A stretch of DNA of 64,000 nucleotides from a virus: the IMG/VR virus record IMGVR_UViG_3300031227_000018, positions 1 through 64,000 of that record. One strand, given 5' to 3'. This document shows positions 1 through 64,000 of the stretch, piece after piece. Numbering within the stretch: the first letter of the stretch is position 1; each line of letters starts with the position of its first letter. A program made the translations under genes and the position numbers. The notes beneath the pieces are model-generated. The model searched no databases and had not been told where the DNA came from. It worked only from the letters and a program-made list of their open reading frames with translations.

Positions 1-140
1 TATCAAGGGTTGCATTTGTTATATGGCAATGCCATGATAAAGGTGATTTTTTTGCCAAACAATGGAATAAATGGTTTATGACTAAAGAAGTTCCAGATCA
101 ACATATCATTTTGATTCAACCACGTGAGATTGAGGTATAG
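1..140 (+). CDS. 3' end of an unidentified protein (partial)
   Basis: An open frame enters from the left edge (in phase from base 3) and stops with TAG at 138-140, giving about 45 C-terminal residues ending PREIEV. The piece is rich in Trp, Phe and His, with a hydrophobic start (VAFVIWQ) followed by a polar helix. I do not recognise the family from this fragment. It is followed after 14 bases by the next gene on the same strand, so it is probably part of the same operon. Confidence 0.6.
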   Translation, partial: SRVAFVIWQCHDKGDFFAKQWNKWFMTKEVPDQHIILIQPREIEV

Positions 141-154
141 AGCGGGAGGTTTGG

Positions 155-346
155 GTGGGAATTATCAGGAGTTATGCAGCTTATCTTATTAAATATAGAT
201 GCAAGAAAAGAGATAAAAATGTTTTTTTGAAATCTGTCAATAAATTAGTGGATAGAAAAGTGCGGAAGGAAAGAAGAAGGGGTTTTTGGGTAGGTTTTGG
301 AAGTATACTGGGGAGTTTGTTTTATCAAAAAAGGCGGTATAAATGA
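155..346 (+). CDS. small basic hypothetical protein
   Basis: A 63-residue protein starting at GTG, chosen because a strong SD (GGGAGGT, 144-150) sits just upstream. It is very rich in Lys and Arg, with a Gly/Phe/Trp segment at residues 43-55 (GFWVGFGSILG) that might touch a membrane but is too short to call a TM helix. The stop overlaps the next start as ATGA. No family is recognised. Confidence 0.6.
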   Translation: MGIIRSYAAYLIKYRCKKRDKNVFLKSVNKLVDRKVRKERRRGFWVGFGSILGSLFYQKRRYK

Positions 347-555
347 AGATAACTGGGATTAAAGCTGAATTGATTAAAGCGAAGGAGTTAAAGGTTGGTG
401 AATTATTCTCAAATGTGGGTCAAAAATATTGGGATAAGGCTATAGAAGCTGAAGATGGTTGTGTGGGTGAAAGAATATACATACGCACTCAGGCAAAAAC
501 TCCAAAAGATCAGGGAGAGGTAGATGTTTTTAGGATTATTGTGGAGGAAAAATGA
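343..555 (+). CDS. conserved small phage protein, function unknown
   Basis: A 70-residue protein overlapping the preceding gene by four bases (ATGA) and the following manC-like gene in the same way, so the three are likely translated together. The pattern KVGELFS followed by YWD, then GERIYIRT and a C-terminal beta strand, looks like a small single-domain protein I have seen as a conserved hypothetical in phages. The function is unknown, and that family impression comes from memory rather than a search. Confidence 0.65.
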   Translation: MKITGIKAELIKAKELKVGELFSNVGQKYWDKAIEAEDGCVGERIYIRTQAKTPKDQGEVDVFRIIVEEK

Positions 556-1487
556 CATCTTCTAATGAAAACGATATTTTTATATATATTATGGCGGGTG
601 GGAGTGGAACGCGATTTGCACCACTTTCTACACCTGAGAAACCGAAGCAGTTTCTTAAAATAATAAATGACAAAAGTTTGTTGAGACAAACGTATGAGAG
701 GGTAAAGGGCATAACAAGTAATGTTTATATTGGTGTAAATGTCAGTCACATCAATCATATTTATAAAGAATTGCCTGGTTTTGATGTAAATAAAGTGTTG
801 ATGGAGACTGAGATGAAAAATACTGGTCCTGCCATCGCGCACGCAGCTCAATTTTTCTTTAAAATAAATCCAAAAGCAGTGATGGTGTGTGTTCCGGCTG
901 ATCATTACATTCATGATGAGAAAAAGTTTGTGCAGGTTGTCGAAGAAGCATGCAGTGTTGCTCGATATTACCGGATGGTGGTTACGTTGGGGATGAAACC
1001 GACGTATCCGTCTACGGAATACGGTTATATAAAGAAGGGTGCATTAATCATTAATAAGAGGGGTAATCAGGTATATAAGGTGAAGAGGTTTGTAGAAAAG
1101 CCAAATCTTGAGAAAGCCACTGACTATTTGAAGGAAGGTAGTTATTATTGGAATGGTGGAATTTTTGTTTGGGGTGTATGCGCAGCTTTGTGGTTTTATA
1201 AAAAATGTTCCCCTGACATTTATAGAGCTTTGTCGATTTTAGGTGATGGAACGGATAAGAGTCGAATCATTAACTACTATAAAAGCGTCCCTAGGATATC
1301 TGTAGATTATGCTATTATGGAAAAAAGCGATAACGATATTGGAATGATACCTGCTGATATTGGTTGGAATGATGTGGGGACTTGGGAATCATTGGATCGT
1401 TTTATTAAAAAAAATAAATCAATAATTATGTCAGGTGATTTTATAGATTATTTGAATGGGTGGAAAAAGAAAGGGAGGGAAATATGA
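552..1487 (+). CDS. manC: mannose-1-phosphate guanylyltransferase (ManC-like, nucleotidyltransferase domain only)
   Basis: A 311-residue protein expected to make GDP-mannose from mannose-1-phosphate and GTP. Seen in order: nucleotide-binding loop GGSGTRFAPLS (16-26) with KPKQF (30-34), NTGPA (90-94), PADHYI (115-120), YGYI (157-160), FVEKP (180-184), WNGGIF (200-205), DYAIMEK (252-258) and GWNDVGTW (271-278). All are hallmarks of the ManC/RfbM family. The length matches the transferase domain alone, without the C-terminal phosphomannose isomerase domain of bifunctional ManC enzymes. It overlaps its neighbours by four bases on both sides. GDP-mannose would feed the glycosyltransferases encoded at 22.7-34.3 kb; that link is inference. 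Confidence 0.9.
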   Translation: MTSSNENDIFIYIMAGGSGTRFAPLSTPEKPKQFLKIINDKSLLRQTYERVKGITSNVYIGVNVSHINHIYKELPGFDVNKVLMETEMKNTGPAIAHAAQFFFKINPKAVMVCVPADHYIHDEKKFVQVVEEACSVARYYRMVVTLGMKPTYPSTEYGYIKKGALIINKRGNQVYKVKRFVEKPNLEKATDYLKEGSYYWNGGIFVWGVCAALWFYKKCSPDIYRALSILGDGTDKSRIINYYKSVPRISVDYAIMEKSDNDIGMIPADIGWNDVGTWESLDRFIKKNKSIIMSGDFIDYLNGWKKKGREI

Positions 1488-1810
1488 GGGTAATTGTTGG
1501 AAATAGGGGTGTGGGTAAAACTACGAAGTTGATGGAAATGGTTATGAAAGATTCTAATGCGATTTTAGTGGTTTTTTGTCAGGTAGAGAAAGATCGTATT
1601 CTGAAAGAGTTTCTTGCATCGGATCATTCTATTCCTGTCATTGTGTGGGATAATGACACTAATTTCAGAAGGGAATGTGCTTTACATGCACATAAGAATT
1701 TTTATATCGATAATATTGAGGTTTGTTTGAGACGTACAATAGGAAATGTGGAGGCAATATCCTTGACTGGTGTAATAGATATAACATCAACGATAGAAGG
1801 GCAACAATGA
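1484..1810 (+). CDS. small P-loop NTPase-like protein
   Basis: A protein of about 108 residues. ATG at 1484 is preferred over the in-frame ATG at 1460 because SD AAGGGAGG lies at 1471-1478 and the start forms ATGA with the manC-like stop. A Walker A loop, GNRGVGKT, sits at residues 6-13 right after the first beta strand. A hydrophobic strand (AILVVFCQV) follows at about residues 28-36. No convincing Walker B or catalytic motif follows, so it may be a reduced P-loop protein or a nucleic-acid-related ATPase. The family is not identified. Confidence 0.7.
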   Translation: MRVIVGNRGVGKTTKLMEMVMKDSNAILVVFCQVEKDRILKEFLASDHSIPVIVWDNDTNFRRECALHAHKNFYIDNIEVCLRRTIGNVEAISLTGVIDITSTIEGQQ

Positions 1811-2238
1811 TATGTGATGTTTGTTGTAATAGTAAATGTGTTCATGTGGGACCTAGCTGGATGAATATAGTTTGTAAAAATTATAAGGAGTCTACAATGA
1901 ATAATAAAGTTATATATAAACACAGTGAGGGTCAATATGTTATATGGGGTAAAGAAGAATATTTTGAACCTTCCCATTTGGTCAGGAAGCATTGGGCGGT
2001 TCCTTATGCAGATGAGAAGTTTTGTCGTCATATAGTGGGTGAATACAATAATCTTTGGAATGCTTTTCGTGAAAGTGAGGAGATGTCTAATGTTGCGGTG
2101 GGTAAATCTATAAGATCTATTGAGGCATTGAGTGATATAAAGAAAAGTTTGCGCAAATTGATGAAAGAAAGGGTTTTTTTGAGAAAGAAAGACTTAAAGC
2201 ATATCTTAGATGTTTGTGATGGGTATGTTCAAGTTTGA
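1807..2238 (+). CDS. hypothetical protein with Cys-rich N-terminus; two possible starts
   Basis: From ATG 1807 (ATGA overlap with the previous gene) the product has 143 residues and begins with a cysteine cluster (CDVCC, then CVH, then VCKN) that could bind zinc. A second in-frame ATG at 1897 has the stronger SD (AAGGAG, 1885-1890) and would remove the whole Cys-rich segment, leaving 113 residues. Both may be used. The rest is predicted to be alpha-helical and basic near the end (SLRKLMKERVFLRKKDLK). I do not recognise a family. Confidence 0.65.
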   Translation: MICDVCCNSKCVHVGPSWMNIVCKNYKESTMNNKVIYKHSEGQYVIWGKEEYFEPSHLVRKHWAVPYADEKFCRHIVGEYNNLWNAFRESEEMSNVAVGKSIRSIEALSDIKKSLRKLMKERVFLRKKDLKHILDVCDGYVQV

Positions 2239-2255
2239 GGAATCAGGAGGAATAA

Positions 2256-2453
2256 ATGGACCACATATTTAAGGTATTTCCATATATGTGTATGCAGATA
2301 CCTGAGAGGCAAATTGAATCTCAGAAACCTCGGAAGGTTAAGCATAAGATTCTACCAGAGACTTGCGATCGATACTGCAGAGATAGAAGAAGAAGGATCG
2401 AACAGCAGGAACGAATGTGGAGACAACACTGGTGGATGAAACCTCAACGATAA
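2256..2453 (+). CDS. small basic hypothetical protein
   Basis: A 65-residue protein with SD CAGGAGGA immediately upstream of ATG 2256. It is strongly basic, with an Arg-rich stretch (CRDRRRRIEQQERMWRQHWW) near the C-terminus, four Cys and four Trp. The composition suggests nucleic-acid or membrane-surface binding, but nothing specific can be shown. The stop directly precedes the next gene. Confidence 0.55.
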   Translation: MDHIFKVFPYMCMQIPERQIESQKPRKVKHKILPETCDRYCRDRRRRIEQQERMWRQHWWMKPQR

Positions 2454-2465
2454 AGGATGAAACCA

Positions 2466-2747
2466 ATGACAATAATTGAGGAGTTTGATACCATAAAAAG
2501 TTTAACTAATTATTCCGATGATGAGATTGACAAAACTGTTCTAATTGTAAGTAAGACATTTTTAAAATTCTTCCTTCTCACCAAACTCAAAGAAGAAAAG
2601 ATGAAGCTGTTGGATAGGTTAGTGTTGGAAAAGCAGTCGGTAGAAGGAGATGAACACGATATGACAGCAGTTCATCATGTTAGTGGGTTCAATGCTGCGG
2701 TGGAAAGACTTGAATTAATAAAAGAAGAGATAAGGAAGGAACTTTAA
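2466..2747 (+). CDS. hypothetical helical protein
   Basis: A protein of about 93 residues. ATG 2466 is preferred over in-frame ATG 2457 because SD AAAGGA (2452-2457) is correctly placed only for the second. It is mostly charged amphipathic helix, with a Lys/Glu/Leu-rich middle (LKEEKMKLLDRLVLEKQ) and a C-terminal helix ending EEIRKEL. A small helical bundle or coiled coil is likely. The function is unknown. It lies in a run of small early-type genes. Confidence 0.6.
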   Translation: MTIIEEFDTIKSLTNYSDDEIDKTVLIVSKTFLKFFLLTKLKEEKMKLLDRLVLEKQSVEGDEHDMTAVHHVSGFNAAVERLELIKEEIRKEL

Positions 2748-2764
2748 CAATTGGGGAGGATGAT

Positions 2765-2995
2765 ATGCCGATGGATTTTTTAGATATGAAAAGTTTACAA
2801 AATGCTGCAAAAGTTCACGGGTTTAGAAAGGTTGGGGGGAAAGAAACAGAACAAGAATATAGAATTGCTCTGGCGGACCACGTTGCTTCTATAGATTTCA
2901 TTGAATCTGAGGAAATAAGGAATGGGATTGGCTGGGATAAGTGGTCTGAAAAACAGAAATCAGATATGCTCAAAAGAAAAATGCTTGATCTTTAA
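2765..2995 (+). CDS. small hypothetical protein
   Basis: A 76-residue acidic protein with SD GGGGAGGA before ATG 2765. It begins MPMDFLDMKSLQNAAKVHGFR and has a central ALADHVASIDF helix followed by a WDKWSEKQK segment. The stop (2993-2995) abuts a structured non-coding stretch (2996-3156). No family is recognised. Confidence 0.6.
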   Translation: MPMDFLDMKSLQNAAKVHGFRKVGGKETEQEYRIALADHVASIDFIESEEIRNGIGWDKWSEKQKSDMLKRKMLDL

Positions 2996-3156
2996 CAGCG
3001 TGAGCGTGCATACGTGGTGGGAACGCGTCTGTTGAGCCGCAAGCTCGACATTATATGAGAATTTGTCGACCTCGTATAGTATGGCATGGACATTTCACAG
3101 ATTGCGCAGTCTGTGGTAAATGCAAGCAAGTTCGAATCTTGTCACGTCTTATGCTG
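2996..3156 (+). ncRNA. candidate structured RNA with tRNA-like T-arm
   Basis: A gap of 186 bases without a gene that folds well by eye. An outer helix pairs 2996-3001 with 3151-3156. An acceptor-like helix pairs 3004-3008 with 3143-3147. A short D-arm-like hairpin lies at 3013-3025 (GG in the loop). An 8-bp hairpin, 3030-3037 with 3043-3050, has loop CGCAA; read as 5 bp it leaves the seven-base loop CCGCAAG. A 6-bp hairpin pairs 3096-3101 with 3110-3115. A T-arm (3126-3142) has loop TTCGAAT on a 5-bp stem. The order resembles a tRNA (possible GCA anticodon, T as discriminator base) carrying an insertion of about 75 bases. It could also be a decayed tRNA or another structured RNA. Confidence 0.4.
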
Positions 3157-3181
3157 TTAATTTATAAGGGGGAGGTGGAAG

Positions 3182-3457
3182 ATGACTGATTTTTTAAACG
3201 ATGAAGAATGTGTAACGCATTATATCTGCGATTGTTTAAATAAAAGGATGATTAAACTGGAGGCGGAGAATAGAAGGCTAAAAGAAAAACTAAAACATGA
3301 GCAAGAAGCTAATCACCAAGCATGGGATCGCATAAGAGAACTTGAGTTGGAGAATGCTGAACTTTTGAAGAATAAAGAGGAAGTAAATAAAATGATAGGA
3401 AATTGGTTCTGCACGAGGGCTAAAGCAAGCGTTACAAAAAATGAGGATATAAAATGA
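3182..3457 (+). CDS. coiled-coil hypothetical protein
   Basis: A 91-residue protein with a strong SD (GGGGGAGG) upstream of ATG 3182. Residues from about 22 to 75 form a clear coiled coil with heptad Leu spacing (IKLEAENRRLKEKLK, then IRELELENAELLK). Short Cys-containing ends flank it. Such small coiled-coil proteins are common in phage early regions. A role in oligomerisation or partner binding is plausible but not shown. Confidence 0.65.
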   Translation: MTDFLNDEECVTHYICDCLNKRMIKLEAENRRLKEKLKHEQEANHQAWDRIRELELENAELLKNKEEVNKMIGNWFCTRAKASVTKNEDIK

Positions 3458-3469
3458 AAGGAGAAAATC

Positions 3470-3556
3470 GTGAGTATATATAATGATGACAATTGTTTTG
3501 ATGCAGTAAGCTGATTATGGCCAGAGAACTGTGTTTGGAAATTAAACGAAACGTAG
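3470..3556 (+). other. possible micro-ORF with in-frame TGA
   Basis: GTG 3470 follows a good SD (AAAGGAG). Fourteen codons are read before TGA at 3512-3514. The same frame then stays open for 13 codons (LWPENCVWKLNET) to TAG at 3554-3556. An overlapping alternative without a clear SD starts at ATG 3517 and ends at TAA 3562-3564. It may simply be a 14-residue peptide or non-coding spacer. It is noted because another gene nearby (4697) also carries a single in-frame TGA. Confidence 0.2.
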
Positions 3557-3578
3557 GGCGTTAATGAAGGAGGGCGGG

Positions 3579-3917
3579 ATGAAGAAGATTTTGATGTTAG
3601 TAGCTTTAGTGGTGGCGTTGTGTCCGATGATCGTGCAAGCGGGGAATCTTACTTATTCGGATATACAGTATTTTTATCCACTAGTAAAAGTTTCAGATTA
3701 CAATGGGAAGATTTTGGCTCAACGTATCGGTGAGCCAAATGTGGCATTGGTGAGTAACTGTTTTATGAAATGTATCACCAGTGGCGGTACGCCCAGAATG
3801 TGCGAAATGATTATTGAGAAACAGGGGGTAAGGGAGAACAATGCTCTTTGTGCTGATCTCACTGACGACAATGTTGCTACATATCTTGAGTTGCGGAGAG
3901 AGGTGCTTGGCTATTAA
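3579..3917 (+). CDS. secreted small protein with signal peptide and cysteines
   Basis: A protein of about 112 residues. ATG 3579 is chosen because SD GGAGGGCGGG lies just upstream; the in-frame ATG at 3564 lies before this SD. The N-terminus is a classical signal peptide: MKK, a hydrophobic core (ILMLVALVVALCPMIV) and an AQA|GN cleavage site at about residue 21. The mature part holds four Cys that could form two disulfides, which fits the periplasm of a Gram-negative host. The function is unknown. A phage-encoded exported protein could alter the envelope or block superinfection, but that is speculation. Confidence 0.7.
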   Translation: MKKILMLVALVVALCPMIVQAGNLTYSDIQYFYPLVKVSDYNGKILAQRIGEPNVALVSNCFMKCITSGGTPRMCEMIIEKQGVRENNALCADLTDDNVATYLELRREVLGY

Positions 3918-4001
3918 AGGAGAGTAATAGGGATGGATGATATTTTTGATAAGTTTTTTAAATGAAGAACATTATTTTTATAAGAAAGAGGGGGGGGGTA
4001 C

Positions 4002-4262
4002 ATGGAATTGGTAAAAGATATGCACAGTCTTGTTCCTGTTTTGGCGAGAGAATCGTTAAAAAGGTATGTTAATGATAGGGTTCCAACAGGGGGATTTCTC
4101 AGGGCAGTTCTTGAGCATGACTTATTTGAAGCAGTTGGTCGTGCTGATGCGAATAATATGAAGATTATTCCTGAGATAGTGAGGTACATCTACAATGAGT
4201 TGCCTTCTGTATGTCATGGGGATAAATATATTGTTAATGAATGGTTAAAAGGAGGGGGATAA
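4002..4262 (+). CDS. small hypothetical protein
   Basis: An 86-residue protein with a very G-rich SD (nine G in a row) ending two bases before the ATACATG context of start 4002. It is predicted to be mostly helical: LVPVLARESLKRYVNDR, then LRAVLEHDLFEAVGRAD, then EIVRYIYNELP. No family is recognised. Its last codons contain the SD (GGAGGGGG) of the following TTG-initiated gene. Confidence 0.6.
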   Translation: MELVKDMHSLVPVLARESLKRYVNDRVPTGGFLRAVLEHDLFEAVGRADANNMKIIPEIVRYIYNELPSVCHGDKYIVNEWLKGGG

Positions 4263-4264
4263 AA

Positions 4265-4483
4265 TTGAAACCAGCAGAAAAGAAGCCAGAAATCGTTTAT
4301 AGAATTATAGATAAACAAACAGGAGAATCGGTTGGTTCTTATAGTCGCGCTTATTGTGATGAATATGATTTCAATAGTGTTGCAGAAGCAAGAGAAGCTA
4401 ATTGCCATGGTAGGTTTGAAGATAGAGAAAAATATAAAATTGCTAAGTATAAAGTTACTTACGAGTTGGTGGAGGATAACTGA
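4265..4483 (+). CDS. small hypothetical protein (TTG start)
   Basis: A protein of about 72 residues. TTG 4265 is chosen because SD GGAGGGGG (4251-4258) is placed correctly for it, whereas the upstream ATG 4241 lies inside the previous gene without an SD. The product has a beta-rich N-terminal part (EIVYRIIDKQTGESVGSYS) and an AREANCHGRF segment followed by a final strand. It looks like a small single-domain phage protein of unknown function. Confidence 0.6.
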   Translation: MKPAEKKPEIVYRIIDKQTGESVGSYSRAYCDEYDFNSVAEAREANCHGRFEDREKYKIAKYKVTYELVEDN

Positions 4484-4494
4484 GGGAGGGAGAG

Positions 4495-4719
4495 ATGATG
4501 GAAATCGTTAATATTATATTTTTATTTTTAGTATTACTTTGTTTTTTAGGGGTTGTAACATGCATTGTAACTGTATATAGAAAAGAAAAGGTTGATCGGA
4601 AGAAGAGTGTTGTTAAATGTAATACGTGTAAGATGGAGATTGATAAGGATGCAGATTATCGTAAAAAAGTAAAAGTTAAAGTATCGGAGGAAGGGAATGA
4701 AAATAAAAAAGGAACATAA
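4495..4719 (+). CDS. small single-span membrane protein with CxxC motif
   Basis: A 74-residue protein. Residues 3-27 form one strongly hydrophobic segment (VNIIFLFLVLLCFLGVVTCIV). A basic region (YRKEKVDRKK) follows, then a CNTCKM motif at about residues 42-47 that could bind metal, and a highly charged C-terminus. The basic residues after the helix suggest the C-terminus is cytoplasmic. SD GAGGGAGGG lies upstream. Its last 23 bases overlap the following interrupted gene. The function is unknown. Confidence 0.65.
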   Translation: MMEIVNIIFLFLVLLCFLGVVTCIVTVYRKEKVDRKKSVVKCNTCKMEIDKDADYRKKVKVKVSEEGNENKKGT

Positions 4720-4924
4720 AGCGTGGGAAATCTTCAAAACGCCAAGAAAAGATATAACAAATATGATTGCAAACGGGGAAATGACTACGTTAATTAGCTT
4801 TGAGACTAAAAAATGAGCGTTAGCTTGGAAAGAAAGTGAATTGAAAATAGGACAATTTAAAGAAGAAGATTTTTATCAACAACCAAAGCGGGTTAAGCTG
4901 CTTATCAGTTATGAAATAGAATAG
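4697..4924 (+). pseudogene. 75-codon gene interrupted by one in-frame TGA (pseudogene or recoded UGA)
   Basis: ATG 4697 has a strong SD (GGAGG, 4686-4690). Thirty-nine sense codons run to TGA 4814-4816. The same frame then continues open for 35 more codons to TAG 4922-4924, directly before the SD of the epimerase gene. Both halves look coding: the first begins MKIKKEHKAWEIFKTP, and the second has ALAWKESELKIG and ends in a beta strand (KLLISYEIE). A one-base indel does not restore a better frame, so the single TGA is the only defect. It is either a nonsense mutation (or assembly error) or a UGA read as an amino acid. No family is recognised. Confidence 0.5.
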
Positions 4925-4933
4925 GGGTGGAGC

Positions 4934-5863
4934 ATGAAAGTCATGGTCACTGGAGGAGCAGGTTTCATTGGGTCGCATATTGTCGATGCTTATATCAACG
5001 ACGGGTATCAGGTTATTGTTATTGATAATTTATCGACTGGTAAGCGTGAGAATCTTAATTCAAAGGCGAAGTTTTATGAATGTGATATTTGTTCTGATGA
5101 AGCAAAAGGAATCATTGAGAGAGAAAAGCCAGAAGTGATAAATCATCATGCTGCGCAGATTGATGTTCGAGAATCAACAGCCAATCCTTTGCATGATATA
5201 GATGTCAATGTTAAAGGGTTAGTCAGTCTTTTAGAGGTCGCAAAGGATTGTGGCTTAAAAAGGGTTATTTTAGCATCATCAGGCGGTGCAGTATATGGAG
5301 AGCAGAATTACTTTCCAGTTGATGAGAATCATTCCACAAGACCCCTTAACCCTTATGGAATAAACAAATTGATCTCGGAGAAATATCTTCATTATTATAA
5401 GACACAATATGATATCAATTATATAGTATTAAGATATGCGAATGTTTATGGTCCAAGACAAAATGCGGATGGTGAGGCTGGTGTCATTGCAACCTTTATT
5501 AATAAAATGTTGACAGGTGGGCAACCTATCATAAACGGTGACGGTAAGCAGACTCGTGACTATATTTATGTTGAAGATGTTGTTGAAGCGAATCGTGTGA
5601 TTTTTAATAAGAGGGGAAGCGGTATCTATAATGTTGGGACTGGAAAAGAAACTGATGTGAATGCAGTTTTTTGTGCTATTAAAGAACTCACCAATTCTAC
5701 ATGTCTTAAGAAGTGTGGCCCTCCTGAGTGGGGTGAGCAGCAGCGGAGTTCTATTTCTTCAGTACGAATCAGTCGGGATTTTGATTTTGTTACAAAGACA
5801 CCATTTATTGAGGGATTAAAATGTACGGTTCAGTGGTTTAAAAATAACAGTACAAGGAGATAG
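4934..5863 (+). CDS. NAD-dependent sugar epimerase (GalE-like, extended SDR)
   Basis: A 309-residue extended short-chain dehydrogenase. It has the NAD-binding loop TGGAGFIGS (6-14) and acidic D31 at the end of beta-2 (VIDNLSTG). A catalytic Ser lies near 115-116 (LASSGG), followed by YGINK (141-145) carrying catalytic Tyr and Lys. VYGPRQ (171-176) and RDYIYVEDVV (208-217) are also present. This is the full family pattern of UDP-glucose or UDP-GlcNAc 4-epimerases, though the exact sugar cannot be read from sequence. Length is typical. With the ManC-like gene it probably supplies activated sugars for the glycan cassette. Confidence 0.88.
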   Translation: MKVMVTGGAGFIGSHIVDAYINDGYQVIVIDNLSTGKRENLNSKAKFYECDICSDEAKGIIEREKPEVINHHAAQIDVRESTANPLHDIDVNVKGLVSLLEVAKDCGLKRVILASSGGAVYGEQNYFPVDENHSTRPLNPYGINKLISEKYLHYYKTQYDINYIVLRYANVYGPRQNADGEAGVIATFINKMLTGGQPIINGDGKQTRDYIYVEDVVEANRVIFNKRGSGIYNVGTGKETDVNAVFCAIKELTNSTCLKKCGPPEWGEQQRSSISSVRISRDFDFVTKTPFIEGLKCTVQWFKNNSTRR

Positions 5864-5866
5864 GTT

Positions 5867-6136
5867 ATGACAAAAGATATTGAATTTATTCGTAGAGCTC
5901 CACCTGATGAGAAAATTGCACCACCAGAGGTTCCTACGCCTCGTCCACCGGATGTTTATAAGAGTGACCTTGATGTTTGGTTGAGTTTTGTTTTCCATTC
6001 TCCTCCTTTTTATTCGGGGGGTGGTGAAAACGATGATTTATCGGTCTTAGAAACCACTGCCATAAATTCTGCTAAATATGCAGATTTTATGTTAAAAGAA
6101 TATAAAAAGAGAAAAAACAATGGGGAGGAATACTGA
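5867..6136 (+). CDS. proline-rich small hypothetical protein
   Basis: An 89-residue protein starting three bases after the epimerase stop, with the SD (AAGGAGA) inside the end of that gene. The N-terminal half is Pro-rich and probably extended (RAPPDEK, then PPEVPTPRPPD). It is followed by a hydrophobic FVFHSPPFYSGGG stretch and a charged helix ending KEYKKRKNNGEEY. The stop overlaps the next start as TGATG. The function is unknown. Confidence 0.6.
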   Translation: MTKDIEFIRRAPPDEKIAPPEVPTPRPPDVYKSDLDVWLSFVFHSPPFYSGGGENDDLSVLETTAINSAKYADFMLKEYKKRKNNGEEY

Positions 6137-6558
6137 TGAGAAATATAGGTGAAGTGATAAAGAAGGTTAAGGGTTGTATTCCTGTTAAACGTAATAAGGA
6201 TGTAATCGATGGTTTAGATGAGTTGCAACATGATTTTAGTTATAAAGCCCCAGAACAGATGACAGACTGTTGGTGTCGGCTTGAGCATTATTTAACACGT
6301 GTCTTAGGGCCGACGGATGTTAAGTGGAAAAGGGATATTCAAGATATCATGGCTGATAAAGAGAAGGTTTTAGTTACTAAAGTGCAATTGGAATGTTTTA
6401 ACGGTCCTTGTATTTATAAAGCCACAAGTGTTGAGGCTATTCTCGAGGAGGTAAAAGGTCTTTTGGGGGAAGATGATGAAGAAAGTGTTATCACTTTGAC
6501 GACTGAGTATATGGATAAAAAAAAGTTTGAAGGTTTAAAAGAATTTGAAGGATATTAA
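6136..6558 (+). CDS. hypothetical protein
   Basis: A 140-residue protein whose start overlaps the previous stop (TGATG) with SD GGGGAGGA upstream. The N-terminal part is basic and helical (IGEVIKKVKG). The middle contains a WCRLEHYLTRVLG helix and a Cys-containing strand pair (LECFNGPCIY). The C-terminus is acidic (LLGEDDEESV). No family or catalytic motif is recognised. Confidence 0.6.
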   Translation: MRNIGEVIKKVKGCIPVKRNKDVIDGLDELQHDFSYKAPEQMTDCWCRLEHYLTRVLGPTDVKWKRDIQDIMADKEKVLVTKVQLECFNGPCIYKATSVEAILEEVKGLLGEDDEESVITLTTEYMDKKKFEGLKEFEGY

Positions 6559-6570
6559 AAGGAGGAATGC

Positions 6571-7062
6571 ATGGAAATCGGTGATGTGCGGGTAATTTCT
6601 TATGTTTGTGATAAGTTGAGGAATACGTTGCAAAAGACATTTGCTAGGATTTCGAGGAGGTATGTTTTTAAAAATATGGCAAGTGTAATTTGCAGCACAT
6701 TACAGCAGTTCCAGGATCAAGGAATACTGGAAAGTTTTGATATGAATAAAACCTCTATTAAAATGGTGTGGAATACGTGGAGTTTATGGGAAAAGATGTA
6801 TTGGTATTATAAAATGAAATTTGGATTTGGTAAGAAAGAATATGAGGTGTACTCGGGATTAGAAAGTTTCTTATTAGATCAATTGTTTGATGAAAATAAC
6901 AGCAAAGATGTGTGTAAGATTATGGAAGGTGTACTGTTGAATTATTGTGATACAAATAAGAAATGGTGGTACGAACTTTACCCGAAAAAGATAGTGTTTG
7001 TTGATATCATGATTTCCCTATCCCAGGGAGTCGATTGTGTAGTGATGAATGTTGAGATATAG
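6571..7062 (+). CDS. hypothetical protein
   Basis: A 163-residue protein with SD AAAGGAGG upstream of ATG 6571. It is predicted to be almost all alpha-helical, rich in Trp, Tyr and Lys (for example WNTWSLWEKMYWYYKMKFG in the middle). It has no signal peptide and no clear TM segment. I do not recognise it. It sits among small early-type genes of unknown function. Confidence 0.6.
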   Translation: MEIGDVRVISYVCDKLRNTLQKTFARISRRYVFKNMASVICSTLQQFQDQGILESFDMNKTSIKMVWNTWSLWEKMYWYYKMKFGFGKKEYEVYSGLESFLLDQLFDENNSKDVCKIMEGVLLNYCDTNKKWWYELYPKKIVFVDIMISLSQGVDCVVMNVEI

Positions 7063-7084
7063 GAATAAATAAAAGGAGAATAAT

Positions 7085-7426
7085 ATGAATCCAGAAAATA
7101 TATGTTGTAGTTTAGAAACAGCGCAGGAAATTAAAGAAGCAGGATGGGTTAAGGAAACTGCATTTGTGTGGTTGGGACAATGCAATGAAAATTATAGGCT
7201 ATGGCCGATTAACCATATTGGTTATGTATTAGATGATATGGACGATTTTTACTATGCTCCCACCACTTCAGAAATATGTATTCCAGATGACTGTACAATC
7301 AAGCAATTCAGTGGAAGATTTACCTTTTACAAGGGAGGAGAACATGCAACATGCATTTACTATCCCACTGAAGCAGAAGCTAAAGCTGGAATGTGGATGT
7401 ATTTAAAAAGAGAGGAGTTGAAATGA
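7085..7426 (+). CDS. conserved phage protein (CSLE family), function unknown
   Basis: A 113-residue protein that begins MNPENICCSLETAQEIKEAGW and ends in an EAEAKAGMWMYLKREEL helix. The same start and end pattern recurs in the gene at 7629, so the two are paralogues. The layout (CSLE, then a KxLxEAGW-like helix, then APTTSEI, then EAxAKxxMxxYL) matches a widespread small phage and prophage family of unknown role, from memory. SD AAAGGAG lies upstream. The stop overlaps the next start as ATGA. Confidence 0.7.
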   Translation: MNPENICCSLETAQEIKEAGWVKETAFVWLGQCNENYRLWPINHIGYVLDDMDDFYYAPTTSEICIPDDCTIKQFSGRFTFYKGGEHATCIYYPTEAEAKAGMWMYLKREELK

Positions 7427-7632
7427 AGATTAAAAAGACAACTCTCAGTATATGTATAAATCAGGATTTAGAAAAGGAAGTTTGTGCCCTTGATGATGAG
7501 GGTAATATAATAACTATTTTCACTGAACAAGAGGTAGATGATTTTATAGAGAAATGGCAGACAACTGATTGGAACGTGGGACAAGAGGCTATTCTCAATA
7601 CTCGTTTTTTATTGGAAGAGAGGATGAAATGA
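7423..7632 (+). CDS. small hypothetical protein
   Basis: A 69-residue protein. ATG 7423 is chosen over in-frame ATG 7393 because it overlaps the previous stop as ATGA with SD GAGGAG upstream. A beta-rich N-terminus (KKTTLSICINQ) is followed by acidic loops and a VDDFIEKWQTTDW helix. It lies between the two CSLE-family paralogues and is joined to both by ATGA overlaps. The function is unknown. Confidence 0.6.
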   Translation: MKIKKTTLSICINQDLEKEVCALDDEGNIITIFTEQEVDDFIEKWQTTDWNVGQEAILNTRFLLEERMK

Positions 7633-7997
7633 ATCCAGAATCAATATGTTGTAGCTTAGAGACATCTAAGAAGTTACAAGAAGCAGGATGGGGTAGGGGA
7701 ACAGTGTTTGCGTGGGCTCAATTCAAAGACTTGTCAGAAAGACCTTTTGAATTATGTAGAATAGATATGCTCAATTTAGATGATTACAATTGGTATCCGG
7801 CCCCTACAAGTGCAGAGATAGAATTACCAGGCACTGATCAACATACATACTTTACAGATGGGAAATACCTTGATGGAACATGCGTGGAGGGGAAACCGTT
7901 TAGAATTTTTGATGGCGTCACTCATTTTGATGGGGAAACCGAAGTAGAAGCAAAAGCAAAAATGTGGTTATATTTAAAAGAAGGGGATTTAATATGA
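7629..7997 (+). CDS. conserved phage protein (CSLE family), second copy
   Basis: A 122-residue paralogue of the gene at 7085. ATG 7629 is chosen because it reproduces the paralogue's N-terminus (MNPESICCSLET) and forms ATGA with the previous stop, whereas the upstream ATG 7569 lies inside the previous gene. Shared elements are the LQEAGWGRGT helix, the YPAPTSAEIELP segment and the C-terminal EVEAKAKMWLYLKEGDLI. A small insertion (YLDGTCVEGKPF) is specific to this copy. The role is unknown. Confidence 0.7.
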   Translation: MNPESICCSLETSKKLQEAGWGRGTVFAWAQFKDLSERPFELCRIDMLNLDDYNWYPAPTSAEIELPGTDQHTYFTDGKYLDGTCVEGKPFRIFDGVTHFDGETEVEAKAKMWLYLKEGDLI

Positions 7998-8233
7998 AAA
8001 ATGAAGAATTGGATGCACTAAAAAATGCTTTAAGACATTCTCCATCATCGCTAAAGAATTGTGTCGTAGAAGCAATTCCCATTTATATGCATGGGATTGA
8101 GCCTGATACAGTTGATAACACATTTGAATGGTTTTATTGTCATTTTGCCTCATTAGAAAGTTGGCAGAGATACGGCTCGGATGTTAATTGGGATGGTTGG
8201 ATGAAAAAACTTATTAAACAATTAAACAATTAG
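7994..8233 (+). CDS. small hypothetical protein
   Basis: A 79-residue protein. ATG 7994 overlaps the previous stop as ATGA and has SD GAAGGGG upstream; the in-frame ATG 7964 is inside the previous gene. It has a helical N-terminus (ELDALKNALRHSPSSLKN) and a Trp-rich C-terminal half (WFYCHFASLESWQRY, then WDGWMKKLIKQL). It is the last gene before a long AT-rich gap and the sigma-like gene. The function is unknown. Confidence 0.6.
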   Translation: MKNEELDALKNALRHSPSSLKNCVVEAIPIYMHGIEPDTVDNTFEWFYCHFASLESWQRYGSDVNWDGWMKKLIKQLNN

Positions 8234-8390
8234 AAAAAGTAGAAAAAAAATAAAATTTAAATCAATAAAAAATAAAGATAAATTAGGGGAATAAAATTAA
8301 ATCATTAAATAATAACAATTTAACAATCTAATAATGGTTTTATTTATTATTACCTTTTCTTTTTCGAAGAACTAAAATAAAGTTATTCTT
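8234..8390 (+). promoter_or_regulatory. AT-rich intergenic region before the sigma-like gene
   Basis: 157 bases without a gene, extremely AT-rich, with many AATAAA and ATTAAAT runs. It does not contain the TAAAAAT-N16-TATAnT motif found before the virion genes. It probably holds an earlier-type promoter for the sigma-like gene (one TAATAAT box lies near 8330), but no convincing -35/-10 pair can be fixed. No terminator hairpin is seen. Confidence 0.3.
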
Positions 8391-8999
8391 GTGAATAGCA
8401 TCAAGTCACATTGCCCAATCTTGATAAGAAATAAACTCCCTAATACAATTTGTCCTTTCGCTTTAAACTCTATCCGTAGAGCTCGCGGTGAGAATATTGT
8501 CAAATCTTTCTATTATGATATAGAGGTTTTAGAAAGGGATTGTTGTGATTGGTATATTTTAGATGAAGAATCATGTCATTGTTTCTGGAAGTTTTGGTCA
8601 AACCCTGATAATGTAAGGGAATATACGTTAGAGGAAATAGCAGCTTTAACATGTGTTACAACAGCAACGGTGTATAATATAGAGCAGAAGGCATTAGCGA
8701 AAATTGCATTAGTTTATATTAACAATGTCGATGATTTAGATTTTAAGATTGAAAACATACAAGAGTTGAAGAAGGAGTTTGAGAAGAGGTGTAGGAAGAT
8801 TAAGGAAGTTGATGAGGAGATGTATGAGACTGCAACAGTAATAAGAATTAAGGCTTATCAAAAGGGGTTTTCGTTTCACCCATCTTATTCAGAAGAACCT
8901 ACCTCAGATTTTCATTCAGTAATAAAGTCGACTCCGTTCATTCCCCAAAAACAGATGAAATTACCGATATCTTTAATGTTTGATTTTGTTAAAAATTAG
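8391..8999 (+). CDS. sigma region 4-like transcription factor (candidate late sigma factor)
   Basis: A 202-residue protein. Residues about 76-106 (YTLEEIAALTCVTTATVYNI, then EQKALAKIAL) match the helix-turn-helix of sigma-70 region 4, which reads the -35 element and ends in a conserved EQKAL/EKKAL helix. Upstream is a Cys/Trp-rich segment (CDWYIL, then CHCFWKFW) at 52-70. The C-terminal half is a basic helix (IQELKKEFEKRCRKIKEVDEEM) and a less ordered tail. No region 2 is seen, so it may work with a partner or with host sigma. The GTG start lacks an SD. A phage-type promoter overlaps its stop. Confidence 0.65.
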   Translation: MNSIKSHCPILIRNKLPNTICPFALNSIRRARGENIVKSFYYDIEVLERDCCDWYILDEESCHCFWKFWSNPDNVREYTLEEIAALTCVTTATVYNIEQKALAKIALVYINNVDDLDFKIENIQELKKEFEKRCRKIKEVDEEMYETATVIRIKAYQKGFSFHPSYSEEPTSDFHSVIKSTPFIPQKQMKLPISLMFDFVKN

Positions 9000-9018
9000 T
9001 TAGCAAAATAAGTATACT
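8990..9018 (+). promoter_or_regulatory. phage late promoter P1 (TAAAAAT-N16-TATACT)
   Basis: TAAAAAT at 8990-8996 and TATACT at 9013-9018 with 16 bases between. The site overlaps the end of the sigma-like gene and lies nine bases before ATG 9027, so a transcript starting about seven bases after the -10 box would begin next to the start codon. It is the first of ten such sites. Confidence 0.6.
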
Positions 9019-9026
9019 TTTAGCTG

Positions 9027-9227
9027 ATGATATCTATTGAACATTTATACCCAGATATTGAGGGTAGTGTAGATGCTGCCATACGTTTTCTTATTGGATT
9101 GTCTCATGACGAGACTATTGATAATCTAAAAATAACAATAGCAAAATATAAAAAGCATAATCAAAAAAGGTATCGTGTCGTTTTATCAAAGGTTTTAGTC
9201 AAAGACAAAGTGAAGGGATCAAAATGA
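9027..9227 (+). CDS. small hypothetical protein at head of capsid operon
   Basis: A 66-residue protein with no SD before ATG 9027. The -10 box of promoter P1 ends at 9018, so its mRNA may be leaderless. The N-terminal half (YPDIEGSVDAAIRFLIGLS) is helical and the C-terminal half is very basic (KYKKHNQKRYR). The stop overlaps the protease start (ATGA). It might be a small head-assembly protein by position only. Confidence 0.55.
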   Translation: MISIEHLYPDIEGSVDAAIRFLIGLSHDETIDNLKITIAKYKKHNQKRYRVVLSKVLVKDKVKGSK

Positions 9228-11419
9228 AATCCAATTTTCAAATAAGTCTCCCAGTAGAATTATGTGAGAAGTCTAAGCAAGGGTGGAAGATTAAGGGTGT
9301 CGCTTCTACTGATGACAAAGATCTTCAAGGTGAAATAGTGAAGCAGCAGGGGCTTGACTTTTCTCATATTCGTAAAGGTCTGGGGTTGTTTAACTGGAAT
9401 CATAAGAATGATCCTCAATACATATTGGGCAAGATTGATAAGGCATATCTGGATAAGCAGAATAGGAGTATCGTTGAAGGTTACCTTTTTGAGCATCAGG
9501 ATAATGCTAAGGCAATCGTCAATATAATGAAGTCATTAGAACCAGAAGATAAGCATCGTATTCAGATGTCTATTGAGGGTAAAATAGTTCAAAGAAGTGG
9601 GAATAGTGGGAGCACAATTAAGCAGGCTAAAGTGGAAAAGGTTGCACTCACTCTTGATGCTGTTAATCGAAAGACTTACACTGAATTTGCTAAGTCTCTC
9701 TTATCAGATGAAGATGTCGACACCGACGAAGATACATTAAAAAAGGTTGATATCAAAGGACTTGATGATAAGATTGAGGCATTGACGAAGATGTTGACAG
9801 TTGGAGACGGTGGGGATAAGGCTCCGGGAACAAGAAGTGGTGGGAGTGCTATCGTTGAAGAGGATCTTGATGATGATTTAACTGATGTCGGTGAAAAGAA
9901 GTGTCCTGGCAGCAAAATACGTTCAAAAGGTAAGGGAAGGGGTAAGGGTGTTGGTGAGAAAAAAGGCCCCATTGGTCGTCATGGTGATATTGATAGAAAA
10001 GGTAAGGGGCCAGCTGATAAGGCATTTGTTGATGACGATGAAAACGATAATGATGATGAATTGAAGAAGCCAACTAAGAAGGCGTTTGATCGTTGTGAAG
10101 CGATAAGGCTGTTACATAAAGCCACATGGCTTAGGATGAAAAAGGCATACCCTGATCTATCATTAGATACTATCATGCATATGACTGATAATTTGGTTGA
10201 AGAAGCTCTAGAAAAGGGTTCTAAAAAGAATATCGTAAGTGATATTAGTGGTATTGTTTCTGAGATTGTGAAACTTAAAGCGGATGATGCTGAAAAGAAT
10301 AAGAAGGAAATCATCAAACTCCATGGACAGATAGATGAAAAGCTCCATAATTATGTTGGCAAAGAGGCGTTGACTCCTGGTGAAAAAGATGGTACCAAAA
10401 AATCATTATCATTCGCTCTCGATCTTATGAAGGGTGGTAAAGGTCTTCCAGTAGGCACCATTCGCGATTGGAAGGGTCAAAAGTATAAGAAGGAGGCCGA
10501 GGGTAAGTGGGTACCAGTCAAGGATCCTGGTGATGGTGGAAAAGCTCCAGAAGGGGAAGAGAAGAAGCCAGGTGGAGTTGATGGTATCAAAGAAAAGGTT
10601 TCAGCTAAGTTGAAGGAAATCAATCAAACGATGGGGAAGCTCACGCAGGATCTTGAGGCGTTGAAGGTGTTTGATGCTGAGCAGCTTGATTTTGCTGAGG
10701 GTGACTTACCTGATGATGAGGCTCTTAATGGTATGATTGAGAGTTTGAAGGGGACGAGAGAGAAGTTGGTGACAGGACAAAAGACAAAAGATAAGAATTT
10801 GGCCAGTAAGATTGAAGGTGGAGAAGGTGTTGATTGGGAATGGTCTGAAAAATTGTTAGATAGATTAGTTGGAGATATAGAACATGGTGACATTAAATAC
10901 ACATCTGAGTATACCGATAAATTGAAAGAATTAGCAAGTGAAAGCGGGGATAAAAAGTTTTCGGAATTTGTTGACAACCTCAGTGATGCTTTGGATAATG
11001 CTGAGAAAGATGACGATGCTGACGATGAAATTGCTAATTTACAAGAATATGTTTGGAATAAGGGTAAGATTGAGGGTGGTGAAGATAAGAAGCGGTCTAG
11101 TGATATCCGTGATGCTTCTATTCATGTGGACAATATTGTTGATGAAATAAAGGATCTTGGATATACCAGCGGTGAACTGGCTAATTCAGCTAATGAACTT
11201 AGAGAGGCTCAATCGGTTTTAGAAGAAAAGAAAGATGCTCAATCCATGAGATCTTTGGCTTCTACGGCAAAAGAAATTAAAGTAAAATTAGAAGAGTACG
11301 AAGATGTTGATGATAGTAATTCGGTGTTTGAAGATATCGATGGTTTGATTGGAATAGAAATTACAGAAGGCGAAGATAAGAAAGAAGATAAGAAAGAAGA
11401 TAAGAAAGCCAAACAATAA
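9224..11419 (+). CDS. prohead protease fused to scaffold-like C-terminal region
   Basis: A 731-residue protein. Residues 1-150 match phage prohead serine proteases: a VASTDDKDLQGEIV opening, His60 in FNWNH followed by ILGKI, Ser116 in QMSIEGKI, and VALTLDAVN at 140-148. These proteases cleave scaffold and capsid proteins inside the prohead. The remaining 580 residues are low-complexity and highly charged (Lys, Asp, Glu, Gly). They include a short motif, LPVGTIRDWKGQKY (about 406-420), that recurs in phage head proteins, and long coiled-coil stretches, ending in KKEDKKEDKK repeats. The C-terminal part probably acts as scaffold and is self-processed; that is inference. Confidence 0.75.
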   Translation: MKSNFQISLPVELCEKSKQGWKIKGVASTDDKDLQGEIVKQQGLDFSHIRKGLGLFNWNHKNDPQYILGKIDKAYLDKQNRSIVEGYLFEHQDNAKAIVNIMKSLEPEDKHRIQMSIEGKIVQRSGNSGSTIKQAKVEKVALTLDAVNRKTYTEFAKSLLSDEDVDTDEDTLKKVDIKGLDDKIEALTKMLTVGDGGDKAPGTRSGGSAIVEEDLDDDLTDVGEKKCPGSKIRSKGKGRGKGVGEKKGPIGRHGDIDRKGKGPADKAFVDDDENDNDDELKKPTKKAFDRCEAIRLLHKATWLRMKKAYPDLSLDTIMHMTDNLVEEALEKGSKKNIVSDISGIVSEIVKLKADDAEKNKKEIIKLHGQIDEKLHNYVGKEALTPGEKDGTKKSLSFALDLMKGGKGLPVGTIRDWKGQKYKKEAEGKWVPVKDPGDGGKAPEGEEKKPGGVDGIKEKVSAKLKEINQTMGKLTQDLEALKVFDAEQLDFAEGDLPDDEALNGMIESLKGTREKLVTGQKTKDKNLASKIEGGEGVDWEWSEKLLDRLVGDIEHGDIKYTSEYTDKLKELASESGDKKFSEFVDNLSDALDNAEKDDDADDEIANLQEYVWNKGKIEGGEDKKRSSDIRDASIHVDNIVDEIKDLGYTSGELANSANELREAQSVLEEKKDAQSMRSLASTAKEIKVKLEEYEDVDDSNSVFEDIDGLIGIEITEGEDKKEDKKEDKKAKQ

Positions 11420-11710
11420 ATGACAACATTAAGAAAGTCTAGAAGACTGTCGCCAGGTAAGAAGGTATTGAGACCTAACAGTTTAAAAACTAAGTTGACA
11501 CGAACTAAGCCGAGGGAGATAGTTGAGAAGGAAGTTTTAGTCAAAGAAGTTGATGAAGTGGTAGTTGAAAAGGTGATCAAAGAAGAAGCAATTAAGAAGG
11601 TGGTGAAAGAAGAGGTAGTTAAGAAGGTTCCAACTAAAACTTCATGGTTCAGACGAGCCTATTCAACTGTAATTTCTTATTTAAGAGGTGGAGGTAGCAA
11701 TGTTAAATGA
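11420..11710 (+). CDS. Lys/Glu/Val-repeat protein
   Basis: A 96-residue protein beginning directly after the protease stop. The first third is basic (RKSRRLSPGKKVLR). Residues about 35-70 are imperfect repeats of VVKEEVxKK-like units (EKEVLVKEVDEVVVEKVIKEE and so on), predicted as an extended amphipathic helix. It ends with SWFRRAYSTVISYLRGGG. The position suggests a head-assembly or internal head protein. No family is recognised, and its low complexity makes homology calls unreliable. Confidence 0.5.
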   Translation: MTTLRKSRRLSPGKKVLRPNSLKTKLTRTKPREIVEKEVLVKEVDEVVVEKVIKEEAIKKVVKEEVVKKVPTKTSWFRRAYSTVISYLRGGGSNVK

Positions 11711-12092
11711 AAAGAAGAGTCAGAATGTTCTTGATATGTATGCTGTTGAAGACTTAGCTAAAGGCCGCGTTAGCCTTGAGGTGATGCAGTATTTATTGAG
11801 AAAGGGTGGTCCAGGAAGTGGGGTAAAAGGGCATAAAACATCTAAAGACCAAGAAAATAAATTAAGAAAAGAATATAGCGATTTAGTAGAAGAGGTGGAT
11901 CATCTTACATTGAAAAGAAAGCAATTTCCAGATAACAAAGATAGGTATAACAAAGAAATAAAGAAGTTAGAGGGTAAACAAGATAAAGTTTTGTCTGATT
12001 TAAAAGCATTGAGGTCTCGTAAGATTAATCCGTCTCACATAAAAGATACTGTAAGGGATGGTATGAAGCAAAACAAGGAGAATCTCAATTAA
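11700..12092 (+). CDS. small head-assembly-type protein with GGPGSG motif
   Basis: A protein of about 130 residues. ATG 11700 is chosen because it has an SD (AGGTGGAGG) upstream; the in-frame ATG 11688 overlaps that SD. A short motif, RKGGPGSGVKGHKT (about 34-47), is common in phage head morphogenesis proteins and protease-scaffold proteins. A long basic coiled coil (DLVEEVDHLTLKRKQ, then KKLEGKQDKVLSDLKAL) follows. It probably assists capsid assembly, based on motif and position. Confidence 0.6.
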   Translation: MLNEKKSQNVLDMYAVEDLAKGRVSLEVMQYLLRKGGPGSGVKGHKTSKDQENKLRKEYSDLVEEVDHLTLKRKQFPDNKDRYNKEIKKLEGKQDKVLSDLKALRSRKINPSHIKDTVRDGMKQNKENLN

Positions 12093-12094
12093 TC

Positions 12095-12298
12095 ATGACA
12101 GTCGATAAAAAACACATGGATTTACATAAAAAAGAAAAGATGAAGCAGGCACTTCTTGACAAACTTAGAGCGATTAGTACGATGAGAATAACACTTCAAA
12201 GGAAGCCGAATCTTGTTAAGTCTCAGGAGTTGGATGAGTGGGAGGGTAGGGTGATAGCTGAAATAGAGGAGATAGACGATGATAATAACACCATTTGA
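12095..12298 (+). CDS. small coiled-coil hypothetical protein
   Basis: A 67-residue charged helical protein (HKKEKMKQALLDKLRAIS, then WEGRVIAEIEEIDDD). ATG 12095 has an SD (AAGGAG) rather far upstream inside the previous gene, so initiation may rely on coupling to it. The last 20 bases overlap the next gene in another frame. The function is unknown. Confidence 0.5.
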   Translation: MTVDKKHMDLHKKEKMKQALLDKLRAISTMRITLQRKPNLVKSQELDEWEGRVIAEIEEIDDDNNTI

Positions 12299-12551
12299 TA
12301 GAAGTAAGACTGCAGAAATGAACAGACACTTGGTTCCCAAGATTTACAGGGAACTGAAAGCGTTTCGCTATGGTAAACAGGATGTAAAGAATTTCTTCAG
12401 TAGTCAACAAGGTAGATTCCTCGCTAATAAGATTGCAGCCATTTATAGGGATTCCATTTTACCTTTGAAGGAGAAAGAAAAGAATATCATGCGAATTGTC
12501 AGAAACACTTATGTAAATTATCGAATAGGGCAGAGAAGTTTATCTATCTAA
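12279..12551 (+). CDS. small basic hypothetical protein
   Basis: A 90-residue basic protein, almost all helical (MNRHLVPKIYRELKAFRYGK, then RFLANKIAAIYRDSILP, then NIMRIVRNTYVNYRIG). The start overlaps the previous gene by 20 bases. It is the last gene of the protease operon before promoter P2. It might be a head-completion or internal protein by position; nothing specific is recognised. Confidence 0.55.
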   Translation: MIITPFDRSKTAEMNRHLVPKIYRELKAFRYGKQDVKNFFSSQQGRFLANKIAAIYRDSILPLKEKEKNIMRIVRNTYVNYRIGQRSLSI

Positions 12552-12564
12552 AAAGTATTTCAGC

Positions 12565-12593
12565 TAAAAATAAAACTTAAAAAACAATATAAT
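12565..12593 (+). promoter_or_regulatory. phage late promoter P2 (TAAAAAT-N16-TATAAT)
   Basis: TAAAAAT at 12565-12571 and a perfect TATAAT at 12588-12593 with 16 bases between, in the gap between genes ending at 12551 and starting at 12616. The downstream gene has its own SD, so the transcript has a normal short leader. Confidence 0.65.
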
Positions 12594-12615
12594 AAAGTGG
12601 TAGAGGAGGAAGACC

Positions 12616-12969
12616 TTGGCTTTAGAAAACTTTAGGATATCAGGAGGGTTATCGGTATCGGATACGGTTATCAGTAATGCCGATTCTTTTGATGCTATAT
12701 TGGATACATTTTATGAACTCATCAAGCCCACTTCGGGTGGGGGTGAAGGAATCGTCGTAGTGGATGATGCTAAGTTGAGCTTAACTAAGGCAGGAGCTGA
12801 TAAGAAGTTATATTTAAGCAGTGACGGTACATGGAGTGGAACTACGGTTGAGACTGCGGATGAGAACACTGAGATTGATGATATAAAGAGTGTAACCATT
12901 TATATAGATCAAAATGGTATGAAGATGATGGTGGATGTGAGTTCATGTGAAGCCGATATCACTGCTTAG
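12616..12969 (+). CDS. virion surface protein candidate (short paralogue)
   Basis: A 117-residue protein starting at TTG 12616, supported by SD GAGGAGGAAG just upstream. The C-terminal domain (VDDAKLSLTKAG, then LYLSSDGTWSGTTV, then IKSVTIYIDQNGM) is a beta-rich unit repeated with clear similarity in the next gene, so the two arose by tandem duplication. It heads a block of virion surface and fibre proteins. The exact role is unknown. Confidence 0.65.
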   Translation: MALENFRISGGLSVSDTVISNADSFDAILDTFYELIKPTSGGGEGIVVVDDAKLSLTKAGADKKLYLSSDGTWSGTTVETADENTEIDDIKSVTIYIDQNGMKMMVDVSSCEADITA

Positions 12970-12983
12970 GGTTTATATGCTAT

Positions 12984-13730
12984 ATGGCGATAGAGAAACT
13001 AAAATTTTTGAGTGCTGGAGAGGTTCAAACTGCTACTTCTGAAGAGGATATTGAAGAAGTTATAGGCGGTGAAGTCTATGACATGATATCTACAATAAAG
13101 GGTCGTGTGAGGGTGGACGATGCGAAGTTGGCGGTAACTAAGGCAGGAAGTGGGAAGCAATTATGGGTGGATAGCGATGGAACGTGGGTTGGTACCACTG
13201 TTAAGACGGCAGACGGTGTTACCACTTTTGATAATTTAAAGAGTGTGACGATTCGTCTTGATAGTAGTGGATTGAAAGTGGCTGTTCGTTGTGATCCAAT
13301 TGAGGTGGATCTCAGTAATGTTTCTCAAGGAGTGATTATGTCGAAAGTTACAAAAGCAGTGACATTCAGCAACACCACTGGCACTGTAGATTTATTTACG
13401 GTTACGGGGGATGTTCAAATTAAACTGTTAGCTGTAGCTAAAACCACTTGCGCTTCGGTTGCTGATTGTAACGCTCAAGTAGGTATCGCTGGGGATCTGG
13501 ATGCGATATTGCCTGATACGGATATCACTTTGTTAGCTGCTGAAGAAATTTGGAATGATACTTTTCCATCTTCAGAAATAGAAGCAATGGGGGAATCTTC
13601 AAGAGATTATAATATATCAGATGGCAACGATATAATAATGACTTTATCAGCCCAAGCAGATTCAGGTGCCATCACATTTTATTGTTTTTGGACGCCATTG
13701 TCTGCTAATGGAAATGTAGTAGCAGCATAA
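12984..13730 (+). CDS. virion surface protein candidate (long paralogue)
   Basis: A 248-residue protein. Residues about 36-105 repeat the beta domain of the previous gene (VDDAKLAVTKAG, then LWVDSDGTWVGTTV, then LKSVTIRLDSSGL). Residues 120-248 form a second beta-rich domain (TFSNTTGTVDLFTVTGDVQI and so on, with two Cys) that resembles phage decoration or fibre-base beta sandwiches. No SD is obvious before ATG 12984. It is probably a virion structural protein. Confidence 0.65.
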   Translation: MAIEKLKFLSAGEVQTATSEEDIEEVIGGEVYDMISTIKGRVRVDDAKLAVTKAGSGKQLWVDSDGTWVGTTVKTADGVTTFDNLKSVTIRLDSSGLKVAVRCDPIEVDLSNVSQGVIMSKVTKAVTFSNTTGTVDLFTVTGDVQIKLLAVAKTTCASVADCNAQVGIAGDLDAILPDTDITLLAAEEIWNDTFPSSEIEAMGESSRDYNISDGNDIIMTLSAQADSGAITFYCFWTPLSANGNVVAA

Positions 13731-13740
13731 GGGAGGAAAT

Positions 13741-14178
13741 ATGGGTGGAGTGTATGTAGCAGGAAAACCGACTACGGGTGATAGGATTCATGTTATTAAC
13801 GAGCATCTTCATGGAAGGTGTTATTGTTACCCCACATTAGCAGCGGATATAAATGTTTCAGATGGGGGGAGTTCATGGGCTGAGGGGTCTTTAACTCAAA
13901 TTGTGGCAGCAGGGGTTATAACGATGCCATTTGATATTCATTATTTATCTGTCAGTGCTGTTTCTAATAAAGATTTGTATGAACTTTCGCTTTATTATGG
14001 AGATACTGATATTGAATGTGGGAGAATAAGGTTTGCGAGGGATTCTAACCAATATAATCCCCCTCACATTCCATTTATGACTCCACTTTTGCCTGCTGGT
14101 TCAAGAATAAGGGCAAAGTTGGCCAGTTTAACTGGTGGATTTGATGCAGATATCAGTGTTTTTTATCACATGTATTAA
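13741..14178 (+). CDS. virion structural protein candidate
   Basis: A 145-residue beta-rich protein with SD GGGAGG upstream. It starts MGGVYVAGKPTTGDRIH, has a Cys-containing strand (GRCYCYPTL), and ends with LPAGSRIRAKLAS and a short hydrophobic tail. The composition (Gly, Ser, Thr, Asp; few Lys) is like the neighbouring virion proteins and unlike the early genes. It is possibly a jelly-roll decoration or fibre-base protein. No family is identified. Confidence 0.6.
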   Translation: MGGVYVAGKPTTGDRIHVINEHLHGRCYCYPTLAADINVSDGGSSWAEGSLTQIVAAGVITMPFDIHYLSVSAVSNKDLYELSLYYGDTDIECGRIRFARDSNQYNPPHIPFMTPLLPAGSRIRAKLASLTGGFDADISVFYHMY

Positions 14179-14192
14179 TAGAGGAGAATATT

Positions 14193-15056
14193 ATGGGCGG
14201 AAACATAGACAATTCTTTAGAGTTACTTTCTCAAACCTTACAAGCTGATCATCAAGCATACGCTGGGAGAGTAACTCATCCGTATTTTTATATTCAGCAG
14301 GTAGCGTCTGCCGTTGGATTGTTGGCTGATCCGTCCACTCCGATAGCTCTTGCAACTGGTGGAACTGTGGCAGGTACTTTCACTGTAGCTGGCTTGGGAA
14401 CTTTGGTTGAGGGATTAAGAACGAGTGTTCGTGCTGATGGTGAAGAAACTTTGGACGTGATAATTTCTGATATCACTGGTTTAACTATCACGGTTGGATT
14501 AGCTGAGACTCCGGGGACTTTAGATCTCAGTGCTTATACCGTGGCAAAGAATGCATCCGTTTTATCAATGTCCGCATCTAACACTATTTGGGAATTGTTA
14601 GGGTTGCCATTTGGTATGAGGACTATGGGACGTTACGTCAATGTTGCTACGTGGCAAAATTTAGTTAACGGTCAATTCGGTTGTTTTCGTTTGACTCAAG
14701 ATGGCAAGTTGATGACTGATGCTACCTTTTCTGGAGCAATCACTGTCAATACAGATCCCATTAGATTCAATAGAAGGTTTTATGTTGAAATAACTGTTAC
14801 TGATGCAGATCAGGCTATTAGTTTCGTGGACGCGGTTCATGGAGCATTTTTAGCAGACTTAATCATGATTGCTAATGATGATGCTGCAAATGCTGTATAT
14901 TATGATTATGGAGCAGCCGCAGTGGCAGATGCTAATCATGGGAAGGTTTTAGATGGAGAGGTTTTTGAAAGTCAATATCAGAGTGGTAATATTCATGTAA
15001 TTTGCGCAGCAGGTCTAACTGCTCTCATTCGTGTTTGGGGTTGGGCGGAGGCATAA
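14193..15056 (+). CDS. virion structural protein candidate
   Basis: A 287-residue protein. Residues about 50-125 form a beta domain (TVAGTFTVAGLGTLVEGLR, then ISDITGLTITVG, then LSAYTVAKNASV) that resembles segments in the sheath (43046) and the gpJ-like protein (55268). The C-terminal half (VEITVTDADQAISFVDAVHG, then IHVICAAGLTALIRVWGWAE) is another beta sandwich. It is likely a virion surface protein. SD GAGGAG lies upstream. Confidence 0.6.
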   Translation: MGGNIDNSLELLSQTLQADHQAYAGRVTHPYFYIQQVASAVGLLADPSTPIALATGGTVAGTFTVAGLGTLVEGLRTSVRADGEETLDVIISDITGLTITVGLAETPGTLDLSAYTVAKNASVLSMSASNTIWELLGLPFGMRTMGRYVNVATWQNLVNGQFGCFRLTQDGKLMTDATFSGAITVNTDPIRFNRRFYVEITVTDADQAISFVDAVHGAFLADLIMIANDDAANAVYYDYGAAAVADANHGKVLDGEVFESQYQSGNIHVICAAGLTALIRVWGWAEA

Positions 15057-15059
15057 TCA

Positions 15060-15944
15060 ATGACTAGTCTTATAAAACCTGGTCTTAAATATGATGGAAC
15101 CCCTTCTGTTGGTGATATTGTGGAGATGGCAGGTTCCAAGTTAGTTGGACAGGGTGTGTACAATAACGCTACTCCAATTCCGGTTACGATTGGTGGAATT
15201 TTAGCAGGTGATACATTTCTTGATGTTCCGATTAAGACACTGTTAACGAATTTGTTATATCCATATATCGCTCCATCTATCACTTTATCATCGAATCCAG
15301 CTCAAGGGTTAAGGGAAAAGGGTGACGACATTGTTGTGGGGGTGGATTTAACTGCTACCACTACGAAGAATACCAACAATATTACGTCGGTTGTGTTTCA
15401 GCGTCCTGTGGGGGTGTTGCTTTATAATGTACCAGTACCGATTCCAGCTGGTGGAGCGGAGCTTTACACTGATCCTGTTGGTATTTTATCGGTTAACACC
15501 ACGTATAGGGCAGTTGTGGGTGACGGAGTTGTGACAGCAAATTCAAACACGTTATCGTTTAGATTTGTTTATCCTTTCTTTTATGGAGTTGGAGCGGCTG
15601 GTTTAACAGGTGCGATGATTTATGCAGCATTTAATCATGCTGATCCAAATGTAACAGGAGCTAAGATTATCCAGAATCAGGCGGATACAACAAGAACGAT
15701 GTCTCCCACAGCTCAATACTACTATTTTTGCTATCCGGCTACGCTCCCTGACTTAACTGTTATCTATGATGGTAACGGATTCGATGTTTCGGCTGATTTT
15801 GGTGCTGGCCCATATGTTCCAGGAACGATAGCTCCTTTACGAACTGTAAATATTCTAGGGCTTGATGGATCGATTCAGATTTATAAAGTTTACGAATATG
15901 CGAATTTGACAAGTCTTTCACAGGCACTAACTTTTAATTTTTAA
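15060..15944 (+). CDS. virion structural protein candidate
   Basis: A 294-residue protein beginning four bases after its neighbour, with SD GGAGG inside the end of that gene. The N-terminal region (GDIVEMAGSKLVGQGVYNNA) and middle (LSSNPAQGLREKGDDIVVGV, then TATTTKNTNNI) suggest consecutive Ig-like or carbohydrate-binding beta domains. The C-terminus ends in LSQALTFNF. It is probably part of a fibre or head-decoration complex, by composition and position only. Confidence 0.6.
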   Translation: MTSLIKPGLKYDGTPSVGDIVEMAGSKLVGQGVYNNATPIPVTIGGILAGDTFLDVPIKTLLTNLLYPYIAPSITLSSNPAQGLREKGDDIVVGVDLTATTTKNTNNITSVVFQRPVGVLLYNVPVPIPAGGAELYTDPVGILSVNTTYRAVVGDGVVTANSNTLSFRFVYPFFYGVGAAGLTGAMIYAAFNHADPNVTGAKIIQNQADTTRTMSPTAQYYYFCYPATLPDLTVIYDGNGFDVSADFGAGPYVPGTIAPLRTVNILGLDGSIQIYKVYEYANLTSLSQALTFNF

Positions 15945-15956
15945 GAAGGGTAGATT

Positions 15957-18458
15957 ATGTCCATTAATATAGCATCAAATTTTCATCTTTTTGCTCAGTT
16001 ACCATTAGATGAAAGAACTGTTGTAGCTGATGTTACTGCTAGGGACGCCATTCCAGCTGGAGAACGGTTTGATGGGATGGTTGTTTATGTTACAACTGGG
16101 TCTGCCACCTATCAACTTCAAGGTGGAATCACGAATCTAGATTGGGTTGTTTTTGGTGGTAGTGCAGCTTATGTATTTTCAAATGGTATCACTGAAGCAG
16201 CCGGAGCAGTTAAGTTGGGTGGAGCTTTAACTGCGAACACAACGATTAATACGACTGATTTTACCCTTATTTTTCAAGATGATAATGTATCTCCAGGTAC
16301 TCCGGGAAGTTACAGTTCGTTAACACCTTTTCAAATACTTTGCCCCAATTTTAGTCAAGTTGGCGATAAAGTCAGAGTTTTGCTAGGGCAGTCAGCAGCA
16401 GTTGGGCAAGCTGGTGCATTTGGATTTTATCGAGATAGTGGTAATAGCGACAACAACCATATTTATATGGGTGTGTTCGATGGTAATGATGAGGATATAG
16501 GGTTAGATATTTATAGAAGGACAAGCTTAGGGTATGGTCCGCAAGTAACTATAAATGCAAACCCTAAAGGGGACGCTGAATTCACTCTTCCTGGCCCTGC
16601 TGGTAAAATTTATTTAAGAGGGTTGTGGTTAACACCTGGTGAAATGGCTGGAATGACAACCACTGTAGTGGGAGACGTTGCTGGTGCTAGTGGTTTGTAT
16701 GTTAAGAACGATGGGGTTAATAATGAATTGTTTTATCGTTATGCTAATGATGGAGCAGAAGTTCAATTAACTGGAGCAGGGGCAGGGGTCTATACTTTTT
16801 CCAATGGATTGACTGAAGCAGCATTAGCGGTCAAGTTGGGCGGTGCTTTAACTGGTGCAACTGCAATAACAGCCACCGCAGCTAACACGTTATCAGTTAT
16901 TGCAACAACTGCTTCGGCAGAAGGAATATTTAGGCTTTATGATGCTAGTTTAACAGCGGGAAATAATATTACAGCATACGTTGGTAGGGATTTATCTTCC
17001 AACGAAGGGTTTATGTTTGGTTATCATTACGATGCTACTGATCCGTTTGCCTTTTTGATAGCGGCAGGAGGGAGTTTTGCTAACGAAGAAGGTCTTTATT
17101 ATAATATTGCTGATAAGATGTTGGGGATAAATGTTTTTGATCCAGATGCAAACTTAGCAGTTTACGCTATAAGCGGTGAAACTGTTATAAAGGGGTCGGG
17201 GGCTACAGGTTCAAATTATTCTGGAGAATTTCACGGTGCTGCTGATAAGGTACTGATTGGGTCTGCTACGGTTGACGGATCTTATAGTGTTGTAGCTCAG
17301 ACTTATCATGCTGGGATTTCGACAAATGAATATGCTGGAGTTATTGGATTTGCGGGTTATCAAACAGGTGTAACAGTACATCAGAGGGTTGGTGCTAGAA
17401 TTGCAGCGATTGCGGCCGCAGATTGGACCACAGACCATGCAAATTGGGCTCCTACTCACCTTATTTTCTGCACTCAGGATGAGACAGTTAATGATACCCT
17501 CAACACGATAAGGATGAGCGTTAGTAGTGATGGAAATGTTTCAATTGCTGACAATCTTCTTGGACCTGTTGAAAAATTGAGGGTTCAAGATTTAACGGCA
17601 AGAACAAGTGATTTGGTTAAATTCGCGATGGGTGGGATTGCTGTTCCAGTAACAACCAATGACACTGCTGCATTATGGTTAGAATCTTATGTTGCTCAGA
17701 CAGGATGTAGGAACATTCGTAGTGAATTGTATAGCGGTGGTCTTGGTGTTTTCGATGAAATAACTGGTATTTATTCCAGTGTTTCAACAAATGTTATTGA
17801 TGATGCAAGCTCCCTTGCCTCAGTATTTTATGGGGTGTTAAGTGATGCAGCAGGTTCTTCAGGTAAATTTGGAGTTTATGTCTCTGGAGGTGGAGCAACA
17901 TCGGGGGGATTTAATTACGATTTTACAGCTGTTGATAATTTAGGAATAAAACCATTCAAATCTACGGCAGGTTCAGGATATGGAACATATATCCAAGGTG
18001 GTGACGCAATAGCCATAGGGGATTGGAATGGAGGGTACGTTTATATAAATGGTGGAATTGAAAATGGAACGGGCGATGTTGGTAACGTATTAGTTGCAAA
18101 CACTCGTGGTAGTTGTGCAATAGGTAGTGGGATTCCGTTATCTAAGTTGCATTTATTTGGAGGTATGGCAGCAAACAGGACTGCTACGGCTATAGATTAT
18201 TCGGTTTTAAACACAGATTTCTTCATCGGTATCACAAACACGGATGCGTTACGTACAATAACGTTACCAGCGAATGTTACTTATGAAGATAAATTCTTCT
18301 TCTTTAAAGACGAATCTTATAATTGTTCATTGCATGGTATTTTATTGGTTGGTGTTGGTGGAGCAAAAGTGAATGACAGCGTATTAGGGTTTCTATTTCC
18401 CACAGATGGTTATGCGGCTGGGGTATATTGTGATGGCACCGATTGGCATGCGTTCTAA
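15957..18458 (+). CDS. large tail-fibre / adhesin-like protein
   Basis: An 833-residue protein. It contains two copies of a fibre repeat: FSNGITEAAGAVKLGGALT near residue 74 and FSNGLTEAALAVKLGGALT near residue 281. Repeats of this kind are typical of phage fibre and appendage proteins. Long beta-rich stretches rich in Gly, Ala, Thr and Asn follow. The C-terminal 80 residues (VLNTDFFIGITNTDALRTI, then KFFFFKDESYNCSLHGI) look like a trimerisation or tip domain. The probable role is receptor binding or surface adhesion. Confidence 0.75.
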   Translation: MSINIASNFHLFAQLPLDERTVVADVTARDAIPAGERFDGMVVYVTTGSATYQLQGGITNLDWVVFGGSAAYVFSNGITEAAGAVKLGGALTANTTINTTDFTLIFQDDNVSPGTPGSYSSLTPFQILCPNFSQVGDKVRVLLGQSAAVGQAGAFGFYRDSGNSDNNHIYMGVFDGNDEDIGLDIYRRTSLGYGPQVTINANPKGDAEFTLPGPAGKIYLRGLWLTPGEMAGMTTTVVGDVAGASGLYVKNDGVNNELFYRYANDGAEVQLTGAGAGVYTFSNGLTEAALAVKLGGALTGATAITATAANTLSVIATTASAEGIFRLYDASLTAGNNITAYVGRDLSSNEGFMFGYHYDATDPFAFLIAAGGSFANEEGLYYNIADKMLGINVFDPDANLAVYAISGETVIKGSGATGSNYSGEFHGAADKVLIGSATVDGSYSVVAQTYHAGISTNEYAGVIGFAGYQTGVTVHQRVGARIAAIAAADWTTDHANWAPTHLIFCTQDETVNDTLNTIRMSVSSDGNVSIADNLLGPVEKLRVQDLTARTSDLVKFAMGGIAVPVTTNDTAALWLESYVAQTGCRNIRSELYSGGLGVFDEITGIYSSVSTNVIDDASSLASVFYGVLSDAAGSSGKFGVYVSGGGATSGGFNYDFTAVDNLGIKPFKSTAGSGYGTYIQGGDAIAIGDWNGGYVYINGGIENGTGDVGNVLVANTRGSCAIGSGIPLSKLHLFGGMAANRTATAIDYSVLNTDFFIGITNTDALRTITLPANVTYEDKFFFFKDESYNCSLHGILLVGVGGAKVNDSVLGFLFPTDGYAAGVYCDGTDWHAF

Positions 18459-18472
18459 TCAAGGAGAATTGA

Positions 18473-19975
18473 ATGGCTTTTAATAATTATGTTTCTTTGA
18501 CGACAAAAGAAGATCGTACAATATACGTGGATTATGATATTGGAACCGATGATTTTGATCATGGGGATGCAAGTGGTGCGGGTGCCTATAAAACACTAAC
18601 ATGGGCACTATTAACCATACCTAAGAATTTGAAACATGATTTCATAATCAATGTGGCTCAAAATACTGGCACTGCACAGGAGTATGCGAATCTCCAGGTA
18701 AAAGGTTTTTTCGGGGAGGGAAGTTTATCTATAGTTGGAAAAACAACAGGCCTTCCTTCTCACGGCGATTATATGTTAGCTAAAACAATAGCTGGCAATA
18801 CGTTATTCGAGATTATAAATTGTGCGACGGAGATAAATATTCAAGGAATAGAATTAAGTGTTGCGCCTGCTGTCATTCAAGGTGGGTATGGGGTTAGATG
18901 TTATGGAAGTCCTAGGGTGTTTTTTGATGATTGTTTAATTTATTATCATTCAGTCGGAGCAGCTGCTGAATATTCTTCGGTAAGATTTAAAGATTGTGAT
19001 TTTAAGGAAAATGTTGACGGATTGAGGTCAAATACTTGTGCATTAGTTGAAGTGGAAGATTGTACATCTTCAACAACCAATGTATCTAATGGCATGGTGG
19101 CCGATTCGGGTATTATCTTTAAGGATGGTACTTCCCCGACAGGTAGTGTGGCGAATGAAGTTGAGCAAAATGGTGGGATAATTAGTCCGATTAGTAGTGG
19201 TGGCGGAGATGAATTGTACGACGTTATAGTAGACGCTGCTGGCGGTGGTGATTACACTTCTCTTTATACCGCGTTCAATACCGAAGGTGCTGACACGAGT
19301 TTTTTTATTAAAAAAGGCACCTACGCAGAATCAGATATTGTTCAAATAGAGTCAGGTTGTCGAGTTTTTTGGGACGATGTTACTTTAGATTTAGACGACA
19401 CAAAATATTTGAAAATTGAAGGTCCAGATATTGTGATGCGTGGCAATTTGAGAATTGAAGGCATCGGAGAGGCTCAGCAGCGTACCATATTGTGGATCGA
19501 CACTTTAGCAAACGATAACGATTGGAAGGGGTTCACAGTTAGATTAGTTCCTGAATGTACCACTAAGGGATCCAATGCCATTACAGTAATTGGATACATC
19601 GAAAATGGTGCGGATAGGTCTAATTGGGGAACTTGGAAGATTTACGATTGGACAACTTGGGTTGGGAGCATTGCTGGTCAAGCAATTAGAGTTATTCAAT
19701 CGGCTTGTAATAATTGTGAGCTGGAAGTTATTGGTGAAAATATAGATATAAGTAACAGTAACGTAAACCAATTGCCGGGAGTTCTTTATCCTGGCGGCAC
19801 TGAAAATGTTTTCAAAGTAAACATCACTAATTGTATTGGAGATGCGGCTGCTCAAGGAACTGGAGTAACACTATGGGGTAGCTATAGCACTATTTACGGT
19901 GTTTGCAGAGATTGCAGCGGAACTAATTTTGTAGATAGTGGCTCTGGAGATAACTCAGCAGCTTTAATTACATAG
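18473..19975 (+). CDS. beta-helix (pectate-lyase-like) virion protein
   Basis: A 500-residue protein with SD AAGGAGA upstream. The start (TIYVDYDIGTDDFDHGDASG) and the pattern of short strands with repeated Asn, Cys and Gly turns (INIQGIELS, then VFFDDCLIYYHS, then VRFKDCDFKENVDG, then VEVEDCTSS) indicate a right-handed beta-helix, as in tailspikes and fibre shafts. A second helix unit begins near 245 (DVIVDAAGGGDYTSLYTAFN, a typical helix cap). It could bind or degrade polysaccharide; no catalytic residues can be assigned. Confidence 0.7.
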   Translation: MAFNNYVSLTTKEDRTIYVDYDIGTDDFDHGDASGAGAYKTLTWALLTIPKNLKHDFIINVAQNTGTAQEYANLQVKGFFGEGSLSIVGKTTGLPSHGDYMLAKTIAGNTLFEIINCATEINIQGIELSVAPAVIQGGYGVRCYGSPRVFFDDCLIYYHSVGAAAEYSSVRFKDCDFKENVDGLRSNTCALVEVEDCTSSTTNVSNGMVADSGIIFKDGTSPTGSVANEVEQNGGIISPISSGGGDELYDVIVDAAGGGDYTSLYTAFNTEGADTSFFIKKGTYAESDIVQIESGCRVFWDDVTLDLDDTKYLKIEGPDIVMRGNLRIEGIGEAQQRTILWIDTLANDNDWKGFTVRLVPECTTKGSNAITVIGYIENGADRSNWGTWKIYDWTTWVGSIAGQAIRVIQSACNNCELEVIGENIDISNSNVNQLPGVLYPGGTENVFKVNITNCIGDAAAQGTGVTLWGSYSTIYGVCRDCSGTNFVDSGSGDNSAALIT

Positions 19976-19983
19976 GGGATAAT

Positions 19984-20178
19984 ATGGTTAAGAAATTAAG
20001 AGATACAACTACAGGGGTTATTTTTAAAGATGATCTCGGTGACGATATTATATTAAACGGTGAGACGAGTTTGTACTCGGCAGACGGAAGAACCACAGTT
20101 TACGACGAGAATACAGACGGTCAAAGACGAAAACGAATTGGTGGCTATAACGGAGTGTTGGAAGTATTTGAAGTTTGA
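19984..20178 (+). CDS. small fibre-associated hypothetical protein
   Basis: A 64-residue beta-rich protein (DTTTGVIFKDDLGDDIILNG, then TSLYSADGRTTVYDENTDGQ) following the beta-helix gene by eight bases. The Asp/Gly/Thr-rich strands look like a fibre tip or a small capping protein. It is the last gene before promoter P3. No family is recognised. Confidence 0.55.
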   Translation: MVKKLRDTTTGVIFKDDLGDDIILNGETSLYSADGRTTVYDENTDGQRRKRIGGYNGVLEVFEV

Positions 20179-20226
20179 CAGGGTGAAGGTGGTGTATAGA
20201 TTATTAAATAAAAATAATTGATCAGG

Positions 20227-20255
20227 TAAAAATAATAGAGGCAGTAAAGTATAGT
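20227..20255 (+). promoter_or_regulatory. phage late promoter P3 (TAAAAAT-N16-TATAGT)
   Basis: TAAAAAT at 20227-20233 and TATAGT at 20250-20255, 16 bases apart, in the 110-base gap before ATG 20289. The rest of the gap is AT-rich and no terminator hairpin is seen. Confidence 0.65.
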
Positions 20256-20288
20256 TAGTTTGAAATTTTACGAAAAGGAGAAAAAAAA

Positions 20289-21791
20289 ATGATTTATCCC
20301 AACCACACTTACGTTAATTTGACTGATGTAACTACAATTCGACTTCTTGATAAATATACGCCTGCCCTTTCTAAGATTCCATTATCGGTTCTTATAGATA
20401 ATGCATTGACTAACGGGGCGTCTACATTTCTTGCTTTAACCGATACTCCTGCAGCTTATACGGGTCAAACAGGCAAGGGTCTTGCAGTGAATGGAGGCGA
20501 AACTGCTCTTGCATTTATTGATCTTGCAATTGGAGATATGACAAAACTGGTGTATGATACGAATGATGATGGAACAGTTGATTCTGCTGACAGTGCGACA
20601 GATGCGAATGGATTGCAAGGGTTTTTAGTTACTGCTCCTTTGGTTGGTGATAATGGAAAAGCTCTCTCTTACAATCATGCTGGAGGAACACTTGATTGGT
20701 CAGCTACATCGATGCCCACTCATTTTGGAAACATTTGGAATGTTGATTACAATGCGGTAGCTGGTGGAGATGGAAGTGTTTGGTCTCCTTTTGATTCGGT
20801 AACACTTGCTAATGCCGCTGCTGCAGTCGGTGATTTAATTCAAGTTGCATCGACTGGAGACATTGTTGTTGGTAAGCCTCTCACATTAGAGGGTGGAAAA
20901 TTTTATAAATTTGAGCCAGATTTCGTAGCTGGTTTAATCACTCTAGATGTCAGTGTATCAACATTACCTATATTTGTTGAAGCATCAAAAATGACTATTA
21001 AAGCACCAGCCGATGCACCCATTTGTGTTTCGGTTGATGATTCTGTATTGATATTCTTTAATTCATACCTTATGATTAGTCATGCTGGTCCAACAACTGC
21101 TACAGGATTCCATTTACCAGCCGGACTTGGTAGCAATGCATCAGTGTCATTTATCAACACTATTCTTCTTGCAGATCTTGGCGGAGCTTCTGCGGATGTT
21201 AAATTAGTGCATTGTGAATCAGCGTTGGGAGGGGTTAGTATTGCTGGTAGAGCAGTGGCAGGAGTTTTCTTTGGTGGAATTTTCATGAAACTTGGTGTGC
21301 TTACTTCAGATGAAGTAGCTATAGATATGGTAGAAGGTACTCTTTATATTGTAGATGCACAAGTAACAAATATTTCTGCAACAAATTATACGATTCAAGT
21401 TGCAGGTGCTGCCAATGCTTATATTGATGGGCATGTAACGAATGGCAGTTCAGGCCAAGCAATTCTACAGGATGGTGCTACTTGTTCGTTACTCCTAGGA
21501 AAGAATGCTTGGGTAGAAAGTCTTGGTGGAACAACTTCTTTAACTAAGAACAATAATTCTTCAGTTATTTACACTTCTGGCGGTCATAGCACAAATATTA
21601 TGGTTGTTGCAGATGGAATTAGGCTTGGTGAAGGTGCTTATTCTTATGTATCTGGTGATCCTGAGACAGCAGGCCCCGCTGGTGCGGCACTCGTGAATAA
21701 TAGTGGGGCACCTGTCATTGATATTGTTACAGGGACTCAGTATATGTGCACTAATCAGGTTGGACCAGCTAGGAATTGGATAGCATTTTAA
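20289..21791 (+). CDS. tail-fibre-like protein with beta-helix-type repeats
   Basis: A 500-residue protein with SD AAAAGGAG upstream. The N-terminus (LTDVTTIRLLDKYTPALSKI, then PLSVLIDNAL) is shared with the protein at 22188 and may be a common virion-attachment domain. LALTDTPAAYTGQTGKGLAV (about 47-66) is a segment widely seen in phage fibres. Residues 145-460 are beta-helix-like. The C-terminus resembles a fibre tip. It is probably a fibre or spike binding a host glycan. Confidence 0.7.
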   Translation: MIYPNHTYVNLTDVTTIRLLDKYTPALSKIPLSVLIDNALTNGASTFLALTDTPAAYTGQTGKGLAVNGGETALAFIDLAIGDMTKLVYDTNDDGTVDSADSATDANGLQGFLVTAPLVGDNGKALSYNHAGGTLDWSATSMPTHFGNIWNVDYNAVAGGDGSVWSPFDSVTLANAAAAVGDLIQVASTGDIVVGKPLTLEGGKFYKFEPDFVAGLITLDVSVSTLPIFVEASKMTIKAPADAPICVSVDDSVLIFFNSYLMISHAGPTTATGFHLPAGLGSNASVSFINTILLADLGGASADVKLVHCESALGGVSIAGRAVAGVFFGGIFMKLGVLTSDEVAIDMVEGTLYIVDAQVTNISATNYTIQVAGAANAYIDGHVTNGSSGQAILQDGATCSLLLGKNAWVESLGGTTSLTKNNNSSVIYTSGGHSTNIMVVADGIRLGEGAYSYVSGDPETAGPAGAALVNNSGAPVIDIVTGTQYMCTNQVGPARNWIAF

Positions 21792-21831
21792 TAAAAACTA
21801 AAATTAAAACTACAACCGAAAGGGGAACAAG

Positions 21832-22158
21832 ATGAAAAAGATTCAAACTAAAAAGGTGTTGGAGACATTGGATGGTGAACCATTAAAGATGGGGGAAGGT
21901 GTTTTAACGATTGGTAAAGTGATAGAAGCAATAACGAGCAATTATCAGGGACAGGCATTTAAGGGAGACCCTTTAAAGGCATTAGAGATTGCGAGACGTT
22001 TTCATGATAGAGAAGAAGTAGAAATAGATGGGTCTGATTTTCAAGGTCTTATACAAGCAGTGAGAGAGAACAAACAATTCACTGCATTAGTTTTAGGGCA
22101 GATCATTGAAGCTTTTAATGAAGCAAAAGATTCAAATAAAGATGAAAAGAAAACTTAA
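21832..22158 (+). CDS. conserved small phage protein (tail-region type)
   Basis: A 108-residue protein with SD GAAAGGGG upstream. It starts KKIQTKKVLETLDGEPLK and contains LTIGKVIEAIT, then LKALEIARRFHDREEVEIDG, and ends in a charged tail. The layout is that of a small helical family I recall from many phages near tail genes, with no known function. Here it sits between two fibre genes, so an assembly-chaperone role is possible but unproven. Confidence 0.6.
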   Translation: MKKIQTKKVLETLDGEPLKMGEGVLTIGKVIEAITSNYQGQAFKGDPLKALEIARRFHDREEVEIDGSDFQGLIQAVRENKQFTALVLGQIIEAFNEAKDSNKDEKKT

Positions 22159-22187
22159 TAAAGGATTGAACTAAGGGAGGAATGAAA

Positions 22188-22646
22188 ATGTCTTATTCTT
22201 ATAATGTATTGACGGTTGCTCAAACTAAACTGTTAGATGATTATACACCTTGGGCTTATAAAGTCAGACTTTCTGAACTTATAGATGAGGCTTTAACGGG
22301 ATCTAGTTTGGGGTTGTTTGAATCCATTACAGTAGAGAACGATGCTATTATTGGTCGTGATCTTCATGTGACGCGGGAAGGGTATTTTGGTCAGTCCCTC
22401 CATTGTGGCGGTGGTTATGGAGATACAGGATTTTCCGTTGATGCGGCTGGAAATGTTATGATGGATGGATTCTTAGATTGTACCGTTGGTGGATTGCGGA
22501 ATAAGGATGAGTCAATTCCCAATATAGGAACTGCAGGTGTTAAAGGTGAGTGGACTTATGGAACGCCTAACGCGGGTACTAATTGGTATATATATATATG
22601 CGTAGATGATAACACGTGGCGTCGAGTTGAGATAGTTGTGTGGTAA
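22188..22646 (+). CDS. short fibre-like protein sharing attachment domain
   Basis: About 152 residues. ATG 22188 is preferred over ATG 22182 because SD AAGGGAGG (22173-22180) is correctly spaced only for it. Residues 1-40 (NVLTVAQTKLLDDYTPWAYK, then VRLSELIDEAL) repeat the N-terminus of the fibre at 20289. The rest is a Gly-rich beta region (IIGRDLHVTREGYFGQSLHC) and a C-terminal domain ending in TNWYIYICVDDNTWRRVEIV, common at fibre ends. It is likely a second, shorter appendage that docks on the same site. Confidence 0.65.
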   Translation: MSYSYNVLTVAQTKLLDDYTPWAYKVRLSELIDEALTGSSLGLFESITVENDAIIGRDLHVTREGYFGQSLHCGGGYGDTGFSVDAAGNVMMDGFLDCTVGGLRNKDESIPNIGTAGVKGEWTYGTPNAGTNWYIYICVDDNTWRRVEIVVW

Positions 22647-22648
22647 AA

Positions 22649-22677
22649 TAAAAATTTTATGACTAAGCGAGTATAGT
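22649..22677 (+). promoter_or_regulatory. phage late promoter P4 (TAAAAAT-N16-TATAGT)
   Basis: TAAAAAT at 22649-22655 and TATAGT at 22672-22677, 16 bases apart, in the short gap before the first glycan-cassette gene (ATG 22702). It would drive the whole run of overlapping genes 22702-34265, in which no other such site is seen until P5. Confidence 0.65.
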
Positions 22678-22701
22678 AAAAATAAAATAAAAAGGTAAAA
22701 A

Positions 22702-23814
22702 ATGCGTATAGGAATAGTGAGTACATTTAATGTAGAATGTGGAATAAGTACTTACACTGAGCATTTAGTTGAACATTATCCGGAAGGTCAAGTCCAAATT
22801 TTTGGTAATAAACTAGGTGTTTTAACTGACACTGAAAACTGCCTTAAACACCCTATTTGCAGATGCTGGAGTCGAAAGGATGATTTAATAGAGCTTACCC
22901 ACGCTCTTATAGAATCTGATGTGGATATTGTTCATATTCAGCATGAGTTTGGGTTGTTTCAGAATCAATCAGCATTTGTAGAAATGTTGAAAAAGTTAAG
23001 AGAAAAGAAGATTCCCGTTGTAGTCACATTCCATACGATTTTCTCTGAAGACCATCTTAACAGTGCTATCCAACAAATTTCCACGTATGTTAACATAATC
23101 ATTTGTCATGGGCAAGGAGGTAAGGATGCTCTTCGAAATGTTGGAGTTAACAACACCTCATTGCTTCCTCATGGTTCTGTAAAAGTACAGGCGCGTGGGC
23201 ATGATGAAAGTCGTAAATATCTTAACATTCCTGATGATAAAACTGTTATCTTATCTTTAGGGTTCATCACCCCTAATAAGGGGGCAATGGATTCTGTTTC
23301 TGCAATTTATCGATTAAAGTATGAATTTGAAAATCTCTATTTCTTGATAGTGGGGATGCCCGTGGTTCATGACAATAACTTTGCCAACATGGAGTATTGT
23401 TTAAAACTTTTTAAACGAGTGAAAATGCTCAGTTTATTCGACACTGTTCATATATATCCTAAGTATGTCAGTGAAAAAGAAATAGATTATTATGCGGGTG
23501 CATCAGATATAGCAATAGAGAACTATTATCCAACTCATCATTCTACTTCAGGGATGAGTCATTTGGTTATGAGTTATGGCTTACCTTCTATTTCTTCAAA
23601 AGCCAATATTCTTGCTGATTTAGATTCAACAAGAAGTTTAAAATATAAAATTGGCAACATTGAAGAGATGTCGCAAAAGTTGCGTATTTTAATTCGTAAC
23701 GATGATATTAAGAAAAAATTGAAAGAAAACTGTTTAAGTTATGCTGAGGAAACTTCTTGGGATAAAACAGCAAACATACACATCGGTTTGTACAGCTCGT
23801 TGGTTGCTGAATGA
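22702..23814 (+). CDS. glycosyltransferase, family 4-like (GT-B)
   Basis: A 370-residue protein that transfers a sugar from a nucleotide donor to a glycan acceptor. The N-terminal half has GIVSTFNVECGIS and VDIVHIQHEFGLFQNQ, typical of the GT-B acceptor domain. The C-terminal half begins ILSLGFITPNKGAMDSVSAI (the usual donor-domain opening) and ends with YAGASDIAIENYYPTHHSTS, in the region where GT4 enzymes bind the donor. The canonical EX7E is not clean. It is the first gene of the cassette, under promoter P4. Confidence 0.8.
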   Translation: MRIGIVSTFNVECGISTYTEHLVEHYPEGQVQIFGNKLGVLTDTENCLKHPICRCWSRKDDLIELTHALIESDVDIVHIQHEFGLFQNQSAFVEMLKKLREKKIPVVVTFHTIFSEDHLNSAIQQISTYVNIIICHGQGGKDALRNVGVNNTSLLPHGSVKVQARGHDESRKYLNIPDDKTVILSLGFITPNKGAMDSVSAIYRLKYEFENLYFLIVGMPVVHDNNFANMEYCLKLFKRVKMLSLFDTVHIYPKYVSEKEIDYYAGASDIAIENYYPTHHSTSGMSHLVMSYGLPSISSKANILADLDSTRSLKYKIGNIEEMSQKLRILIRNDDIKKKLKENCLSYAEETSWDKTANIHIGLYSSLVAE

Positions 23815-23821
23815 GAGGGTT

Positions 23822-24880
23822 ATGGTAGAAAAAGGTTTAAGGGTGATGATTAACGGGTTTTACGGTGCTCACAATAGTGGTGATGAGGCGATGTTGCGCA
23901 ATTTTGTTTATAACATGCAAGCTCACGACCCTGAGTGCATCACATTGGTAGCCACTGATAAGGCTCAGTCATTCAACTATAAGAATGTTTATTTTGTTTC
24001 TTCAGAAGATCGTGCTCAGCTAACAGAAACGGATGCTTTTATCTTGGGTGGAGGGGATCTCACTCCAGCATTTGGGAATCAGCTTTTATTGCATGCGAAG
24101 AAAGTTGGTAATAAATGTATTATGTTGGGAGCCAGTATCAATGATGATTGGTTGTATGAAAAGATGAGGGACATTTATGTAAAGTCTTTAGAATTATTTG
24201 ATCTTATTTTTGTAAGGGATCTTCAATCTAAAGAAAATCTTGATAAGTTGGGAATAAAATGTTCAGTGAAAACTGATATATCAGTAGGTTTACCTTCTGT
24301 ACCAATAGAGTTTAAAAAAAGTGATAAGCATGTTACTTTATGCATAAGGGAAGTTCATCCTGAGTATGAAGTGCGCATGGTTGCTTTGGCAAATAAGGTT
24401 GTAAGGTTTTTGTTAAAAGAAGGGTTTACAATCACTCTACTGCCTCTTTGTTATGAAGATAAAAGGTCTTATGAGTATTTTACGAAAATTGATCCTAAGA
24501 TAGAGATGATTTACACTCTCAGCCCTCAACAGCATAAATATGTTATTGGTAATTCTGATTATGTTATTTCATTGGGTCGCCTGCATCCTTTGATATATGC
24601 TATTGATACGGTTACACCTATGTTGGGAGTGGTTTATCCTATTCTTGAAACTCCCCGCTATCATAAGATGCCCGCGTGGTTTGAGTATATCAATAATGAT
24701 TATTTGCTTAATTTTAATTTGAAGATGAAGGATTTTGAGAAAAAGTTTAGGGAGTTGAATGATCATAAAGATGAAGTTAAAAAACAGTTAGTTATTCAAA
24801 AAAAATCTCATGATAAGTGCAATAAAGAACAGTTTAACGAATTGATCAATTTTATAAAGGGAAAAAATGATAACACCTAA
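23822..24880 (+). CDS. polysaccharide pyruvyltransferase family protein
   Basis: About 352 residues. ATG 23822 is chosen because the family motif starts just after it and an SD (GAGAGGG) precedes it; the longer frame from 23741 lies inside the previous gene. VMINGFYGAHNSGDEAML is the hallmark N-terminus of the CsaB/WcaK family, which add pyruvate ketals to sugars. DAFILGGGDLTPAFGNQL and YVISLGRLHPLIYAI are further family blocks. Some members have other transferase roles, so the reaction is likely but not certain. It overlaps the next gene by 14 bases. Confidence 0.78.
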   Translation: MVEKGLRVMINGFYGAHNSGDEAMLRNFVYNMQAHDPECITLVATDKAQSFNYKNVYFVSSEDRAQLTETDAFILGGGDLTPAFGNQLLLHAKKVGNKCIMLGASINDDWLYEKMRDIYVKSLELFDLIFVRDLQSKENLDKLGIKCSVKTDISVGLPSVPIEFKKSDKHVTLCIREVHPEYEVRMVALANKVVRFLLKEGFTITLLPLCYEDKRSYEYFTKIDPKIEMIYTLSPQQHKYVIGNSDYVISLGRLHPLIYAIDTVTPMLGVVYPILETPRYHKMPAWFEYINNDYLLNFNLKMKDFEKKFRELNDHKDEVKKQLVIQKKSHDKCNKEQFNELINFIKGKNDNT

Positions 24881-25475
24881 TTCGATTAAAGAAGGGCCGC
24901 CAGAATATTATGATAACGCCTTTTCTCGTGGAACTTACCCTAATTTTTTTCAGATAGCAGGGTATGTCATGGATTCTTTGGATCGGTTTAAAAGTGGTAA
25001 ATTATGTGTAGCGGAAGCTGGCGTGAGACTTCCCGCATTTAAGCAGCCCTTTTTGGATATTGGATGCGGAATGGGTCGTGTTAGTCTGGTCGGTTATTAT
25101 GGACATGGATTACGGATAGATGGTGTGGATTTTTCTTCTTATGGTATCAATCTTGCAACATGTTACCAATTGAAGAATGTTACTTTTTATCAAAAAGACG
25201 TATGGAATTTTACTGATTATGATAAATATTCAGTTTTTATTATGACTGAATTTTTAGAACACATTAAGGACGATGTTAGGTTTATCCGAGAAAAGATTCC
25301 GTCAGGGTCGTTGGTGATAATATCGTTACCCAGTCCATTGTTTGGGGATACGTATCATTTACGTTATGCTGAATCAGTTTCTGATATTGTTAATGCATAT
25401 GAAAGTGAACTTAATTTCATCGAAGCCAAAGTCATTGGTACAGGGACTTATGGTGCAATAGCTTTGAAAAAATAA
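24867..25475 (+). CDS. SAM-dependent methyltransferase
   Basis: A 202-residue class I methyltransferase. Motif I is FLDIGCGMGRVS (about residues 63-74), followed by an acidic strand end (RIDGVDFSSYG), then VFIMTEFLEHI for motif IV. Its length and its place among glycosyltransferases suggest it methylates a sugar or a small intermediate. The target cannot be read from sequence. It overlaps the pyruvyltransferase gene and is two bases from the next gene. Confidence 0.82.
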   Translation: MITPNSIKEGPPEYYDNAFSRGTYPNFFQIAGYVMDSLDRFKSGKLCVAEAGVRLPAFKQPFLDIGCGMGRVSLVGYYGHGLRIDGVDFSSYGINLATCYQLKNVTFYQKDVWNFTDYDKYSVFIMTEFLEHIKDDVRFIREKIPSGSLVIISLPSPLFGDTYHLRYAESVSDIVNAYESELNFIEAKVIGTGTYGAIALKK

Positions 25476-25476
25476 A

Positions 25477-26466
25477 ATGAAAATAACAATTGCAATAAAT
25501 ACAGCTCAGGTGGATTATCCTTATACGGCTTTTCCAAACACTCATTTATTCGAATTAACAATGAGAAGTTTGAGAGAACAAACTTTCAGGGATTTTGAGG
25601 TAGTCGTAGCGGATGTAAATTATGATGAGCGAAAAGACTATTTCAAAGAAAATCCTGAAGATTTCCCAATTAACCATGTTAAAATTAAACCTAATGTGTG
25701 GATTCCGTTCAATCATTTCGCTATTTCAACGACAAAAAACACTTGTCTATTACACGCTAAAGGCGGTATTGTTGCTTCTATTGGTAGTTGTGTTAGGTTT
25801 GATAAGCACTTTGTAGAAAAGGTTGTTGAGGGGGTTGAAGATGGAAATTGTATTATAAGTAGATTTTCGATTGAACGAGGCGATGAAATTGTTTTTAAAG
25901 ATTTGCGACCTGATGATGCTGTATCTGTTCACGGCAATGTGGCAGCTTCAATGGAAGATTGGTTACTCATTAACGGGTACGATGAAATGTATGACGGTTC
26001 CAAAGGGATAGAAGATTGTGATGTTGGAGAAAGACTTTTAAGAGCTGAGAAGGAAATTAAAATGATTGATGGGGGAGTGGTATACGAAGATCATATCACT
26101 TGTTATCCGTTGTTGACAAAATCTCCAAGATTTCAAAAGTGTCAATTTTTATGGTGGACAATTTCTGCTGATAGAAAACAGATTGCTGCGAATAAGAATT
26201 CCTTAACGGATCTTGAATATGATTATTTACAGTCTTGTAAGTATGGAGATACAAGAAGATTTTGTTTGAGAAATTTAAGGTGTATGTATTGTTCCGAAGA
26301 TTTTGAATGTTTTTTTGGAAAGTCGGCTCATTTAACAAAACTCTATATGCATCCTTCATTGATATTTGATTTAAAAGAACAGCAAAAGAATCCAAGGTTA
26401 GCAGTTAAAAGGTTAGCGAAACTTTGTGAAATTGATAATCTTAAAAAATTTGTCGGAGAAGTGTGA
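25477..26466 (+). CDS. glycosyltransferase family 2-like (GT-A), paralogue A, altered DXD
   Basis: A 329-residue protein. It opens with KITIAINTAQVDYPYTAFPN and SLREQTFRDFEVVVADVNYDERK, the typical GT2 nucleotide-binding start. The acceptor-side motif is KGIEDCDVGERLL (about 182-194). Where paralogues at 26986 and 30946 have an acidic pair (FDDCS, TDDYS), this copy has ASIGSCVRF with no Asp, so metal binding or activity may differ. It shares a C-terminal HPSLIFDLKE segment with the other two copies. The start follows the methyltransferase stop directly. Confidence 0.75.
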   Translation: MKITIAINTAQVDYPYTAFPNTHLFELTMRSLREQTFRDFEVVVADVNYDERKDYFKENPEDFPINHVKIKPNVWIPFNHFAISTTKNTCLLHAKGGIVASIGSCVRFDKHFVEKVVEGVEDGNCIISRFSIERGDEIVFKDLRPDDAVSVHGNVAASMEDWLLINGYDEMYDGSKGIEDCDVGERLLRAEKEIKMIDGGVVYEDHITCYPLLTKSPRFQKCQFLWWTISADRKQIAANKNSLTDLEYDYLQSCKYGDTRRFCLRNLRCMYCSEDFECFFGKSAHLTKLYMHPSLIFDLKEQQKNPRLAVKRLAKLCEIDNLKKFVGEV

Positions 26467-26477
26467 GGGGTAAGGTC

Positions 26478-26996
26478 ATGGAAGATCATTTTCAAGAAAG
26501 ATATGTCAAGCATCAACAGCAAAAAGGGGAAGTCTTGCAGCAAATTGTGGAGGAAAGACATTCTAGTAGGATCTTTTCTGATAAAACAGTGAGTGGGGAG
26601 GATATTGACACGTTACTCGCCCACTCACTATATTGCCCTTCTTCTTGTAATAGGCATGCGATTGAATTATCTATTATTAGTGATAAGGATCTTAAGAATT
26701 TATTAGGCGGAATATTGGTGGGTGGGGTTGGTTGGATAAATAGAGCAAGCCATATCATCCTTATTTTTGCTGATTCTGTTGCTTATAAAGCTGGAGATGA
26801 AGTTAAGTTTATGCCATATTTGGATGCTGGAATCATTATTCATCAATTGTATTTAACTTCTGCTGCATTAAGGTTGAAGTGTTGTTATGTGAATCCCAAC
26901 ATTAGAGAAATGAATTATGATCATTTCAAGAAGGTTTTTAGTGATAAAATATTTTGTGGGGCATTCGCAATAGGGAAAGAGGTGAGTGTTGCCTAA
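26478..26996 (+). CDS. nitroreductase family flavoprotein
   Basis: About 172 residues. ATG 26478 is chosen because the SD (GAGGGGTAAGG) lies between it and GTG 26463. HSSRIFSDKTVSGEDIDTLL near residues 26-45 and HSLYCPSSCNRHAIEL just after are the classical FMN-binding start of the nitroreductase fold. YLDAGIIIHQLYLTSAALRLKC (about 112-133) is the conserved dimer helix. It would use FMN and NAD(P)H. Its role in a glycan cassette is unclear. It overlaps the next gene. Confidence 0.75.
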   Translation: MEDHFQERYVKHQQQKGEVLQQIVEERHSSRIFSDKTVSGEDIDTLLAHSLYCPSSCNRHAIELSIISDKDLKNLLGGILVGGVGWINRASHIILIFADSVAYKAGDEVKFMPYLDAGIIIHQLYLTSAALRLKCCYVNPNIREMNYDHFKKVFSDKIFCGAFAIGKEVSVA

Positions 26997-28047
26997 AATC
27001 AGTGTGATATACACGACCGCAAGAGGTGATTGTCCAATGAGGGAGAGGCCTGGGGTGAATCAATTTTCTGTATTTTTGGATTCTCTTGAAGAACAGGTGT
27101 TTAAAGAAGAAATTGAAGTGATCATTGTTGATGCATTGAAAGATGTGAAAATAGAAAATTCAAAATTGCCTGCGTATTTAACTGAACGTAAAGAATATAA
27201 TTTTTCTAAGTATTCTTTTCCTGTAAAGCACATCAAACCTCTTCCAAGTTGGTGGTTGGAACATGGGTTCAGTTCTTATTGTCATTGTGTTAATAGCGGT
27301 ATTATTGCAGCAGATGGAGAATTGATTATTTTATTTGATGATTGTTCAAAGATAATGGGAAGAGAAAATATAAAATTGCAATGGGAATGGTATAAAAAAG
27401 GTGATGGTAAGCAGTTTGCAAGATCTATTTATGAATATTGGATTGGGGATAAACCAAGATTGAATTCTGTTGAAGGAAAGCCGTCGTTTGGGAAAATTGT
27501 AAGGCATATGAGTTATGACCGTTTAGAAGAAAAAAATAAATTGTATATAGAAGAGGAATCATTTGGTTCTTATGGGTATTATTCCTTTAGTTTGGATGTA
27601 ATTTTAGCACTCAATGGATACAATGAATTGTTTGATGGAGCTAAAGGTGCAGAAGATTTTGATATTGGCAATCGTTTAATGGCTTATGGTTGTAGGTCTA
27701 TCGTAGATATGAGATTGAGGGTAGTAGAGTTTTCTCATTATTCCACTGCGTTTCATGGTTTGAATGTTGGGGTGGGAAGAAAAAACAATGTTTCCACTCA
27801 CGAAGCACTTTTGCATCTTTGGGAGCCTGATTGGAAGGATCGTGTTCGGGAGAAAAAAACTTTTATAAAAGCGAATGATAGACCTATGACCGAACAAGAA
27901 TACAATTATATGTTAGAAAGGAACAAGGTTTATGTTCCTAATTTTGTAGAAGATGAAGTCATTAAAAGAATGAAAACTCATCCACCAATTTTTGATTTAA
28001 AAGATTTGAGGAAAAAATATCGTGAAGGGTTCTATAACGAGAAATAA
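26986..28047 (+). CDS. glycosyltransferase family 2-like (GT-A), paralogue B
   Basis: A 353-residue protein starting at GTG 26986 (TTG 26989 is also possible) with an SD (AGGGAAAGAGG) upstream. It opens with PKISVIYTTARGDCPMR and has FLDSLEEQVFKEEIEVIIVD, typical of GT2. The acidic motif LIILFDDCSKIM (about 116-127) is the likely metal site, and AKGAEDFDIGNRL is the acceptor-side motif. The C-terminus has HPPIFDLKDLRKKY, shared with the copies at 25477 and 30946. It transfers a sugar; the substrate is unknown. Confidence 0.8.
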   Translation: MLPKISVIYTTARGDCPMRERPGVNQFSVFLDSLEEQVFKEEIEVIIVDALKDVKIENSKLPAYLTERKEYNFSKYSFPVKHIKPLPSWWLEHGFSSYCHCVNSGIIAADGELIILFDDCSKIMGRENIKLQWEWYKKGDGKQFARSIYEYWIGDKPRLNSVEGKPSFGKIVRHMSYDRLEEKNKLYIEEESFGSYGYYSFSLDVILALNGYNELFDGAKGAEDFDIGNRLMAYGCRSIVDMRLRVVEFSHYSTAFHGLNVGVGRKNNVSTHEALLHLWEPDWKDRVREKKTFIKANDRPMTEQEYNYMLERNKVYVPNFVEDEVIKRMKTHPPIFDLKDLRKKYREGFYNEK

Positions 28048-28627
28048 AAAGATTAAAGAACGTATTTACATTACTAAAGACGAGCTAGAATCTATTGAAA
28101 GTGGGCTGTCTTTAGATGCTCATATTCAACGATACGGATTTGTTCGTCAATATGCTCATGGGAATGTTTTGGATTGTGCGTGTGGATGCGGTTATGGAAC
28201 TTATATGTTATCAAAGAACCCTGATGTTGAATCAATTGTTGGGGTGGATGTTTTAAAGGGAGCGATTGAGTATGCGAACCTTCATTTTACTAATGATAAA
28301 GTTTCTTTTAGGTGTGGCGATATCGGGAAGATGGTATTGTTGAAACAGGTTGATCAGTTGATTTCTATTGAAACAATTGAGCATCTTCAGTATCCCTTGG
28401 ATTTAATAAATATGGTTGTAAAGAATAATATAAACGAGTTGATCATTTCGTTCCCAACCAAAAAATCAACTCATTACAATAAATACCATTACCATGATTT
28501 TACCTTTAATGACATTAAAATGTTATTAAGTGATCAATACAGAATAAGAGATTCGTTTGAATACAAAAGAGAAGTTGGGTTTGTTTTTTGTGTTCGATCA
28601 AAACTACAAGAAAGGAATAAGAAATGA
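28022..28627 (+). CDS. SAM-dependent methyltransferase
   Basis: A 201-residue class I methyltransferase starting at GTG 28022, inside the end of the previous gene. Motif I is VLDCACGCGYGTYML (about residues 50-64), then IVGVDVLKGAIEYA with the acidic SAM-binding residue, then VDQLISIETIEHLQYPLDL as motif IV. The Cys-rich motif I is slightly unusual. The substrate is probably a sugar or lipid-linked glycan, by neighbourhood. The stop overlaps the sulfotransferase start as ATGA. Confidence 0.8.
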   Translation: MKGSITRNKKIKERIYITKDELESIESGLSLDAHIQRYGFVRQYAHGNVLDCACGCGYGTYMLSKNPDVESIVGVDVLKGAIEYANLHFTNDKVSFRCGDIGKMVLLKQVDQLISIETIEHLQYPLDLINMVVKNNINELIISFPTKKSTHYNKYHYHDFTFNDIKMLLSDQYRIRDSFEYKREVGFVFCVRSKLQERNKK

Positions 28628-29391
28628 CAAAAGAAAAGTACAGTCAAATAGCGGAGATCACCACACCACCTCCACAAACTCCTTGGAATAAAGATACTAA
28701 TAATCTTAGTTACGTTTATTTTCCAAACTTAAAAACAGTTTATTGTATCACTTATCGAACAGCATCTACGTTCATTAAGAGATGGCTTTATAAGTGTGAG
28801 AATAACCTTGAAGAAACGGATGTCACTACAGCTACAGTTCCAATTCATCAATTAAAATGGAATCGTTTGACACCATTGCAAGTTTTGGATAAAAAAGATT
28901 GTTTAAGGTTCGCAGTCATTAGGCATCCAATAGACAAAATGTTGTCAATGTTCTATTGTTCTGTTTATAATAGGCCATATGATTTTAGATGGTGGAAAAG
29001 GTATTTGCCAAACCGTAAAAATAATCACGTTTCTTTTGATGAATTTATGGAAGTGATTGCAGAAAGAACTGTTGATTGGGAAAATGCTGATATACATTGT
29101 TTTAATCAAAGCAGTTTACTAACTCATGATGACAAATATTTACCTACTCACATAGGTCTTTACAGTGACATTGAAAAGTTTTTGGCAAACATAGCAAAAA
29201 TTAAGAATATTCTTCCTCCAGATTTTAATAAAAAGATTAACACTTCAGCGTATTGTTTGTACACTAAAGAAAAACGATCTGAGGTTTCTAAATATGCGAA
29301 AAAAATGATTGAAAAAAGATACGAGAAAGATTATGAATTGTATGATAAAGTTAAAAAATCGGGAGGGATGTTATTATGTCAAAAGACATGA
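28624..29391 (+). CDS. sulfotransferase (PAPS-dependent)
   Basis: A 255-residue protein of the sulfotransferase fold, which moves sulfate from PAPS to a hydroxyl or amine on a sugar. The 5'-phosphosulfate loop is seen as TYRTASTFIKRWL (43-55), and the 3'-phosphate motif as FAVIRHPIDKMLSMFY (96-111), with Arg100 and Ser108 in the conserved places. SYVYFPNLKTVYCIT before the loop is the usual first strand. The next gene is an APS kinase, which makes PAPS, so donor synthesis and use are encoded side by side. The acceptor is unknown. Confidence 0.82.
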   Translation: MTKEKYSQIAEITTPPPQTPWNKDTNNLSYVYFPNLKTVYCITYRTASTFIKRWLYKCENNLEETDVTTATVPIHQLKWNRLTPLQVLDKKDCLRFAVIRHPIDKMLSMFYCSVYNRPYDFRWWKRYLPNRKNNHVSFDEFMEVIAERTVDWENADIHCFNQSSLLTHDDKYLPTHIGLYSDIEKFLANIAKIKNILPPDFNKKINTSAYCLYTKEKRSEVSKYAKKMIEKRYEKDYELYDKVKKSGGMLLCQKT

Positions 29392-29927
29392 CTTGGTTTA
29401 CCATTATGTCACAAAAAGTAATTTGGTTCACTGGACTCCCTTGTAGTGGGAAAACAACCGTGGCTGATTTGGTGGCAGAAGAATTGCATCGTTTTAATGT
29501 ATACCCTGTTCGATTAGATGGTGATGTTGTTAGAAAAGGGCTTTGTAAGGAGTTGGGGTTTTCTAAAGAAGATAGGCGTAAAAATTTAGAACGGATTGGT
29601 TATGTTTGTGAAATTTTGAGTAACAGTAATGTTTTAACATTAGCCACTTTCGTTTCTCCTTACAGAGAAACAAGGGATTGGTTGAGGGAAAAAGTTGGTG
29701 AAGAAAATTTTGTTGAAGTTTATTGTAAATGTTCTGTTGAAGAATGTATCCGACGAGATGTGAAAGGAATGTATGCAAAAGCACTTAAAGGGGAGATTAA
29801 GGGTTTCACGGGCGTGGATGATCCTTATGAAGTGCCTCAAGAAGCTGAAATTGTTTTGGATACAGAGCGGGAAGAACCAAATGATAGCGGAAGAAGAGTT
29901 CTGGAAAGGATTCTTTTTAAACGATGA
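29376..29927 (+). CDS. cysC: adenylylsulfate kinase (APS kinase)
   Basis: A 183-residue enzyme that phosphorylates APS to PAPS with ATP. P-loop GLPCSGKT is at 20-27, then LDGD (47-50), GFSKEDRRKNLERIG (61-75), FVSPYRETR (92-100) and the substrate lid VKGMYAKALKGEIKGFTG (129-146) followed by VDDPYEVP. All are family signatures in order. Full length is normal. ATG 29376 is supported by SD GGGAGGG (29361-29367), although ATG 29406 is also possible. It overlaps the sulfotransferase by 16 bases. No ATP sulfurylase is seen nearby, so APS would come from the host. Confidence 0.92.
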   Translation: MSKDMTWFTIMSQKVIWFTGLPCSGKTTVADLVAEELHRFNVYPVRLDGDVVRKGLCKELGFSKEDRRKNLERIGYVCEILSNSNVLTLATFVSPYRETRDWLREKVGEENFVEVYCKCSVEECIRRDVKGMYAKALKGEIKGFTGVDDPYEVPQEAEIVLDTEREEPNDSGRRVLERILFKR

Positions 29928-30148
29928 AGAAGTTAAGAAAAATTAAACTTGGTACATTAGGGGTATCGGGTATTTTTTACCGTATTCATATTATCATTCT
30001 TCAATCGATTTTTTTCTACATTCTCACAGGGGAGTGGAAATGGGCGATAGGAACTTCGATATTATGGAATGCCATTTGCACATTGTTATATTATAATTAC
30101 CATTATTGGTTTGCTAGGTTATTCAAAATAGGGAGGAATAATGAGTGA
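29924..30148 (+). CDS. DUF2061-like small membrane protein
   Basis: A 74-residue protein with two hydrophobic segments (IHIIILQSIFFYILTG, 21-36, and AIGTSILWNAICTLLYY, 41-57) and an N-terminal basic region. The pattern YRIHxxILQ, then ILTGEWKWAIG, then LLYYNYHYWFARL resembles DUF2061 proteins, which I recall as often encoded beside or fused to cysC-type genes. The start overlaps the cysC stop (ATGA). A role in sulfate or PAPS handling at the membrane is possible but unproven. Confidence 0.6.
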   Translation: MKKLRKIKLGTLGVSGIFYRIHIIILQSIFFYILTGEWKWAIGTSILWNAICTLLYYNYHYWFARLFKIGRNNE

Positions 30149-30584
30149 AGAAATAAAAACAATAAAACACATCATGGACGTCCAGGGGTTCATTTCAATT
30201 ATAGTGGGTGAATTGGAAACGAGAGCAAGATTTCATGATAGGTCGAAGCTATATTCTCCTGAAGTAGAAACATTTGATGTTTATTCTAAGAAGCTCAAGG
30301 GGTGTACTTATAATAGCGAGGAGTATAAGCAGTTTTTAAAAGGGATGAAGCCAGCTTTAGATCATCATTATGCTGAAAATAATCATCATCCAGAACATTG
30401 GGAAAATGGCATTGCCGATATGGATTTGGTTGATTTAACAGAGATGCTTTGCGATTGGAAGGCTGCTACACTTAGGCATGATGATGGGGATTTAATAAAA
30501 AGTATAGAGCAAAATCAAAAGAGATTTGGATACTCTAACGATATAAAAAAGCTGTTATTAAAAACGGCAAGGAGATTAAAATGA
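30141..30584 (+). CDS. DUF5662-like (HD-type) protein
   Basis: A 147-residue protein overlapping the DUF2061-like gene by eight bases. HDRSKLYSPE (about 33-42), HHYAENNHHPEHW (74-86) and LTEMLCDWKAATLRHDDG (98-115) form the His/Asp pattern of DUF5662, a family found in phages and bacteria that looks like an HD-domain metal-dependent hydrolase. The substrate is unknown. The neighbourhood suggests nucleotide or sulfation metabolism, but that is weak. Confidence 0.65.
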   Translation: MSEEIKTIKHIMDVQGFISIIVGELETRARFHDRSKLYSPEVETFDVYSKKLKGCTYNSEEYKQFLKGMKPALDHHYAENNHHPEHWENGIADMDLVDLTEMLCDWKAATLRHDDGDLIKSIEQNQKRFGYSNDIKKLLLKTARRLK

Positions 30585-30949
30585 GGAGCATGTTTATTGG
30601 TCGATATCAACCGTTTCATGAGGGTCATTTTACGCTCATTAATGAGGTGTTGAAGGAAGAAGGTGGCAAGGTGTTAATTGCTTTGCGTGATACACCTATC
30701 CGGAATACAGATCCTTATTCCATTGAAGAGCGTATTGAAGTGATTAAGGTTTATTTTCCTGATGCAGTTTTTTATCCTTACGAAAACGGTTGGAAAAGTG
30801 CTGACGTGGTTATTGTAGGCATTCCCGACATAGGTGAAGTTTGTTATGGACGAAAGGTTGGATGGGGTATGAGGGAAATCAAGTTGGATGAAAAAACAGA
30901 AGCAATTTCAGCAACGAAGATTAGAGCAAATATGAAAGAAGAGAAATGA
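30581..30949 (+). CDS. nucleotidyltransferase (HxGH family, NMNAT/cytidylyltransferase-like)
   Basis: A 122-residue protein. FIGRYQPFHEGHFTLI (5-20) contains the HxGH ATP-binding motif after the first strand, GKVLIALRDT follows, and ISATKIR (about 109-115) is the ISxT-type motif that closes the active site. This is the minimal fold of NMN adenylyltransferase, phosphopantetheine adenylyltransferase and cytidylyltransferases. The substrate cannot be told. It overlaps both neighbours by four bases and lies three genes after cysC. It might activate a sugar, an alcohol or a cofactor precursor. Confidence 0.75.
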   Translation: MRSMFIGRYQPFHEGHFTLINEVLKEEGGKVLIALRDTPIRNTDPYSIEERIEVIKVYFPDAVFYPYENGWKSADVVIVGIPDIGEVCYGRKVGWGMREIKLDEKTEAISATKIRANMKEEK

Positions 30950-31941
30950 AAATTTCGGTTTGCATGAATACAGCACGTGCCGATAGATGTACGGGAAGGG
31001 AAACAAATTTCCATATTTTTGAATATCTCATGGAGGGGTTGAGGGAACAAACTTTTAAGGATTTTGAAGTTGTTATTTGTGATGTTTTGTGGGAACAAAG
31101 AAAAACATATTTCATAGATCATCCAGAAAAATTCCCAATAAAACATATTCCACCAAAACCAAACATATGGGTTCCTAACGGTTACTGTGCTATTTCTACA
31201 ACTAAGAATACTTGTTTACTTTATGCGCAAGGTGAAGTTGTAGTTTTTACAGATGATTATTCGACTTTTTCTCCAAAACATTTGGAACTTATTGTTGATA
31301 AAGTCACTGAAACACACTGTGTTGCCAACACTTATAATATTTATGCAGATGACGAGTTGGTGCATAGGGACAGGAGGAGGTCTGCACGCAATTTAGTTAC
31401 TTACGGGAATATAGCATTGTACCTTGAAAGATTTTTAGATCTCAATGGTTATTGTGAAATGTATGATGGTTCAAGGGGGTTAGAAGATTGTGATATGGGG
31501 GTTAGGATGCTTAGGAGTGGAATGACCACTGAATTGATACAATATCCTGTAAAGTATCAGCGTCACATTGAAAATTATCCATTACAAAAGAAAAGCAATA
31601 TAAAATGTCCGAGATTAGCCGAAACTTTATCCAACAATGATTATAGAAAAGGCATTCATCGAGCGAATGAGATTCCCTACACTGATGAAGAAATGAAGAT
31701 ACTTTTTGAATGTTCTAATATTGTTCAAGGTCATAGATGTAAATATGTTGATAAGCATGGAAAACCTGTAGTATGTACTAGCGGTTTTATTGAAGGTGGT
31801 AATCCTAGATACAGTGATACACATTTAATTGATAAGTTCACCAGACATCCATCATTACTTTTTAGCCTTAAAGAAATGAGAAAAGACGTCCCAATGGCTT
31901 TAGAGAAGCTAAAGGATGTTTGTAAAGACATGTTGCCTTAA
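30946..31941 (+). CDS. glycosyltransferase family 2-like (GT-A), paralogue C
   Basis: A 331-residue close paralogue of the gene at 25477 (shared KISVCMNTARAD-like start, LREQTFKDFEVVICDVLWEQRK, FPIKHIPPKPNIWVP, STTKNTCLLYAQG). Unlike that copy it keeps an acidic pair in VVFTDDYSTF (about 95-104). The acceptor-side motif is RGLEDCDMGVRML and the C-terminus has HPSLLFSLKEMRK. It transfers a sugar; donor and acceptor are unknown. The start overlaps the previous stop (ATGA). Confidence 0.8.
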   Translation: MKISVCMNTARADRCTGRETNFHIFEYLMEGLREQTFKDFEVVICDVLWEQRKTYFIDHPEKFPIKHIPPKPNIWVPNGYCAISTTKNTCLLYAQGEVVVFTDDYSTFSPKHLELIVDKVTETHCVANTYNIYADDELVHRDRRRSARNLVTYGNIALYLERFLDLNGYCEMYDGSRGLEDCDMGVRMLRSGMTTELIQYPVKYQRHIENYPLQKKSNIKCPRLAETLSNNDYRKGIHRANEIPYTDEEMKILFECSNIVQGHRCKYVDKHGKPVVCTSGFIEGGNPRYSDTHLIDKFTRHPSLLFSLKEMRKDVPMALEKLKDVCKDMLP

Positions 31942-31953
31942 AGGAGGTTGATT

Positions 31954-32502
31954 ATGCCAGTTTCGTATCATGAAGGTTATGATTGTTTTAAAAAACTTAT
32001 TGAAATGTATCAACCAGAAGATTTGTTGGATGTTGGAATGGGTTATGGTAATATAGGAAGTATGGCTCAAATTATTATGCCAAGACTTGAACTTAATGGT
32101 ATTGAAATTTGGTTGCCGTACCTTAGTCATGAAAATTCTCAGGCAAAAAGATATAAAAGAATATTCTTGGCAGATATCAAAGATATGATTGGTAAACTTT
32201 GGCCTGTTGATATTGTAGTTGCGTGGGATGTGATAGAACACCTCGAAAGGGAAGAGGGGATTAATGTTATATATTATTTAAAATCAATCGCAGAAAAAAG
32301 TTTGTTAATAAGTCTTCCAATTATCGATTATCCACAAGGCGCAGTTTATGGAAATAATGCTGAGATTCATAAGACTCAATGGAAAGTTGAAGAGATGGAA
32401 GAATTAGGTGCGGAAACAGTGTTTAAGGGTAAAGTGATTGGGGTTTTTGAATTTAAAAGAAGTACAACAGAAAGAGAGGGTAACGATCATGATAGAAGAT
32501 AA
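31954..32502 (+). CDS. SAM-dependent methyltransferase-like protein
   Basis: About 182 residues. ATG 31954 is chosen because SD AAGGAGG (31941-31947) is well placed. LLDVGMGYGNIGSMA (about residues 25-39) is motif I, LNGIEIWLPY carries the acidic residue, and VDIVVAWDVIEHLEREEG is motif IV. It is short for the fold but complete. It is likely a small-molecule or sugar methyltransferase. It overlaps the next gene by 14 bases. Confidence 0.72.
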   Translation: MPVSYHEGYDCFKKLIEMYQPEDLLDVGMGYGNIGSMAQIIMPRLELNGIEIWLPYLSHENSQAKRYKRIFLADIKDMIGKLWPVDIVVAWDVIEHLEREEGINVIYYLKSIAEKSLLISLPIIDYPQGAVYGNNAEIHKTQWKVEEMEELGAETVFKGKVIGVFEFKRSTTEREGNDHDRR

Positions 32503-33286
32503 GAAAATGAAAAAGAAAGCAAACAATAAGAAGGTGAAAGATACGAATGATAAGGCGGAAGTCGTAAGTCAATTTGGACCGGATTATTATAATGAAGATT
32601 ATTACGTAACTCCGGATGGTAAAAAGTTTGAAACTCCTGATGGTGAAACTTTAGGATGGAGTTATCAGAATCCTGATGGTGAGTTTTTGGGTGCTGATGA
32701 TATTGTAAAGGCGTGGAAATTGGTGTTTGATCCAAAGAAAATGTTGGACGTAGGGGCTGGGCGGGGAACATTTGTGGCATACGCTCATAATTATGACATA
32801 GAAGCGGTGGGTTTTGATTTTTCATCGTGGGCTGTAGGCGACAAGGGAAGGTACCCGAACTGTAAGGCTGACTGGTTGGAACAACACGATGCCACGAAAC
32901 CTTGGCCATATAAAGACAATCAATTTGATATGGTAACATGCTTGGATTTGTTGGAACATATTTATGAAGAAGATATTCAATTTGTTATTGATGAAATGTG
33001 TCGAGTTTCCAAGAAGTATATTTTCTTGCAGATTGCCAGTTTGCCCCATGATGAAGGTGTTTGTTTTAAGAAGGGTCAGAAGATCCCTGTTCAGTGGCAA
33101 GGTTGTGCTGTTGCTGGTCATGTGATTATTCAGCCTAAGAAATGGTGGATTAAAAAAATGTATCGGAATGGTTGGAAAATGAATAAAAATATATTGGATT
33201 GGTTTTTGAGTGTAATGGATAGTGATGTCATTTCTAATTGGTTACAAAACACTATTGTAGTTATGGAGAAAGAAAATGACAAATAA
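32489..33286 (+). CDS. SAM-dependent methyltransferase
   Basis: About 265 residues. ATG 32489 is chosen because SD GAGAGGG lies just before it; the longer frame from 32438 is inside the previous gene. The first 25 residues are very basic. MLDVGAGRGTFVAYA (about residues 85-99) is motif I, AVGFDFSSWAVG carries the acidic residue, and FDMVTCLDLLEHIYEED is motif IV. The pattern resembles methyltransferases in polysaccharide clusters. It overlaps the next glycosyltransferase gene. Confidence 0.8.
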   Translation: MIEDKKMKKKANNKKVKDTNDKAEVVSQFGPDYYNEDYYVTPDGKKFETPDGETLGWSYQNPDGEFLGADDIVKAWKLVFDPKKMLDVGAGRGTFVAYAHNYDIEAVGFDFSSWAVGDKGRYPNCKADWLEQHDATKPWPYKDNQFDMVTCLDLLEHIYEEDIQFVIDEMCRVSKKYIFLQIASLPHDEGVCFKKGQKIPVQWQGCAVAGHVIIQPKKWWIKKMYRNGWKMNKNILDWFLSVMDSDVISNWLQNTIVVMEKENDK

Positions 33287-34265
33287 TTTATTGCCCTATA
33301 AGAGTTCCACACCAATTCATTTTTATAAAAGGGAAGATCATTCTTCAATTGATATTGTTGGCGGTAAGATTTTTGAACAAATGAAAGAACATGGCTATAG
33401 TGTAGAATTGAGATCGGCTAACAATGTTAATAAGCCAGAAATAAATCCAGTGGATGTTGGGATTGTTTATGGGCTCGTTCGAGATTTAAAGAAGTTGTCT
33501 CGATATAAAATAAAAGTGGCGGGGTTAGTTTGTGAAGAAGAATTGACTCCTCATAATATTGAGTTAATTGAAGAAGCTGATTTAGATCAAATATGGGTGC
33601 CGAGTGAGTTTGTGGCGAACTTTTTTGTTCAAGCTGGATTTACAGAAAAGGTTACTGTTGTACCGCATGGAATAGACGATTCCCCTATTATTGAATGTAA
33701 AAATAATGGGGAAAGATTCGTAGGTTTAATGATATACAATTCATACAATAGATTGAATGATCACGTAAAGAGAAAGAATCCGTTTAAGGCGGTCGAAGCT
33801 GTTAACTCTTTAAATGGATCGTTAGACCTTTTGTTGAGATTAAAAACAAAGCATCAAGGGTATTACAATAAATATGATTTAAAAAGGGTCGAATTTATTG
33901 ATCAATATTTTGAAAATGTGGATGAATTATATAGAGAGTGCAATTTTGTACTTTATCCGTCAGATTCGGAAGGTTTTGGGCTAATTGGCTTGGAGTGTTT
34001 GATGAGAGGAATTCCATTGATTTCCACTAAAACTGGTAACGATTATCTGGATAAAGATATCGAGTATGTCCACATTGAATTACCAGTGACCGTAGAAAAG
34101 ATTAAAGCAGCTATTTTGAAAATGGTGAGTAATTATCAATACTATAGAAAGCAATCCATTCAACAAAGGGATTTACTTTATTCTAGGTTTTCTTGGCCTG
34201 AGATTGGTAAAAAAGTTGATATCACTATGAGTAAAATTATACGTAAAATTTATGGGGTAAAGTAA
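33276..34265 (+). CDS. glycosyltransferase, family 1/4-like (GT-B)
   Basis: A 329-residue protein. IWVPSEFVANFFVQAGF followed by VTVVPHGID is the typical linker between the two GT-B domains, and CNFVLYPSDSEGFGLIGLEC (about 220-239) holds the EGFGLIGLE version of EX7E that binds the donor phosphate. It transfers a sugar from a nucleotide donor. It is the last gene of the glycan cassette. Its stop codon is part of the -35 element of promoter P5. Confidence 0.85.
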   Translation: MTNNLLPYKSSTPIHFYKREDHSSIDIVGGKIFEQMKEHGYSVELRSANNVNKPEINPVDVGIVYGLVRDLKKLSRYKIKVAGLVCEEELTPHNIELIEEADLDQIWVPSEFVANFFVQAGFTEKVTVVPHGIDDSPIIECKNNGERFVGLMIYNSYNRLNDHVKRKNPFKAVEAVNSLNGSLDLLLRLKTKHQGYYNKYDLKRVEFIDQYFENVDELYRECNFVLYPSDSEGFGLIGLECLMRGIPLISTKTGNDYLDKDIEYVHIELPVTVEKIKAAILKMVSNYQYYRKQSIQQRDLLYSRFSWPEIGKKVDITMSKIIRKIYGVK

Positions 34266-34291
34266 AAATCTCAAATAAGAAAAGGTATACT
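34263..34291 (+). promoter_or_regulatory. phage late promoter P5 (TAAAAAT-N16-TATACT)
   Basis: TAAAAAT at 34263-34269 (overlapping the TAA stop of the previous gene) and TATACT at 34286-34291, 16 bases apart. ATG 34302 lies ten bases after the -10 box, with no SD in between. Confidence 0.6.
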
Positions 34292-34301
34292 TCTTTCCAT
34301 T

Positions 34302-34556
34302 ATGAACGGTGACTTTAAGGGAACAGCGGAAGAATGGCGTGGTTATGCTGGTCGCGCGTTAGAAGATATCGGTAAAGATATAACTGAAGTAAAAAAAGAA
34401 TTGAAGGAAATTAAGGTAGATATTTCTTCCCATAAAATGAGTATTGTTAGGTTGAAGTTGAAGAGTGGGATTTGGGGGGTGATTGGAGGGGTTCTTACGA
34501 TTTCGGTATCCTTTCTTATATCCCTTTTAATTGGCAAAAAATTCTTGTTATTTTAA
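34302..34556 (+). CDS. XhlA-like holin-associated membrane protein
   Basis: An 84-residue protein. The N-terminal part has FKGTAEEWRGYAGRALEDIG followed by a coiled coil (ITEVKKELKEIKVDIS), and the C-terminus has one TM segment (GIWGVIGGVLTISVSFLISLLIG). This layout matches XhlA-type haemolysin/holin-accessory proteins of phages. It may help lysis. There is no SD, and the -10 box of P5 ends ten bases before the ATG, so a near-leaderless mRNA is likely. Confidence 0.65.
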   Translation: MNGDFKGTAEEWRGYAGRALEDIGKDITEVKKELKEIKVDISSHKMSIVRLKLKSGIWGVIGGVLTISVSFLISLLIGKKFLLF

Positions 34557-34572
34557 AAATAATCATAAAAAA

Positions 34573-34601
34573 TAAAAATAACAAATAAAAGAGGGTATAA
34601 T
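34573..34601 (+). promoter_or_regulatory. phage late promoter P6 (TAAAAAT-N16-TATAAT)
   Basis: TAAAAAT at 34573-34579 and a perfect TATAAT at 34596-34601, 16 bases apart, in the gap before the scaffold candidate and the major capsid gene. This gives the capsid genes a strong promoter of their own, only about 300 bases after P5. The transcript would carry a leader of about 46 bases with SD AAAGGAG. Confidence 0.7.
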
Positions 34602-34654
34602 GTGGTCGAATTTAGGAGCTTTTTATTCTAAAGAAAAGGAAAGGAGATTTAAAA

Positions 34655-35404
34655 ATGGCTAAAACGAACGAAGATAAACTTCTTAAAGCTATCGGAAATT
34701 TTTTGGATGGTGCTTTAGAGAAAACTGAAAATGAAGAAGATAATCTCGAAGAAGGTGAGGAGATTGTTAAAAAGGCTATGGACGATAAGCCTGGAAAAGA
34801 AAAGAAAGATGATAAGAAAGATAAGAAAGATGATGATGATGATGATGATGATTTAGGTAAGAAATGTAAGAAAGGTGAAGTTGAGGGTGGAGAAGATAAG
34901 ATTAAGCCCGGAAAACCTGCGGTAGATAAAATTGGTAAGAAATCTTTTTCTGGTTCCGATGAAGAATATAACGAATATTTGGAGTTAAAAAAAGCGAAAG
35001 ATGAGGAAGAAATGAAAAAAGCAAACGAAGAAAAAGAAAATTTTCAGAAAAGTATCACAGATTTAAAAGATGTGGTTGTTGATTTGAAGTCTAAAGTTGA
35101 GCTTATGTCAAAACAACCGAACGCTAAAAAATCTGTTGATGGTGTTGATTACATCAAAAAATCTGAGAATAATGATGAGGGAAAAGATGTAGATGAGTCC
35201 ACGCCTACAAGTGGTATGCCAAAACATATTATGAAGGCAAGAGTTGCCAATGTTATGTTTGAAAAAGGTGTTAAGGAGAAGAAATTGACGGCTGCTGATG
35301 TAGCTGAATATGAACACTCTGGAACACTTTTAGATCCTGCTAAACGTGGTCTTGTTAAATCGTTGGTGAGTGAAGAAATTAAAAAGGGTGGATTTCAAGG
35401 ATAA
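34655..35404 (+). CDS. acidic/charged scaffold-like protein before the major capsid gene
   Basis: A 249-residue protein with SD AAAGGAG upstream. Residues 40-90 are runs of Asp and Lys (GKEKKDDKKDKK, then a stretch of Asp), followed by a coiled coil (EEMKKANEEKENFQK, then LKDVVVDLKSKVELM). The C-terminal 60 residues (KHIMKARVANVMFEKGVKEK and following) look folded. Position immediately before the capsid gene, charge and coiled coil suggest a scaffold or capsid-assembly protein. It is distinct from the scaffold-like region of the protease. Confidence 0.6.
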   Translation: MAKTNEDKLLKAIGNFLDGALEKTENEEDNLEEGEEIVKKAMDDKPGKEKKDDKKDKKDDDDDDDDLGKKCKKGEVEGGEDKIKPGKPAVDKIGKKSFSGSDEEYNEYLELKKAKDEEEMKKANEEKENFQKSITDLKDVVVDLKSKVELMSKQPNAKKSVDGVDYIKKSENNDEGKDVDESTPTSGMPKHIMKARVANVMFEKGVKEKKLTAADVAEYEHSGTLLDPAKRGLVKSLVSEEIKKGGFQG

Positions 35405-35439
35405 TTGAATGTAATCGTTAAAGGATAGGAGGAAAAAAA

Positions 35440-36909
35440 ATGAATCCGGATTTAATTTTTGGTCAAGATGCTTTTGTAGCTGATACAGATATGTTGGAAA
35501 CTTTAACCAAAACCTTAACGGCAGGTTATGGTTATGAAGGTGCTCCTGGAGCACTGGCTGGTGGTGGAGCTTTGCAGGTTGAATCTCTTGATTCAACTAT
35601 GAGATCGGTTACCTGGGATTATCGTCATCTCAGAGCATGGCCAATCTTCCCGAAAGACAAGGCGTTCAATACGGTTGAACAGTATAACCGTGAAACCAGT
35701 TATGGTAGCCAGCAAAATGGTGGATTTTTTGATGCGGATCTTGGTGTCGCGCCACAGGCTCATGATGCTAACTTCCATCGTGAAATCCAGAAGGTGAGAT
35801 ATATCGGTACTACGCGTCAGGTTGCTCACCCGTTGACATTGGTCAGAACAGCTAATGGCCCTGCCATTGCTCTTCAGATTCAAGCTGGAACGATGTGGAT
35901 TTTAGAGCAGTGGGAACGTCAGATTTGGGAATCCAACGGCTATTTTCAAAATACAGCTAATGGGTATTTCACTGGTGATCCTGCACATATTCCTGCTGCA
36001 ACTGTAAAGTTTAATGGTATGGATCAGCAGATCCGATACGGCCAGGCAGATGCTTCGGCTCAGTATACGGGTTGGGATGGTTATAATCCAGAAACAACGG
36101 TTGTAACTAATATGGATGGTGCGGTTCCTGATGAGGATGATCTTACGGAATGGGCTTATTTGCAGTCACTTAATTTTGGTACACCTACCCATGCTTTTTT
36201 ACCACTAAAAGCTGTGGCAGATGTTTCTAGAACGATGTTGCCAAAAGAACGTGTAATTCCGGCAGGCACCGAAGGACGCGGTGGATTCTTGATGACTGAA
36301 TTTATCGCTGCAACAGGTGTTTTTAAGATGGTTGGTTCGAGATTCTTAGAACCTAAGCGTGCTCCGATGGTTACAGCTCAAACAGGTGCCCCAGTTCTTC
36401 CGGTCATAGGTGCAACTGCAGCAGAAGCTACGGGTGCTGGTGAAACTTCTGAATTGGCAGCTGGTAATCATTACTACAGGGTTTCAGCTATCAATCAATT
36501 TGGCGAATCACTCGCTGCTGCTCAGGCTGGCCCAATTGTTATCGTGGCAGGTCAGAGGGCTAGAATCGCCATTAATGGTGGTACGGTTGGAGCTCTTTAT
36601 TATGCGATTTATGAATCGCAGACTAACGGTTCTGGCTGGGAATTTGTAGGATATGTTCGAGATACGAATGCTGCAGGTGGAGCAGGTGCAATCTTCCGTG
36701 ACGCTGGTAAACTTCAAAGAGGTTTGGGTCATGGATATCTGCTTCAACTTGATGCGCTTAATGCGATTTGGAGACAGCTTGCTCCATTGATGAAGATGGA
36801 TCTTGCTATCACAGGTCCGGCCTTTAGGTGGATGCAACTTCTATACGGTACACCGATAGTTTTTGCTCCGCTTCATAATTGTATTATGGATAATATCGGT
36901 AGAGCGTAA
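35440..36909 (+). CDS. major capsid protein (HK97-fold candidate) with Ig/FN3-like insert
   Basis: A 489-residue protein with SD AGGAGG upstream. The N-terminal region (TDMLETLTKTLTAGYGYEGA) and the RHLRAWPIFPKDKAFNTVEQ block, with a long domain rich in Trp and Gly, look like large-phage major capsid proteins. Residues about 325-425 (LAAGNHYYRVSAINQFGESL, then AQAGPIVIVAGQ, then GALYYAIYESQTNGS) form an Ig or fibronectin III-like beta sandwich, probably exposed on the capsid. Beyond it the capsid fold resumes. A terminator follows. The call rests on composition, promoter strength and position. Confidence 0.75.
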   Translation: MNPDLIFGQDAFVADTDMLETLTKTLTAGYGYEGAPGALAGGGALQVESLDSTMRSVTWDYRHLRAWPIFPKDKAFNTVEQYNRETSYGSQQNGGFFDADLGVAPQAHDANFHREIQKVRYIGTTRQVAHPLTLVRTANGPAIALQIQAGTMWILEQWERQIWESNGYFQNTANGYFTGDPAHIPAATVKFNGMDQQIRYGQADASAQYTGWDGYNPETTVVTNMDGAVPDEDDLTEWAYLQSLNFGTPTHAFLPLKAVADVSRTMLPKERVIPAGTEGRGGFLMTEFIAATGVFKMVGSRFLEPKRAPMVTAQTGAPVLPVIGATAAEATGAGETSELAAGNHYYRVSAINQFGESLAAAQAGPIVIVAGQRARIAINGGTVGALYYAIYESQTNGSGWEFVGYVRDTNAAGGAGAIFRDAGKLQRGLGHGYLLQLDALNAIWRQLAPLMKMDLAITGPAFRWMQLLYGTPIVFAPLHNCIMDNIGRA

Positions 36910-36970
36910 CTTAAAATATAGAAGAGATGGTGGTGGTTTCCTTGTGTGCAGTATGCTTCTTAGTCGTAAG

Positions 36971-37001
36971 AAAGGGTGGGATTAAAGTCCTACCCTTTTT
37001 T
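36971..37001 (+). terminator. rho-independent terminator after the capsid gene
   Basis: An 11-bp stem pairs 36971-36981 with 36988-36998 around a six-base loop, with a run of T from 36996 to 37001. It lies 60 bases after the capsid stop. The preceding bases (36910-36970) hold no gene. It separates the capsid unit from promoter P7. Confidence 0.85.
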
Positions 37002-37014
37002 ATTGGTGAATAAG

Positions 37015-37043
37015 TAAAAAATAAAGTAAAAAAGAAGTAAAAT
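37015..37043 (+). promoter_or_regulatory. phage late promoter P7 (TAAAAAA-N16-TAAAAT)
   Basis: TAAAAAA at 37015-37021 and TAAAAT at 37038-37043 with the same 16-base spacing. Both boxes deviate by one base from the best sites, so it may be weaker. It directly follows the capsid terminator and heads the connector operon (ATG 37076). Confidence 0.5.
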
Positions 37044-37075
37044 GAGTTGAGAATAAAAATTAAAAGGATAAAAAT

Positions 37076-37360
37076 ATGGGTGAAAATAAAAAAATTTATG
37101 AGACTGATGTTCTTGAACTTTGTCCATTTTTACAGATGAACGGTTTAAGGTATTTGAGGGTTAGGAAAGATAAGAACCATAGTAAAATCGATAATTGTGT
37201 TTTTGTCTTTGAAGATGAAAAACAACAAGGTTCTGATTTATCTATGGCTTTTTTAAAAAGTAGAGAAAAAGAATATAAGGTGCATTGGGGATTTTTTAGA
37301 AATGAATTGGCAAAAGCTCAAGGTAAGAGCTACGCTAATTATGAAATATTGGAAAAGTGA
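37076..37360 (+). CDS. small hypothetical protein (DUF5659-like)
   Basis: A 94-residue protein with weak SD AAAAGG. The order YETDVLELCPFLQMNGLRYL, then NCVFVFEDEKQQG, then FLKSREKEYKVHWGFFRNEL resembles the DUF5659 pattern (a hydrophobic start, an FVFED strand and a C-terminal helix), recalled rather than searched. The function is unknown. It heads the connector operon. Confidence 0.55.
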   Translation: MGENKKIYETDVLELCPFLQMNGLRYLRVRKDKNHSKIDNCVFVFEDEKQQGSDLSMAFLKSREKEYKVHWGFFRNELAKAQGKSYANYEILEK

Positions 37361-37368
37361 GGAAATAA

Positions 37369-37755
37369 ATGGCGACTGCTTTGACTTTAAGAATATTGGG
37401 TGCTCAGGATCAAGGGATTCTCGATGCTTTTGAGTTTTATGGGGGAGAAAAACGCACCATGACTCTTCAATTGGTTAGAATCGAAGATGATCAAAAATGG
37501 GTAATTCCTGCTGATGTTTCTGATGTTGAAGTGATAGTTTCGGGAACTCCAGATGATATATCTTTAAAAAAATCTGGGGGTTTCGTTGTAATAGATAGCG
37601 TTGATAAAAGTGTAATGACTGTCAATTTGTCAACGACAGCTACTGCAGCAATGATAACGGGGAATATTCAAGCGAAGGTTTCTTCCCCCACCATTGACAC
37701 AATTTATGCTAGACTTGATTTATCATTAAAAAGGTTACGAAAAATATCGGAGTGA
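37369..37755 (+). CDS. beta-rich virion protein candidate
   Basis: A 128-residue protein with SD GTGAGGA. It is nearly all beta strands (RTMTLQLVRIEDDQKWVIPA, then VSDVEVIVSGTPDDISLKK, then VMTVNLSTTATAAMITGNIQ) in a layout like the small Ig-like proteins that lie before connector genes in other phages. It probably stabilises the head vertex or the neck. No family is identified with confidence. Confidence 0.55.
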   Translation: MATALTLRILGAQDQGILDAFEFYGGEKRTMTLQLVRIEDDQKWVIPADVSDVEVIVSGTPDDISLKKSGGFVVIDSVDKSVMTVNLSTTATAAMITGNIQAKVSSPTIDTIYARLDLSLKRLRKISE

Positions 37756-37758
37756 TGA

Positions 37759-38574
37759 ATGACTCAAAGTTCAGTTATATTTCCTGAGAATGCTGTATCT
37801 CAACCTGGTTATGATAGGTATGATACGGTATTAACAGTCAATGATTTGAGAAAAAGGTACTTGCATGGAGTTGATTTGAGAGATAGTACGGGCAAAAATT
37901 TGAGCAAACAAGCTGTTGAATTTTATCTCAAGTCCGCCATTTCTCAAATTGAACATGATTATGAAATAACAATCACTCCCACCAAGTACATGTATGAACC
38001 ACATGATTATAAGATGGTGGATTATTGGAATTGGTCTTTAATTAGATTAAAACATAAACCAGTTATCAGTATCGAAGAGTTGCAATTGAGAGTTACTAAT
38101 CCTGATGATAGTAGCGAATCAGATGCTGTAATACCAAACAGTTGGATTAGGCTAACCAATTTGACAGGCCAATTCCAATTAGCCCCTATCACGGGTTCTA
38201 TTGGAACTTTTAATATTGGTAACACCACATTCTTACCTCGCATACTCATTTTTAACGACACTTTTCCGGCGTTTTTTCGTGTAACTTATACTGCGGGTTT
38301 TGAAATAAATAGAATCCCAGCAATCATTAATAACGCTATTGGATTGACTGCTGCTTTACGTATTCTTTCTATCGCGGGCGATCTTGTTCTTGGTGCAGGT
38401 GTAGCGAGTTCTTCAATAGGGTTGGACGGTCTCAGTAAAAGTATTTCAACCACAGCATCGGCTATGTACGGTGCTTATTCTGCTCGTATGGAAGATTATA
38501 GAAAAGAACTTAAAAAAATAGAAGGCATTCTTAAGAAGTATTATGGAAAAACTTTAAAGGCAGCTGTTGTTTAA
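37759..38574 (+). CDS. head-tail connector / adaptor protein candidate
   Basis: A 271-residue protein. LTVNDLRKRYLHGVDLRDSTG and AVEFYLKSAISQIEHDYEIT are helices typical of gp6-type adaptors, followed by a beta region (PVISIEELQLRV, then FFRVTYTAGFEIN) and a C-terminal helical part (INNAIGLTAALRILSIAGDL, then RKELKKIEGILKKYYG). The position after capsid and before tail genes supports a portal-adjacent connector. A gp6-like assignment is plausible but not certain. Confidence 0.65.
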   Translation: MTQSSVIFPENAVSQPGYDRYDTVLTVNDLRKRYLHGVDLRDSTGKNLSKQAVEFYLKSAISQIEHDYEITITPTKYMYEPHDYKMVDYWNWSLIRLKHKPVISIEELQLRVTNPDDSSESDAVIPNSWIRLTNLTGQFQLAPITGSIGTFNIGNTTFLPRILIFNDTFPAFFRVTYTAGFEINRIPAIINNAIGLTAALRILSIAGDLVLGAGVASSSIGLDGLSKSISTTASAMYGAYSARMEDYRKELKKIEGILKKYYGKTLKAAVV

Positions 38575-38591
38575 AATAAAAGGGGTGATAT

Positions 38592-39002
38592 ATGATTAAA
38601 GAATATAAGAAAAAAGAAAAGACGAGGTTGTCGGAACATTTTGTATCTACAGAATTTGATTGTCATTGTAAACGAAAAGGGTGCACTATCACTTATATTG
38701 ATAGCGATTTGATTGACCTTTTAGAGCAATTGAGAGATAAGTGGGGTGGCAACCCTATTTTAATTAAGAGCGGTTTTAGGTGTGTAGATCATAACGCTAA
38801 AGCGGGGGGTAAATCCGGGAGTAGGCATTTGGTAGGTAAGGCGGCTGATTTTGATATGCACAAGTTAAAAGAAATTGTTGGGATAGATGTTTTGATACAA
38901 GATTGTCAGGCTTTTGGAGGGTTGGGGTTATCAATAAGGAAAAGTTTTATTCATGGGGATGTTCGAAAAACTCGTGCAAGATGGAAATATAAAGGAGGTT
39001 GA
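38592..39002 (+). CDS. M15-family peptidase (endolysin or head-associated)
   Basis: A 136-residue protein, one complete M15_3-type D-Ala-D-Ala carboxypeptidase-like domain. SGFRCVDHNAKAGGKSGSRH (about 61-80), then LVGKAADF with the zinc Asp, then FIHGDVR (about 118-124), matches the metal-binding His/Asp/His set. The N-terminal part has a Cys pair (FDCHCKRKGCTIT). It would cut peptidoglycan cross-link peptides for host lysis. No signal peptide is seen, so it needs a holin. SD GGGGTG lies upstream. Confidence 0.85.
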   Translation: MIKEYKKKEKTRLSEHFVSTEFDCHCKRKGCTITYIDSDLIDLLEQLRDKWGGNPILIKSGFRCVDHNAKAGGKSGSRHLVGKAADFDMHKLKEIVGIDVLIQDCQAFGGLGLSIRKSFIHGDVRKTRARWKYKGG

Positions 39003-39004
39003 TC

Positions 39005-39193
39005 ATGCTAAGTATTTTCAATATTTTTAGAAAAAAGAAACTTAAAGTTGGAGCGAAAGTTGTTTTGTTAGGGAATAAAGATTATGAAGGTGTTATTGCG
39101 GGTGTTAAAGAAGACGGTTGTTTGATTCAGTGGGATAAGTATAAAACAGGTGATATTCATAAATACGCTTTTGATGCGTTTAAACTAATTTAA
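39005..39193 (+). CDS. small KOW/SH3-like hypothetical protein
   Basis: About 62 residues. ATG 39005 is chosen because SD AAAGGAGG (38991-38998) is correctly placed. A short helix (LSIFNIFRKKK) is followed by a beta barrel-like series (KVGAKVVLLGNKDYEGVIAG, then GCLIQWDKYKTGDIH). The SH3/KOW appearance is only a pattern impression. The function is unknown. Confidence 0.55.
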   Translation: MLSIFNIFRKKKLKVGAKVVLLGNKDYEGVIAGVKEDGCLIQWDKYKTGDIHKYAFDAFKLI

Positions 39194-39218
39194 GAAATGA
39201 AGGAAAACGGGGTGAAGA

Positions 39219-40118
39219 ATGGAACAGACAAATAAGGTCTTTGAAGGACTCAAGAGTGATATTATGGGGTTATCTGATTTTATGGGTAAGGAAAAATTGT
39301 ATCAGGATTTTCATGCAATGGTCGCTTTGATAACTCCCGACAAGGAAATACATGCAGATGTGTGGGATCGTGATGAAAGTAGGATAAGAAATAAAATTCA
39401 AAACCCTGAGTATAAAACTTACGGTGAGGAAAAAGGTGGGGTTGAGTTGGCTTTTCGTTTAAAACAAGTATCTCCCCAAGAAATTGGTCTTGCTCCTGTT
39501 GATAAGACTCCAGTTTTTTTTGATTCAGCCATGGCGTTATCCCCTTCTTATCAAGATGAATTTAGTGAAGTAGACGGTTACGAACCTAGTCGTGATATTA
39601 TGGGCGGTGGCATTAAATGTAATTGTGCTGTGTGTGTTGTTTTGAGAAAACCCAAAGAAATTTGGCAGCCCTTTGACTATAAAGTTGCTGAAGAAACGGT
39701 GAATTTCATAAACGAATATATTGAAAACAATAGGATGATTGAAAAGAAAATGAATATCAAAAGAACCCCCGAGGAACTAAAGATATTGACAGATAGAATT
39801 AAAGAACATTATGCGACTAAATCCATTGATTTTATTGATGAGATCAAAAAGTCCGTTGATATTCGCATTAAAAATGATATCAAAGAAAAGGTTAAACTGG
39901 AGAAGACGACTCTTTTAAAGTCAATTAAAGATAAATTGGATTTGTTAAAAAGAACAAAAGAAGGGAAGGAAATCGTTAAAGGTTTGTTTGGTGAAGAATT
40001 TAAAATATTCCAAATGAATTCTGATTCTGAATCTGAAATGGAAGGTTTTTGTAAATCGTTAAGCGGGTCTACTGATATCGTAGATTTTGTCGGTGTCAAT
40101 GGGGCGAAAGGTGAATAA
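39219..40118 (+). CDS. conserved neck-region protein, function unknown
   Basis: A 299-residue protein. The first 170 residues are mixed alpha/beta with a Cys cluster (IKCNCAVCVVLRKP, about 132-145). The second half is strongly basic and coiled-coil (NRMIEKKMNIKRTPEELKIL, then IKEKVKLEKTTLLKSIKDKL). It lies between endolysin and neck genes. It may be part of head completion. No family is recognised. Confidence 0.6.
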   Translation: MEQTNKVFEGLKSDIMGLSDFMGKEKLYQDFHAMVALITPDKEIHADVWDRDESRIRNKIQNPEYKTYGEEKGGVELAFRLKQVSPQEIGLAPVDKTPVFFDSAMALSPSYQDEFSEVDGYEPSRDIMGGGIKCNCAVCVVLRKPKEIWQPFDYKVAEETVNFINEYIENNRMIEKKMNIKRTPEELKILTDRIKEHYATKSIDFIDEIKKSVDIRIKNDIKEKVKLEKTTLLKSIKDKLDLLKRTKEGKEIVKGLFGEEFKIFQMNSDSESEMEGFCKSLSGSTDIVDFVGVNGAKGE

Positions 40119-40120
40119 TT

Positions 40121-40951
40121 GTGGTCACAAGAAGGTTGGCAAAGGGGAAGTATACCAAAGGCTCCAATCCTTATAAAGCTAAAACGGGCAGTTGGGCAGT
40201 CTTAGATCCCGAAGAATTTAATGCACAAATTGCTGAACATGGAATTAGGGTTTTGCATGAAAAGATCACCTTATGCCCTAATTATCGTGGTGAAAGCGAC
40301 AGCGGGGTTCATGTTTTAGATTGCCCGCTTTGTCATGGCAGTAATTTCATTCATTTTGATCCGCAAGAAATTTGGGGATTATTTCAACAAAATTCTTTAG
40401 TGCAAAACTTTTTTACACAGGGTTGGTGGGATAGGGGAACAGCTCTTTTAACCACTCCCACCCATTTAGAAGGGGAGTCAAGTCAACCAATTTTTTTGAA
40501 TTATTTTGATAAAATAACACTCCTAGATTTTGAAGAAAGATTTCATGAGTTAATCCATAAGTCTAAAGGGAATCTAGATAAGCTAAAATATCCAGTTGTT
40601 GACGTCAACTTCTTAAGAACCACTTATAAGGAATATCATAAACACAAGGATTTTGATGTAACTGATGATGGCTATATAAAATGGAAATCAGATAATCACC
40701 CTAGCTACGATATGTATCAAGAGGTAGGCGAGTTATTTACGGTATCATATTTACGAAGACCCATCTATCGAGTTTTAGAAATTATGCATGAAGGTAGGTA
40801 TAGTCAATACAATTTTAAAAAAGCCACTCGGGTGGCTTCGCGCTATCCGCAGCAAGTTTTGATTAAGAAGGATTTTTTAATTCAACGAGCGGAAGAAACT
40901 CAAGATAAAGAAATAATTTCGGCTGAGGATTTAACACCATCCGGACCATAA
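40121..40951 (+). CDS. head-completion/neck protein candidate with Cys motifs
   Basis: A 276-residue protein starting at GTG 40121, two bases after the previous stop. A cysteine set (ITLCPNYRGES, then DCPLCHGSNF) near residues 48-72 may bind zinc. The WGLFQQNSLVQNFFTQGWWD block and the later SYLRRPIYRVLEIMHEGRYS block look like a conserved phage family seen in neck regions, from memory. The exact role (head closure or tail joining) is not known. Confidence 0.6.
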   Translation: MVTRRLAKGKYTKGSNPYKAKTGSWAVLDPEEFNAQIAEHGIRVLHEKITLCPNYRGESDSGVHVLDCPLCHGSNFIHFDPQEIWGLFQQNSLVQNFFTQGWWDRGTALLTTPTHLEGESSQPIFLNYFDKITLLDFEERFHELIHKSKGNLDKLKYPVVDVNFLRTTYKEYHKHKDFDVTDDGYIKWKSDNHPSYDMYQEVGELFTVSYLRRPIYRVLEIMHEGRYSQYNFKKATRVASRYPQQVLIKKDFLIQRAEETQDKEIISAEDLTPSGP

Positions 40952-40952
40952 A

Positions 40953-41669
40953 ATGGCAAATTTTGATATAAATTTAAAAGCAAGTGAGTTGGGAAAGAGT
41001 TTGGATGATATTTCCGACCGAGCTAAGAATGAATTGAGCGGAGCATTAGGCGGTTTAGTGGATGCCATTTATGGTCAAGGAATCATTTATGCACAACAAC
41101 GATTAAAGACAACTCGCCTTCAATATTTGGAGAATTTTCATTATCAAAAGGCTGGGGACAATCTTTATGTTATTTATTTGGATGACGAAGCCAATTATTT
41201 AGAAGATGGATTTGCTGGATTTTCTATGATCCCTGGATTAGTGAATGGCCCTAAATCAAAACCCACTAAAGATGGGATGGGGAGATATAACACTGTACCG
41301 ATTCGTCATTCTGTAGGAAGTCAACAAAAGACGAATATGGCACAAATGGAATTACAACAGAATTTAATAGATACAATTAAGAGAAATAAACTGGGAAAAA
41401 CTTTTAAACATCCTTCAGGGCAACCCATGCAGGGAGTTGTAGCTAGGGTTAAGGGAAACGATTTAGCTCAGAACCTTCAAGGGTTGGTGAAAGTTCAAAA
41501 AACGTATGAGAAGGCGACTCAGAGCTATTATATGACTTTTAGGAGGGTGTCCACTAAGACTGATCCAACTAAATGGAGACATCCTGGATGGAAAGGTGCG
41601 CATATTTTTGATGATTTAGAAAATTTTACTGATAGAAAAATAGAAGAAATATTGCAGGCAATTCTGTAA
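40953..41669 (+). CDS. tail-completion-like structural protein candidate
   Basis: A 238-residue protein beginning with FDINLKASELGKSLDDISDR and a helix-rich N-terminal region, then strands (LYVIYLDDEANYLEDGFAGF) and a basic C-terminal half (RKIEEILQAIL end). The opening resembles HK97 gp10-like neck/tail-completion proteins, which sit at this position. It precedes promoter P8. Confidence is moderate. Confidence 0.55.
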   Translation: MANFDINLKASELGKSLDDISDRAKNELSGALGGLVDAIYGQGIIYAQQRLKTTRLQYLENFHYQKAGDNLYVIYLDDEANYLEDGFAGFSMIPGLVNGPKSKPTKDGMGRYNTVPIRHSVGSQQKTNMAQMELQQNLIDTIKRNKLGKTFKHPSGQPMQGVVARVKGNDLAQNLQGLVKVQKTYEKATQSYYMTFRRVSTKTDPTKWRHPGWKGAHIFDDLENFTDRKIEEILQAIL

Positions 41670-41698
41670 TAAAAATTAGAGGCGAGAAGGACTATAAT
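41670..41698 (+). promoter_or_regulatory. phage late promoter P8 (TAAAAAT-N16-TATAAT)
   Basis: TAAAAAT at 41670-41676 (overlapping the previous stop) and a perfect TATAAT at 41693-41698, 16 bases apart. ATG 41705 lies exactly seven bases after the -10 box start of the spacer, so the transcript is expected to begin at the start codon. Confidence 0.65.
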
Positions 41699-41704
41699 AA
41701 AAAA

Positions 41705-42637
41705 ATGGGTGCTCCACTTACAGAAATCATTTTAGAACGTATAATTCGATATGGATTACAAGAACTTAGGGATAAGCCATCGAGAATTGATATGATCTTT
41801 GATAAGATGCTTTTGCCTGCCATGGTTAAACAATATGGCAACAAAGAAATAGACACTATAAAGCAATACGTTTTAAATAAAAAGATTGCAGTTGTTCAGG
41901 CGTGGCCAATTCAAGCTGAAAAAATACCTTGTTATTCTATAAATGTGGTAGGAACAGAAGAAGCTGCTAATACAGCTTTTTTTGGAGATGAAGGTGGGTA
42001 TGAAGTAGCAACGCGAACTGCGCCAGTTCTTTTATCTACGACTCCATTGAGTTATGATTCAACCACGGGGTTTCTTAAATTATCTGATGGAACAGATTTA
42101 TCAAACATTTATGTTGGAGCTATTTTTACGGATCCTACGGGGGAGGAATATGAAATTTTAGGGGCAATTTTAGAGGAAACTGGAAGGACTGGTTTTGCGA
42201 TAGTTTACGGGGCAGATGTTACATTAGGAAGCAGCGTAGTGTATGGAGCTCCTGATTATGATGTCAGCGACGTTAAGAAAACTCCTATGATAGAAAATGT
42301 CCAAATAGGGGTTCATGCTGGGGAAGAAACAAACTTATGCAAGTATCTTTATTACATGCTTTTGTATTTCATTCAAAGTCGGAGAATGGAACTTGAGAAT
42401 ATCGGGGTCCAACTTCATACTTTTACAGTGAGTGAATTTGCTAAAATTCTGGATTTTTTACCTGACAATGTTTTAAGTAGATTTGTTACTTTCAGGGCTA
42501 AAGTTTGGTTCAGTTGGTATCAAGATCCTATTCAGTCTATAAATCGTACTGGCGTGCAGGTAAAAGTTGATAAAGATAAATGGATAAAAACGGGTGATTA
42601 TACGGTTTTAACAACTGATGGAACTGAAGAAGAATAA
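41705..42637 (+). CDS. tail-terminator / tail structural protein candidate (leaderless mRNA likely)
   Basis: A 310-residue protein. ATG 41705 has no SD at normal distance, and TATAAT of P8 ends at 41698. The N-terminal part is helical (TEIILERIIRYGLQELRDKP), the middle is a beta domain (LSYDSTTGFLKLSDGTDLS, then GAIFTDPTGEEYEILG), and the C-terminus is mixed (YYMLLYFIQSRRMELENIGV). It immediately precedes the sheath gene region, as tail terminators do. The assignment is by position and size only. Confidence 0.55.
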   Translation: MGAPLTEIILERIIRYGLQELRDKPSRIDMIFDKMLLPAMVKQYGNKEIDTIKQYVLNKKIAVVQAWPIQAEKIPCYSINVVGTEEAANTAFFGDEGGYEVATRTAPVLLSTTPLSYDSTTGFLKLSDGTDLSNIYVGAIFTDPTGEEYEILGAILEETGRTGFAIVYGADVTLGSSVVYGAPDYDVSDVKKTPMIENVQIGVHAGEETNLCKYLYYMLLYFIQSRRMELENIGVQLHTFTVSEFAKILDFLPDNVLSRFVTFRAKVWFSWYQDPIQSINRTGVQVKVDKDKWIKTGDYTVLTTDGTEEE

Positions 42638-42653
42638 ATAAAAGGAGAATACC

Positions 42654-43025
42654 ATGATAAAAGAAAAAGAAGTTGAAGAGGTAAAGGTAGAAGAAGTGGG
42701 TTCAATTAAAGAGGAGAGTGTTGCAGTGAAAAAGGTGGATGGGAAAGTAGATGAGAAGGTCGTTAAGACTTACATGAAAAATATAACATTAGCAAAAATA
42801 AACAAGGAAGATTTTGAAATCACTAAAAAAGAAACAGATAATAAGGTAAAATTAGATAACAGATTGACGTTTGAGGCTTTTTTTGAGGTGTTGAAACTTG
42901 AGAATAGTAGCATTAAAGATCACCATAAAAGACCGATTAGATTGTTTTTGGAAGAGAAAAATGATTCAAAAATGTTGTTATTTAAAAAAGAAAGATACAT
43001 GGAACTATTTAAAAATTATTTTTAG
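42654..43025 (+). CDS. charged hypothetical protein before the sheath gene
   Basis: A 123-residue protein with SD AAAGGAG. The first 40 residues are Lys/Glu/Val-rich and repetitive (EKEVEEVKVEEVGSIKEESV). The remainder is folded-looking (NITLAKINKEDFEITKKETD, then RLTFEAFFEVLKLENSS). It lies directly before the sheath. It may be a small tail protein. No family is recognised. Confidence 0.55.
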   Translation: MIKEKEVEEVKVEEVGSIKEESVAVKKVDGKVDEKVVKTYMKNITLAKINKEDFEITKKETDNKVKLDNRLTFEAFFEVLKLENSSIKDHHKRPIRLFLEEKNDSKMLLFKKERYMELFKNYF

Positions 43026-43045
43026 CTTAAAATAAAGGAGAGAAC

Positions 43046-45529
43046 ATGTCGATTACAATTTCTTATAATGGTGCGGCTATTAACAAACCTGGAGCGTATT
43101 CTAAAATTGACGTTGAAGTGAATGCTGGATTGCCGTTAGCTCCTGCAGGTATCGTGGGTATTGTGGGAGAGGCATACGGCGGAGCTCCTGGAAGTTCGGA
43201 TGGTGTTCAAGAATATGACAGCGTACAATTGTATGAAATTATTGCTAAGTATGTTAGCGGTCCTATTGTGGATTCTTGTAGGGCTCTTTTAAATCCAAGT
43301 AAAGACCCCGATATAGTCAACGGTGCGAATAAGGTCAAGATATACAAGACCAATTCATCTGCGCAGTCCAGTTCTTATATTCAACAGATAGATGATGCTG
43401 TCACACCTGAATCCATTATAACATTATTGTCTGCGAATTATGGTGACGATGAAAATAATATCAATTTTTATGTCACCCAAGGAGTTACAGAAGATGACTC
43501 CTGTTCTTTCACTAGTGATACATTAACATTCCCATTAGTTTTATCTGGTGGTGGAATATTGAATTATTATTATCAAGGGTCTATTTATGGCTTTGTAATG
43601 CCAGCAGGTGGACCATATGCCGCAGTTGCTGATGTCATTGCCCTTTTGAATGATGACGCAAATTGGGCACCTAGCCGTCCTATCGTAGCTTCTGCTGTTG
43701 GAACAACTAAAATAAAGGTTGAGATTAACACGGCACTTCCAGCTTTTGATGGTTACGAGACAATGGATGAATATGGTTGGGCATTTTTCGGTGGATTAGT
43801 GAGTGATGCTGAATTGAAATTCAGAACTGATATCCCTTTTACTGGTAATGGAACTGCTGTTGGAACATTTACAACCAGTGACATCAGTACATTGTCTGTA
43901 GGTATGTGGACGCAGGTAATGGATAATGATTCCGCTTTTCTTTTTGTGAAGGTTACAGGAATTAGCGGTTCTGCTGCGCCCTATACGATTACGGTTGATG
44001 ATGGAAACACAAACCTTTTAGCTTATACGGTGGCCCAAAATGCACGTGTTTGGGGTTCTTGTGGTATAATTGACGAAACCACCATGGAATTGACACATGG
44101 AACTGGGGGATGGACGCGAGGTTTTAGGGGTTCTCGATTGGTGATTGCGAAGAAGAATATCACTGTTGAAACTTTACCTGAAAACAGCAATGACACTACG
44201 TTTAGGATTCAATATACAGGTTCTGGCACGAATTGTACAATGTCAATTCAAACCGTTGGCGGTATCAAGAAACTAACAACAACTTGCACAGGTGCTGCGG
44301 CTGATGATTTAGATATTACTTTATCAACATATACCACCATTCAGCAATTGGTAGATTATATTGATAATTATAGCGGAGGAGCAAAATACCATTGCTATAG
44401 CGATTATTACAATGCAGGTTCATTGAGTCCTGCTTATCTCGATTTTTATAACGCCATTCAAATTCGAGCGATTCCACTGGATGTAAAGGTCGCTATCAAT
44501 GAAACTGTTGTTATTCTAAATTCATATTCTCAATTTTTGAGGGGAACTCAAGTTGATAATGTTTACGGTCAACTTGAAACTATTTCAAGTACTGCGAAAA
44601 GATTCTTAACGGGAGCTACCAATGGAGGAACTTCTAACAGTGATGTTCAGGCTGGATTTGATGCATTGTTAACGACTGAATGTGACATAGTTGTTCCGTT
44701 ATTTTGTAGAAATGCTTCGGCTGATATTGTAGAATCTTTGACAGAAGCGACTTCAAATTATACAATTTCTTCAATTGTAACAATGGCAGATTCTCATTGT
44801 CGTACAGCTTCTAACACAATCAATAGAAGTGAAAGAACGGATTTTGTTTCCTATAAAGGAACTTATGCTGCCACTATACAGATGGCAAAACTTTTGAACA
44901 GTGAATACAGCTCATTAGTTCTTCAGGACACTCAAGTCATAGATTCAGATGATACGTTGGCTTGGAAAAATCCGTTCGTGTTTGCTTCTCTTTGTGCTGG
45001 AGCAGAAGCGGGTTCTGAGGTTGGGTTACCACTCACCAAAAAAGCACTTAATTGTAACGGTGTACGTCATTCCGAATTTAATCCAAGAACGGATTACAGT
45101 GCGGCAATTGAAGCTGGCCTTTTCTTCGCTGATATGCCGGAAAGAGGTGGAGTGGTCGTTGTTTGTGGCAATACAACTTATCAAAAAGATGCGAGTTTTG
45201 TTTGGAATAGAAGGTCGGTAATTCGAGCATCTCAGTACACAGCTAAAACATTGCGTGAACAACTTGAGACAGCTTTTGTGGGTAAAACTAAGGCTGGAGG
45301 AACGACTCTTGCTCAAGGTATTAAGGGTTATGCCCAAATGATTCTTGGCTCTTTGTTGAGGCAAAACATATTAGTTGGAGATAGTAGAAATGGTGGTCTT
45401 GGATATCGCGGTTTAACTGTCAATGTATCTGGTGGAACTGTTACTTTGGATGTAATTATTACACCAATTCAAGGAATTGATTTTGTCTTAAATAATATCA
45501 CTTTGGCTAATATCAGTGATGCTGCTTAA
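43046..45529 (+). CDS. tail sheath protein, enlarged by inserted domains
   Basis: An 827-residue protein, longer than common sheaths (roughly 400-660 residues). The N-terminus (SYNGAAINKPGAYSKIDVEV, then GIVGIVGEAYGGAPG) and C-terminus (NRRSVIRASQYTAKTLREQL, then TPIQGIDFVLNNITL) are sheath-like. The middle holds beta domains (NGTAVGTFTTSDISTLSVGM with ITGISGSAAPYTITVDD, and TFRIQYTGSGTNCTMSIQTV) that resemble segments in other virion proteins of this phage. It contracts to drive the tube through the host envelope. SD AAAGGAGA lies upstream. Confidence 0.85.
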   Translation: MSITISYNGAAINKPGAYSKIDVEVNAGLPLAPAGIVGIVGEAYGGAPGSSDGVQEYDSVQLYEIIAKYVSGPIVDSCRALLNPSKDPDIVNGANKVKIYKTNSSAQSSSYIQQIDDAVTPESIITLLSANYGDDENNINFYVTQGVTEDDSCSFTSDTLTFPLVLSGGGILNYYYQGSIYGFVMPAGGPYAAVADVIALLNDDANWAPSRPIVASAVGTTKIKVEINTALPAFDGYETMDEYGWAFFGGLVSDAELKFRTDIPFTGNGTAVGTFTTSDISTLSVGMWTQVMDNDSAFLFVKVTGISGSAAPYTITVDDGNTNLLAYTVAQNARVWGSCGIIDETTMELTHGTGGWTRGFRGSRLVIAKKNITVETLPENSNDTTFRIQYTGSGTNCTMSIQTVGGIKKLTTTCTGAAADDLDITLSTYTTIQQLVDYIDNYSGGAKYHCYSDYYNAGSLSPAYLDFYNAIQIRAIPLDVKVAINETVVILNSYSQFLRGTQVDNVYGQLETISSTAKRFLTGATNGGTSNSDVQAGFDALLTTECDIVVPLFCRNASADIVESLTEATSNYTISSIVTMADSHCRTASNTINRSERTDFVSYKGTYAATIQMAKLLNSEYSSLVLQDTQVIDSDDTLAWKNPFVFASLCAGAEAGSEVGLPLTKKALNCNGVRHSEFNPRTDYSAAIEAGLFFADMPERGGVVVVCGNTTYQKDASFVWNRRSVIRASQYTAKTLREQLETAFVGKTKAGGTTLAQGIKGYAQMILGSLLRQNILVGDSRNGGLGYRGLTVNVSGGTVTLDVIITPIQGIDFVLNNITLANISDAA

Positions 45530-45546
45530 AATAAAGGAGGATTAAC

Positions 45547-46026
45547 ATGTCCGGATCAAGAGTTGATGAAGGTGTAAATCCAAGTGCCGTTTTAACAGGT
45601 GCGAAGATAACATTTTATCTTGGTGAAACAGTTGTGGCGTATGGCAGTGCACTTAATGTGACGATCAATCAAGGACTAACCCCTATCCATACTATAGATA
45701 GGTTAGCTCCCGTTGAGTATGCCGAAATTGATTATACCTGTACATTTTCTATAACAAGATTTAGAGTGCCGAAGAATAATGCAAGGCCAGGGACGGGTTC
45801 TCCGGTTGAATTAGGTTGGCAATCTAAGTTGCAGAATATGTTGACACAGGGCACAATTTCCGCGCGAGTGTATGATAAATCAACTCAACAAAATGTGCTA
45901 GTTATTGAAGAAGTTAAAATGACAACTCGTAACTTTTCAATTGCTGCAAGAGATGTTGGCAATGAAACTCTTGATTTTGTTGGTATCCTTGCATATGATG
46001 AAGCTGGGGAACAAAACGTCATTTAA
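45547..46026 (+). CDS. tail tube protein
   Basis: A 159-residue protein directly after the sheath with SD AAAGGAGG, the usual order. It is predicted to be all beta (KITFYLGETVVAYGSALNVT, then EIDYTCTFSITRFRVPKNN, then ISARVYDKSTQQNVLVIEEV, then MTTRNFSIAARDVGNETLDF), the layout of T4 gp19-like or Mu-like tube proteins. It would form the inner conduit of the contractile tail. A terminator hairpin follows. Confidence 0.8.
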   Translation: MSGSRVDEGVNPSAVLTGAKITFYLGETVVAYGSALNVTINQGLTPIHTIDRLAPVEYAEIDYTCTFSITRFRVPKNNARPGTGSPVELGWQSKLQNMLTQGTISARVYDKSTQQNVLVIEEVKMTTRNFSIAARDVGNETLDFVGILAYDEAGEQNVI

Positions 46027-46045
46027 AATTGCTGACATGATCTGT

Positions 46046-46089
46046 GGGGAGGGCGGGTCCCCTTCTTCGGCCTGCCCTTCTCACTCCCC
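46046..46089 (+). terminator. GC-rich terminator-like hairpin after the tube gene
   Basis: An inner stem pairs 46051-46057 with 46071-46077 (seven pairs, one G-T). An outer stem pairs 46046-46050 with 46085-46089. There is no long T run, so it may attenuate rather than fully stop transcription, or protect the 3' end of the abundant sheath-tube mRNA. Confidence 0.55.
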
Positions 46090-46107
46090 CTAAAATAAAA
46101 ACTGCAG

Positions 46108-46166
46108 TTACCTAAAAAGATTTATATGAACTTACCTAAAAACATTGTTGTAAAACCACTTAAAAT
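46108..46166 (+). repeat. two direct repeats of TTACCTAAAAA, possible weak promoter
   Basis: TTACCTAAAAA is repeated at 46108-46118 and 46132-46142 (24 bases apart). The second contains TAAAAAC (46137-46143), followed after 17 bases by TAAAAT (46161-46166), like the phage promoters but with one extra base and weaker boxes. No other structure is seen in the 46090-46193 gap. Confidence 0.35.
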
Positions 46167-46193
46167 TAAACTAAAAAGAAAAAGGAGAATATT

Positions 46194-46607
46194 ATGAATT
46201 TCGATAGTTTACCGCAATTTGAGTTTGGATTTGAAGTAGATGTGATTGGAAGTGAAACGAAAGAAAGGTACAAAGGAAGTTTTGTTTATTGTCGGCCCAA
46301 GATCAAAGAACAGTCGGAAATAGCTCGTCTTAAAGGTCGTCTTGATGGTGGTGTAGATGTTGGTCTTACTATGGTCACCATCCACGATGCACTCGCCCGT
46401 TTAAAAATCACTTTAAAAGAATATCCTAAATGGTGGGAAAAATGTGATTATGGAATGGAACTTTACGATCTTAATGTGATCGCAGAGTTATTGAAACATA
46501 TAAATGATTTTGAAGATCAATTTATAGAAAAAATAAGCGACAAACAACCGAAGGAAAAAAAGAAAGAAGGAAAAGAAGAAAAGACCGATGAACAATCAGA
46601 CACTTAA
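46194..46607 (+). CDS. tail assembly chaperone candidate (first protein)
   Basis: A 137-residue protein with SD AAAAGGAGA. A beta part (FGFEVDVIGSETKERYKGSF) is followed by helices (SEIARLKGRLDGGVDVGLTM, then LYDLNVIAELLKHINDFEDQ) and a Lys/Glu tail. It occupies the place of gpG-type chaperones between tube and tape measure. It overlaps the next ORF by 20 bases. The usual -1 frameshift does not fit: the second frame is reached only by +1 or -2, or by its own ATG. Confidence 0.6.
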   Translation: MNFDSLPQFEFGFEVDVIGSETKERYKGSFVYCRPKIKEQSEIARLKGRLDGGVDVGLTMVTIHDALARLKITLKEYPKWWEKCDYGMELYDLNVIAELLKHINDFEDQFIEKISDKQPKEKKKEGKEEKTDEQSDT

Positions 46608-46968
46608 AAATATCAAGAAGACCGCTCTTGATAATGTGAATAAAACTGTCAATGACGTGGATTCATTGCACATATATCTTAAACGGTGGTGGTGTTGGTA
46701 TTACAAACGCCCATATAAAGATTCTTTGTTAGGCGAATACACTTATGAAGAGTTGTTGTTGGAATATTGGGAAAGTATATTTTTGAATGATGAAGAATCT
46801 CGTATGCAAGCTGAAGTTGATTTTCAGGCAGTTTCAGAAGAGGATAAGGAAGATTATGAAGATTGGTTGAAAGAAGAGATGGGCGATGACTATCAGTCAC
46901 CATTAGAAATGCAGGATGCATTTGATAAAACCGATAAGACTGAGGAAGTGAAAAATGCCAAAGCATGA
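46588..46968 (+). CDS. tail assembly chaperone candidate (second protein)
   Basis: A 126-residue protein overlapping the first chaperone gene. It has a Trp-rich helix (YLKRWWCWYYKRPYKDS) and an acidic C-terminal half (EEDKEDYEDWLKEEMGDD). The frame is open upstream to 46537, so a recoded fusion with the first protein is possible; the A/G-rich stretch before ATG 46588 could be slippery. Its own start with a moderate SD (GAAGGAAAAG) also works. It overlaps the tape measure start. Confidence 0.6.
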   Translation: MNNQTLKNIKKTALDNVNKTVNDVDSLHIYLKRWWCWYYKRPYKDSLLGEYTYEELLLEYWESIFLNDEESRMQAEVDFQAVSEEDKEDYEDWLKEEMGDDYQSPLEMQDAFDKTDKTEEVKNAKA

Positions 46969-49138
46969 ATTAGAAATTGGATTAAATTTCAAATCCGATA
47001 GAAAAAGTGTAGATTCGATTAAGCGTGAATTGGAACGGGGAATTAAACTACCCAAAGATGTAAAAAGTTTGTTGGATGGCTCATACATTAAAACTATTGA
47101 AACATTTGACAGAAGTCTTTCTCGTATCATAGGCAAACTTCAAAAATTTTCAGGGTTATCTCAAGGGCGTCCCCTTACTTCAGGGGAAGGTTATCGGGTT
47201 GGAAGACTTCAAGAAACCTTAACACAAGAAATGCACGGTAGAAGTAAAGTTGTGCAGGAAATGCAACAAATGTCCGCAGCGAGAACGGTTGGAGGTGGAA
47301 GTGGGATTGGCCAAGTTGCAAGTGCCGCAGCAGGAAGGTTGGGGTTAGGTCGTGTAGCATCATCAATAGCTGGTGGGGCTTCAGCGGCATCGGTTGTTGC
47401 TTCGGCTGGTGTAACCGCAGCAATTGCATATGGATTTAGAGCTTTGGGTGGTTATGGCAAGTGGAAAGAAGCTGCTCCAGCGTACGCAAAATTGTCGGGA
47501 TTGGGTTATAATCCTTCTCCTTCTACAATGTATGGTGCCACACAGTATGGATTTGGATCCGGGAGAACTCGTCAATTAATGACTGGCATTACAACTGGAA
47601 TGGGTCGTATGGATGGAGGGGTTATGACCCAGATAATGAAAGCCAGTAAGGCGTATGGATTAGATCCTCAAATGTTAGGTCAATTCCCAGGTATGTTGAC
47701 AAAAATGGGTGGGAATAACATCCAAAAACAACAGGCTGAAATTTTTGCTGCTGCATTTAATACAAAACTTGAGAGGGGTAGGATTGGAGAATACCTTGAG
47801 GCCACTGCTTCAACAATGCAACAAATTTCTCAATCTGCTCCAGGGGCAAGTGCATCTTCTATTTCTGGAATGATGTCGACTTTAAGTAGGGGTGGAGGGG
47901 TTCTGACGCCTGGTGTGGCAGGTGGAATGGCATCGGGGTTGAATGAATTGTTAAGAAATCCACAAGGTGGATTAGGTATGTTGATGATGGGTGCCACTAG
48001 TGATGTGTTGAAGAAGGGTGGTTATAGTGGTGCAATGTATGAGGGTATGTACAGGATGTCAAGGGAAAGTATGTTTTTACCTACGCCTGGAGAATTGCCG
48101 GGAAAATTTCCAATCACCCATATGATGGGTAAACAAGGACCGATGACTGAGTTGTCTCGTGCATTTCATTCTGGCGGAGGCACGATGGGGTTGTTGGGGT
48201 CTTTTCGTAAACAACTTGAAGGGTTGGGTGGTGGAGGTGCTGCTGATATTTTACTTTCAAGAGCTCCTGGATTTAAGTCTGCGAATGCGGCAAGAGAGTT
48301 TTTATCTAAGGTGGAATTTGCTGAAATGATGGGTGACACTAAGGGGTTGAAGGGGTTGAGTCGTGAATATGAGCTAAATACAGAAAAAAACCTCATAGAT
48401 ATAAATAAAACTTTAGCTGGAAAAGAGGGTGTTTTAGGTGCATTGGACGAGTTAAATAAGGAAATTGTTGGAAAAAGCGTTGGTCAAGCAACTTTAGATA
48501 TGAGGCAAACTCTTTTGAATCTTGAAAAAGGTTTTACCCCGTTGTTTTCTGTTATTTCCAAATTTACAGGTCCAGGAATAGCTCCATCAGGTTGGGATAA
48601 AATGGTGGATAAAATTAGAAATAAAACAGGTCTTTATCCAAAAAAAACAGGTGAATCATTTGGAGGATCTGTACCATCAACGGTTGATGAAATCTCAGGT
48701 GGGGGAGGGTTTTTGGGGAGTGGTCTGGTTGATGTTAAAAATGCGTGGGGAACAAGAAAAAATATTCATACATCAGATCTTGGCGGTATAGGTTGGAATG
48801 TCCCTTCTGGTACAGATTTGAGGTACAACATTCCATCCAAAGTGACTGGCGTTGGAGAAGGAAGTGTCACTGTAACAGGTCCGTATGGGTTTAAAGTTAC
48901 TACAAAAAATCTACCTAAAATATACGCAAAGAAGGGTCAAATATTAGGTTCTAATGAATTGTTTGGTGTATCAGGGTCGGTTCCGCCTGTCACTAAAGCT
49001 TATGATCCAAATGGGCAGTTAATGGATCCCAGGCTTTATAGTAAGTGGGTGGAAATGGTAGGTGAAATGTTTGGTAAAGGTGCAGCACCGTGGCAGGGTA
49101 AATTGATAAGTCCACAAGAGATGTCTTCAGTGAGATAA
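46955..49138 (+). CDS. tape measure protein
   Basis: A 727-residue protein, among the longest of the tail genes and in the expected position after the chaperones. The N-terminal helices (FKSDRKSVDSIKRELERGI) are followed by a hydrophobic Gly/Ala region (VASAAAGRLGLGRVASSIAG, then ASAASVVASAGVTAAIAYGF), typical of tape measures that enter the inner membrane. Long helical stretches rich in Met and Gly follow. The C-terminus is more beta-like (GVGEGSVTVTGPYGFKVTTK). It sets tail length and may form a DNA channel. Confidence 0.82.
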   Translation: MPKHELEIGLNFKSDRKSVDSIKRELERGIKLPKDVKSLLDGSYIKTIETFDRSLSRIIGKLQKFSGLSQGRPLTSGEGYRVGRLQETLTQEMHGRSKVVQEMQQMSAARTVGGGSGIGQVASAAAGRLGLGRVASSIAGGASAASVVASAGVTAAIAYGFRALGGYGKWKEAAPAYAKLSGLGYNPSPSTMYGATQYGFGSGRTRQLMTGITTGMGRMDGGVMTQIMKASKAYGLDPQMLGQFPGMLTKMGGNNIQKQQAEIFAAAFNTKLERGRIGEYLEATASTMQQISQSAPGASASSISGMMSTLSRGGGVLTPGVAGGMASGLNELLRNPQGGLGMLMMGATSDVLKKGGYSGAMYEGMYRMSRESMFLPTPGELPGKFPITHMMGKQGPMTELSRAFHSGGGTMGLLGSFRKQLEGLGGGGAADILLSRAPGFKSANAAREFLSKVEFAEMMGDTKGLKGLSREYELNTEKNLIDINKTLAGKEGVLGALDELNKEIVGKSVGQATLDMRQTLLNLEKGFTPLFSVISKFTGPGIAPSGWDKMVDKIRNKTGLYPKKTGESFGGSVPSTVDEISGGGGFLGSGLVDVKNAWGTRKNIHTSDLGGIGWNVPSGTDLRYNIPSKVTGVGEGSVTVTGPYGFKVTTKNLPKIYAKKGQILGSNELFGVSGSVPPVTKAYDPNGQLMDPRLYSKWVEMVGEMFGKGAAPWQGKLISPQEMSSVR

Positions 49139-49147
49139 GGGGTAGAA

Positions 49148-50959
49148 ATGCCGATATCTAGAGTTATGCCAAAGATAACTTCTAAGGGTGGATCCCAATC
49201 TTATTCGTCAGGCTGTAAGGTTGAAGTTTATCACTATTGTAAACATCAACCTGATGGTATATCCGATGATGCAGATTTGAAAGATGTCTTAGAATCTAAA
49301 GTTTTAACATTTAACAGTAATTCCGAATGCAACCCAGTTGTAAGTTCTCATTTTGCAAAATCAAATACAGCTGGAGCAGGACAATTCAGTTTCACCCTTT
49401 TACCCACTGAGAATTGGCAAAGTCAAATTATGCCCGGAGATTGGGTTCTTATTTATTTAACAAACGGTAGAGATACGAATAAAACAAGCACACCAGCTGA
49501 TAATCGTAAACCAAGGGTGATAGCTAGTAGTACCAGCCAAATTTCTGAACGTAGAGAACAAACAGATGTAAGGTATCATGGGAGTGAAGAAGAAACTTTT
49601 TATTGGACAGATGAAGAATACAGTCGATTTCGAACAGAGAGTGCTGGTGTTGGTTGGTCTAGAAACATATTGAATTTAGCTCGAGAATACAATGCCAGAA
49701 TTAGGGCTAACCCTGGGAACAATTTAGAGTCGGAGCCTGAAGATATCTGGTCTTTGCGGTGTTTGGGTGTTGTAGATTCGGTGGTCAAAAATACCATTGT
49801 CAATCCTGTGAATGGTGCTAAAACTATTCGATACATAGTTGGAGGGCAAGATTTTGGCAAGGTGTTTACAAACTATTCTATCATGCTTTATCCTTGGATA
49901 GCGAAAGATAAGATGCAGGGATTTTATATATGGCAAGTTTTGGAGGCATTAGAAGGAAATGCCGGAGAAATAGTAACCAAAATGATTAAGGGTTTTTTAA
50001 GTAAAAAGATTGATGAAGTTGCGGGGTGGCCTGGAGGTGCTGGTGCGCTGCAATGGTATATTCCGAATCAATTGGCGCAAAAATTTAAAGTTGGAAGTTC
50101 GAAAGATGGGTCAAAGTTTTATGACATTTTAAACATGAAACATATAGAGTTGGATATGGATGGAAATTATTTCACAGCCAACCCCGACCCGAACACTACA
50201 TTGTGGAATATGATGAAACAGTATTCTAATGATCCGATAAATGAAATGTTTTGTGAAATAGATGAAAAAACATCCAAACCGTCAGTGCATTTAAAACAAA
50301 TCCCATTTGCTTTTGCTAATTATGAAGATAAAAATTTAGATCATATAAACAAATTTAAGGATTTAGCTTCTGTTGAAATTAAGGACAATGAAATATTGGG
50401 TAGTTCGTTAACTTATTCTGGTCATGACGGATACAATTTTTTCTTAATGGCAGGCGTCATTTATGACGACAATGTCACTTCCCCTTATCTATCTGTGAGT
50501 ACATTGCAACCTGATTTTCCTTACATCAATAAAACGATGAACAAAAGGTACGGATTGTTACCAATAAGAAATTCTGTTATGTTTATACAAAAAAGTGCAA
50601 CCAAAACAAACGACAGTCTTTTGAAGTCTTGGAATAATTTGTTTAAACATTGGTATCAATACAATAGGTATTTTGAAAAGGGTAGTATGACAATTATGGG
50701 TAACCCTGGTATCAGATTAGGGAAGCGATTGGATGTGATGATTGAGGGAGCAGATAAGGCGGAAGGGCAACAGCCGGAAAAAAGGTCATACTACATTGAA
50801 TCTTATGTTGACACTTGGGATTATCCTAATCGGTGGTCTCAAGATGTAACTTTAACGAGAGGTGTTTATTACGATAGATTTGGTCAAGAGAAATTCAACC
50901 ATGAAACAAAGGAATCGAGTGAATTGCCAATTGGTCAAACTGTAATTAAAAGAAACTGA
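49148..50959 (+). CDS. baseplate hub protein candidate
   Basis: A 603-residue protein between the tape measure and the spike. Its N-terminal domain (LTFNSNSECNPVVSSHFAKS, then AGQFSFTLLPTENWQSQIMP, then GDWVLIYLTNGRD) matches hub proteins that form the OB-like ring under the tube. A later region (SYYIESYVDTWDYPNRWSQD, then VTLTRGVYYDRFG) is the second barrel. It is similar in architecture to T4 gp27-like or gpD-type hubs. SD AAGGGG lies upstream. Confidence 0.7.
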   Translation: MPISRVMPKITSKGGSQSYSSGCKVEVYHYCKHQPDGISDDADLKDVLESKVLTFNSNSECNPVVSSHFAKSNTAGAGQFSFTLLPTENWQSQIMPGDWVLIYLTNGRDTNKTSTPADNRKPRVIASSTSQISERREQTDVRYHGSEEETFYWTDEEYSRFRTESAGVGWSRNILNLAREYNARIRANPGNNLESEPEDIWSLRCLGVVDSVVKNTIVNPVNGAKTIRYIVGGQDFGKVFTNYSIMLYPWIAKDKMQGFYIWQVLEALEGNAGEIVTKMIKGFLSKKIDEVAGWPGGAGALQWYIPNQLAQKFKVGSSKDGSKFYDILNMKHIELDMDGNYFTANPDPNTTLWNMMKQYSNDPINEMFCEIDEKTSKPSVHLKQIPFAFANYEDKNLDHINKFKDLASVEIKDNEILGSSLTYSGHDGYNFFLMAGVIYDDNVTSPYLSVSTLQPDFPYINKTMNKRYGLLPIRNSVMFIQKSATKTNDSLLKSWNNLFKHWYQYNRYFEKGSMTIMGNPGIRLGKRLDVMIEGADKAEGQQPEKRSYYIESYVDTWDYPNRWSQDVTLTRGVYYDRFGQEKFNHETKESSELPIGQTVIKRN

Positions 50960-50967
50960 GGATAGTT

Positions 50968-51876
50968 ATGCCGCATTTTATGCAAGATGGAACACCGATT
51001 AGTGGAAATATTCATGTGGGGATTCAAAAGGATTCTTATCAAAAACAACGTGAAAATTTTGCTATTTTAAAATGTAGAGTGGATGAGGTGATCTATATTG
51101 ATGATGCAAGAAACTCAACAAAAGGAACATCTAATGAACAAACTGAGTATATATTGACAATCATTGGTGGCCCTGAATTGGGGAATCGAATTTTCAATGC
51201 CATCAGTGTAGTTCCGTTAGGCGGTGTTTATAATAGTGGTGAAATCATACATGACGAATTGATTGAGGGTGACACTTCCGGTGAATTTGAAAAAGAACCC
51301 AATAAAACCCATGGAGCCATAGTTTTATTGGCTAGGGTGAGTGGACGCAAAGGTAATAATGTTATTGTTGGTTGTTTAAAACATCCAAAATCAATACAGA
51401 AAATAAGAAAAGATGATGGTAGGAAAATTCTTTATCAATATAATGGATTGGAAATCGCTGTTGATAAAGAAGGCGGAATCACTTTGACAAATATGGGAGG
51501 ACCAAGAGACAAAAATGGTGATCCTACAAATACAGAAGCTGAAGGAGCTTCTATTGGTATTGATTCTGATGGAATGATGTCGATGAAAAAAGGAAGTCAA
51601 GAAATAAGTATGGACAATGAGGGGCAAGTCAGTATAAAAGCAGCTGGTGAAAATGAAATGGTAATGACTTCCGATGGTCAAACAGAAATGAAAAGTCAAA
51701 TTACAAATATACAGAGTAAGCAAGCGTTAAACATTAAGAGTCAACTCACCTCCATTGGGCAGGGAGGGACTCCTGGTGCGCGGATTGGGGACATATGTGT
51801 TGGAACTGGAAATGAAGGTAGACCTGTGATGTCTAAAATTATAAACGGTTCATTTATAACGATGATGGGGAGTTGA
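50968..51876 (+). CDS. baseplate central spike protein candidate
   Basis: A 302-residue protein. The N-terminal half has an OB-fold-like region (FAILKCRVDEVIYIDDARNS, then HGAIVLLARVSGRKGNNVIV). The C-terminal half is a series of short beta-helix strands (GLEIAVDKEGGITLTNMGGP, then SIGIDSDGMMSMKKGSQEIS, then MDNEGQVSIKAAGENEMVMT), the typical spike needle. It would pierce the outer membrane. The end (GGTPGARIGDICVG) resembles spike tips. SD GAGGATAG lies upstream. Confidence 0.75.
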   Translation: MPHFMQDGTPISGNIHVGIQKDSYQKQRENFAILKCRVDEVIYIDDARNSTKGTSNEQTEYILTIIGGPELGNRIFNAISVVPLGGVYNSGEIIHDELIEGDTSGEFEKEPNKTHGAIVLLARVSGRKGNNVIVGCLKHPKSIQKIRKDDGRKILYQYNGLEIAVDKEGGITLTNMGGPRDKNGDPTNTEAEGASIGIDSDGMMSMKKGSQEISMDNEGQVSIKAAGENEMVMTSDGQTEMKSQITNIQSKQALNIKSQLTSIGQGGTPGARIGDICVGTGNEGRPVMSKIINGSFITMMGS

Positions 51877-51877
51877 C

Positions 51878-53374
51878 ATGGCTGTAGTTTTAACTCCAGA
51901 TATGAGAAAAGCAGTTTCCAGGAGGTTGGTGAAACTTCCTGGAGAAATAGTTGCATTGACAAATACATCAGACAATCTTGATGATGCAGGAACTGCGTAT
52001 GGGAAGGTTGATGAATCTAACTCTGAATTTCTTCAAAATTGGTTGAATATTGCGAATATGTATTTGGATGAAAAACAAAATATCAATGGTGAAGAATATG
52101 ACACGTACAATCAAGGGGTAGGAGATGATTTTGATATTGATCGAGTTTTCATCACCAATCCCACGTTAAATGTATTCTTTCCAGTCAGTCATGCTACGTT
52201 ATCTGACAATTATTTTCTTAATCCTCAAATAAATATTTACACAAATAGTGCTGCTAATGGAGTGATATCGGCAACTTATGAGTCTAGGGTTTCAAAAGAT
52301 TATGAAATGTTGGCTCTTACTTTATTGACAGGGTTGACAGGGGGAGTCAATACAACTGTAGCTGTAACGTATAGCGGTGGTAACACTCTACAAGTTGCTA
52401 ATGGTGCGGGAACTTCGAATGATTCTTGTGTTATTGTAGATGGAGATAACGGAGCTGTGGTTCCTTCTCAATATCTTTTTTATATTGCTTCTGGGGGAGG
52501 AACGAACACCTTAACAGGTTGGGCTATTTCTGGTGGCCCTGGTAATGTAGTTCCCGCAGGTTCTCAAGTGGTTGTTGGTGGTGGAGTGGTGTGGAGTGAT
52601 GCAGCAAGAGACAGCTTGTCCGGTGCCGCACCTTTTGTGATACTTTCAAATAATATTGTTACTTATATGAATAATACAGCAATTTGGAGTGGTCATTTAA
52701 CCGCTGAAGATGTAGCGTTAACAGCCAATGATGATGCAAGAGCACCACAGCAAGCTCAGAATACAGCGGCATTAGCAGCTATACCCATTATTGAAGCAGC
52801 GACCACCACTTGGTTGACATTTCCGGTTTCAGATGTGGGTGGTAATAGTAGATATAATGATCCAGCTTTAACAGCGTTTCAAACTCCGGTGGATGTTCGT
52901 TCAGCTTTTGTAGTTACGAGGTTGGCACAAATTGTAGTTGCGTTAGGTGCGGTTGCTTATATCGGAGGTGGTCCAACATTTACAGCAACTGGAGCTGCAG
53001 GGAATAAGTATCGTTGGGCAGATAGACGTTGTAACAAAAATTATGGATCGTTATCTCAAGAAGATAATGCAGAATCAACGAAAGAGATAATAGATGAACA
53101 AAAACAAAATTCAGAAGATTTATTGATTGATTATGAAGCTGTAATGACAGCGGCAGCCTTAAATGTAGAACCTACCGGGAGTAAAACGGTTTATATAACG
53201 GATGTATCAGGTTTTAGTGTAGGGGATTCGATTTATGCAATTGATGAATTAAATCTAGAATTGAATGGTTTTGTTACAGGGGTTTACGTAGATATAAATA
53301 GGATGGATTTAAGTTTTGATTTTCCATCCACATACACTTTGGATTATTTGGCGCGTGTGTATAAATTATTGTAG
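51878..53374 (+). CDS. baseplate-region structural protein, function unknown
   Basis: A 498-residue protein starting two bases after the spike stop. The N-terminus is helical (LTPDMRKAVSRRLVKLPGEI). The middle is Gly/Thr/Ala-rich beta sheet (VAVTYSGGNTLQVANGAGTS, then GGGTNTLTGWAISGGPGNVV). The C-terminal domain (KTVYITDVSGFSVGDSIYAI, then DYLARVYKLL) resembles domains also in the gpJ-like and sheath proteins. It is probably a baseplate or wedge component. No family is identified. Confidence 0.6.
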   Translation: MAVVLTPDMRKAVSRRLVKLPGEIVALTNTSDNLDDAGTAYGKVDESNSEFLQNWLNIANMYLDEKQNINGEEYDTYNQGVGDDFDIDRVFITNPTLNVFFPVSHATLSDNYFLNPQINIYTNSAANGVISATYESRVSKDYEMLALTLLTGLTGGVNTTVAVTYSGGNTLQVANGAGTSNDSCVIVDGDNGAVVPSQYLFYIASGGGTNTLTGWAISGGPGNVVPAGSQVVVGGGVVWSDAARDSLSGAAPFVILSNNIVTYMNNTAIWSGHLTAEDVALTANDDARAPQQAQNTAALAAIPIIEAATTTWLTFPVSDVGGNSRYNDPALTAFQTPVDVRSAFVVTRLAQIVVALGAVAYIGGGPTFTATGAAGNKYRWADRRCNKNYGSLSQEDNAESTKEIIDEQKQNSEDLLIDYEAVMTAAALNVEPTGSKTVYITDVSGFSVGDSIYAIDELNLELNGFVTGVYVDINRMDLSFDFPSTYTLDYLARVYKLL

Positions 53375-53390
53375 GGTTTTCAAGTATAGT
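53362..53390 (+). promoter_or_regulatory. phage late promoter P9 (TAAATTA-N16-TATAGT)
   Basis: TATAGT at 53385-53390 preceded at the same 16-base distance by TAAATTA (53362-53368), a weaker -35 box. It lies before the gp25-like gene (ATG 53407), where a short SD (AGAGG) is close to the predicted transcript start. Confidence 0.5.
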
Positions 53391-53406
53391 AATGCAGAGG
53401 TTTTAA

Positions 53407-55275
53407 ATGGGAATATCTACTTTTATATCGGAAGGTGAAGATTTAATCTTAAATCAAGGTGCGAATATATTTACTACACCATTGATTCAAGGGGGTTCTG
53501 TTGTTCAAAATGCTGGTTATATAACCAAAGGCGTTGAATATGCTCTCAATAGAATTAAAACAAGTAATTGGAGATTTGATTTAGGATACGGTTTTTCGGT
53601 GGAAGGGGATCCGTCTAACAAATTTGCGAATCTTAAACTTCAAATAAATCCCAGCGAATTGAGACAATCTGAAAACTTTGCAATAACTGTTACGCCTTGT
53701 CAAACTGGAGTGATTACAGAGCATCAAGGGTTTGTAATTAAAAATTTGACTATTTCGGGTACGACTGGAATGAGACCGATGGGGGCTGTTAGAACTGGTT
53801 ACGCTGAGTTTATGAGATTGAGGAATTATCTTAGGAGTTATGCAGAGTGTAAAAAAAATCCAAACTATAAAGATTTAAAACTTATTTTTCGCAACAAAAA
53901 AGATAATGAATATTGGTATGTAGAACCAACTGGCCCTGGAGTTGATTTAAGAAGAACACAGGATAGACCGTTTTTATATGATTATACAATTTCATTGATT
54001 ATAGTGGGTTGGGCGGAGGCATATCCTCGTAGGGGTGGAGTTTATGGTCAAATTTTAGATAACATAACTCTTGTTGAGAATATTGTCGATGAGGTTGGTG
54101 ATAGAATAGAGAATGCTGCGGCTATCATTCATGACAGTGCCGATCTATTGAATAGAATTAGTCGTCAAGTGGCAATCACTTTAACAATTCCACTCAATAA
54201 AGTAAGTGCAGCTTTACAAGCAATGAGATATGCAAAAACAACAGTGTCAGCCCTTCCGAGATCTTTTTATGAGGAACTTAAGAGGTCCGCTGCTGATGTG
54301 AGAGATAATTTTATTGATTTGGTTGGATTGGGGGATTCTAGATACAATACAACATTTGGTAGAACGCCACTTTCTGCACAAAAAAGTTTTATATTATCTG
54401 ATGTTAAAACTTTAGAAGCTGTTAGCAGTATAGTGACTGGTATGGATAGGGTTTTAGCTTCTGATGTTATTTTTAGCCCAGAATCAGGATCTGGAGTTTT
54501 GAGTGGAACATCGGACAATTTAGAAAGTGCAATTGAAATTAACAGCAGTGCAGTTCAAGCTACCAGAACTGCTTCTGCCCCATCTTTGAAAGCTGCATTT
54601 AAAAATGCGCTTGATTTTGTGTTACCGCAAAGCGTTAAGGAAGAGGTTATTCAGTATAATGATACACTTGAAAAAATTGCATATCGAGTTATGGCAGATA
54701 CGACATTGTGGTATCAAATAGTTCTTCTTAACAATCTTGATCCACCTTATATTTCAGAAGATCCTATTGTGGGTAAAAACACTTTGTCATATGGGCAAAC
54801 AATTTTGATTCCTCAATATGGTACACCTGATAAAATGGCTGTATTACAAAAAGGTGATACTGAAATTACTAAGGATTTATCAATTTTTGAAAAAAATCTT
54901 GGAGTTGATTTGCAATTAACGAATGAGAATGATATTGCCGTTAATTTAGCAGCTCAAGATTTTGAACTTATAGCTGGTGTAGAAAATGCTGCCCAAGCTG
55001 TTAATATTAAATTAGGGATGGAGCCAGGTGCTTTAATGTATCATCCTGAAATTGGAATTGATATGCAAATTGGTCAAAAGATGGTTTATACTGCAGAAGA
55101 AATAACGGAAATGATAGAATCCACAATTGTTGCAGATAATAGATTTGCTTCTGTTGATTCAATCCATGTTGAACGTGAGGGCAACACTTTAAGGCTCAAA
55201 TTGAAAGTTTCGCTTATGCATTCAAGCAAACCTGTGCCCTTACAACTAATTTTAAGGAGTGGGGAAAATGGCTGA
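53407..55275 (+). CDS. baseplate wedge protein: LysM domain fused to gp25-like domain
   Basis: A 622-residue protein with three parts. Residues 1-400 are mixed and unidentified (FKLxxGYGFSVEG-like start, long helices at 240-330). Residues about 408-470 (VIQYNDTLEKIAYRVMADTT, then LWYQIVLLNNLDPPYI, then YGQTILIPQYG) form a LysM peptidoglycan-binding domain. Residues about 488-622 (FEKNLGVDLQLTNENDIAVN, then IKLGMEPGALMYHPEIGID, then RLKLKVSLMHSSKP) form a gp25/GPW-like wedge domain. The fusion would anchor the wedge near the cell wall. It overlaps the gpJ-like gene. Confidence 0.75.
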   Translation: MGISTFISEGEDLILNQGANIFTTPLIQGGSVVQNAGYITKGVEYALNRIKTSNWRFDLGYGFSVEGDPSNKFANLKLQINPSELRQSENFAITVTPCQTGVITEHQGFVIKNLTISGTTGMRPMGAVRTGYAEFMRLRNYLRSYAECKKNPNYKDLKLIFRNKKDNEYWYVEPTGPGVDLRRTQDRPFLYDYTISLIIVGWAEAYPRRGGVYGQILDNITLVENIVDEVGDRIENAAAIIHDSADLLNRISRQVAITLTIPLNKVSAALQAMRYAKTTVSALPRSFYEELKRSAADVRDNFIDLVGLGDSRYNTTFGRTPLSAQKSFILSDVKTLEAVSSIVTGMDRVLASDVIFSPESGSGVLSGTSDNLESAIEINSSAVQATRTASAPSLKAAFKNALDFVLPQSVKEEVIQYNDTLEKIAYRVMADTTLWYQIVLLNNLDPPYISEDPIVGKNTLSYGQTILIPQYGTPDKMAVLQKGDTEITKDLSIFEKNLGVDLQLTNENDIAVNLAAQDFELIAGVENAAQAVNIKLGMEPGALMYHPEIGIDMQIGQKMVYTAEEITEMIESTIVADNRFASVDSIHVEREGNTLRLKLKVSLMHSSKPVPLQLILRSGENG

Positions 55276-58200
55276 ATTTACTTTAAAATCTTTTCAACAA
55301 ATTTTATCTGATATGATCGCAACTGTGGGGGCAAACTCTGCATTGACAGATATCTCAGCTGGTTCTGCAGTCATTACCATGCTGGAAGCTGCTTCAACAG
55401 AAGATGCGAATTCTTATATTCAAATGCTGAATATTATTCGATCTTATAATTTAGATACAGTTGTTGGGATAGATTTAGATGATCGAGCTTACGAATATGG
55501 ATTGACAAGGATCGGAAGCAACCCTGCGAACGGGTATGTAACTCTAAGTGATTCTGCGTTTAGTAAAGTTTCTACGGTTATTTATCCAGGGTTGCCAGGG
55601 CCAAGTGCAGGAAATACAACTGTCAACATCGTAGATTCCACCAGTTTCCCAGCAATTGGAGGGTCAGTTATTGTTGGAAGGGGAACCAACAACGTAGAAA
55701 CAGTTCCTTATGGTTCTATAACTAATATGGGAACTTACTATCGTTTAAATTTGACGTTAGCTTTAACAAAAGATCATGGTACTGATGAAACCATTATTTT
55801 TGCACAAGGTGGCGATCGAGTTGTTCCCGCAGGTAGTGTAGTTTATGTTCCTGAATCTGATTTGATCTCTCAAATAAATTTTATTTTGCAAGCTGATCAA
55901 ACGATTTTAGATGGTGAAGTTTCTATTTTAAATTCTACAGTTATTTGTAGTCAATCAGGCACTGTGGGTAATGTGAATATCGGTGCAATAAGATTCTACT
56001 CAACTTTACCGTTTACTACAGCAGAGGTTACTAATCCCTATTCTTTTTCTACAGGTCGAGATGTGGAAACTGATGAACAATTAAGGGATAGGATTCGTGC
56101 CACCATACAAAGTTTAAGTCGTGGAACAGAGAAGTCGGTTTTAACAGCAGCAGTGCAGGTGACTTCATCTTATCAAAATAATAAAGTTGTATCAGCATCC
56201 TTTGTGGAAGCTACGACTTTAAATGAATTGAATTTTCTTTATATTGATGATGGTGTGGCACTTGAACCGTGGTTTGTAGCGGAACCTTATCAATTGTTGA
56301 TGGAGTATGCAGCTGGTGGAGAAAAGTTTTTACAGCTTGATAATTCAAAAACACCGTTGACAAAAGGAAGTCTTGTAACTCAGAACAGTGAACCGTTTGG
56401 AATTATAGCTGGTCAAACACTGATCATTAGGGTTGGGGGTATTGAAGAAACCACTGTGACTTTTGGTGGAGCAGACATGTTTGCAGTACCAGGGTCTGCA
56501 ACAGCGGAAGAAGTGATAAGGGTTCTTAATGATGAAGTATCGTTCATAGAAGCCAGAACGTCCGGCAATAGAACAAAAGTTGTTATTGAAGCACTAGCTA
56601 ACACTAACGAGGAAATTCAAGTTGTGGGAGGCACTGCGAACGTTGCACTGGGTTTTAAAGAGGGCGTAGATGTTTACACTTTGAAACTTTACAAAAATGA
56701 TATTTTGCTAAGTAAGGATGGATGGAATGCCTATGTTATTTCTCAAAGTGGTCAACCCTTTGCGATTGTTCCTGCGACCACTTTGACCCTAAAGATTGAT
56801 GACAAGCCAACGGTGCAAACGATAACATTCGGTACAGAAACTACAGCAGCAGAAGTTGCTGCATTGATAAACACACAGATAACAGGTGCGCGAGCGTATA
56901 CAATTCAAATTGGAAGTTCGGTGAGAGTTGTGATAGTATCCACTAATCCTTATCCAGGACAATCGGCAGTTGAAGTCACTGGTGGAGCTGCTAATGCTAT
57001 ATTGAATTTTTCCACTACAATCGTGTATGGAGCAGCAAAGGATTATTCTTTAAATAAATACAATGGACAAATTGAATTAGAAGATGTTCTTGTGGCTGGC
57101 GATGAAGTGGTTGCAGGTTCTCCGTACACGAGGGCATTTGAAGAGTCTATCTCAGCTCAAAATTATTCTGTGGTTATTGGTCAATTATTGATTTTACAGG
57201 TGGATGATATTGTGGATAGTTCAGTCACCACTCAGATTAATGTAACTGACTTTATTGATGTCAGTTTAGCTGCAACATATGTTGATGATCATTTTGAAGA
57301 CTTGTATGTTCGATTTAAAAGCACAACGACAACAGTAGCACTTCAAGGTGTTTATCGACAAATATCAGCTTATAATGGTACAACAGGTCAATTCACCACA
57401 GCTGCATTCCCTGCGATACCTCAAGTTGCAGATGTTTATGAGGTGGTTCAAATAGCCACAGCGACAGCGACAGCTTCTTTAGATTGCGATGGTGTTAACA
57501 CCATGTTTGAACCTTTACTTAGGGGAGTGAGTTTTTATGGTAAAACCAAGAATCTTGACACTTTTTTGAGAGTGCAATCGAATAGTCAAGATGAATCTGG
57601 AAGAATACGCATTCATTCCGCCACTACAGTTGTGGGCTTGGATCTTCCTACAGGAGTCACAAACTCAGCGCAAGAGAGTAATTACGGTTTTGTGGAAAGT
57701 GGAAATGAACAGGATTTTACATTTGGTGTTGGTCAATTTATCATTTTTGTTTTTGACAATGATTTAACTTATAAAACTGTAACAGTTAATATAGATTACG
57801 ACAGTATTGTTACTGCTGGGGTTGGTGCCAGTGATTTTAGGGCTGCAAGTTTGATAACCTATTTCACACAGCAAGACTTCTTTGTGGGATGTAGAGTCAG
57901 ATTTAAATTTAATACAACTACAGCAGCTTTAAGAAATCAAATTGGGACAATAACAGCTTATGATGAAACTAACGGTCAAATAACAGTTGCCGCACCACTT
58001 CCAGCTGCACCTGTTATTGGGGATACTTTTGAGATTATTCCAACAACAACACGCAATGTGGTTGATCTTTTTAATCATAGAACTTTTACAAATTTAGGGG
58101 TTTATTGCGATATTGAAGCAAGCTATGACGGGACGAAAGTTCAACTTACAACAAAAACCGAAGGAACTCTAGGTGCTGTTAGATGTGCAGGTGGTAATGC

Positions 58201-58882
58201 AAATGATTTTAGTATACCACTATTGACAGATGGTACGCTTCTGGGAGCTTCCACTGTAGATTCGATTGAAGGGTTGAGTGTTGGATTGCAATTGGTCATA
58301 AACGATAGCGGAGTAGTTGGCCCTGCGGATATAACTATAACAAACATAGCGGGTGCTGCTTCGCCTTATACAGTTTCAGTTTCAGTTGATGCTGGTGGAA
58401 CTGATATCAGTGGTTATTTAACGGGTAATTCAGCTTATTTTATGCCTCGAAATCAATTTGATTTTACTCTTATTCCTGCTGAAGGAATTGATGGTTATAA
58501 AAACTATGTTGGTTTAGTTCAAGAATGTCAGTGGATAATCGACGGTAAGGATACTGATTTTGAAAATTATCCTGGCATTAAAGCGGCAGGGGTTCAAATT
58601 GAAATAAAAGCACCTGTTATGCATTATGTTGAAGTTACCATTGATGTTTCCACATCAGACGGTTTGACATTGGCTCTTGTTAAAAATGATGTTAAATCTG
58701 CAATTAGTAATTATATAAATGGCCTGGGAGTTGGTGAAGATGTGGTTCTTAGTGAAATAATCGCCGCTGTTATGGCTGTCACTGGTATTGTGGATTCAAG
58801 TATTCTCACTCCGACTGCGAATGTTTTAATAGCTGCCAATGAGTTGGCTCGCATTTCAGAAACCGATATTATAGTAGGGTAA
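55268..58882 (+). CDS. gpJ/gp47-like baseplate wedge protein, very large
   Basis: A 1204-residue protein. ATG 55268 is chosen because SD AAGGAG lies just before it; GTG 55259 is inside the overlap. The conserved baseplate J core is clear: LTDISAGSAVITMLEAASTE near the start, and TGRDVETDEQLRDRIRATIQ near residue 262. It is much longer than typical (about 300-500) because repeated beta domains are inserted (for example ATAEEVIRVLNDEVSFIEAR with VVGGTANVALGF, and a second copy with TGGAANAILNF). It joins the baseplate to fibres or binds sugars; that extra role is inference. Confidence 0.8.
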   Translation: MAEFTLKSFQQILSDMIATVGANSALTDISAGSAVITMLEAASTEDANSYIQMLNIIRSYNLDTVVGIDLDDRAYEYGLTRIGSNPANGYVTLSDSAFSKVSTVIYPGLPGPSAGNTTVNIVDSTSFPAIGGSVIVGRGTNNVETVPYGSITNMGTYYRLNLTLALTKDHGTDETIIFAQGGDRVVPAGSVVYVPESDLISQINFILQADQTILDGEVSILNSTVICSQSGTVGNVNIGAIRFYSTLPFTTAEVTNPYSFSTGRDVETDEQLRDRIRATIQSLSRGTEKSVLTAAVQVTSSYQNNKVVSASFVEATTLNELNFLYIDDGVALEPWFVAEPYQLLMEYAAGGEKFLQLDNSKTPLTKGSLVTQNSEPFGIIAGQTLIIRVGGIEETTVTFGGADMFAVPGSATAEEVIRVLNDEVSFIEARTSGNRTKVVIEALANTNEEIQVVGGTANVALGFKEGVDVYTLKLYKNDILLSKDGWNAYVISQSGQPFAIVPATTLTLKIDDKPTVQTITFGTETTAAEVAALINTQITGARAYTIQIGSSVRVVIVSTNPYPGQSAVEVTGGAANAILNFSTTIVYGAAKDYSLNKYNGQIELEDVLVAGDEVVAGSPYTRAFEESISAQNYSVVIGQLLILQVDDIVDSSVTTQINVTDFIDVSLAATYVDDHFEDLYVRFKSTTTTVALQGVYRQISAYNGTTGQFTTAAFPAIPQVADVYEVVQIATATATASLDCDGVNTMFEPLLRGVSFYGKTKNLDTFLRVQSNSQDESGRIRIHSATTVVGLDLPTGVTNSAQESNYGFVESGNEQDFTFGVGQFIIFVFDNDLTYKTVTVNIDYDSIVTAGVGASDFRAASLITYFTQQDFFVGCRVRFKFNTTTAALRNQIGTITAYDETNGQITVAAPLPAAPVIGDTFEIIPTTTRNVVDLFNHRTFTNLGVYCDIEASYDGTKVQLTTKTEGTLGAVRCAGGNANDFSIPLLTDGTLLGASTVDSIEGLSVGLQLVINDSGVVGPADITITNIAGAASPYTVSVSVDAGGTDISGYLTGNSAYFMPRNQFDFTLIPAEGIDGYKNYVGLVQECQWIIDGKDTDFENYPGIKAAGVQIEIKAPVMHYVEVTIDVSTSDGLTLALVKNDVKSAISNYINGLGVGEDVVLSEIIAAVMAVTGIVDSSILTPTANVLIAANELARISETDIIVG

Positions 58883-58884
58883 TT

Positions 58885-60147
58885 ATGGATAGATTAGAAA
58901 GACTTTACAGTTTTATGCCATCTTATTATCATGCTGAATCTAGCGAATATATTAACGCTACTTTTAAAGCATTTGCTGAGCAAGATCAGTTGATAGAAAG
59001 CGCAGTTGATGATGCTAAAGATCAATTGTATGTAAGTCGGGCTGTTCATAATTATCTTGATTATTTATCTTCTAATTTTGATATTTCAAGGCCCACAGAT
59101 ATACTTTATTTTATTGACAGTAAATTTAGAGAACTTATCCCTGTTTTGAGTTATTGGCCGAAGCAAGTGAAACCTACTATTTACAAATGTTTGGAATTGT
59201 TTTGGAGTATCGAATACTTACACTCTACATCTACTAGTGGGAACTTTGAAACTTTTAATTTAGTTGGTGGTGAGACTTTGAGTTTTACTGTAGATGAAAC
59301 AAAAGAAATATCTGTGACATTTTTAGCAGAAGATTTTGCAGTTCCAGGAGCCGCAACTGCTCAAGAAGTTGTTGATCGTATTAATGAATGGGTGCCAGAA
59401 TACGTCATTGCACACACTTACCATGACAAACTTTTAAATCAAATACACGTTCGGATAAGCACTTTGACTTTTGGTTTGGCTGGAACTGTTCAAATAACAG
59501 GAGGTACTGCGAATGTTGCATTAGCTTTTGATACAGATAAACATCAATATACAAAAGTCAGCTTACATGAGTTGAATCCGAATGAATTGATAGTGAGGAT
59601 GCCCAAGAAGATTATACTGGAATATGACACACTATTGTGGTCTCATCATTTCCATGCAGATGCAACAATTGTAGATAGTAGACCAGTCGTTGATGCAACG
59701 CATCCATATTGGCCAGGATCTTTCTTTTATGATCGACCAACAGGATCAAGTATTCATATTACTAGTACGGTTACGACTTTACAACAATCCATTGGAGCGT
59801 CTGGGCATTATGCTGCTGTAACATTTGCCGACACTTCTCAATTTCCAGGAGCAGGCGGTCATATTGTTTTTGATTTTGGTGGAAATGAGCAGGAAGTTGT
59901 AAAATATCTTTCTCGCCCAAACAACACAACCTTATTGCTAGATGCTACGTATCCATTTGTTTATTCGCATGGTATCGGTGATAGAGTCAATTTATGCTAT
60001 CCTACGCCATATAAACCGCGTATAACTGGTGTTGATTATCCAATATTTTTTGTTGATACAGAAATAGCGTACGAGTTAATCAGTCGATTTATTTTGTTGT
60101 TGAAAGCAGCGGGAATTGTTGTGAGATGGATATTAGAAGATGATTAA
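58885..60147 (+). CDS. baseplate/tail-fibre connector (gpI-like candidate)
   Basis: A 420-residue protein right after the gpJ-like gene, the position of P2 gpI-like proteins. The N-terminal helical part (RLYSFMPSYYHAESSEYINA, then KFRELIPVLSYWPKQVKPT) fits that family. Residues about 135-225 contain the domain shared with the gpJ-like protein (ATAQEVVDRINEW, then ITGGTANVALAF). Later segments repeat its DTSQFPGAGGHIVFDFGG-type domain. It likely connects baseplate to fibres. Confidence 0.65.
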   Translation: MDRLERLYSFMPSYYHAESSEYINATFKAFAEQDQLIESAVDDAKDQLYVSRAVHNYLDYLSSNFDISRPTDILYFIDSKFRELIPVLSYWPKQVKPTIYKCLELFWSIEYLHSTSTSGNFETFNLVGGETLSFTVDETKEISVTFLAEDFAVPGAATAQEVVDRINEWVPEYVIAHTYHDKLLNQIHVRISTLTFGLAGTVQITGGTANVALAFDTDKHQYTKVSLHELNPNELIVRMPKKIILEYDTLLWSHHFHADATIVDSRPVVDATHPYWPGSFFYDRPTGSSIHITSTVTTLQQSIGASGHYAAVTFADTSQFPGAGGHIVFDFGGNEQEVVKYLSRPNNTTLLLDATYPFVYSHGIGDRVNLCYPTPYKPRITGVDYPIFFVDTEIAYELISRFILLLKAAGIVVRWILEDD

Positions 60148-60173
60148 AAGTTTTTTAAGATATAAAATATAGT
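60145..60173 (+). promoter_or_regulatory. phage late promoter P10 (TAAAAGT-N16-TATAGT)
   Basis: TAAAAGT at 60145-60151 (overlapping the previous stop) and TATAGT at 60168-60173 with the same 16-base spacing. One base of the -35 box differs. It heads the fibre genes 60194-62802, and the leader holds SD GAGGAG. Confidence 0.55.
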
Positions 60174-60193
60174 TTAATAAATGAGGAGTTAAA

Positions 60194-61294
60194 ATGGCCC
60201 AACAAACAAAACTTATTATGTATGCACAGGAGCGTTACGATTTACCAGATTTTAACACTTTGCAATCTTTAATAGAAACCGATGAACAACTATTGAATAA
60301 AGGTGCTATTTCAGGGTTAAATTGTTATATTTTGGGTGGTTTTGTGGTAACTCACGTAGTTCCACCGAGTCTGAATATTAGCATCAATCCGATAGGTTCT
60401 GTTTTGATAGATGGTGCAAATGATGGCAGTTTATACTATGGTCCAGCTGGAACTGCATTGTTAACGGATACAGCAGTGGATGGCACCACAACTTATTTTT
60501 GGCTTGAGACCGATTTCCAAGGTGGTACGCCAGCAGTTAGAACCTTTTGGGATCCTGCTTCAATGGTTGGTGTTGGAGCTGAATTTAATCAAATAGTCAA
60601 CACTCAAAGAGAATTGATTGTTACTTTGAATAAAAACACAACGGGATTCCCTGTTTCTGGAACTACAATCCCATTGTGCAAAACAACTGCGATTGCTGGT
60701 AATATCACCACTTTTACAGATTGTCGTCAAATGTTGTTTAGACTGGGGTCAGGTGGGAATGCTCCAAATTTAGATTATGTATACCCATGGATAGCGGGTA
60801 GAGGCGAACCTGGGGTTTCTGGTGCTGTTGGTATATTCAGTGGTGGAGATAAACAGCTTGAAAATTTAAAAGATAGTTTAGATGCTATAATGTCAATGAT
60901 TAAAGAAATTAAATTTGGTAGTGCAACAGGTGCTGCAGCTGTTTGGTACGCACCTGCACATTCTAGTTTAGCAGATGTTTCTATTGCTATGACGGGTGGT
61001 GGAGTTTGGTCTTGGGCTTTGGGAACTGGAAGAGTTACACTTACGGCTGATGCAACAATATTGATACCTGGTACAGCTTTTATTAATACGATTGATTTTA
61101 CTGATCCAGAAGGAACTGGAAATGCATGGATAAGCATGCCAGCAAACGGGAATGTAGCTTATGTTGATATTGATAGAACTTCAAATGCAGTTTTAACCGC
61201 CACAGTCGTGGCTTCTTCGGCATACGTTCCAGCACCAGATAGATTTATAATGATACGTAGAATCAGTGACGCTGTTTATATTGGTATGGCATAA
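60194..61294 (+). CDS. tail fibre / receptor-binding-type protein
   Basis: A 366-residue beta-rich protein with SD GAGGAG. The N-terminal part (KLIMYAQERYDLPDFNTLQS) likely docks on the baseplate. The middle (VVTHVVPPSLNISINPIGSV, then GTALLTDTAVDGTTTYFWLE) and the C-terminal part (GTAFINTIDFTDPEGTGNAW, then DRFIMIRRISDAVYIGMA) look like a fibre with a tip domain. It is probably one component of the distal fibre. Confidence 0.65.
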   Translation: MAQQTKLIMYAQERYDLPDFNTLQSLIETDEQLLNKGAISGLNCYILGGFVVTHVVPPSLNISINPIGSVLIDGANDGSLYYGPAGTALLTDTAVDGTTTYFWLETDFQGGTPAVRTFWDPASMVGVGAEFNQIVNTQRELIVTLNKNTTGFPVSGTTIPLCKTTAIAGNITTFTDCRQMLFRLGSGGNAPNLDYVYPWIAGRGEPGVSGAVGIFSGGDKQLENLKDSLDAIMSMIKEIKFGSATGAAAVWYAPAHSSLADVSIAMTGGGVWSWALGTGRVTLTADATILIPGTAFINTIDFTDPEGTGNAWISMPANGNVAYVDIDRTSNAVLTATVVASSAYVPAPDRFIMIRRISDAVYIGMA

Positions 61295-61306
61295 AAGGAG
61301 ATTGAT

Positions 61307-62548
61307 ATGGCATTAATGAGATTGGATAATGGTGAATCAGGTGAACTCGCAACTCCATTGACTAAACAACATTTAGAGTATGTTGGAGGTGCTACTTTAA
61401 CAGAGGCAGATTCTCAGCCTGATTACAACACTCTTATCGCACCTAAAGTGGTGCATGGATTTGCTAATTTAGAGGATTTAACACTGGCATTAGCTAAGGT
61501 TGGAGATCTGTTCACTAATCGGTATGGTGATGATATATTTGGAATATTGGAGTGGCAGGCAGCAGCCCAAGCAGATTTTATTAATGGAGCTATTCTCAAC
61601 ATAGGTAATGGAGCTGTTATCAATGTATTGTCTGGAGGAGAAATAGAATGTCGATCTGGAGCGATAGTGGATTTTCAAGATGGTTGTACACCAAGTTTTG
61701 CAACCACCCCAGGAGCTCCGTTTACTGTTGCTGCTGGTGCAGCTGTGGTCACCAATTTAGATGCAGACAAAGTTGATGGTGCAAATGCATCTGCAACTCC
61801 ATCAAATGGCATAATTGTTATTGCTAATGCTAATGGGTTTTTAACAACTCCAGCAGCTGCTCCTACAGTTAATTATGAAGTGGCGAATAAAAAATATGTT
61901 GATGATTCGTCAGGAGCTATAATCGATCATGATCATTCGGTTAGTGGCACCAACCATGGTGGACAACTTGTTCCTGGAACGATATTTGCAGCAGGTAATA
62001 AAACTGGAACAGGCAAAGCGGTTCTTGATGAATTTCCAACTATAAAAGCTCCGACGATATCTCCTACAAGTGCAAGTGCCTTTATATCTGCTCATGAATA
62101 TTATAGAGCGGATGGAACGCCTGTTTATATGCAGGAAAAGGGGGAAGCTCGAACTCAAGTTGATGCGTCTTACGCTATAACAACTGTTGCAGATGCAAAT
62201 AATCGTAGGACTTATATATTCTATTGTGCATATACTGCTACTGGGGCTGGAGATGTTTGGATTGATGTATTTGATGCAACATTGCATGCAAGCGATGATC
62301 AAATAATGATACATGTTGAGGTAATGGGTTCAGATATTACTGGGGCAGCCTCATATTTACTTTGTGATGGAATGTGGCACTCAAGAAGGGGTGTTGGTGG
62401 CACCACGTTTGTTGGTGATGCGGGGTCAACTGGAGGGTGTGCGCAACAAATGGCGTGGGATGGAACAAGTAAGATGACGTATTCATTAAATCGCGATGAT
62501 ACAGTAGCAACGAGATATATGGTTAAAGCTACAGTGCAGGCTTGTTAA
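61307..62548 (+). CDS. tail fibre protein
   Basis: A 413-residue protein with SD AAAGGAG. VNYEVANKKYVDDSSGAI (about 188-205) is a short segment widely present in phage fibre proteins. Upstream are Gly/Ala/Val beta repeats (INVLSGGEIECRSGAIVDFQ). The C-terminal 140 residues (YEYYRADGTPVYMQEK-like start, then TFVGDAGSTGGCAQQMAW) form the probable receptor-binding tip. It overlaps the next gene by one base (TAATG). Confidence 0.7.
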   Translation: MALMRLDNGESGELATPLTKQHLEYVGGATLTEADSQPDYNTLIAPKVVHGFANLEDLTLALAKVGDLFTNRYGDDIFGILEWQAAAQADFINGAILNIGNGAVINVLSGGEIECRSGAIVDFQDGCTPSFATTPGAPFTVAAGAAVVTNLDADKVDGANASATPSNGIIVIANANGFLTTPAAAPTVNYEVANKKYVDDSSGAIIDHDHSVSGTNHGGQLVPGTIFAAGNKTGTGKAVLDEFPTIKAPTISPTSASAFISAHEYYRADGTPVYMQEKGEARTQVDASYAITTVADANNRRTYIFYCAYTATGAGDVWIDVFDATLHASDDQIMIHVEVMGSDITGAASYLLCDGMWHSRRGVGGTTFVGDAGSTGGCAQQMAWDGTSKMTYSLNRDDTVATRYMVKATVQAC

Positions 62549-62802
62549 TGCCAGAAAAAAAAGAAAATGATATATACATAAGAGATAGGGATAGCAAAAG
62601 TTATCGGCTTGCATTCTGGAGTTTCGTTGCTTCTCTTATTTTTGTATTTTTAGGAATTATAGAACATGTTCAATATGGAGACTTTATGTTGAAATTTAGA
62701 GCGGTGGAAGGTCAAGTTGTTTTGTTTCTACTTACTCCTTGCCTAAGTTTATATGGATTTCGTAGATATACAGATTATCTAGTGAAGAAAGGCGAAAAAT
62801 AG
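62548..62802 (+). CDS. two-TM membrane protein, holin candidate
   Basis: About 84 residues. ATG 62548 overlaps the fibre stop (TAATG). Two hydrophobic helices (LAFWSFVASLIFVFLGIIEH and VVLFLLTPCLSLYGF) are separated by a short charged loop, with charged ends (KKENDIYIRDRDSK and KKGEK). The size and topology match small holins. The position at the end of the tail operon fits late lysis, and an M15 endolysin is at 38592. The assignment is by topology only. Confidence 0.6.
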   Translation: MPEKKENDIYIRDRDSKSYRLAFWSFVASLIFVFLGIIEHVQYGDFMLKFRAVEGQVVLFLLTPCLSLYGFRRYTDYLVKKGEK

Positions 62803-62827
62803 GGAGGGGTAACCCCTACTCTTTTTT
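62801..62827. terminator. bidirectional terminator between convergent genes
   Basis: Stem of GGGG (62806-62809) with CCCC (62813-62816), extended by 62801-62805 with 62817-62822 and one bulged A at 62818. T run 62822-62827 on + strand and five A (T on the - strand) at 62795-62799 on the other side. It ends both the fibre operon and the - strand operon. Confidence 0.8.
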
Positions 62828-63007
62828 ATTATCTCCCTTTAAATATAACGGCTCAAACTTCCAATGTCTATAAGATTCATGTTTTCTACCGTTACAAGTT
62901 AAACACTTCCATCGCTTGTATTCTTTTTGAGTCCAAGGACTAACTTTTTCAAACAGTCTGTTCCCTTTACATCTAGGACAAAACAATATTTTAGTTCCTT
63001 CCCTCAT
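62816..63007 (-). CDS. small zinc-ribbon protein
   Basis: A 63-residue protein on the - strand, the last of a small leftward operon. Two CxxC pairs (FCPRCKGN near 9-16 and CLTCNGR near 35-41) form a zinc ribbon. The rest is basic (YKRWK, then HWKFEP). It may bind nucleic acid. The stop lies within the shared terminator hairpin. Confidence 0.65.
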   Translation of the reverse strand: MREGTKILFCPRCKGNRLFEKVSPWTQKEYKRWKCLTCNGRKHESYRHWKFEPLYLKGDNKKE

Positions 63008-63010
63008 ATC

Positions 63011-63424
63011 TCATTTTCCTTGCATAAATTCATTGTGCCCCATCTCTACCTCTTCGTACAGCCTAGCTATCTGCTTACAATGCTCATCTTCTCTGCGTTG
63101 GTACTTAACTATCTCCCTATCCTTCTCGTCTAACAGTTCTTGTATGAAGGCTTGTAGTTCAAGAAAGCCACCAAGGTCAGCCAAGTCATATACTCCACCT
63201 TTTACCTGAAGACCTTTCTTCTTAATTATGTCGAAGATAAGTTCTCTTAGCTTTTCCTTCCAGTCTTTAGGCTTATCACACCTAGCGCACCCCAACTGAA
63301 CAATACCAAACTTCTTCATCACCTTAATTACTTCATCGAAGAAGTCTGACATTGACACAGCCTTATCTAATTCATTTCCTCTTACATGCATGAAGCTGAC
63401 TTCACTTTTCTCTGAATCAATCAT
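63011..63424 (-). CDS. hypothetical protein with CxxC motif
   Basis: A 137-residue - strand protein with SD AGGAG upstream. The middle has CARCDKPKDW (about residues 46-55) and the C-terminal third is coiled-coil (FIQELLDEKDREIVKYQRRE, then IARLYEEVEMGHNEF). It overlaps closely with its downstream neighbour (three bases apart). The function is unknown. Confidence 0.6.
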   Translation of the reverse strand: MIDSEKSEVSFMHVRGNELDKAVSMSDFFDEVIKVMKKFGIVQLGCARCDKPKDWKEKLRELIFDIIKKKGLQVKGGVYDLADLGGFLELQAFIQELLDEKDREIVKYQRREDEHCKQIARLYEEVEMGHNEFMQGK

Positions 63425-63473
63425 CTTACACTCCTATGTAAACATTTGTAAAATTATAAGCATCAGGTTTTGG

Positions 63474-63851
63474 TTATACCTCATAATAGCCATCTTTGTT
63501 GGGTGTGGCTGGCCATATTATTTTATCATAGGGCTGTAGAAGCATAATTTTCTGCACTTCTTCCATAGAACCATATAGCGTTGTGGTTAAGTACCATATT
63601 GAATTGATCGCATTCACTACCCTGTTGATTAGAGCCGGTGCTAATAATAGCTTGGGTTCTTCTTCTACATAAAATTCCCAATTGTCATCAATTTTTTCAT
63701 CAATATCCCATGAATTTTCGCGGTTAGATCTACTGAATGTGTCTTTACCAAAAAACATTTTATCACCTACATAGAGTATCTTTATGTAGCAGTTTTCGCT
63801 CCATGCTTTCTTTCTTACTTTTCTTCCTACCATACTTTTTGTTATTAGCAT
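63474..63851 (-). CDS. hypothetical protein
   Basis: A 125-residue - strand protein with SD AAAGGAG. It starts LITKSMVGRKVRKKAWSENC and has a beta part (YIKILYVGDKMFFGKDTFSR) followed by an acidic WDIDEKIDDNWEFYVEEEPK stretch and a helical part. It resembles short DUF2829/MW1434-type phage proteins in its opening (KAWSENCYIKI), a weak impression only. The function is unknown. Confidence 0.55.
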   Translation of the reverse strand: MLITKSMVGRKVRKKAWSENCYIKILYVGDKMFFGKDTFSRSNRENSWDIDEKIDDNWEFYVEEEPKLLLAPALINRVVNAINSIWYLTTTLYGSMEEVQKIMLLQPYDKIIWPATPNKDGYYEV

Positions 63852-63863
63852 TTTATTTCTCCT

Positions 63864-64000
63864 TTAGATATTTAACAATGTTTTCTCAATAGCCAATACG
63901 ATAGCTAGGGAGGGTGTAGGTGCTGTTGCTTTTGCAGCAATGTTAGGCCCTAGATACCCCCATGACTTACTAAAACTTATGTCACATTCTTTATCAAAAA
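63864..64000 (-). CDS. 3' end of a gene (partial, leaves the window)
   Basis: On the - strand the frame is open from the window edge to TAA at 63864-63866, giving about 44 residues (ISFSKSWGYLGPNIAAKATA, then LAIVLAIEKTLLNI). The Ala/Gly-rich end may be hydrophobic or helical. It sits just upstream of the gene at 63474. The N-terminal part is outside the window, so nothing more can be said. Confidence 0.45.
   Translation of the reverse strand, partial: FDKECDISFSKSWGYLGPNIAAKATAPTPSLAIVLAIEKTLLNI

What the first reader, a model, noticed from the sequence alone, without database searches (positions are those of the whole stretch)
8391..8999. Candidate late sigma factor with only a region 4-like domain
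The protein has a clear sigma region 4 helix-turn-helix (near residues 76-106) but no visible region 2. Its gene ends at the first TAAAAAT-type promoter and stands at the border between small early-type genes and virion genes. Region 4 reads the -35 element, so it is the obvious reader of the new heptamer, possibly with host sigma or a second phage factor supplying -10 recognition (compare the split T4 gp55/gp33 system, from established knowledge).
Basis: inference. Interest (0 to 1): 0.72.

Follow-up and report, generated by a model that had tools for sequence, protein, structure and literature searches.

The report
Stand-alone sigma-region-4-like phage protein
An uncultured 109-kb phage carries, just before its virion genes, a small protein that looks like only the "-35-reading" piece of a sigma factor; it belongs to an undescribed family with four invariant cysteines, and the phage's late genes carry their own strict two-part promoter that this protein may read, although that link is not yet shown.

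Summary
The ORF at 8391-8999 (GTG start, 202 aa) has a sigma-70 region-4-like HTH at residues 75-105 and no region 2. It is not an orphan: I found an undescribed family of more than 30 proteins in uncultured phages, with four invariant cysteines (C8, C21, C52, C64) followed by the HTH. Sigma70_r4 is the only Pfam family that recurs widely (20 of 31 members, best E 1.6e-6). In four genomes the gene directly precedes the prohead protease.

The TAAAAAT motif is real and more specific than stated: TAAAA(A/G)T-N16-TATA(A/C/G)T occurs nine times, always with 16 bp between the elements (chance 0.15), at gene junctions, and is conserved in relatives. The heptamer lies at -35 and the -10 element is host-like.

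The contig's ends overlap by 127 bp, so the genome looks complete, and it has no detectable sigma region 2. Two other family phages encode RpoD-like sigmas that stop in region 4.1, lacking the HTH.

Best reading: a detached sigma-4 module that redirects a sigma supplied by another protein, most likely the host's, to late promoters. That this protein reads the heptamer is inferred. A gp33-like coactivator without DNA reading is the main rival.

The parts
8391..8999 (+). gene for the stand-alone sigma-region-4-like protein (202 aa)
   Evidence: ORF; Pfam/PHROG; family
8412..8582 (+). N-terminal segment with the four invariant cysteines C8, C21, C52, C64 (CP..CP...C.W...C.WK), zinc-site-like
   Evidence: invariant in 31 aligned members; metal binding is inferred
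8577..8726 (+). region-4-like helical domain (residues 63-112); Sigma70_r4 match covers residues 75-105 (8613-8705)
   Evidence: AF2 helices 63-70, 80-87, 91-112 with pLDDT about 76-87 across the HTH
8727..8996 (+). C-terminal extension (residues 113-202), mostly absent from the other family members
   Evidence: alignment A6
8990..9018 (+). late promoter TAAAAAT-N16-TATACT, at the 3' end of the gene; predicted start 1-2 nt before ATG 9027
12565..12593 (+). late promoter TAAAAAT-N16-TATAAT
20227..20255 (+). late promoter TAAAAAT-N16-TATAGT
22649..22677 (+). late promoter TAAAAAT-N16-TATAGT
   Evidence: identical in G001
34263..34291 (+). late promoter TAAAAAT-N16-TATACT
34573..34601 (+). late promoter TAAAAAT-N16-TATAAT upstream of the gene before the major capsid gene; both elements invariant in relatives at the same place
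41670..41698 (+). late promoter TAAAAAT-N16-TATAAT; start codon 6 nt after the -10 (leaderless)
60145..60173 (+). late promoter TAAAAGT-N16-TATAGT
9224..11419 (+). prohead-protease-like gene; the family gene lies immediately upstream of its homologue in three other contigs (in this window a 66-aa ORF, 9027-9227, lies between)

Best explanation
The protein is a detached sigma domain 4. It is made by the phage, docks on host RNA polymerase (probably at the beta flap, where sigma domain 4 normally sits) and reads the -35 heptamer TAAAA(A/G)T. A sigma region 2 from another protein, most likely the host primary sigma, reads the host-like -10 element TATA(A/C/G)T 16 bp downstream. Together they act as a two-part sigma that turns on virion genes. 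Shown: the HTH and its sigma-4 character at family level, absence of region 2 in the protein and of any detectable region 2 in the apparently complete genome, and the bipartite promoter, its rigid spacing, its placement and its conservation. Inferred: zinc binding by the four cysteines, flap docking, heptamer recognition, use of host sigma, and timing.
For: Sigma70_r4 is the best and only widely recurring Pfam match (20/31 members, best 1.6e-6; next family 5/31, Sigma70_r3). The packing residues of region 4.2 are kept (TLEEIA..VT....IE.KAL.K), while the positions that in E. coli sigma-70 contact the TTGACA -35 (R584, E585, R588, Q589, from established knowledge) are T, A, Y, N here, as expected for a different -35. 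The heptamer occupies -35 to -29, with 9 sites all at spacing 16 and about none at other spacings from 8 to 26, 0.15 expected. Relatives with 63-67% capsid identity keep heptamer and -10 while the spacer drifts, and all their sites run with the capsid gene. The gene is syntenic with the protease in four genomes. Genome ends overlap by 127 bp, so it looks complete at 109,091 bp, yet Sigma70_r2 finds nothing at E<=10, whereas the same search finds a gp55-like place in T4 (E 0.0045), three places in SPO1 and one in Mx1. Family phages G045 and G066 encode RpoD-like sigmas ending in region 4.1, just where a separate domain 4 would be needed.
Against: No binding or expression data. Relatives that carry the heptamer (G002-G004) are fragments that start downstream of the place of this gene, so protein and heptamer cannot be shown to co-occur outside this phage. 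G032, G049 and G050 have the protein but not this heptamer; G049/G050 differ in the recognition helix, which fits, but no -35 element of theirs could be established. In G045 the promoters on the virion-gene strand look like extended -10 GGTATAAT without a -35, which suits a coactivator better than a -35 reader. The phage also has a second promoter class (AATAGTTTTTTAYTTT-N15-TAWARK), so a second unknown activator probably exists and the assignment could be swapped. The single-protein Pfam score is below the gathering cut-off, and the fold match is weak.
Confidence: 0.5

Rival explanations
1. It is a gp33-like coactivator: it takes the place of sigma domain 4 on the beta flap but does not read DNA sequence; the heptamer is read by something else or is a spacer/upstream contact.
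For: T4 gp33 is described as a sigma-4 mimic on the flap without sequence recognition (PMC2988020). In G045 the promoters on the virion-gene strand are GGTATAAT with no -35, and that phage has a sigma without region 4.2. This phage also has a gp45-like clamp and clamp loader.
Against: In this phage's clade a strict -35 heptamer does exist, and the protein keeps a DNA-binding-type HTH. Profile A6 matched T4 only at E 0.012, at a place not identified as gp33.
Confidence: 0.22
2. It is an ordinary HTH activator or repressor (MotA- or ArpU/RinA-like) that binds elsewhere, possibly at the second (AATAGTTTTTTAYTTT) promoter class, and is not a sigma part.
For: Weak matches to PHROG transcriptional regulators phrog_36 and phrog_8. 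Region-4-like HTHs occur in non-sigma regulators. A second, strongly conserved promoter class exists.
Against: At family level sigma region 4 is the only widely recurring match. The gene is kept beside head genes, not replication genes. Two family phages carry sigmas lacking region 4.2.
Confidence: 0.17
3. The late promoters are read by an alternative host sigma or an unrecognised phage sigma; this gene is unrelated to them.
For: The -10 TATAVT is host-like. Host unknown, so its sigmas could not be checked. Unrecognisable sigmas are possible.
Against: All sites lie on virion-side genes on one strand and are conserved with the phage clade. No Sigma70_r2 in the genome while divergent ones are found in control phages.
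Confidence: 0.11

Closest known systems
B. subtilis SigO-RsoA (YvrI-YvrHa) two-subunit sigma
   Different: cellular, with both halves in the same genome; no four-cysteine segment known to me there; no region-2 partner is found in this phage
T4 gp55 + gp33 late sigma
   Same: phage late transcription with sigma split in two; gp33 sits where sigma domain 4 sits (PMC2988020)
   Different: gp33 does not read DNA; T4 late promoters have only a -10 type element; here a strict -35 heptamer and an HTH; no gp55-like region 2 found
T4 MotA/AsiA sigma appropriation
   Same: host sigma keeps reading the -10 while a phage protein reads a new element near -35 (PMC11598898 text; general knowledge)
   Different: MotA is not a sigma-4 homologue; no AsiA-like protein identified here (not searched for specifically)
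SPO1 gp28 and gp33/gp34
   Same: distant virion relative (capsid 28% id) that changes promoter class with phage sigmas
   Different: SPO1 gp34 is a sigma with a region 2 match (phrog_1025); gp33 belongs to a PHROG of unknown function that the window protein does not match; phrog_1025 is absent from this genome
RpoD-like sigmas of family phages G045, G066 and the Mx1 'putative sigma'
   Same: the complementary half: regions 2-3 present, protein ends in region 4.1
   Different: no such gene found in this phage; Mx1 lacks a recognisable four-cysteine family member

Membership tests
sigma-70 family, region 4 domain | region 4.2 HTH recognisable by the curated Sigma70_r4 profile | tested here: met
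   20 of 31 family members match at E<=1, best E 1.6e-6; for the window protein alone E 0.0034, below the gathering score
sigma-70 family, region 4 domain | fold of sigma domain 4 | tested here: inconclusive
   AF2 model m6c7c39c314b4 has HTH helices with good local confidence; best PDB match is sigma-A domain 4 but E 1.1, prob 0.47
complete sigma-70 factor | region 2 (-10 reading, core binding) | tested here: not met
   no Sigma70_r2 in the protein or genome
two-part (split) sigma such as SigO-RsoA | a partner protein with region 2 in the same genome | tested here: not met
   none in this genome; met in family phages G045 and G066
two-part (split) sigma such as SigO-RsoA | physical complex that starts transcription | not testable with these tools
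   needs biochemistry
T4 gp33 coactivator family | sequence similarity to gp33 | tested here: inconclusive
   profile A6 against T4: one match at E 0.012, 166260-166394 (-), not identified as gene 33
SPO1 gp33/gp34 late regulators | similarity to phrog_1025 / phrog_13510 | tested here: not met
   phrog_1025 absent from genome; no match to the gp33 families in the window protein's PHROG table
ArpU/RinA-type late activators (PHROG transcriptional regulators 8 and 36) | clear match to the family profile | tested here: inconclusive
   only E 0.0047 and 0.022, around the HTH and just after it; that these PHROGs are ArpU/RinA-type is recalled, not checked

The most novel reading that the evidence does not exclude
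A widespread, undescribed phage family of zinc-binding, stand-alone sigma-4 proteins pairs with sigmas that lack region 4.2: a truncated RpoD-like sigma encoded by the phage in some members, and the host's own sigma with its domain 4 displaced in others such as this one. It is a modular way to swap the -35 specificity of RNA polymerase for late genes.
Probability: 0.35. Interest if true: 0.85.

Novelty: new variant of a known kind. Interest (0 to 1): 0.7.

Why it matters
How SPO1-like myoviruses outside the model phages switch on late genes is poorly understood; for phage K the late promoters and the factor are still unknown (PMC11598898). Here a candidate factor and an exact promoter are on hand in one apparently complete genome, and the family extends to dozens of uncultured phages. 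If the protein reads the -35 alone, it shows that sigma's two DNA-reading halves can be supplied by different organisms, and it gives a minimal part for redirecting RNA polymerase.

Tried and rejected
Single-sequence AF2 gave no usable model (pLDDT 36) and was set aside. Searching known phages for the protein or its homologues found nothing convincing, as did genome contigs. Relatives through the capsid gave 80 contigs; the 31 records searched held no convincing homologue by single-sequence search (one weak match, E 0.004, 34 residues), and the close ones start downstream of the gene's place. SPO1 gp28, gp33, gp34 and the Mx1 sigma were used as queries against the contig's proteins: only the Mx1 part of that output was printed, with no significant hit; phrog_1025 was negative. 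Motif searches in G036, G038, G039 for a bipartite late promoter were unproductive. In G049 a GTAGTATATAAT element recurs three times, too few to define a -35. A test of protein/-35 co-variation was therefore inconclusive. Frameshift as the cause of the truncated G045 sigma was judged unlikely: downstream frames hold no HTH, and G066 ends at the same place.

Full report
Observation. The ORF 8391-8999 (+) is open, 202 aa, starts at GTG and has no alternative upstream start before an in-frame stop. Pfam gives a single family, Sigma70_r4, residues 75-105 (E 0.0034, 17.3 bits, below the 24.1 cut-off). PHROGs gives 'RNA polymerase sigma factor' at 1.7e-4. By sequence, Thermus SigA domain 4 is among the best but insignificant matches to solved structures (E 0.25). 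No region 2 is visible.

The family. Using the neighbouring prohead protease as bait, I found L095, where a 135-aa ORF directly upstream of the protease is 35% identical over 118 aa (E 8e-23). Iterated searches gave further members, and 31 were aligned (A6). Four cysteines, C8, C21, C52 and C64 in window numbering, are invariant in all 31. The HTH follows them. Of 31 members scanned one by one, 20 match Sigma70_r4 (best 1.6e-6); the next family reaches five members, and that is sigma region 3. The AF2 model made from A6 has helices 63-70, 80-87 and 91-112 with good local confidence; the rest is poor. Its best PDB match is S. aureus sigma-A domain 4, with several other sigma chains in the list, but none is significant (best E 1.1). 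No INPHARED phage matched the proteins tested convincingly, and no PHROG family covers them.

Synteny. In the window, G032, G049 and G050 the gene precedes the prohead protease; in the window a 66-aa ORF lies between. In G036 and G038 it lies close to the protease on the other strand, and in G033 it follows a portal-to-ClpP-like stretch (names read from the translations). This is a conserved place in head gene clusters.

The promoter. TAAAA(A/G)T-N16-TATA(A/C/G)T occurs nine times in the contig, all on the + strand, all at gene junctions. At other spacings between 8 and 26 the same pair is essentially absent. First-order Markov shuffles give 0.15 per genome on both strands. The pattern was written down after looking at the sites, and the PWM was built from them, so its own scores are not an independent test; the spacing comparison and the relatives are. 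In G001 (same phage), G002, G003 and G004 the pattern occurs 6, 4, 2 and 1 times, always on the strand of the capsid gene, with no match to the reversed pattern; in 28 other records (27 more distant ones and Mx1) there is one match. At the site upstream of the capsid gene the heptamer (extended to TAAAAATAA) and TATAAT are invariant in four sequences, two of them identical, while the spacer has drifted. The heptamer covers -35 to -29. Several sites are so close to the start codon that transcripts would be leaderless.

Partner. The contig's first and last 127 bases are identical, so it is probably a complete 109,091-bp map. It holds no Sigma70_r2 match even at E 10. The same search does find divergent region 2 in T4 (0.0045), SPO1 (three places) and Mx1, so a partner of that degree of divergence should have shown. 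Two family phages, G045 and G066, encode 228- and 229-aa RpoD-like sigmas; that of G045 aligns with SigA through regions 2-3 up to region 4.1, where it stops, and that of G066 ends at the same motif. Mx1's sigma ends at the same point, though Mx1 has no recognisable family member.

Mechanism. The simplest account is a detached sigma domain 4 supplying -35 reading to a sigma region 2 from elsewhere, here probably the host's. The residues that pack region 4.2 are kept, and the four that contact TTGACA in E. coli are changed (contact positions from general knowledge). Against it: in G045 the promoters on the virion-gene strand look like extended -10 elements without a -35, so in part of the family the protein may act like T4 gp33, which occupies the flap without reading DNA. 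The presence of a second promoter class in this phage suggests at least one more unidentified activator.

Verdict. It is best filed as a new variant of split sigma systems, not as a member of the gp33, SPO1 or complete sigma families.

Noticed in passing
contig positions 66840(-), 68132(-), 68147, 70270, 78249, 85296 (1 mismatch), 99438, 105578 (outside the window; L002-L004): A second promoter-like class, AATAGTTTTTTAYTTT-N15-TAWARK, mostly in front of replication-side genes; 7 exact copies of the upstream element against 0 in 20 second-order shuffles.
   Followed up: partly
window 9027, 34302, 41705: Predicted late transcripts start 0-4 nt before the start codon, that is, leaderless or nearly so.
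   Followed up: partly
window 1-127 and L004 end: 127-bp identical ends: the record is probably a circularly assembled, complete 109,091-bp genome.
   Followed up: yes
L175:1384-2070 (G045) and L230:1141-1830 (-) (G066): Phage RpoD-like sigmas that end in region 4.1 and lack the 4.2 HTH; Mx1's annotated sigma ends likewise.
   Followed up: partly
G045 (loci L187-L195): ACCGATTCGA recurs at 15 sites on one strand, many of them shortly upstream of a start codon, an unexplained promoter-like element.
   Followed up: no
window 22702-34265: A block of glycosyltransferase-, methyltransferase- and kinase-like genes sits inside the virion gene region (names from reading the translations, not searched).
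   Followed up: no
L002:4254-6029, L002:6549-8797, L002:1223-1296: Chaperonin (Cpn60), gp45-like clamp with clamp loader, and one tRNA-Glu.
   Followed up: no
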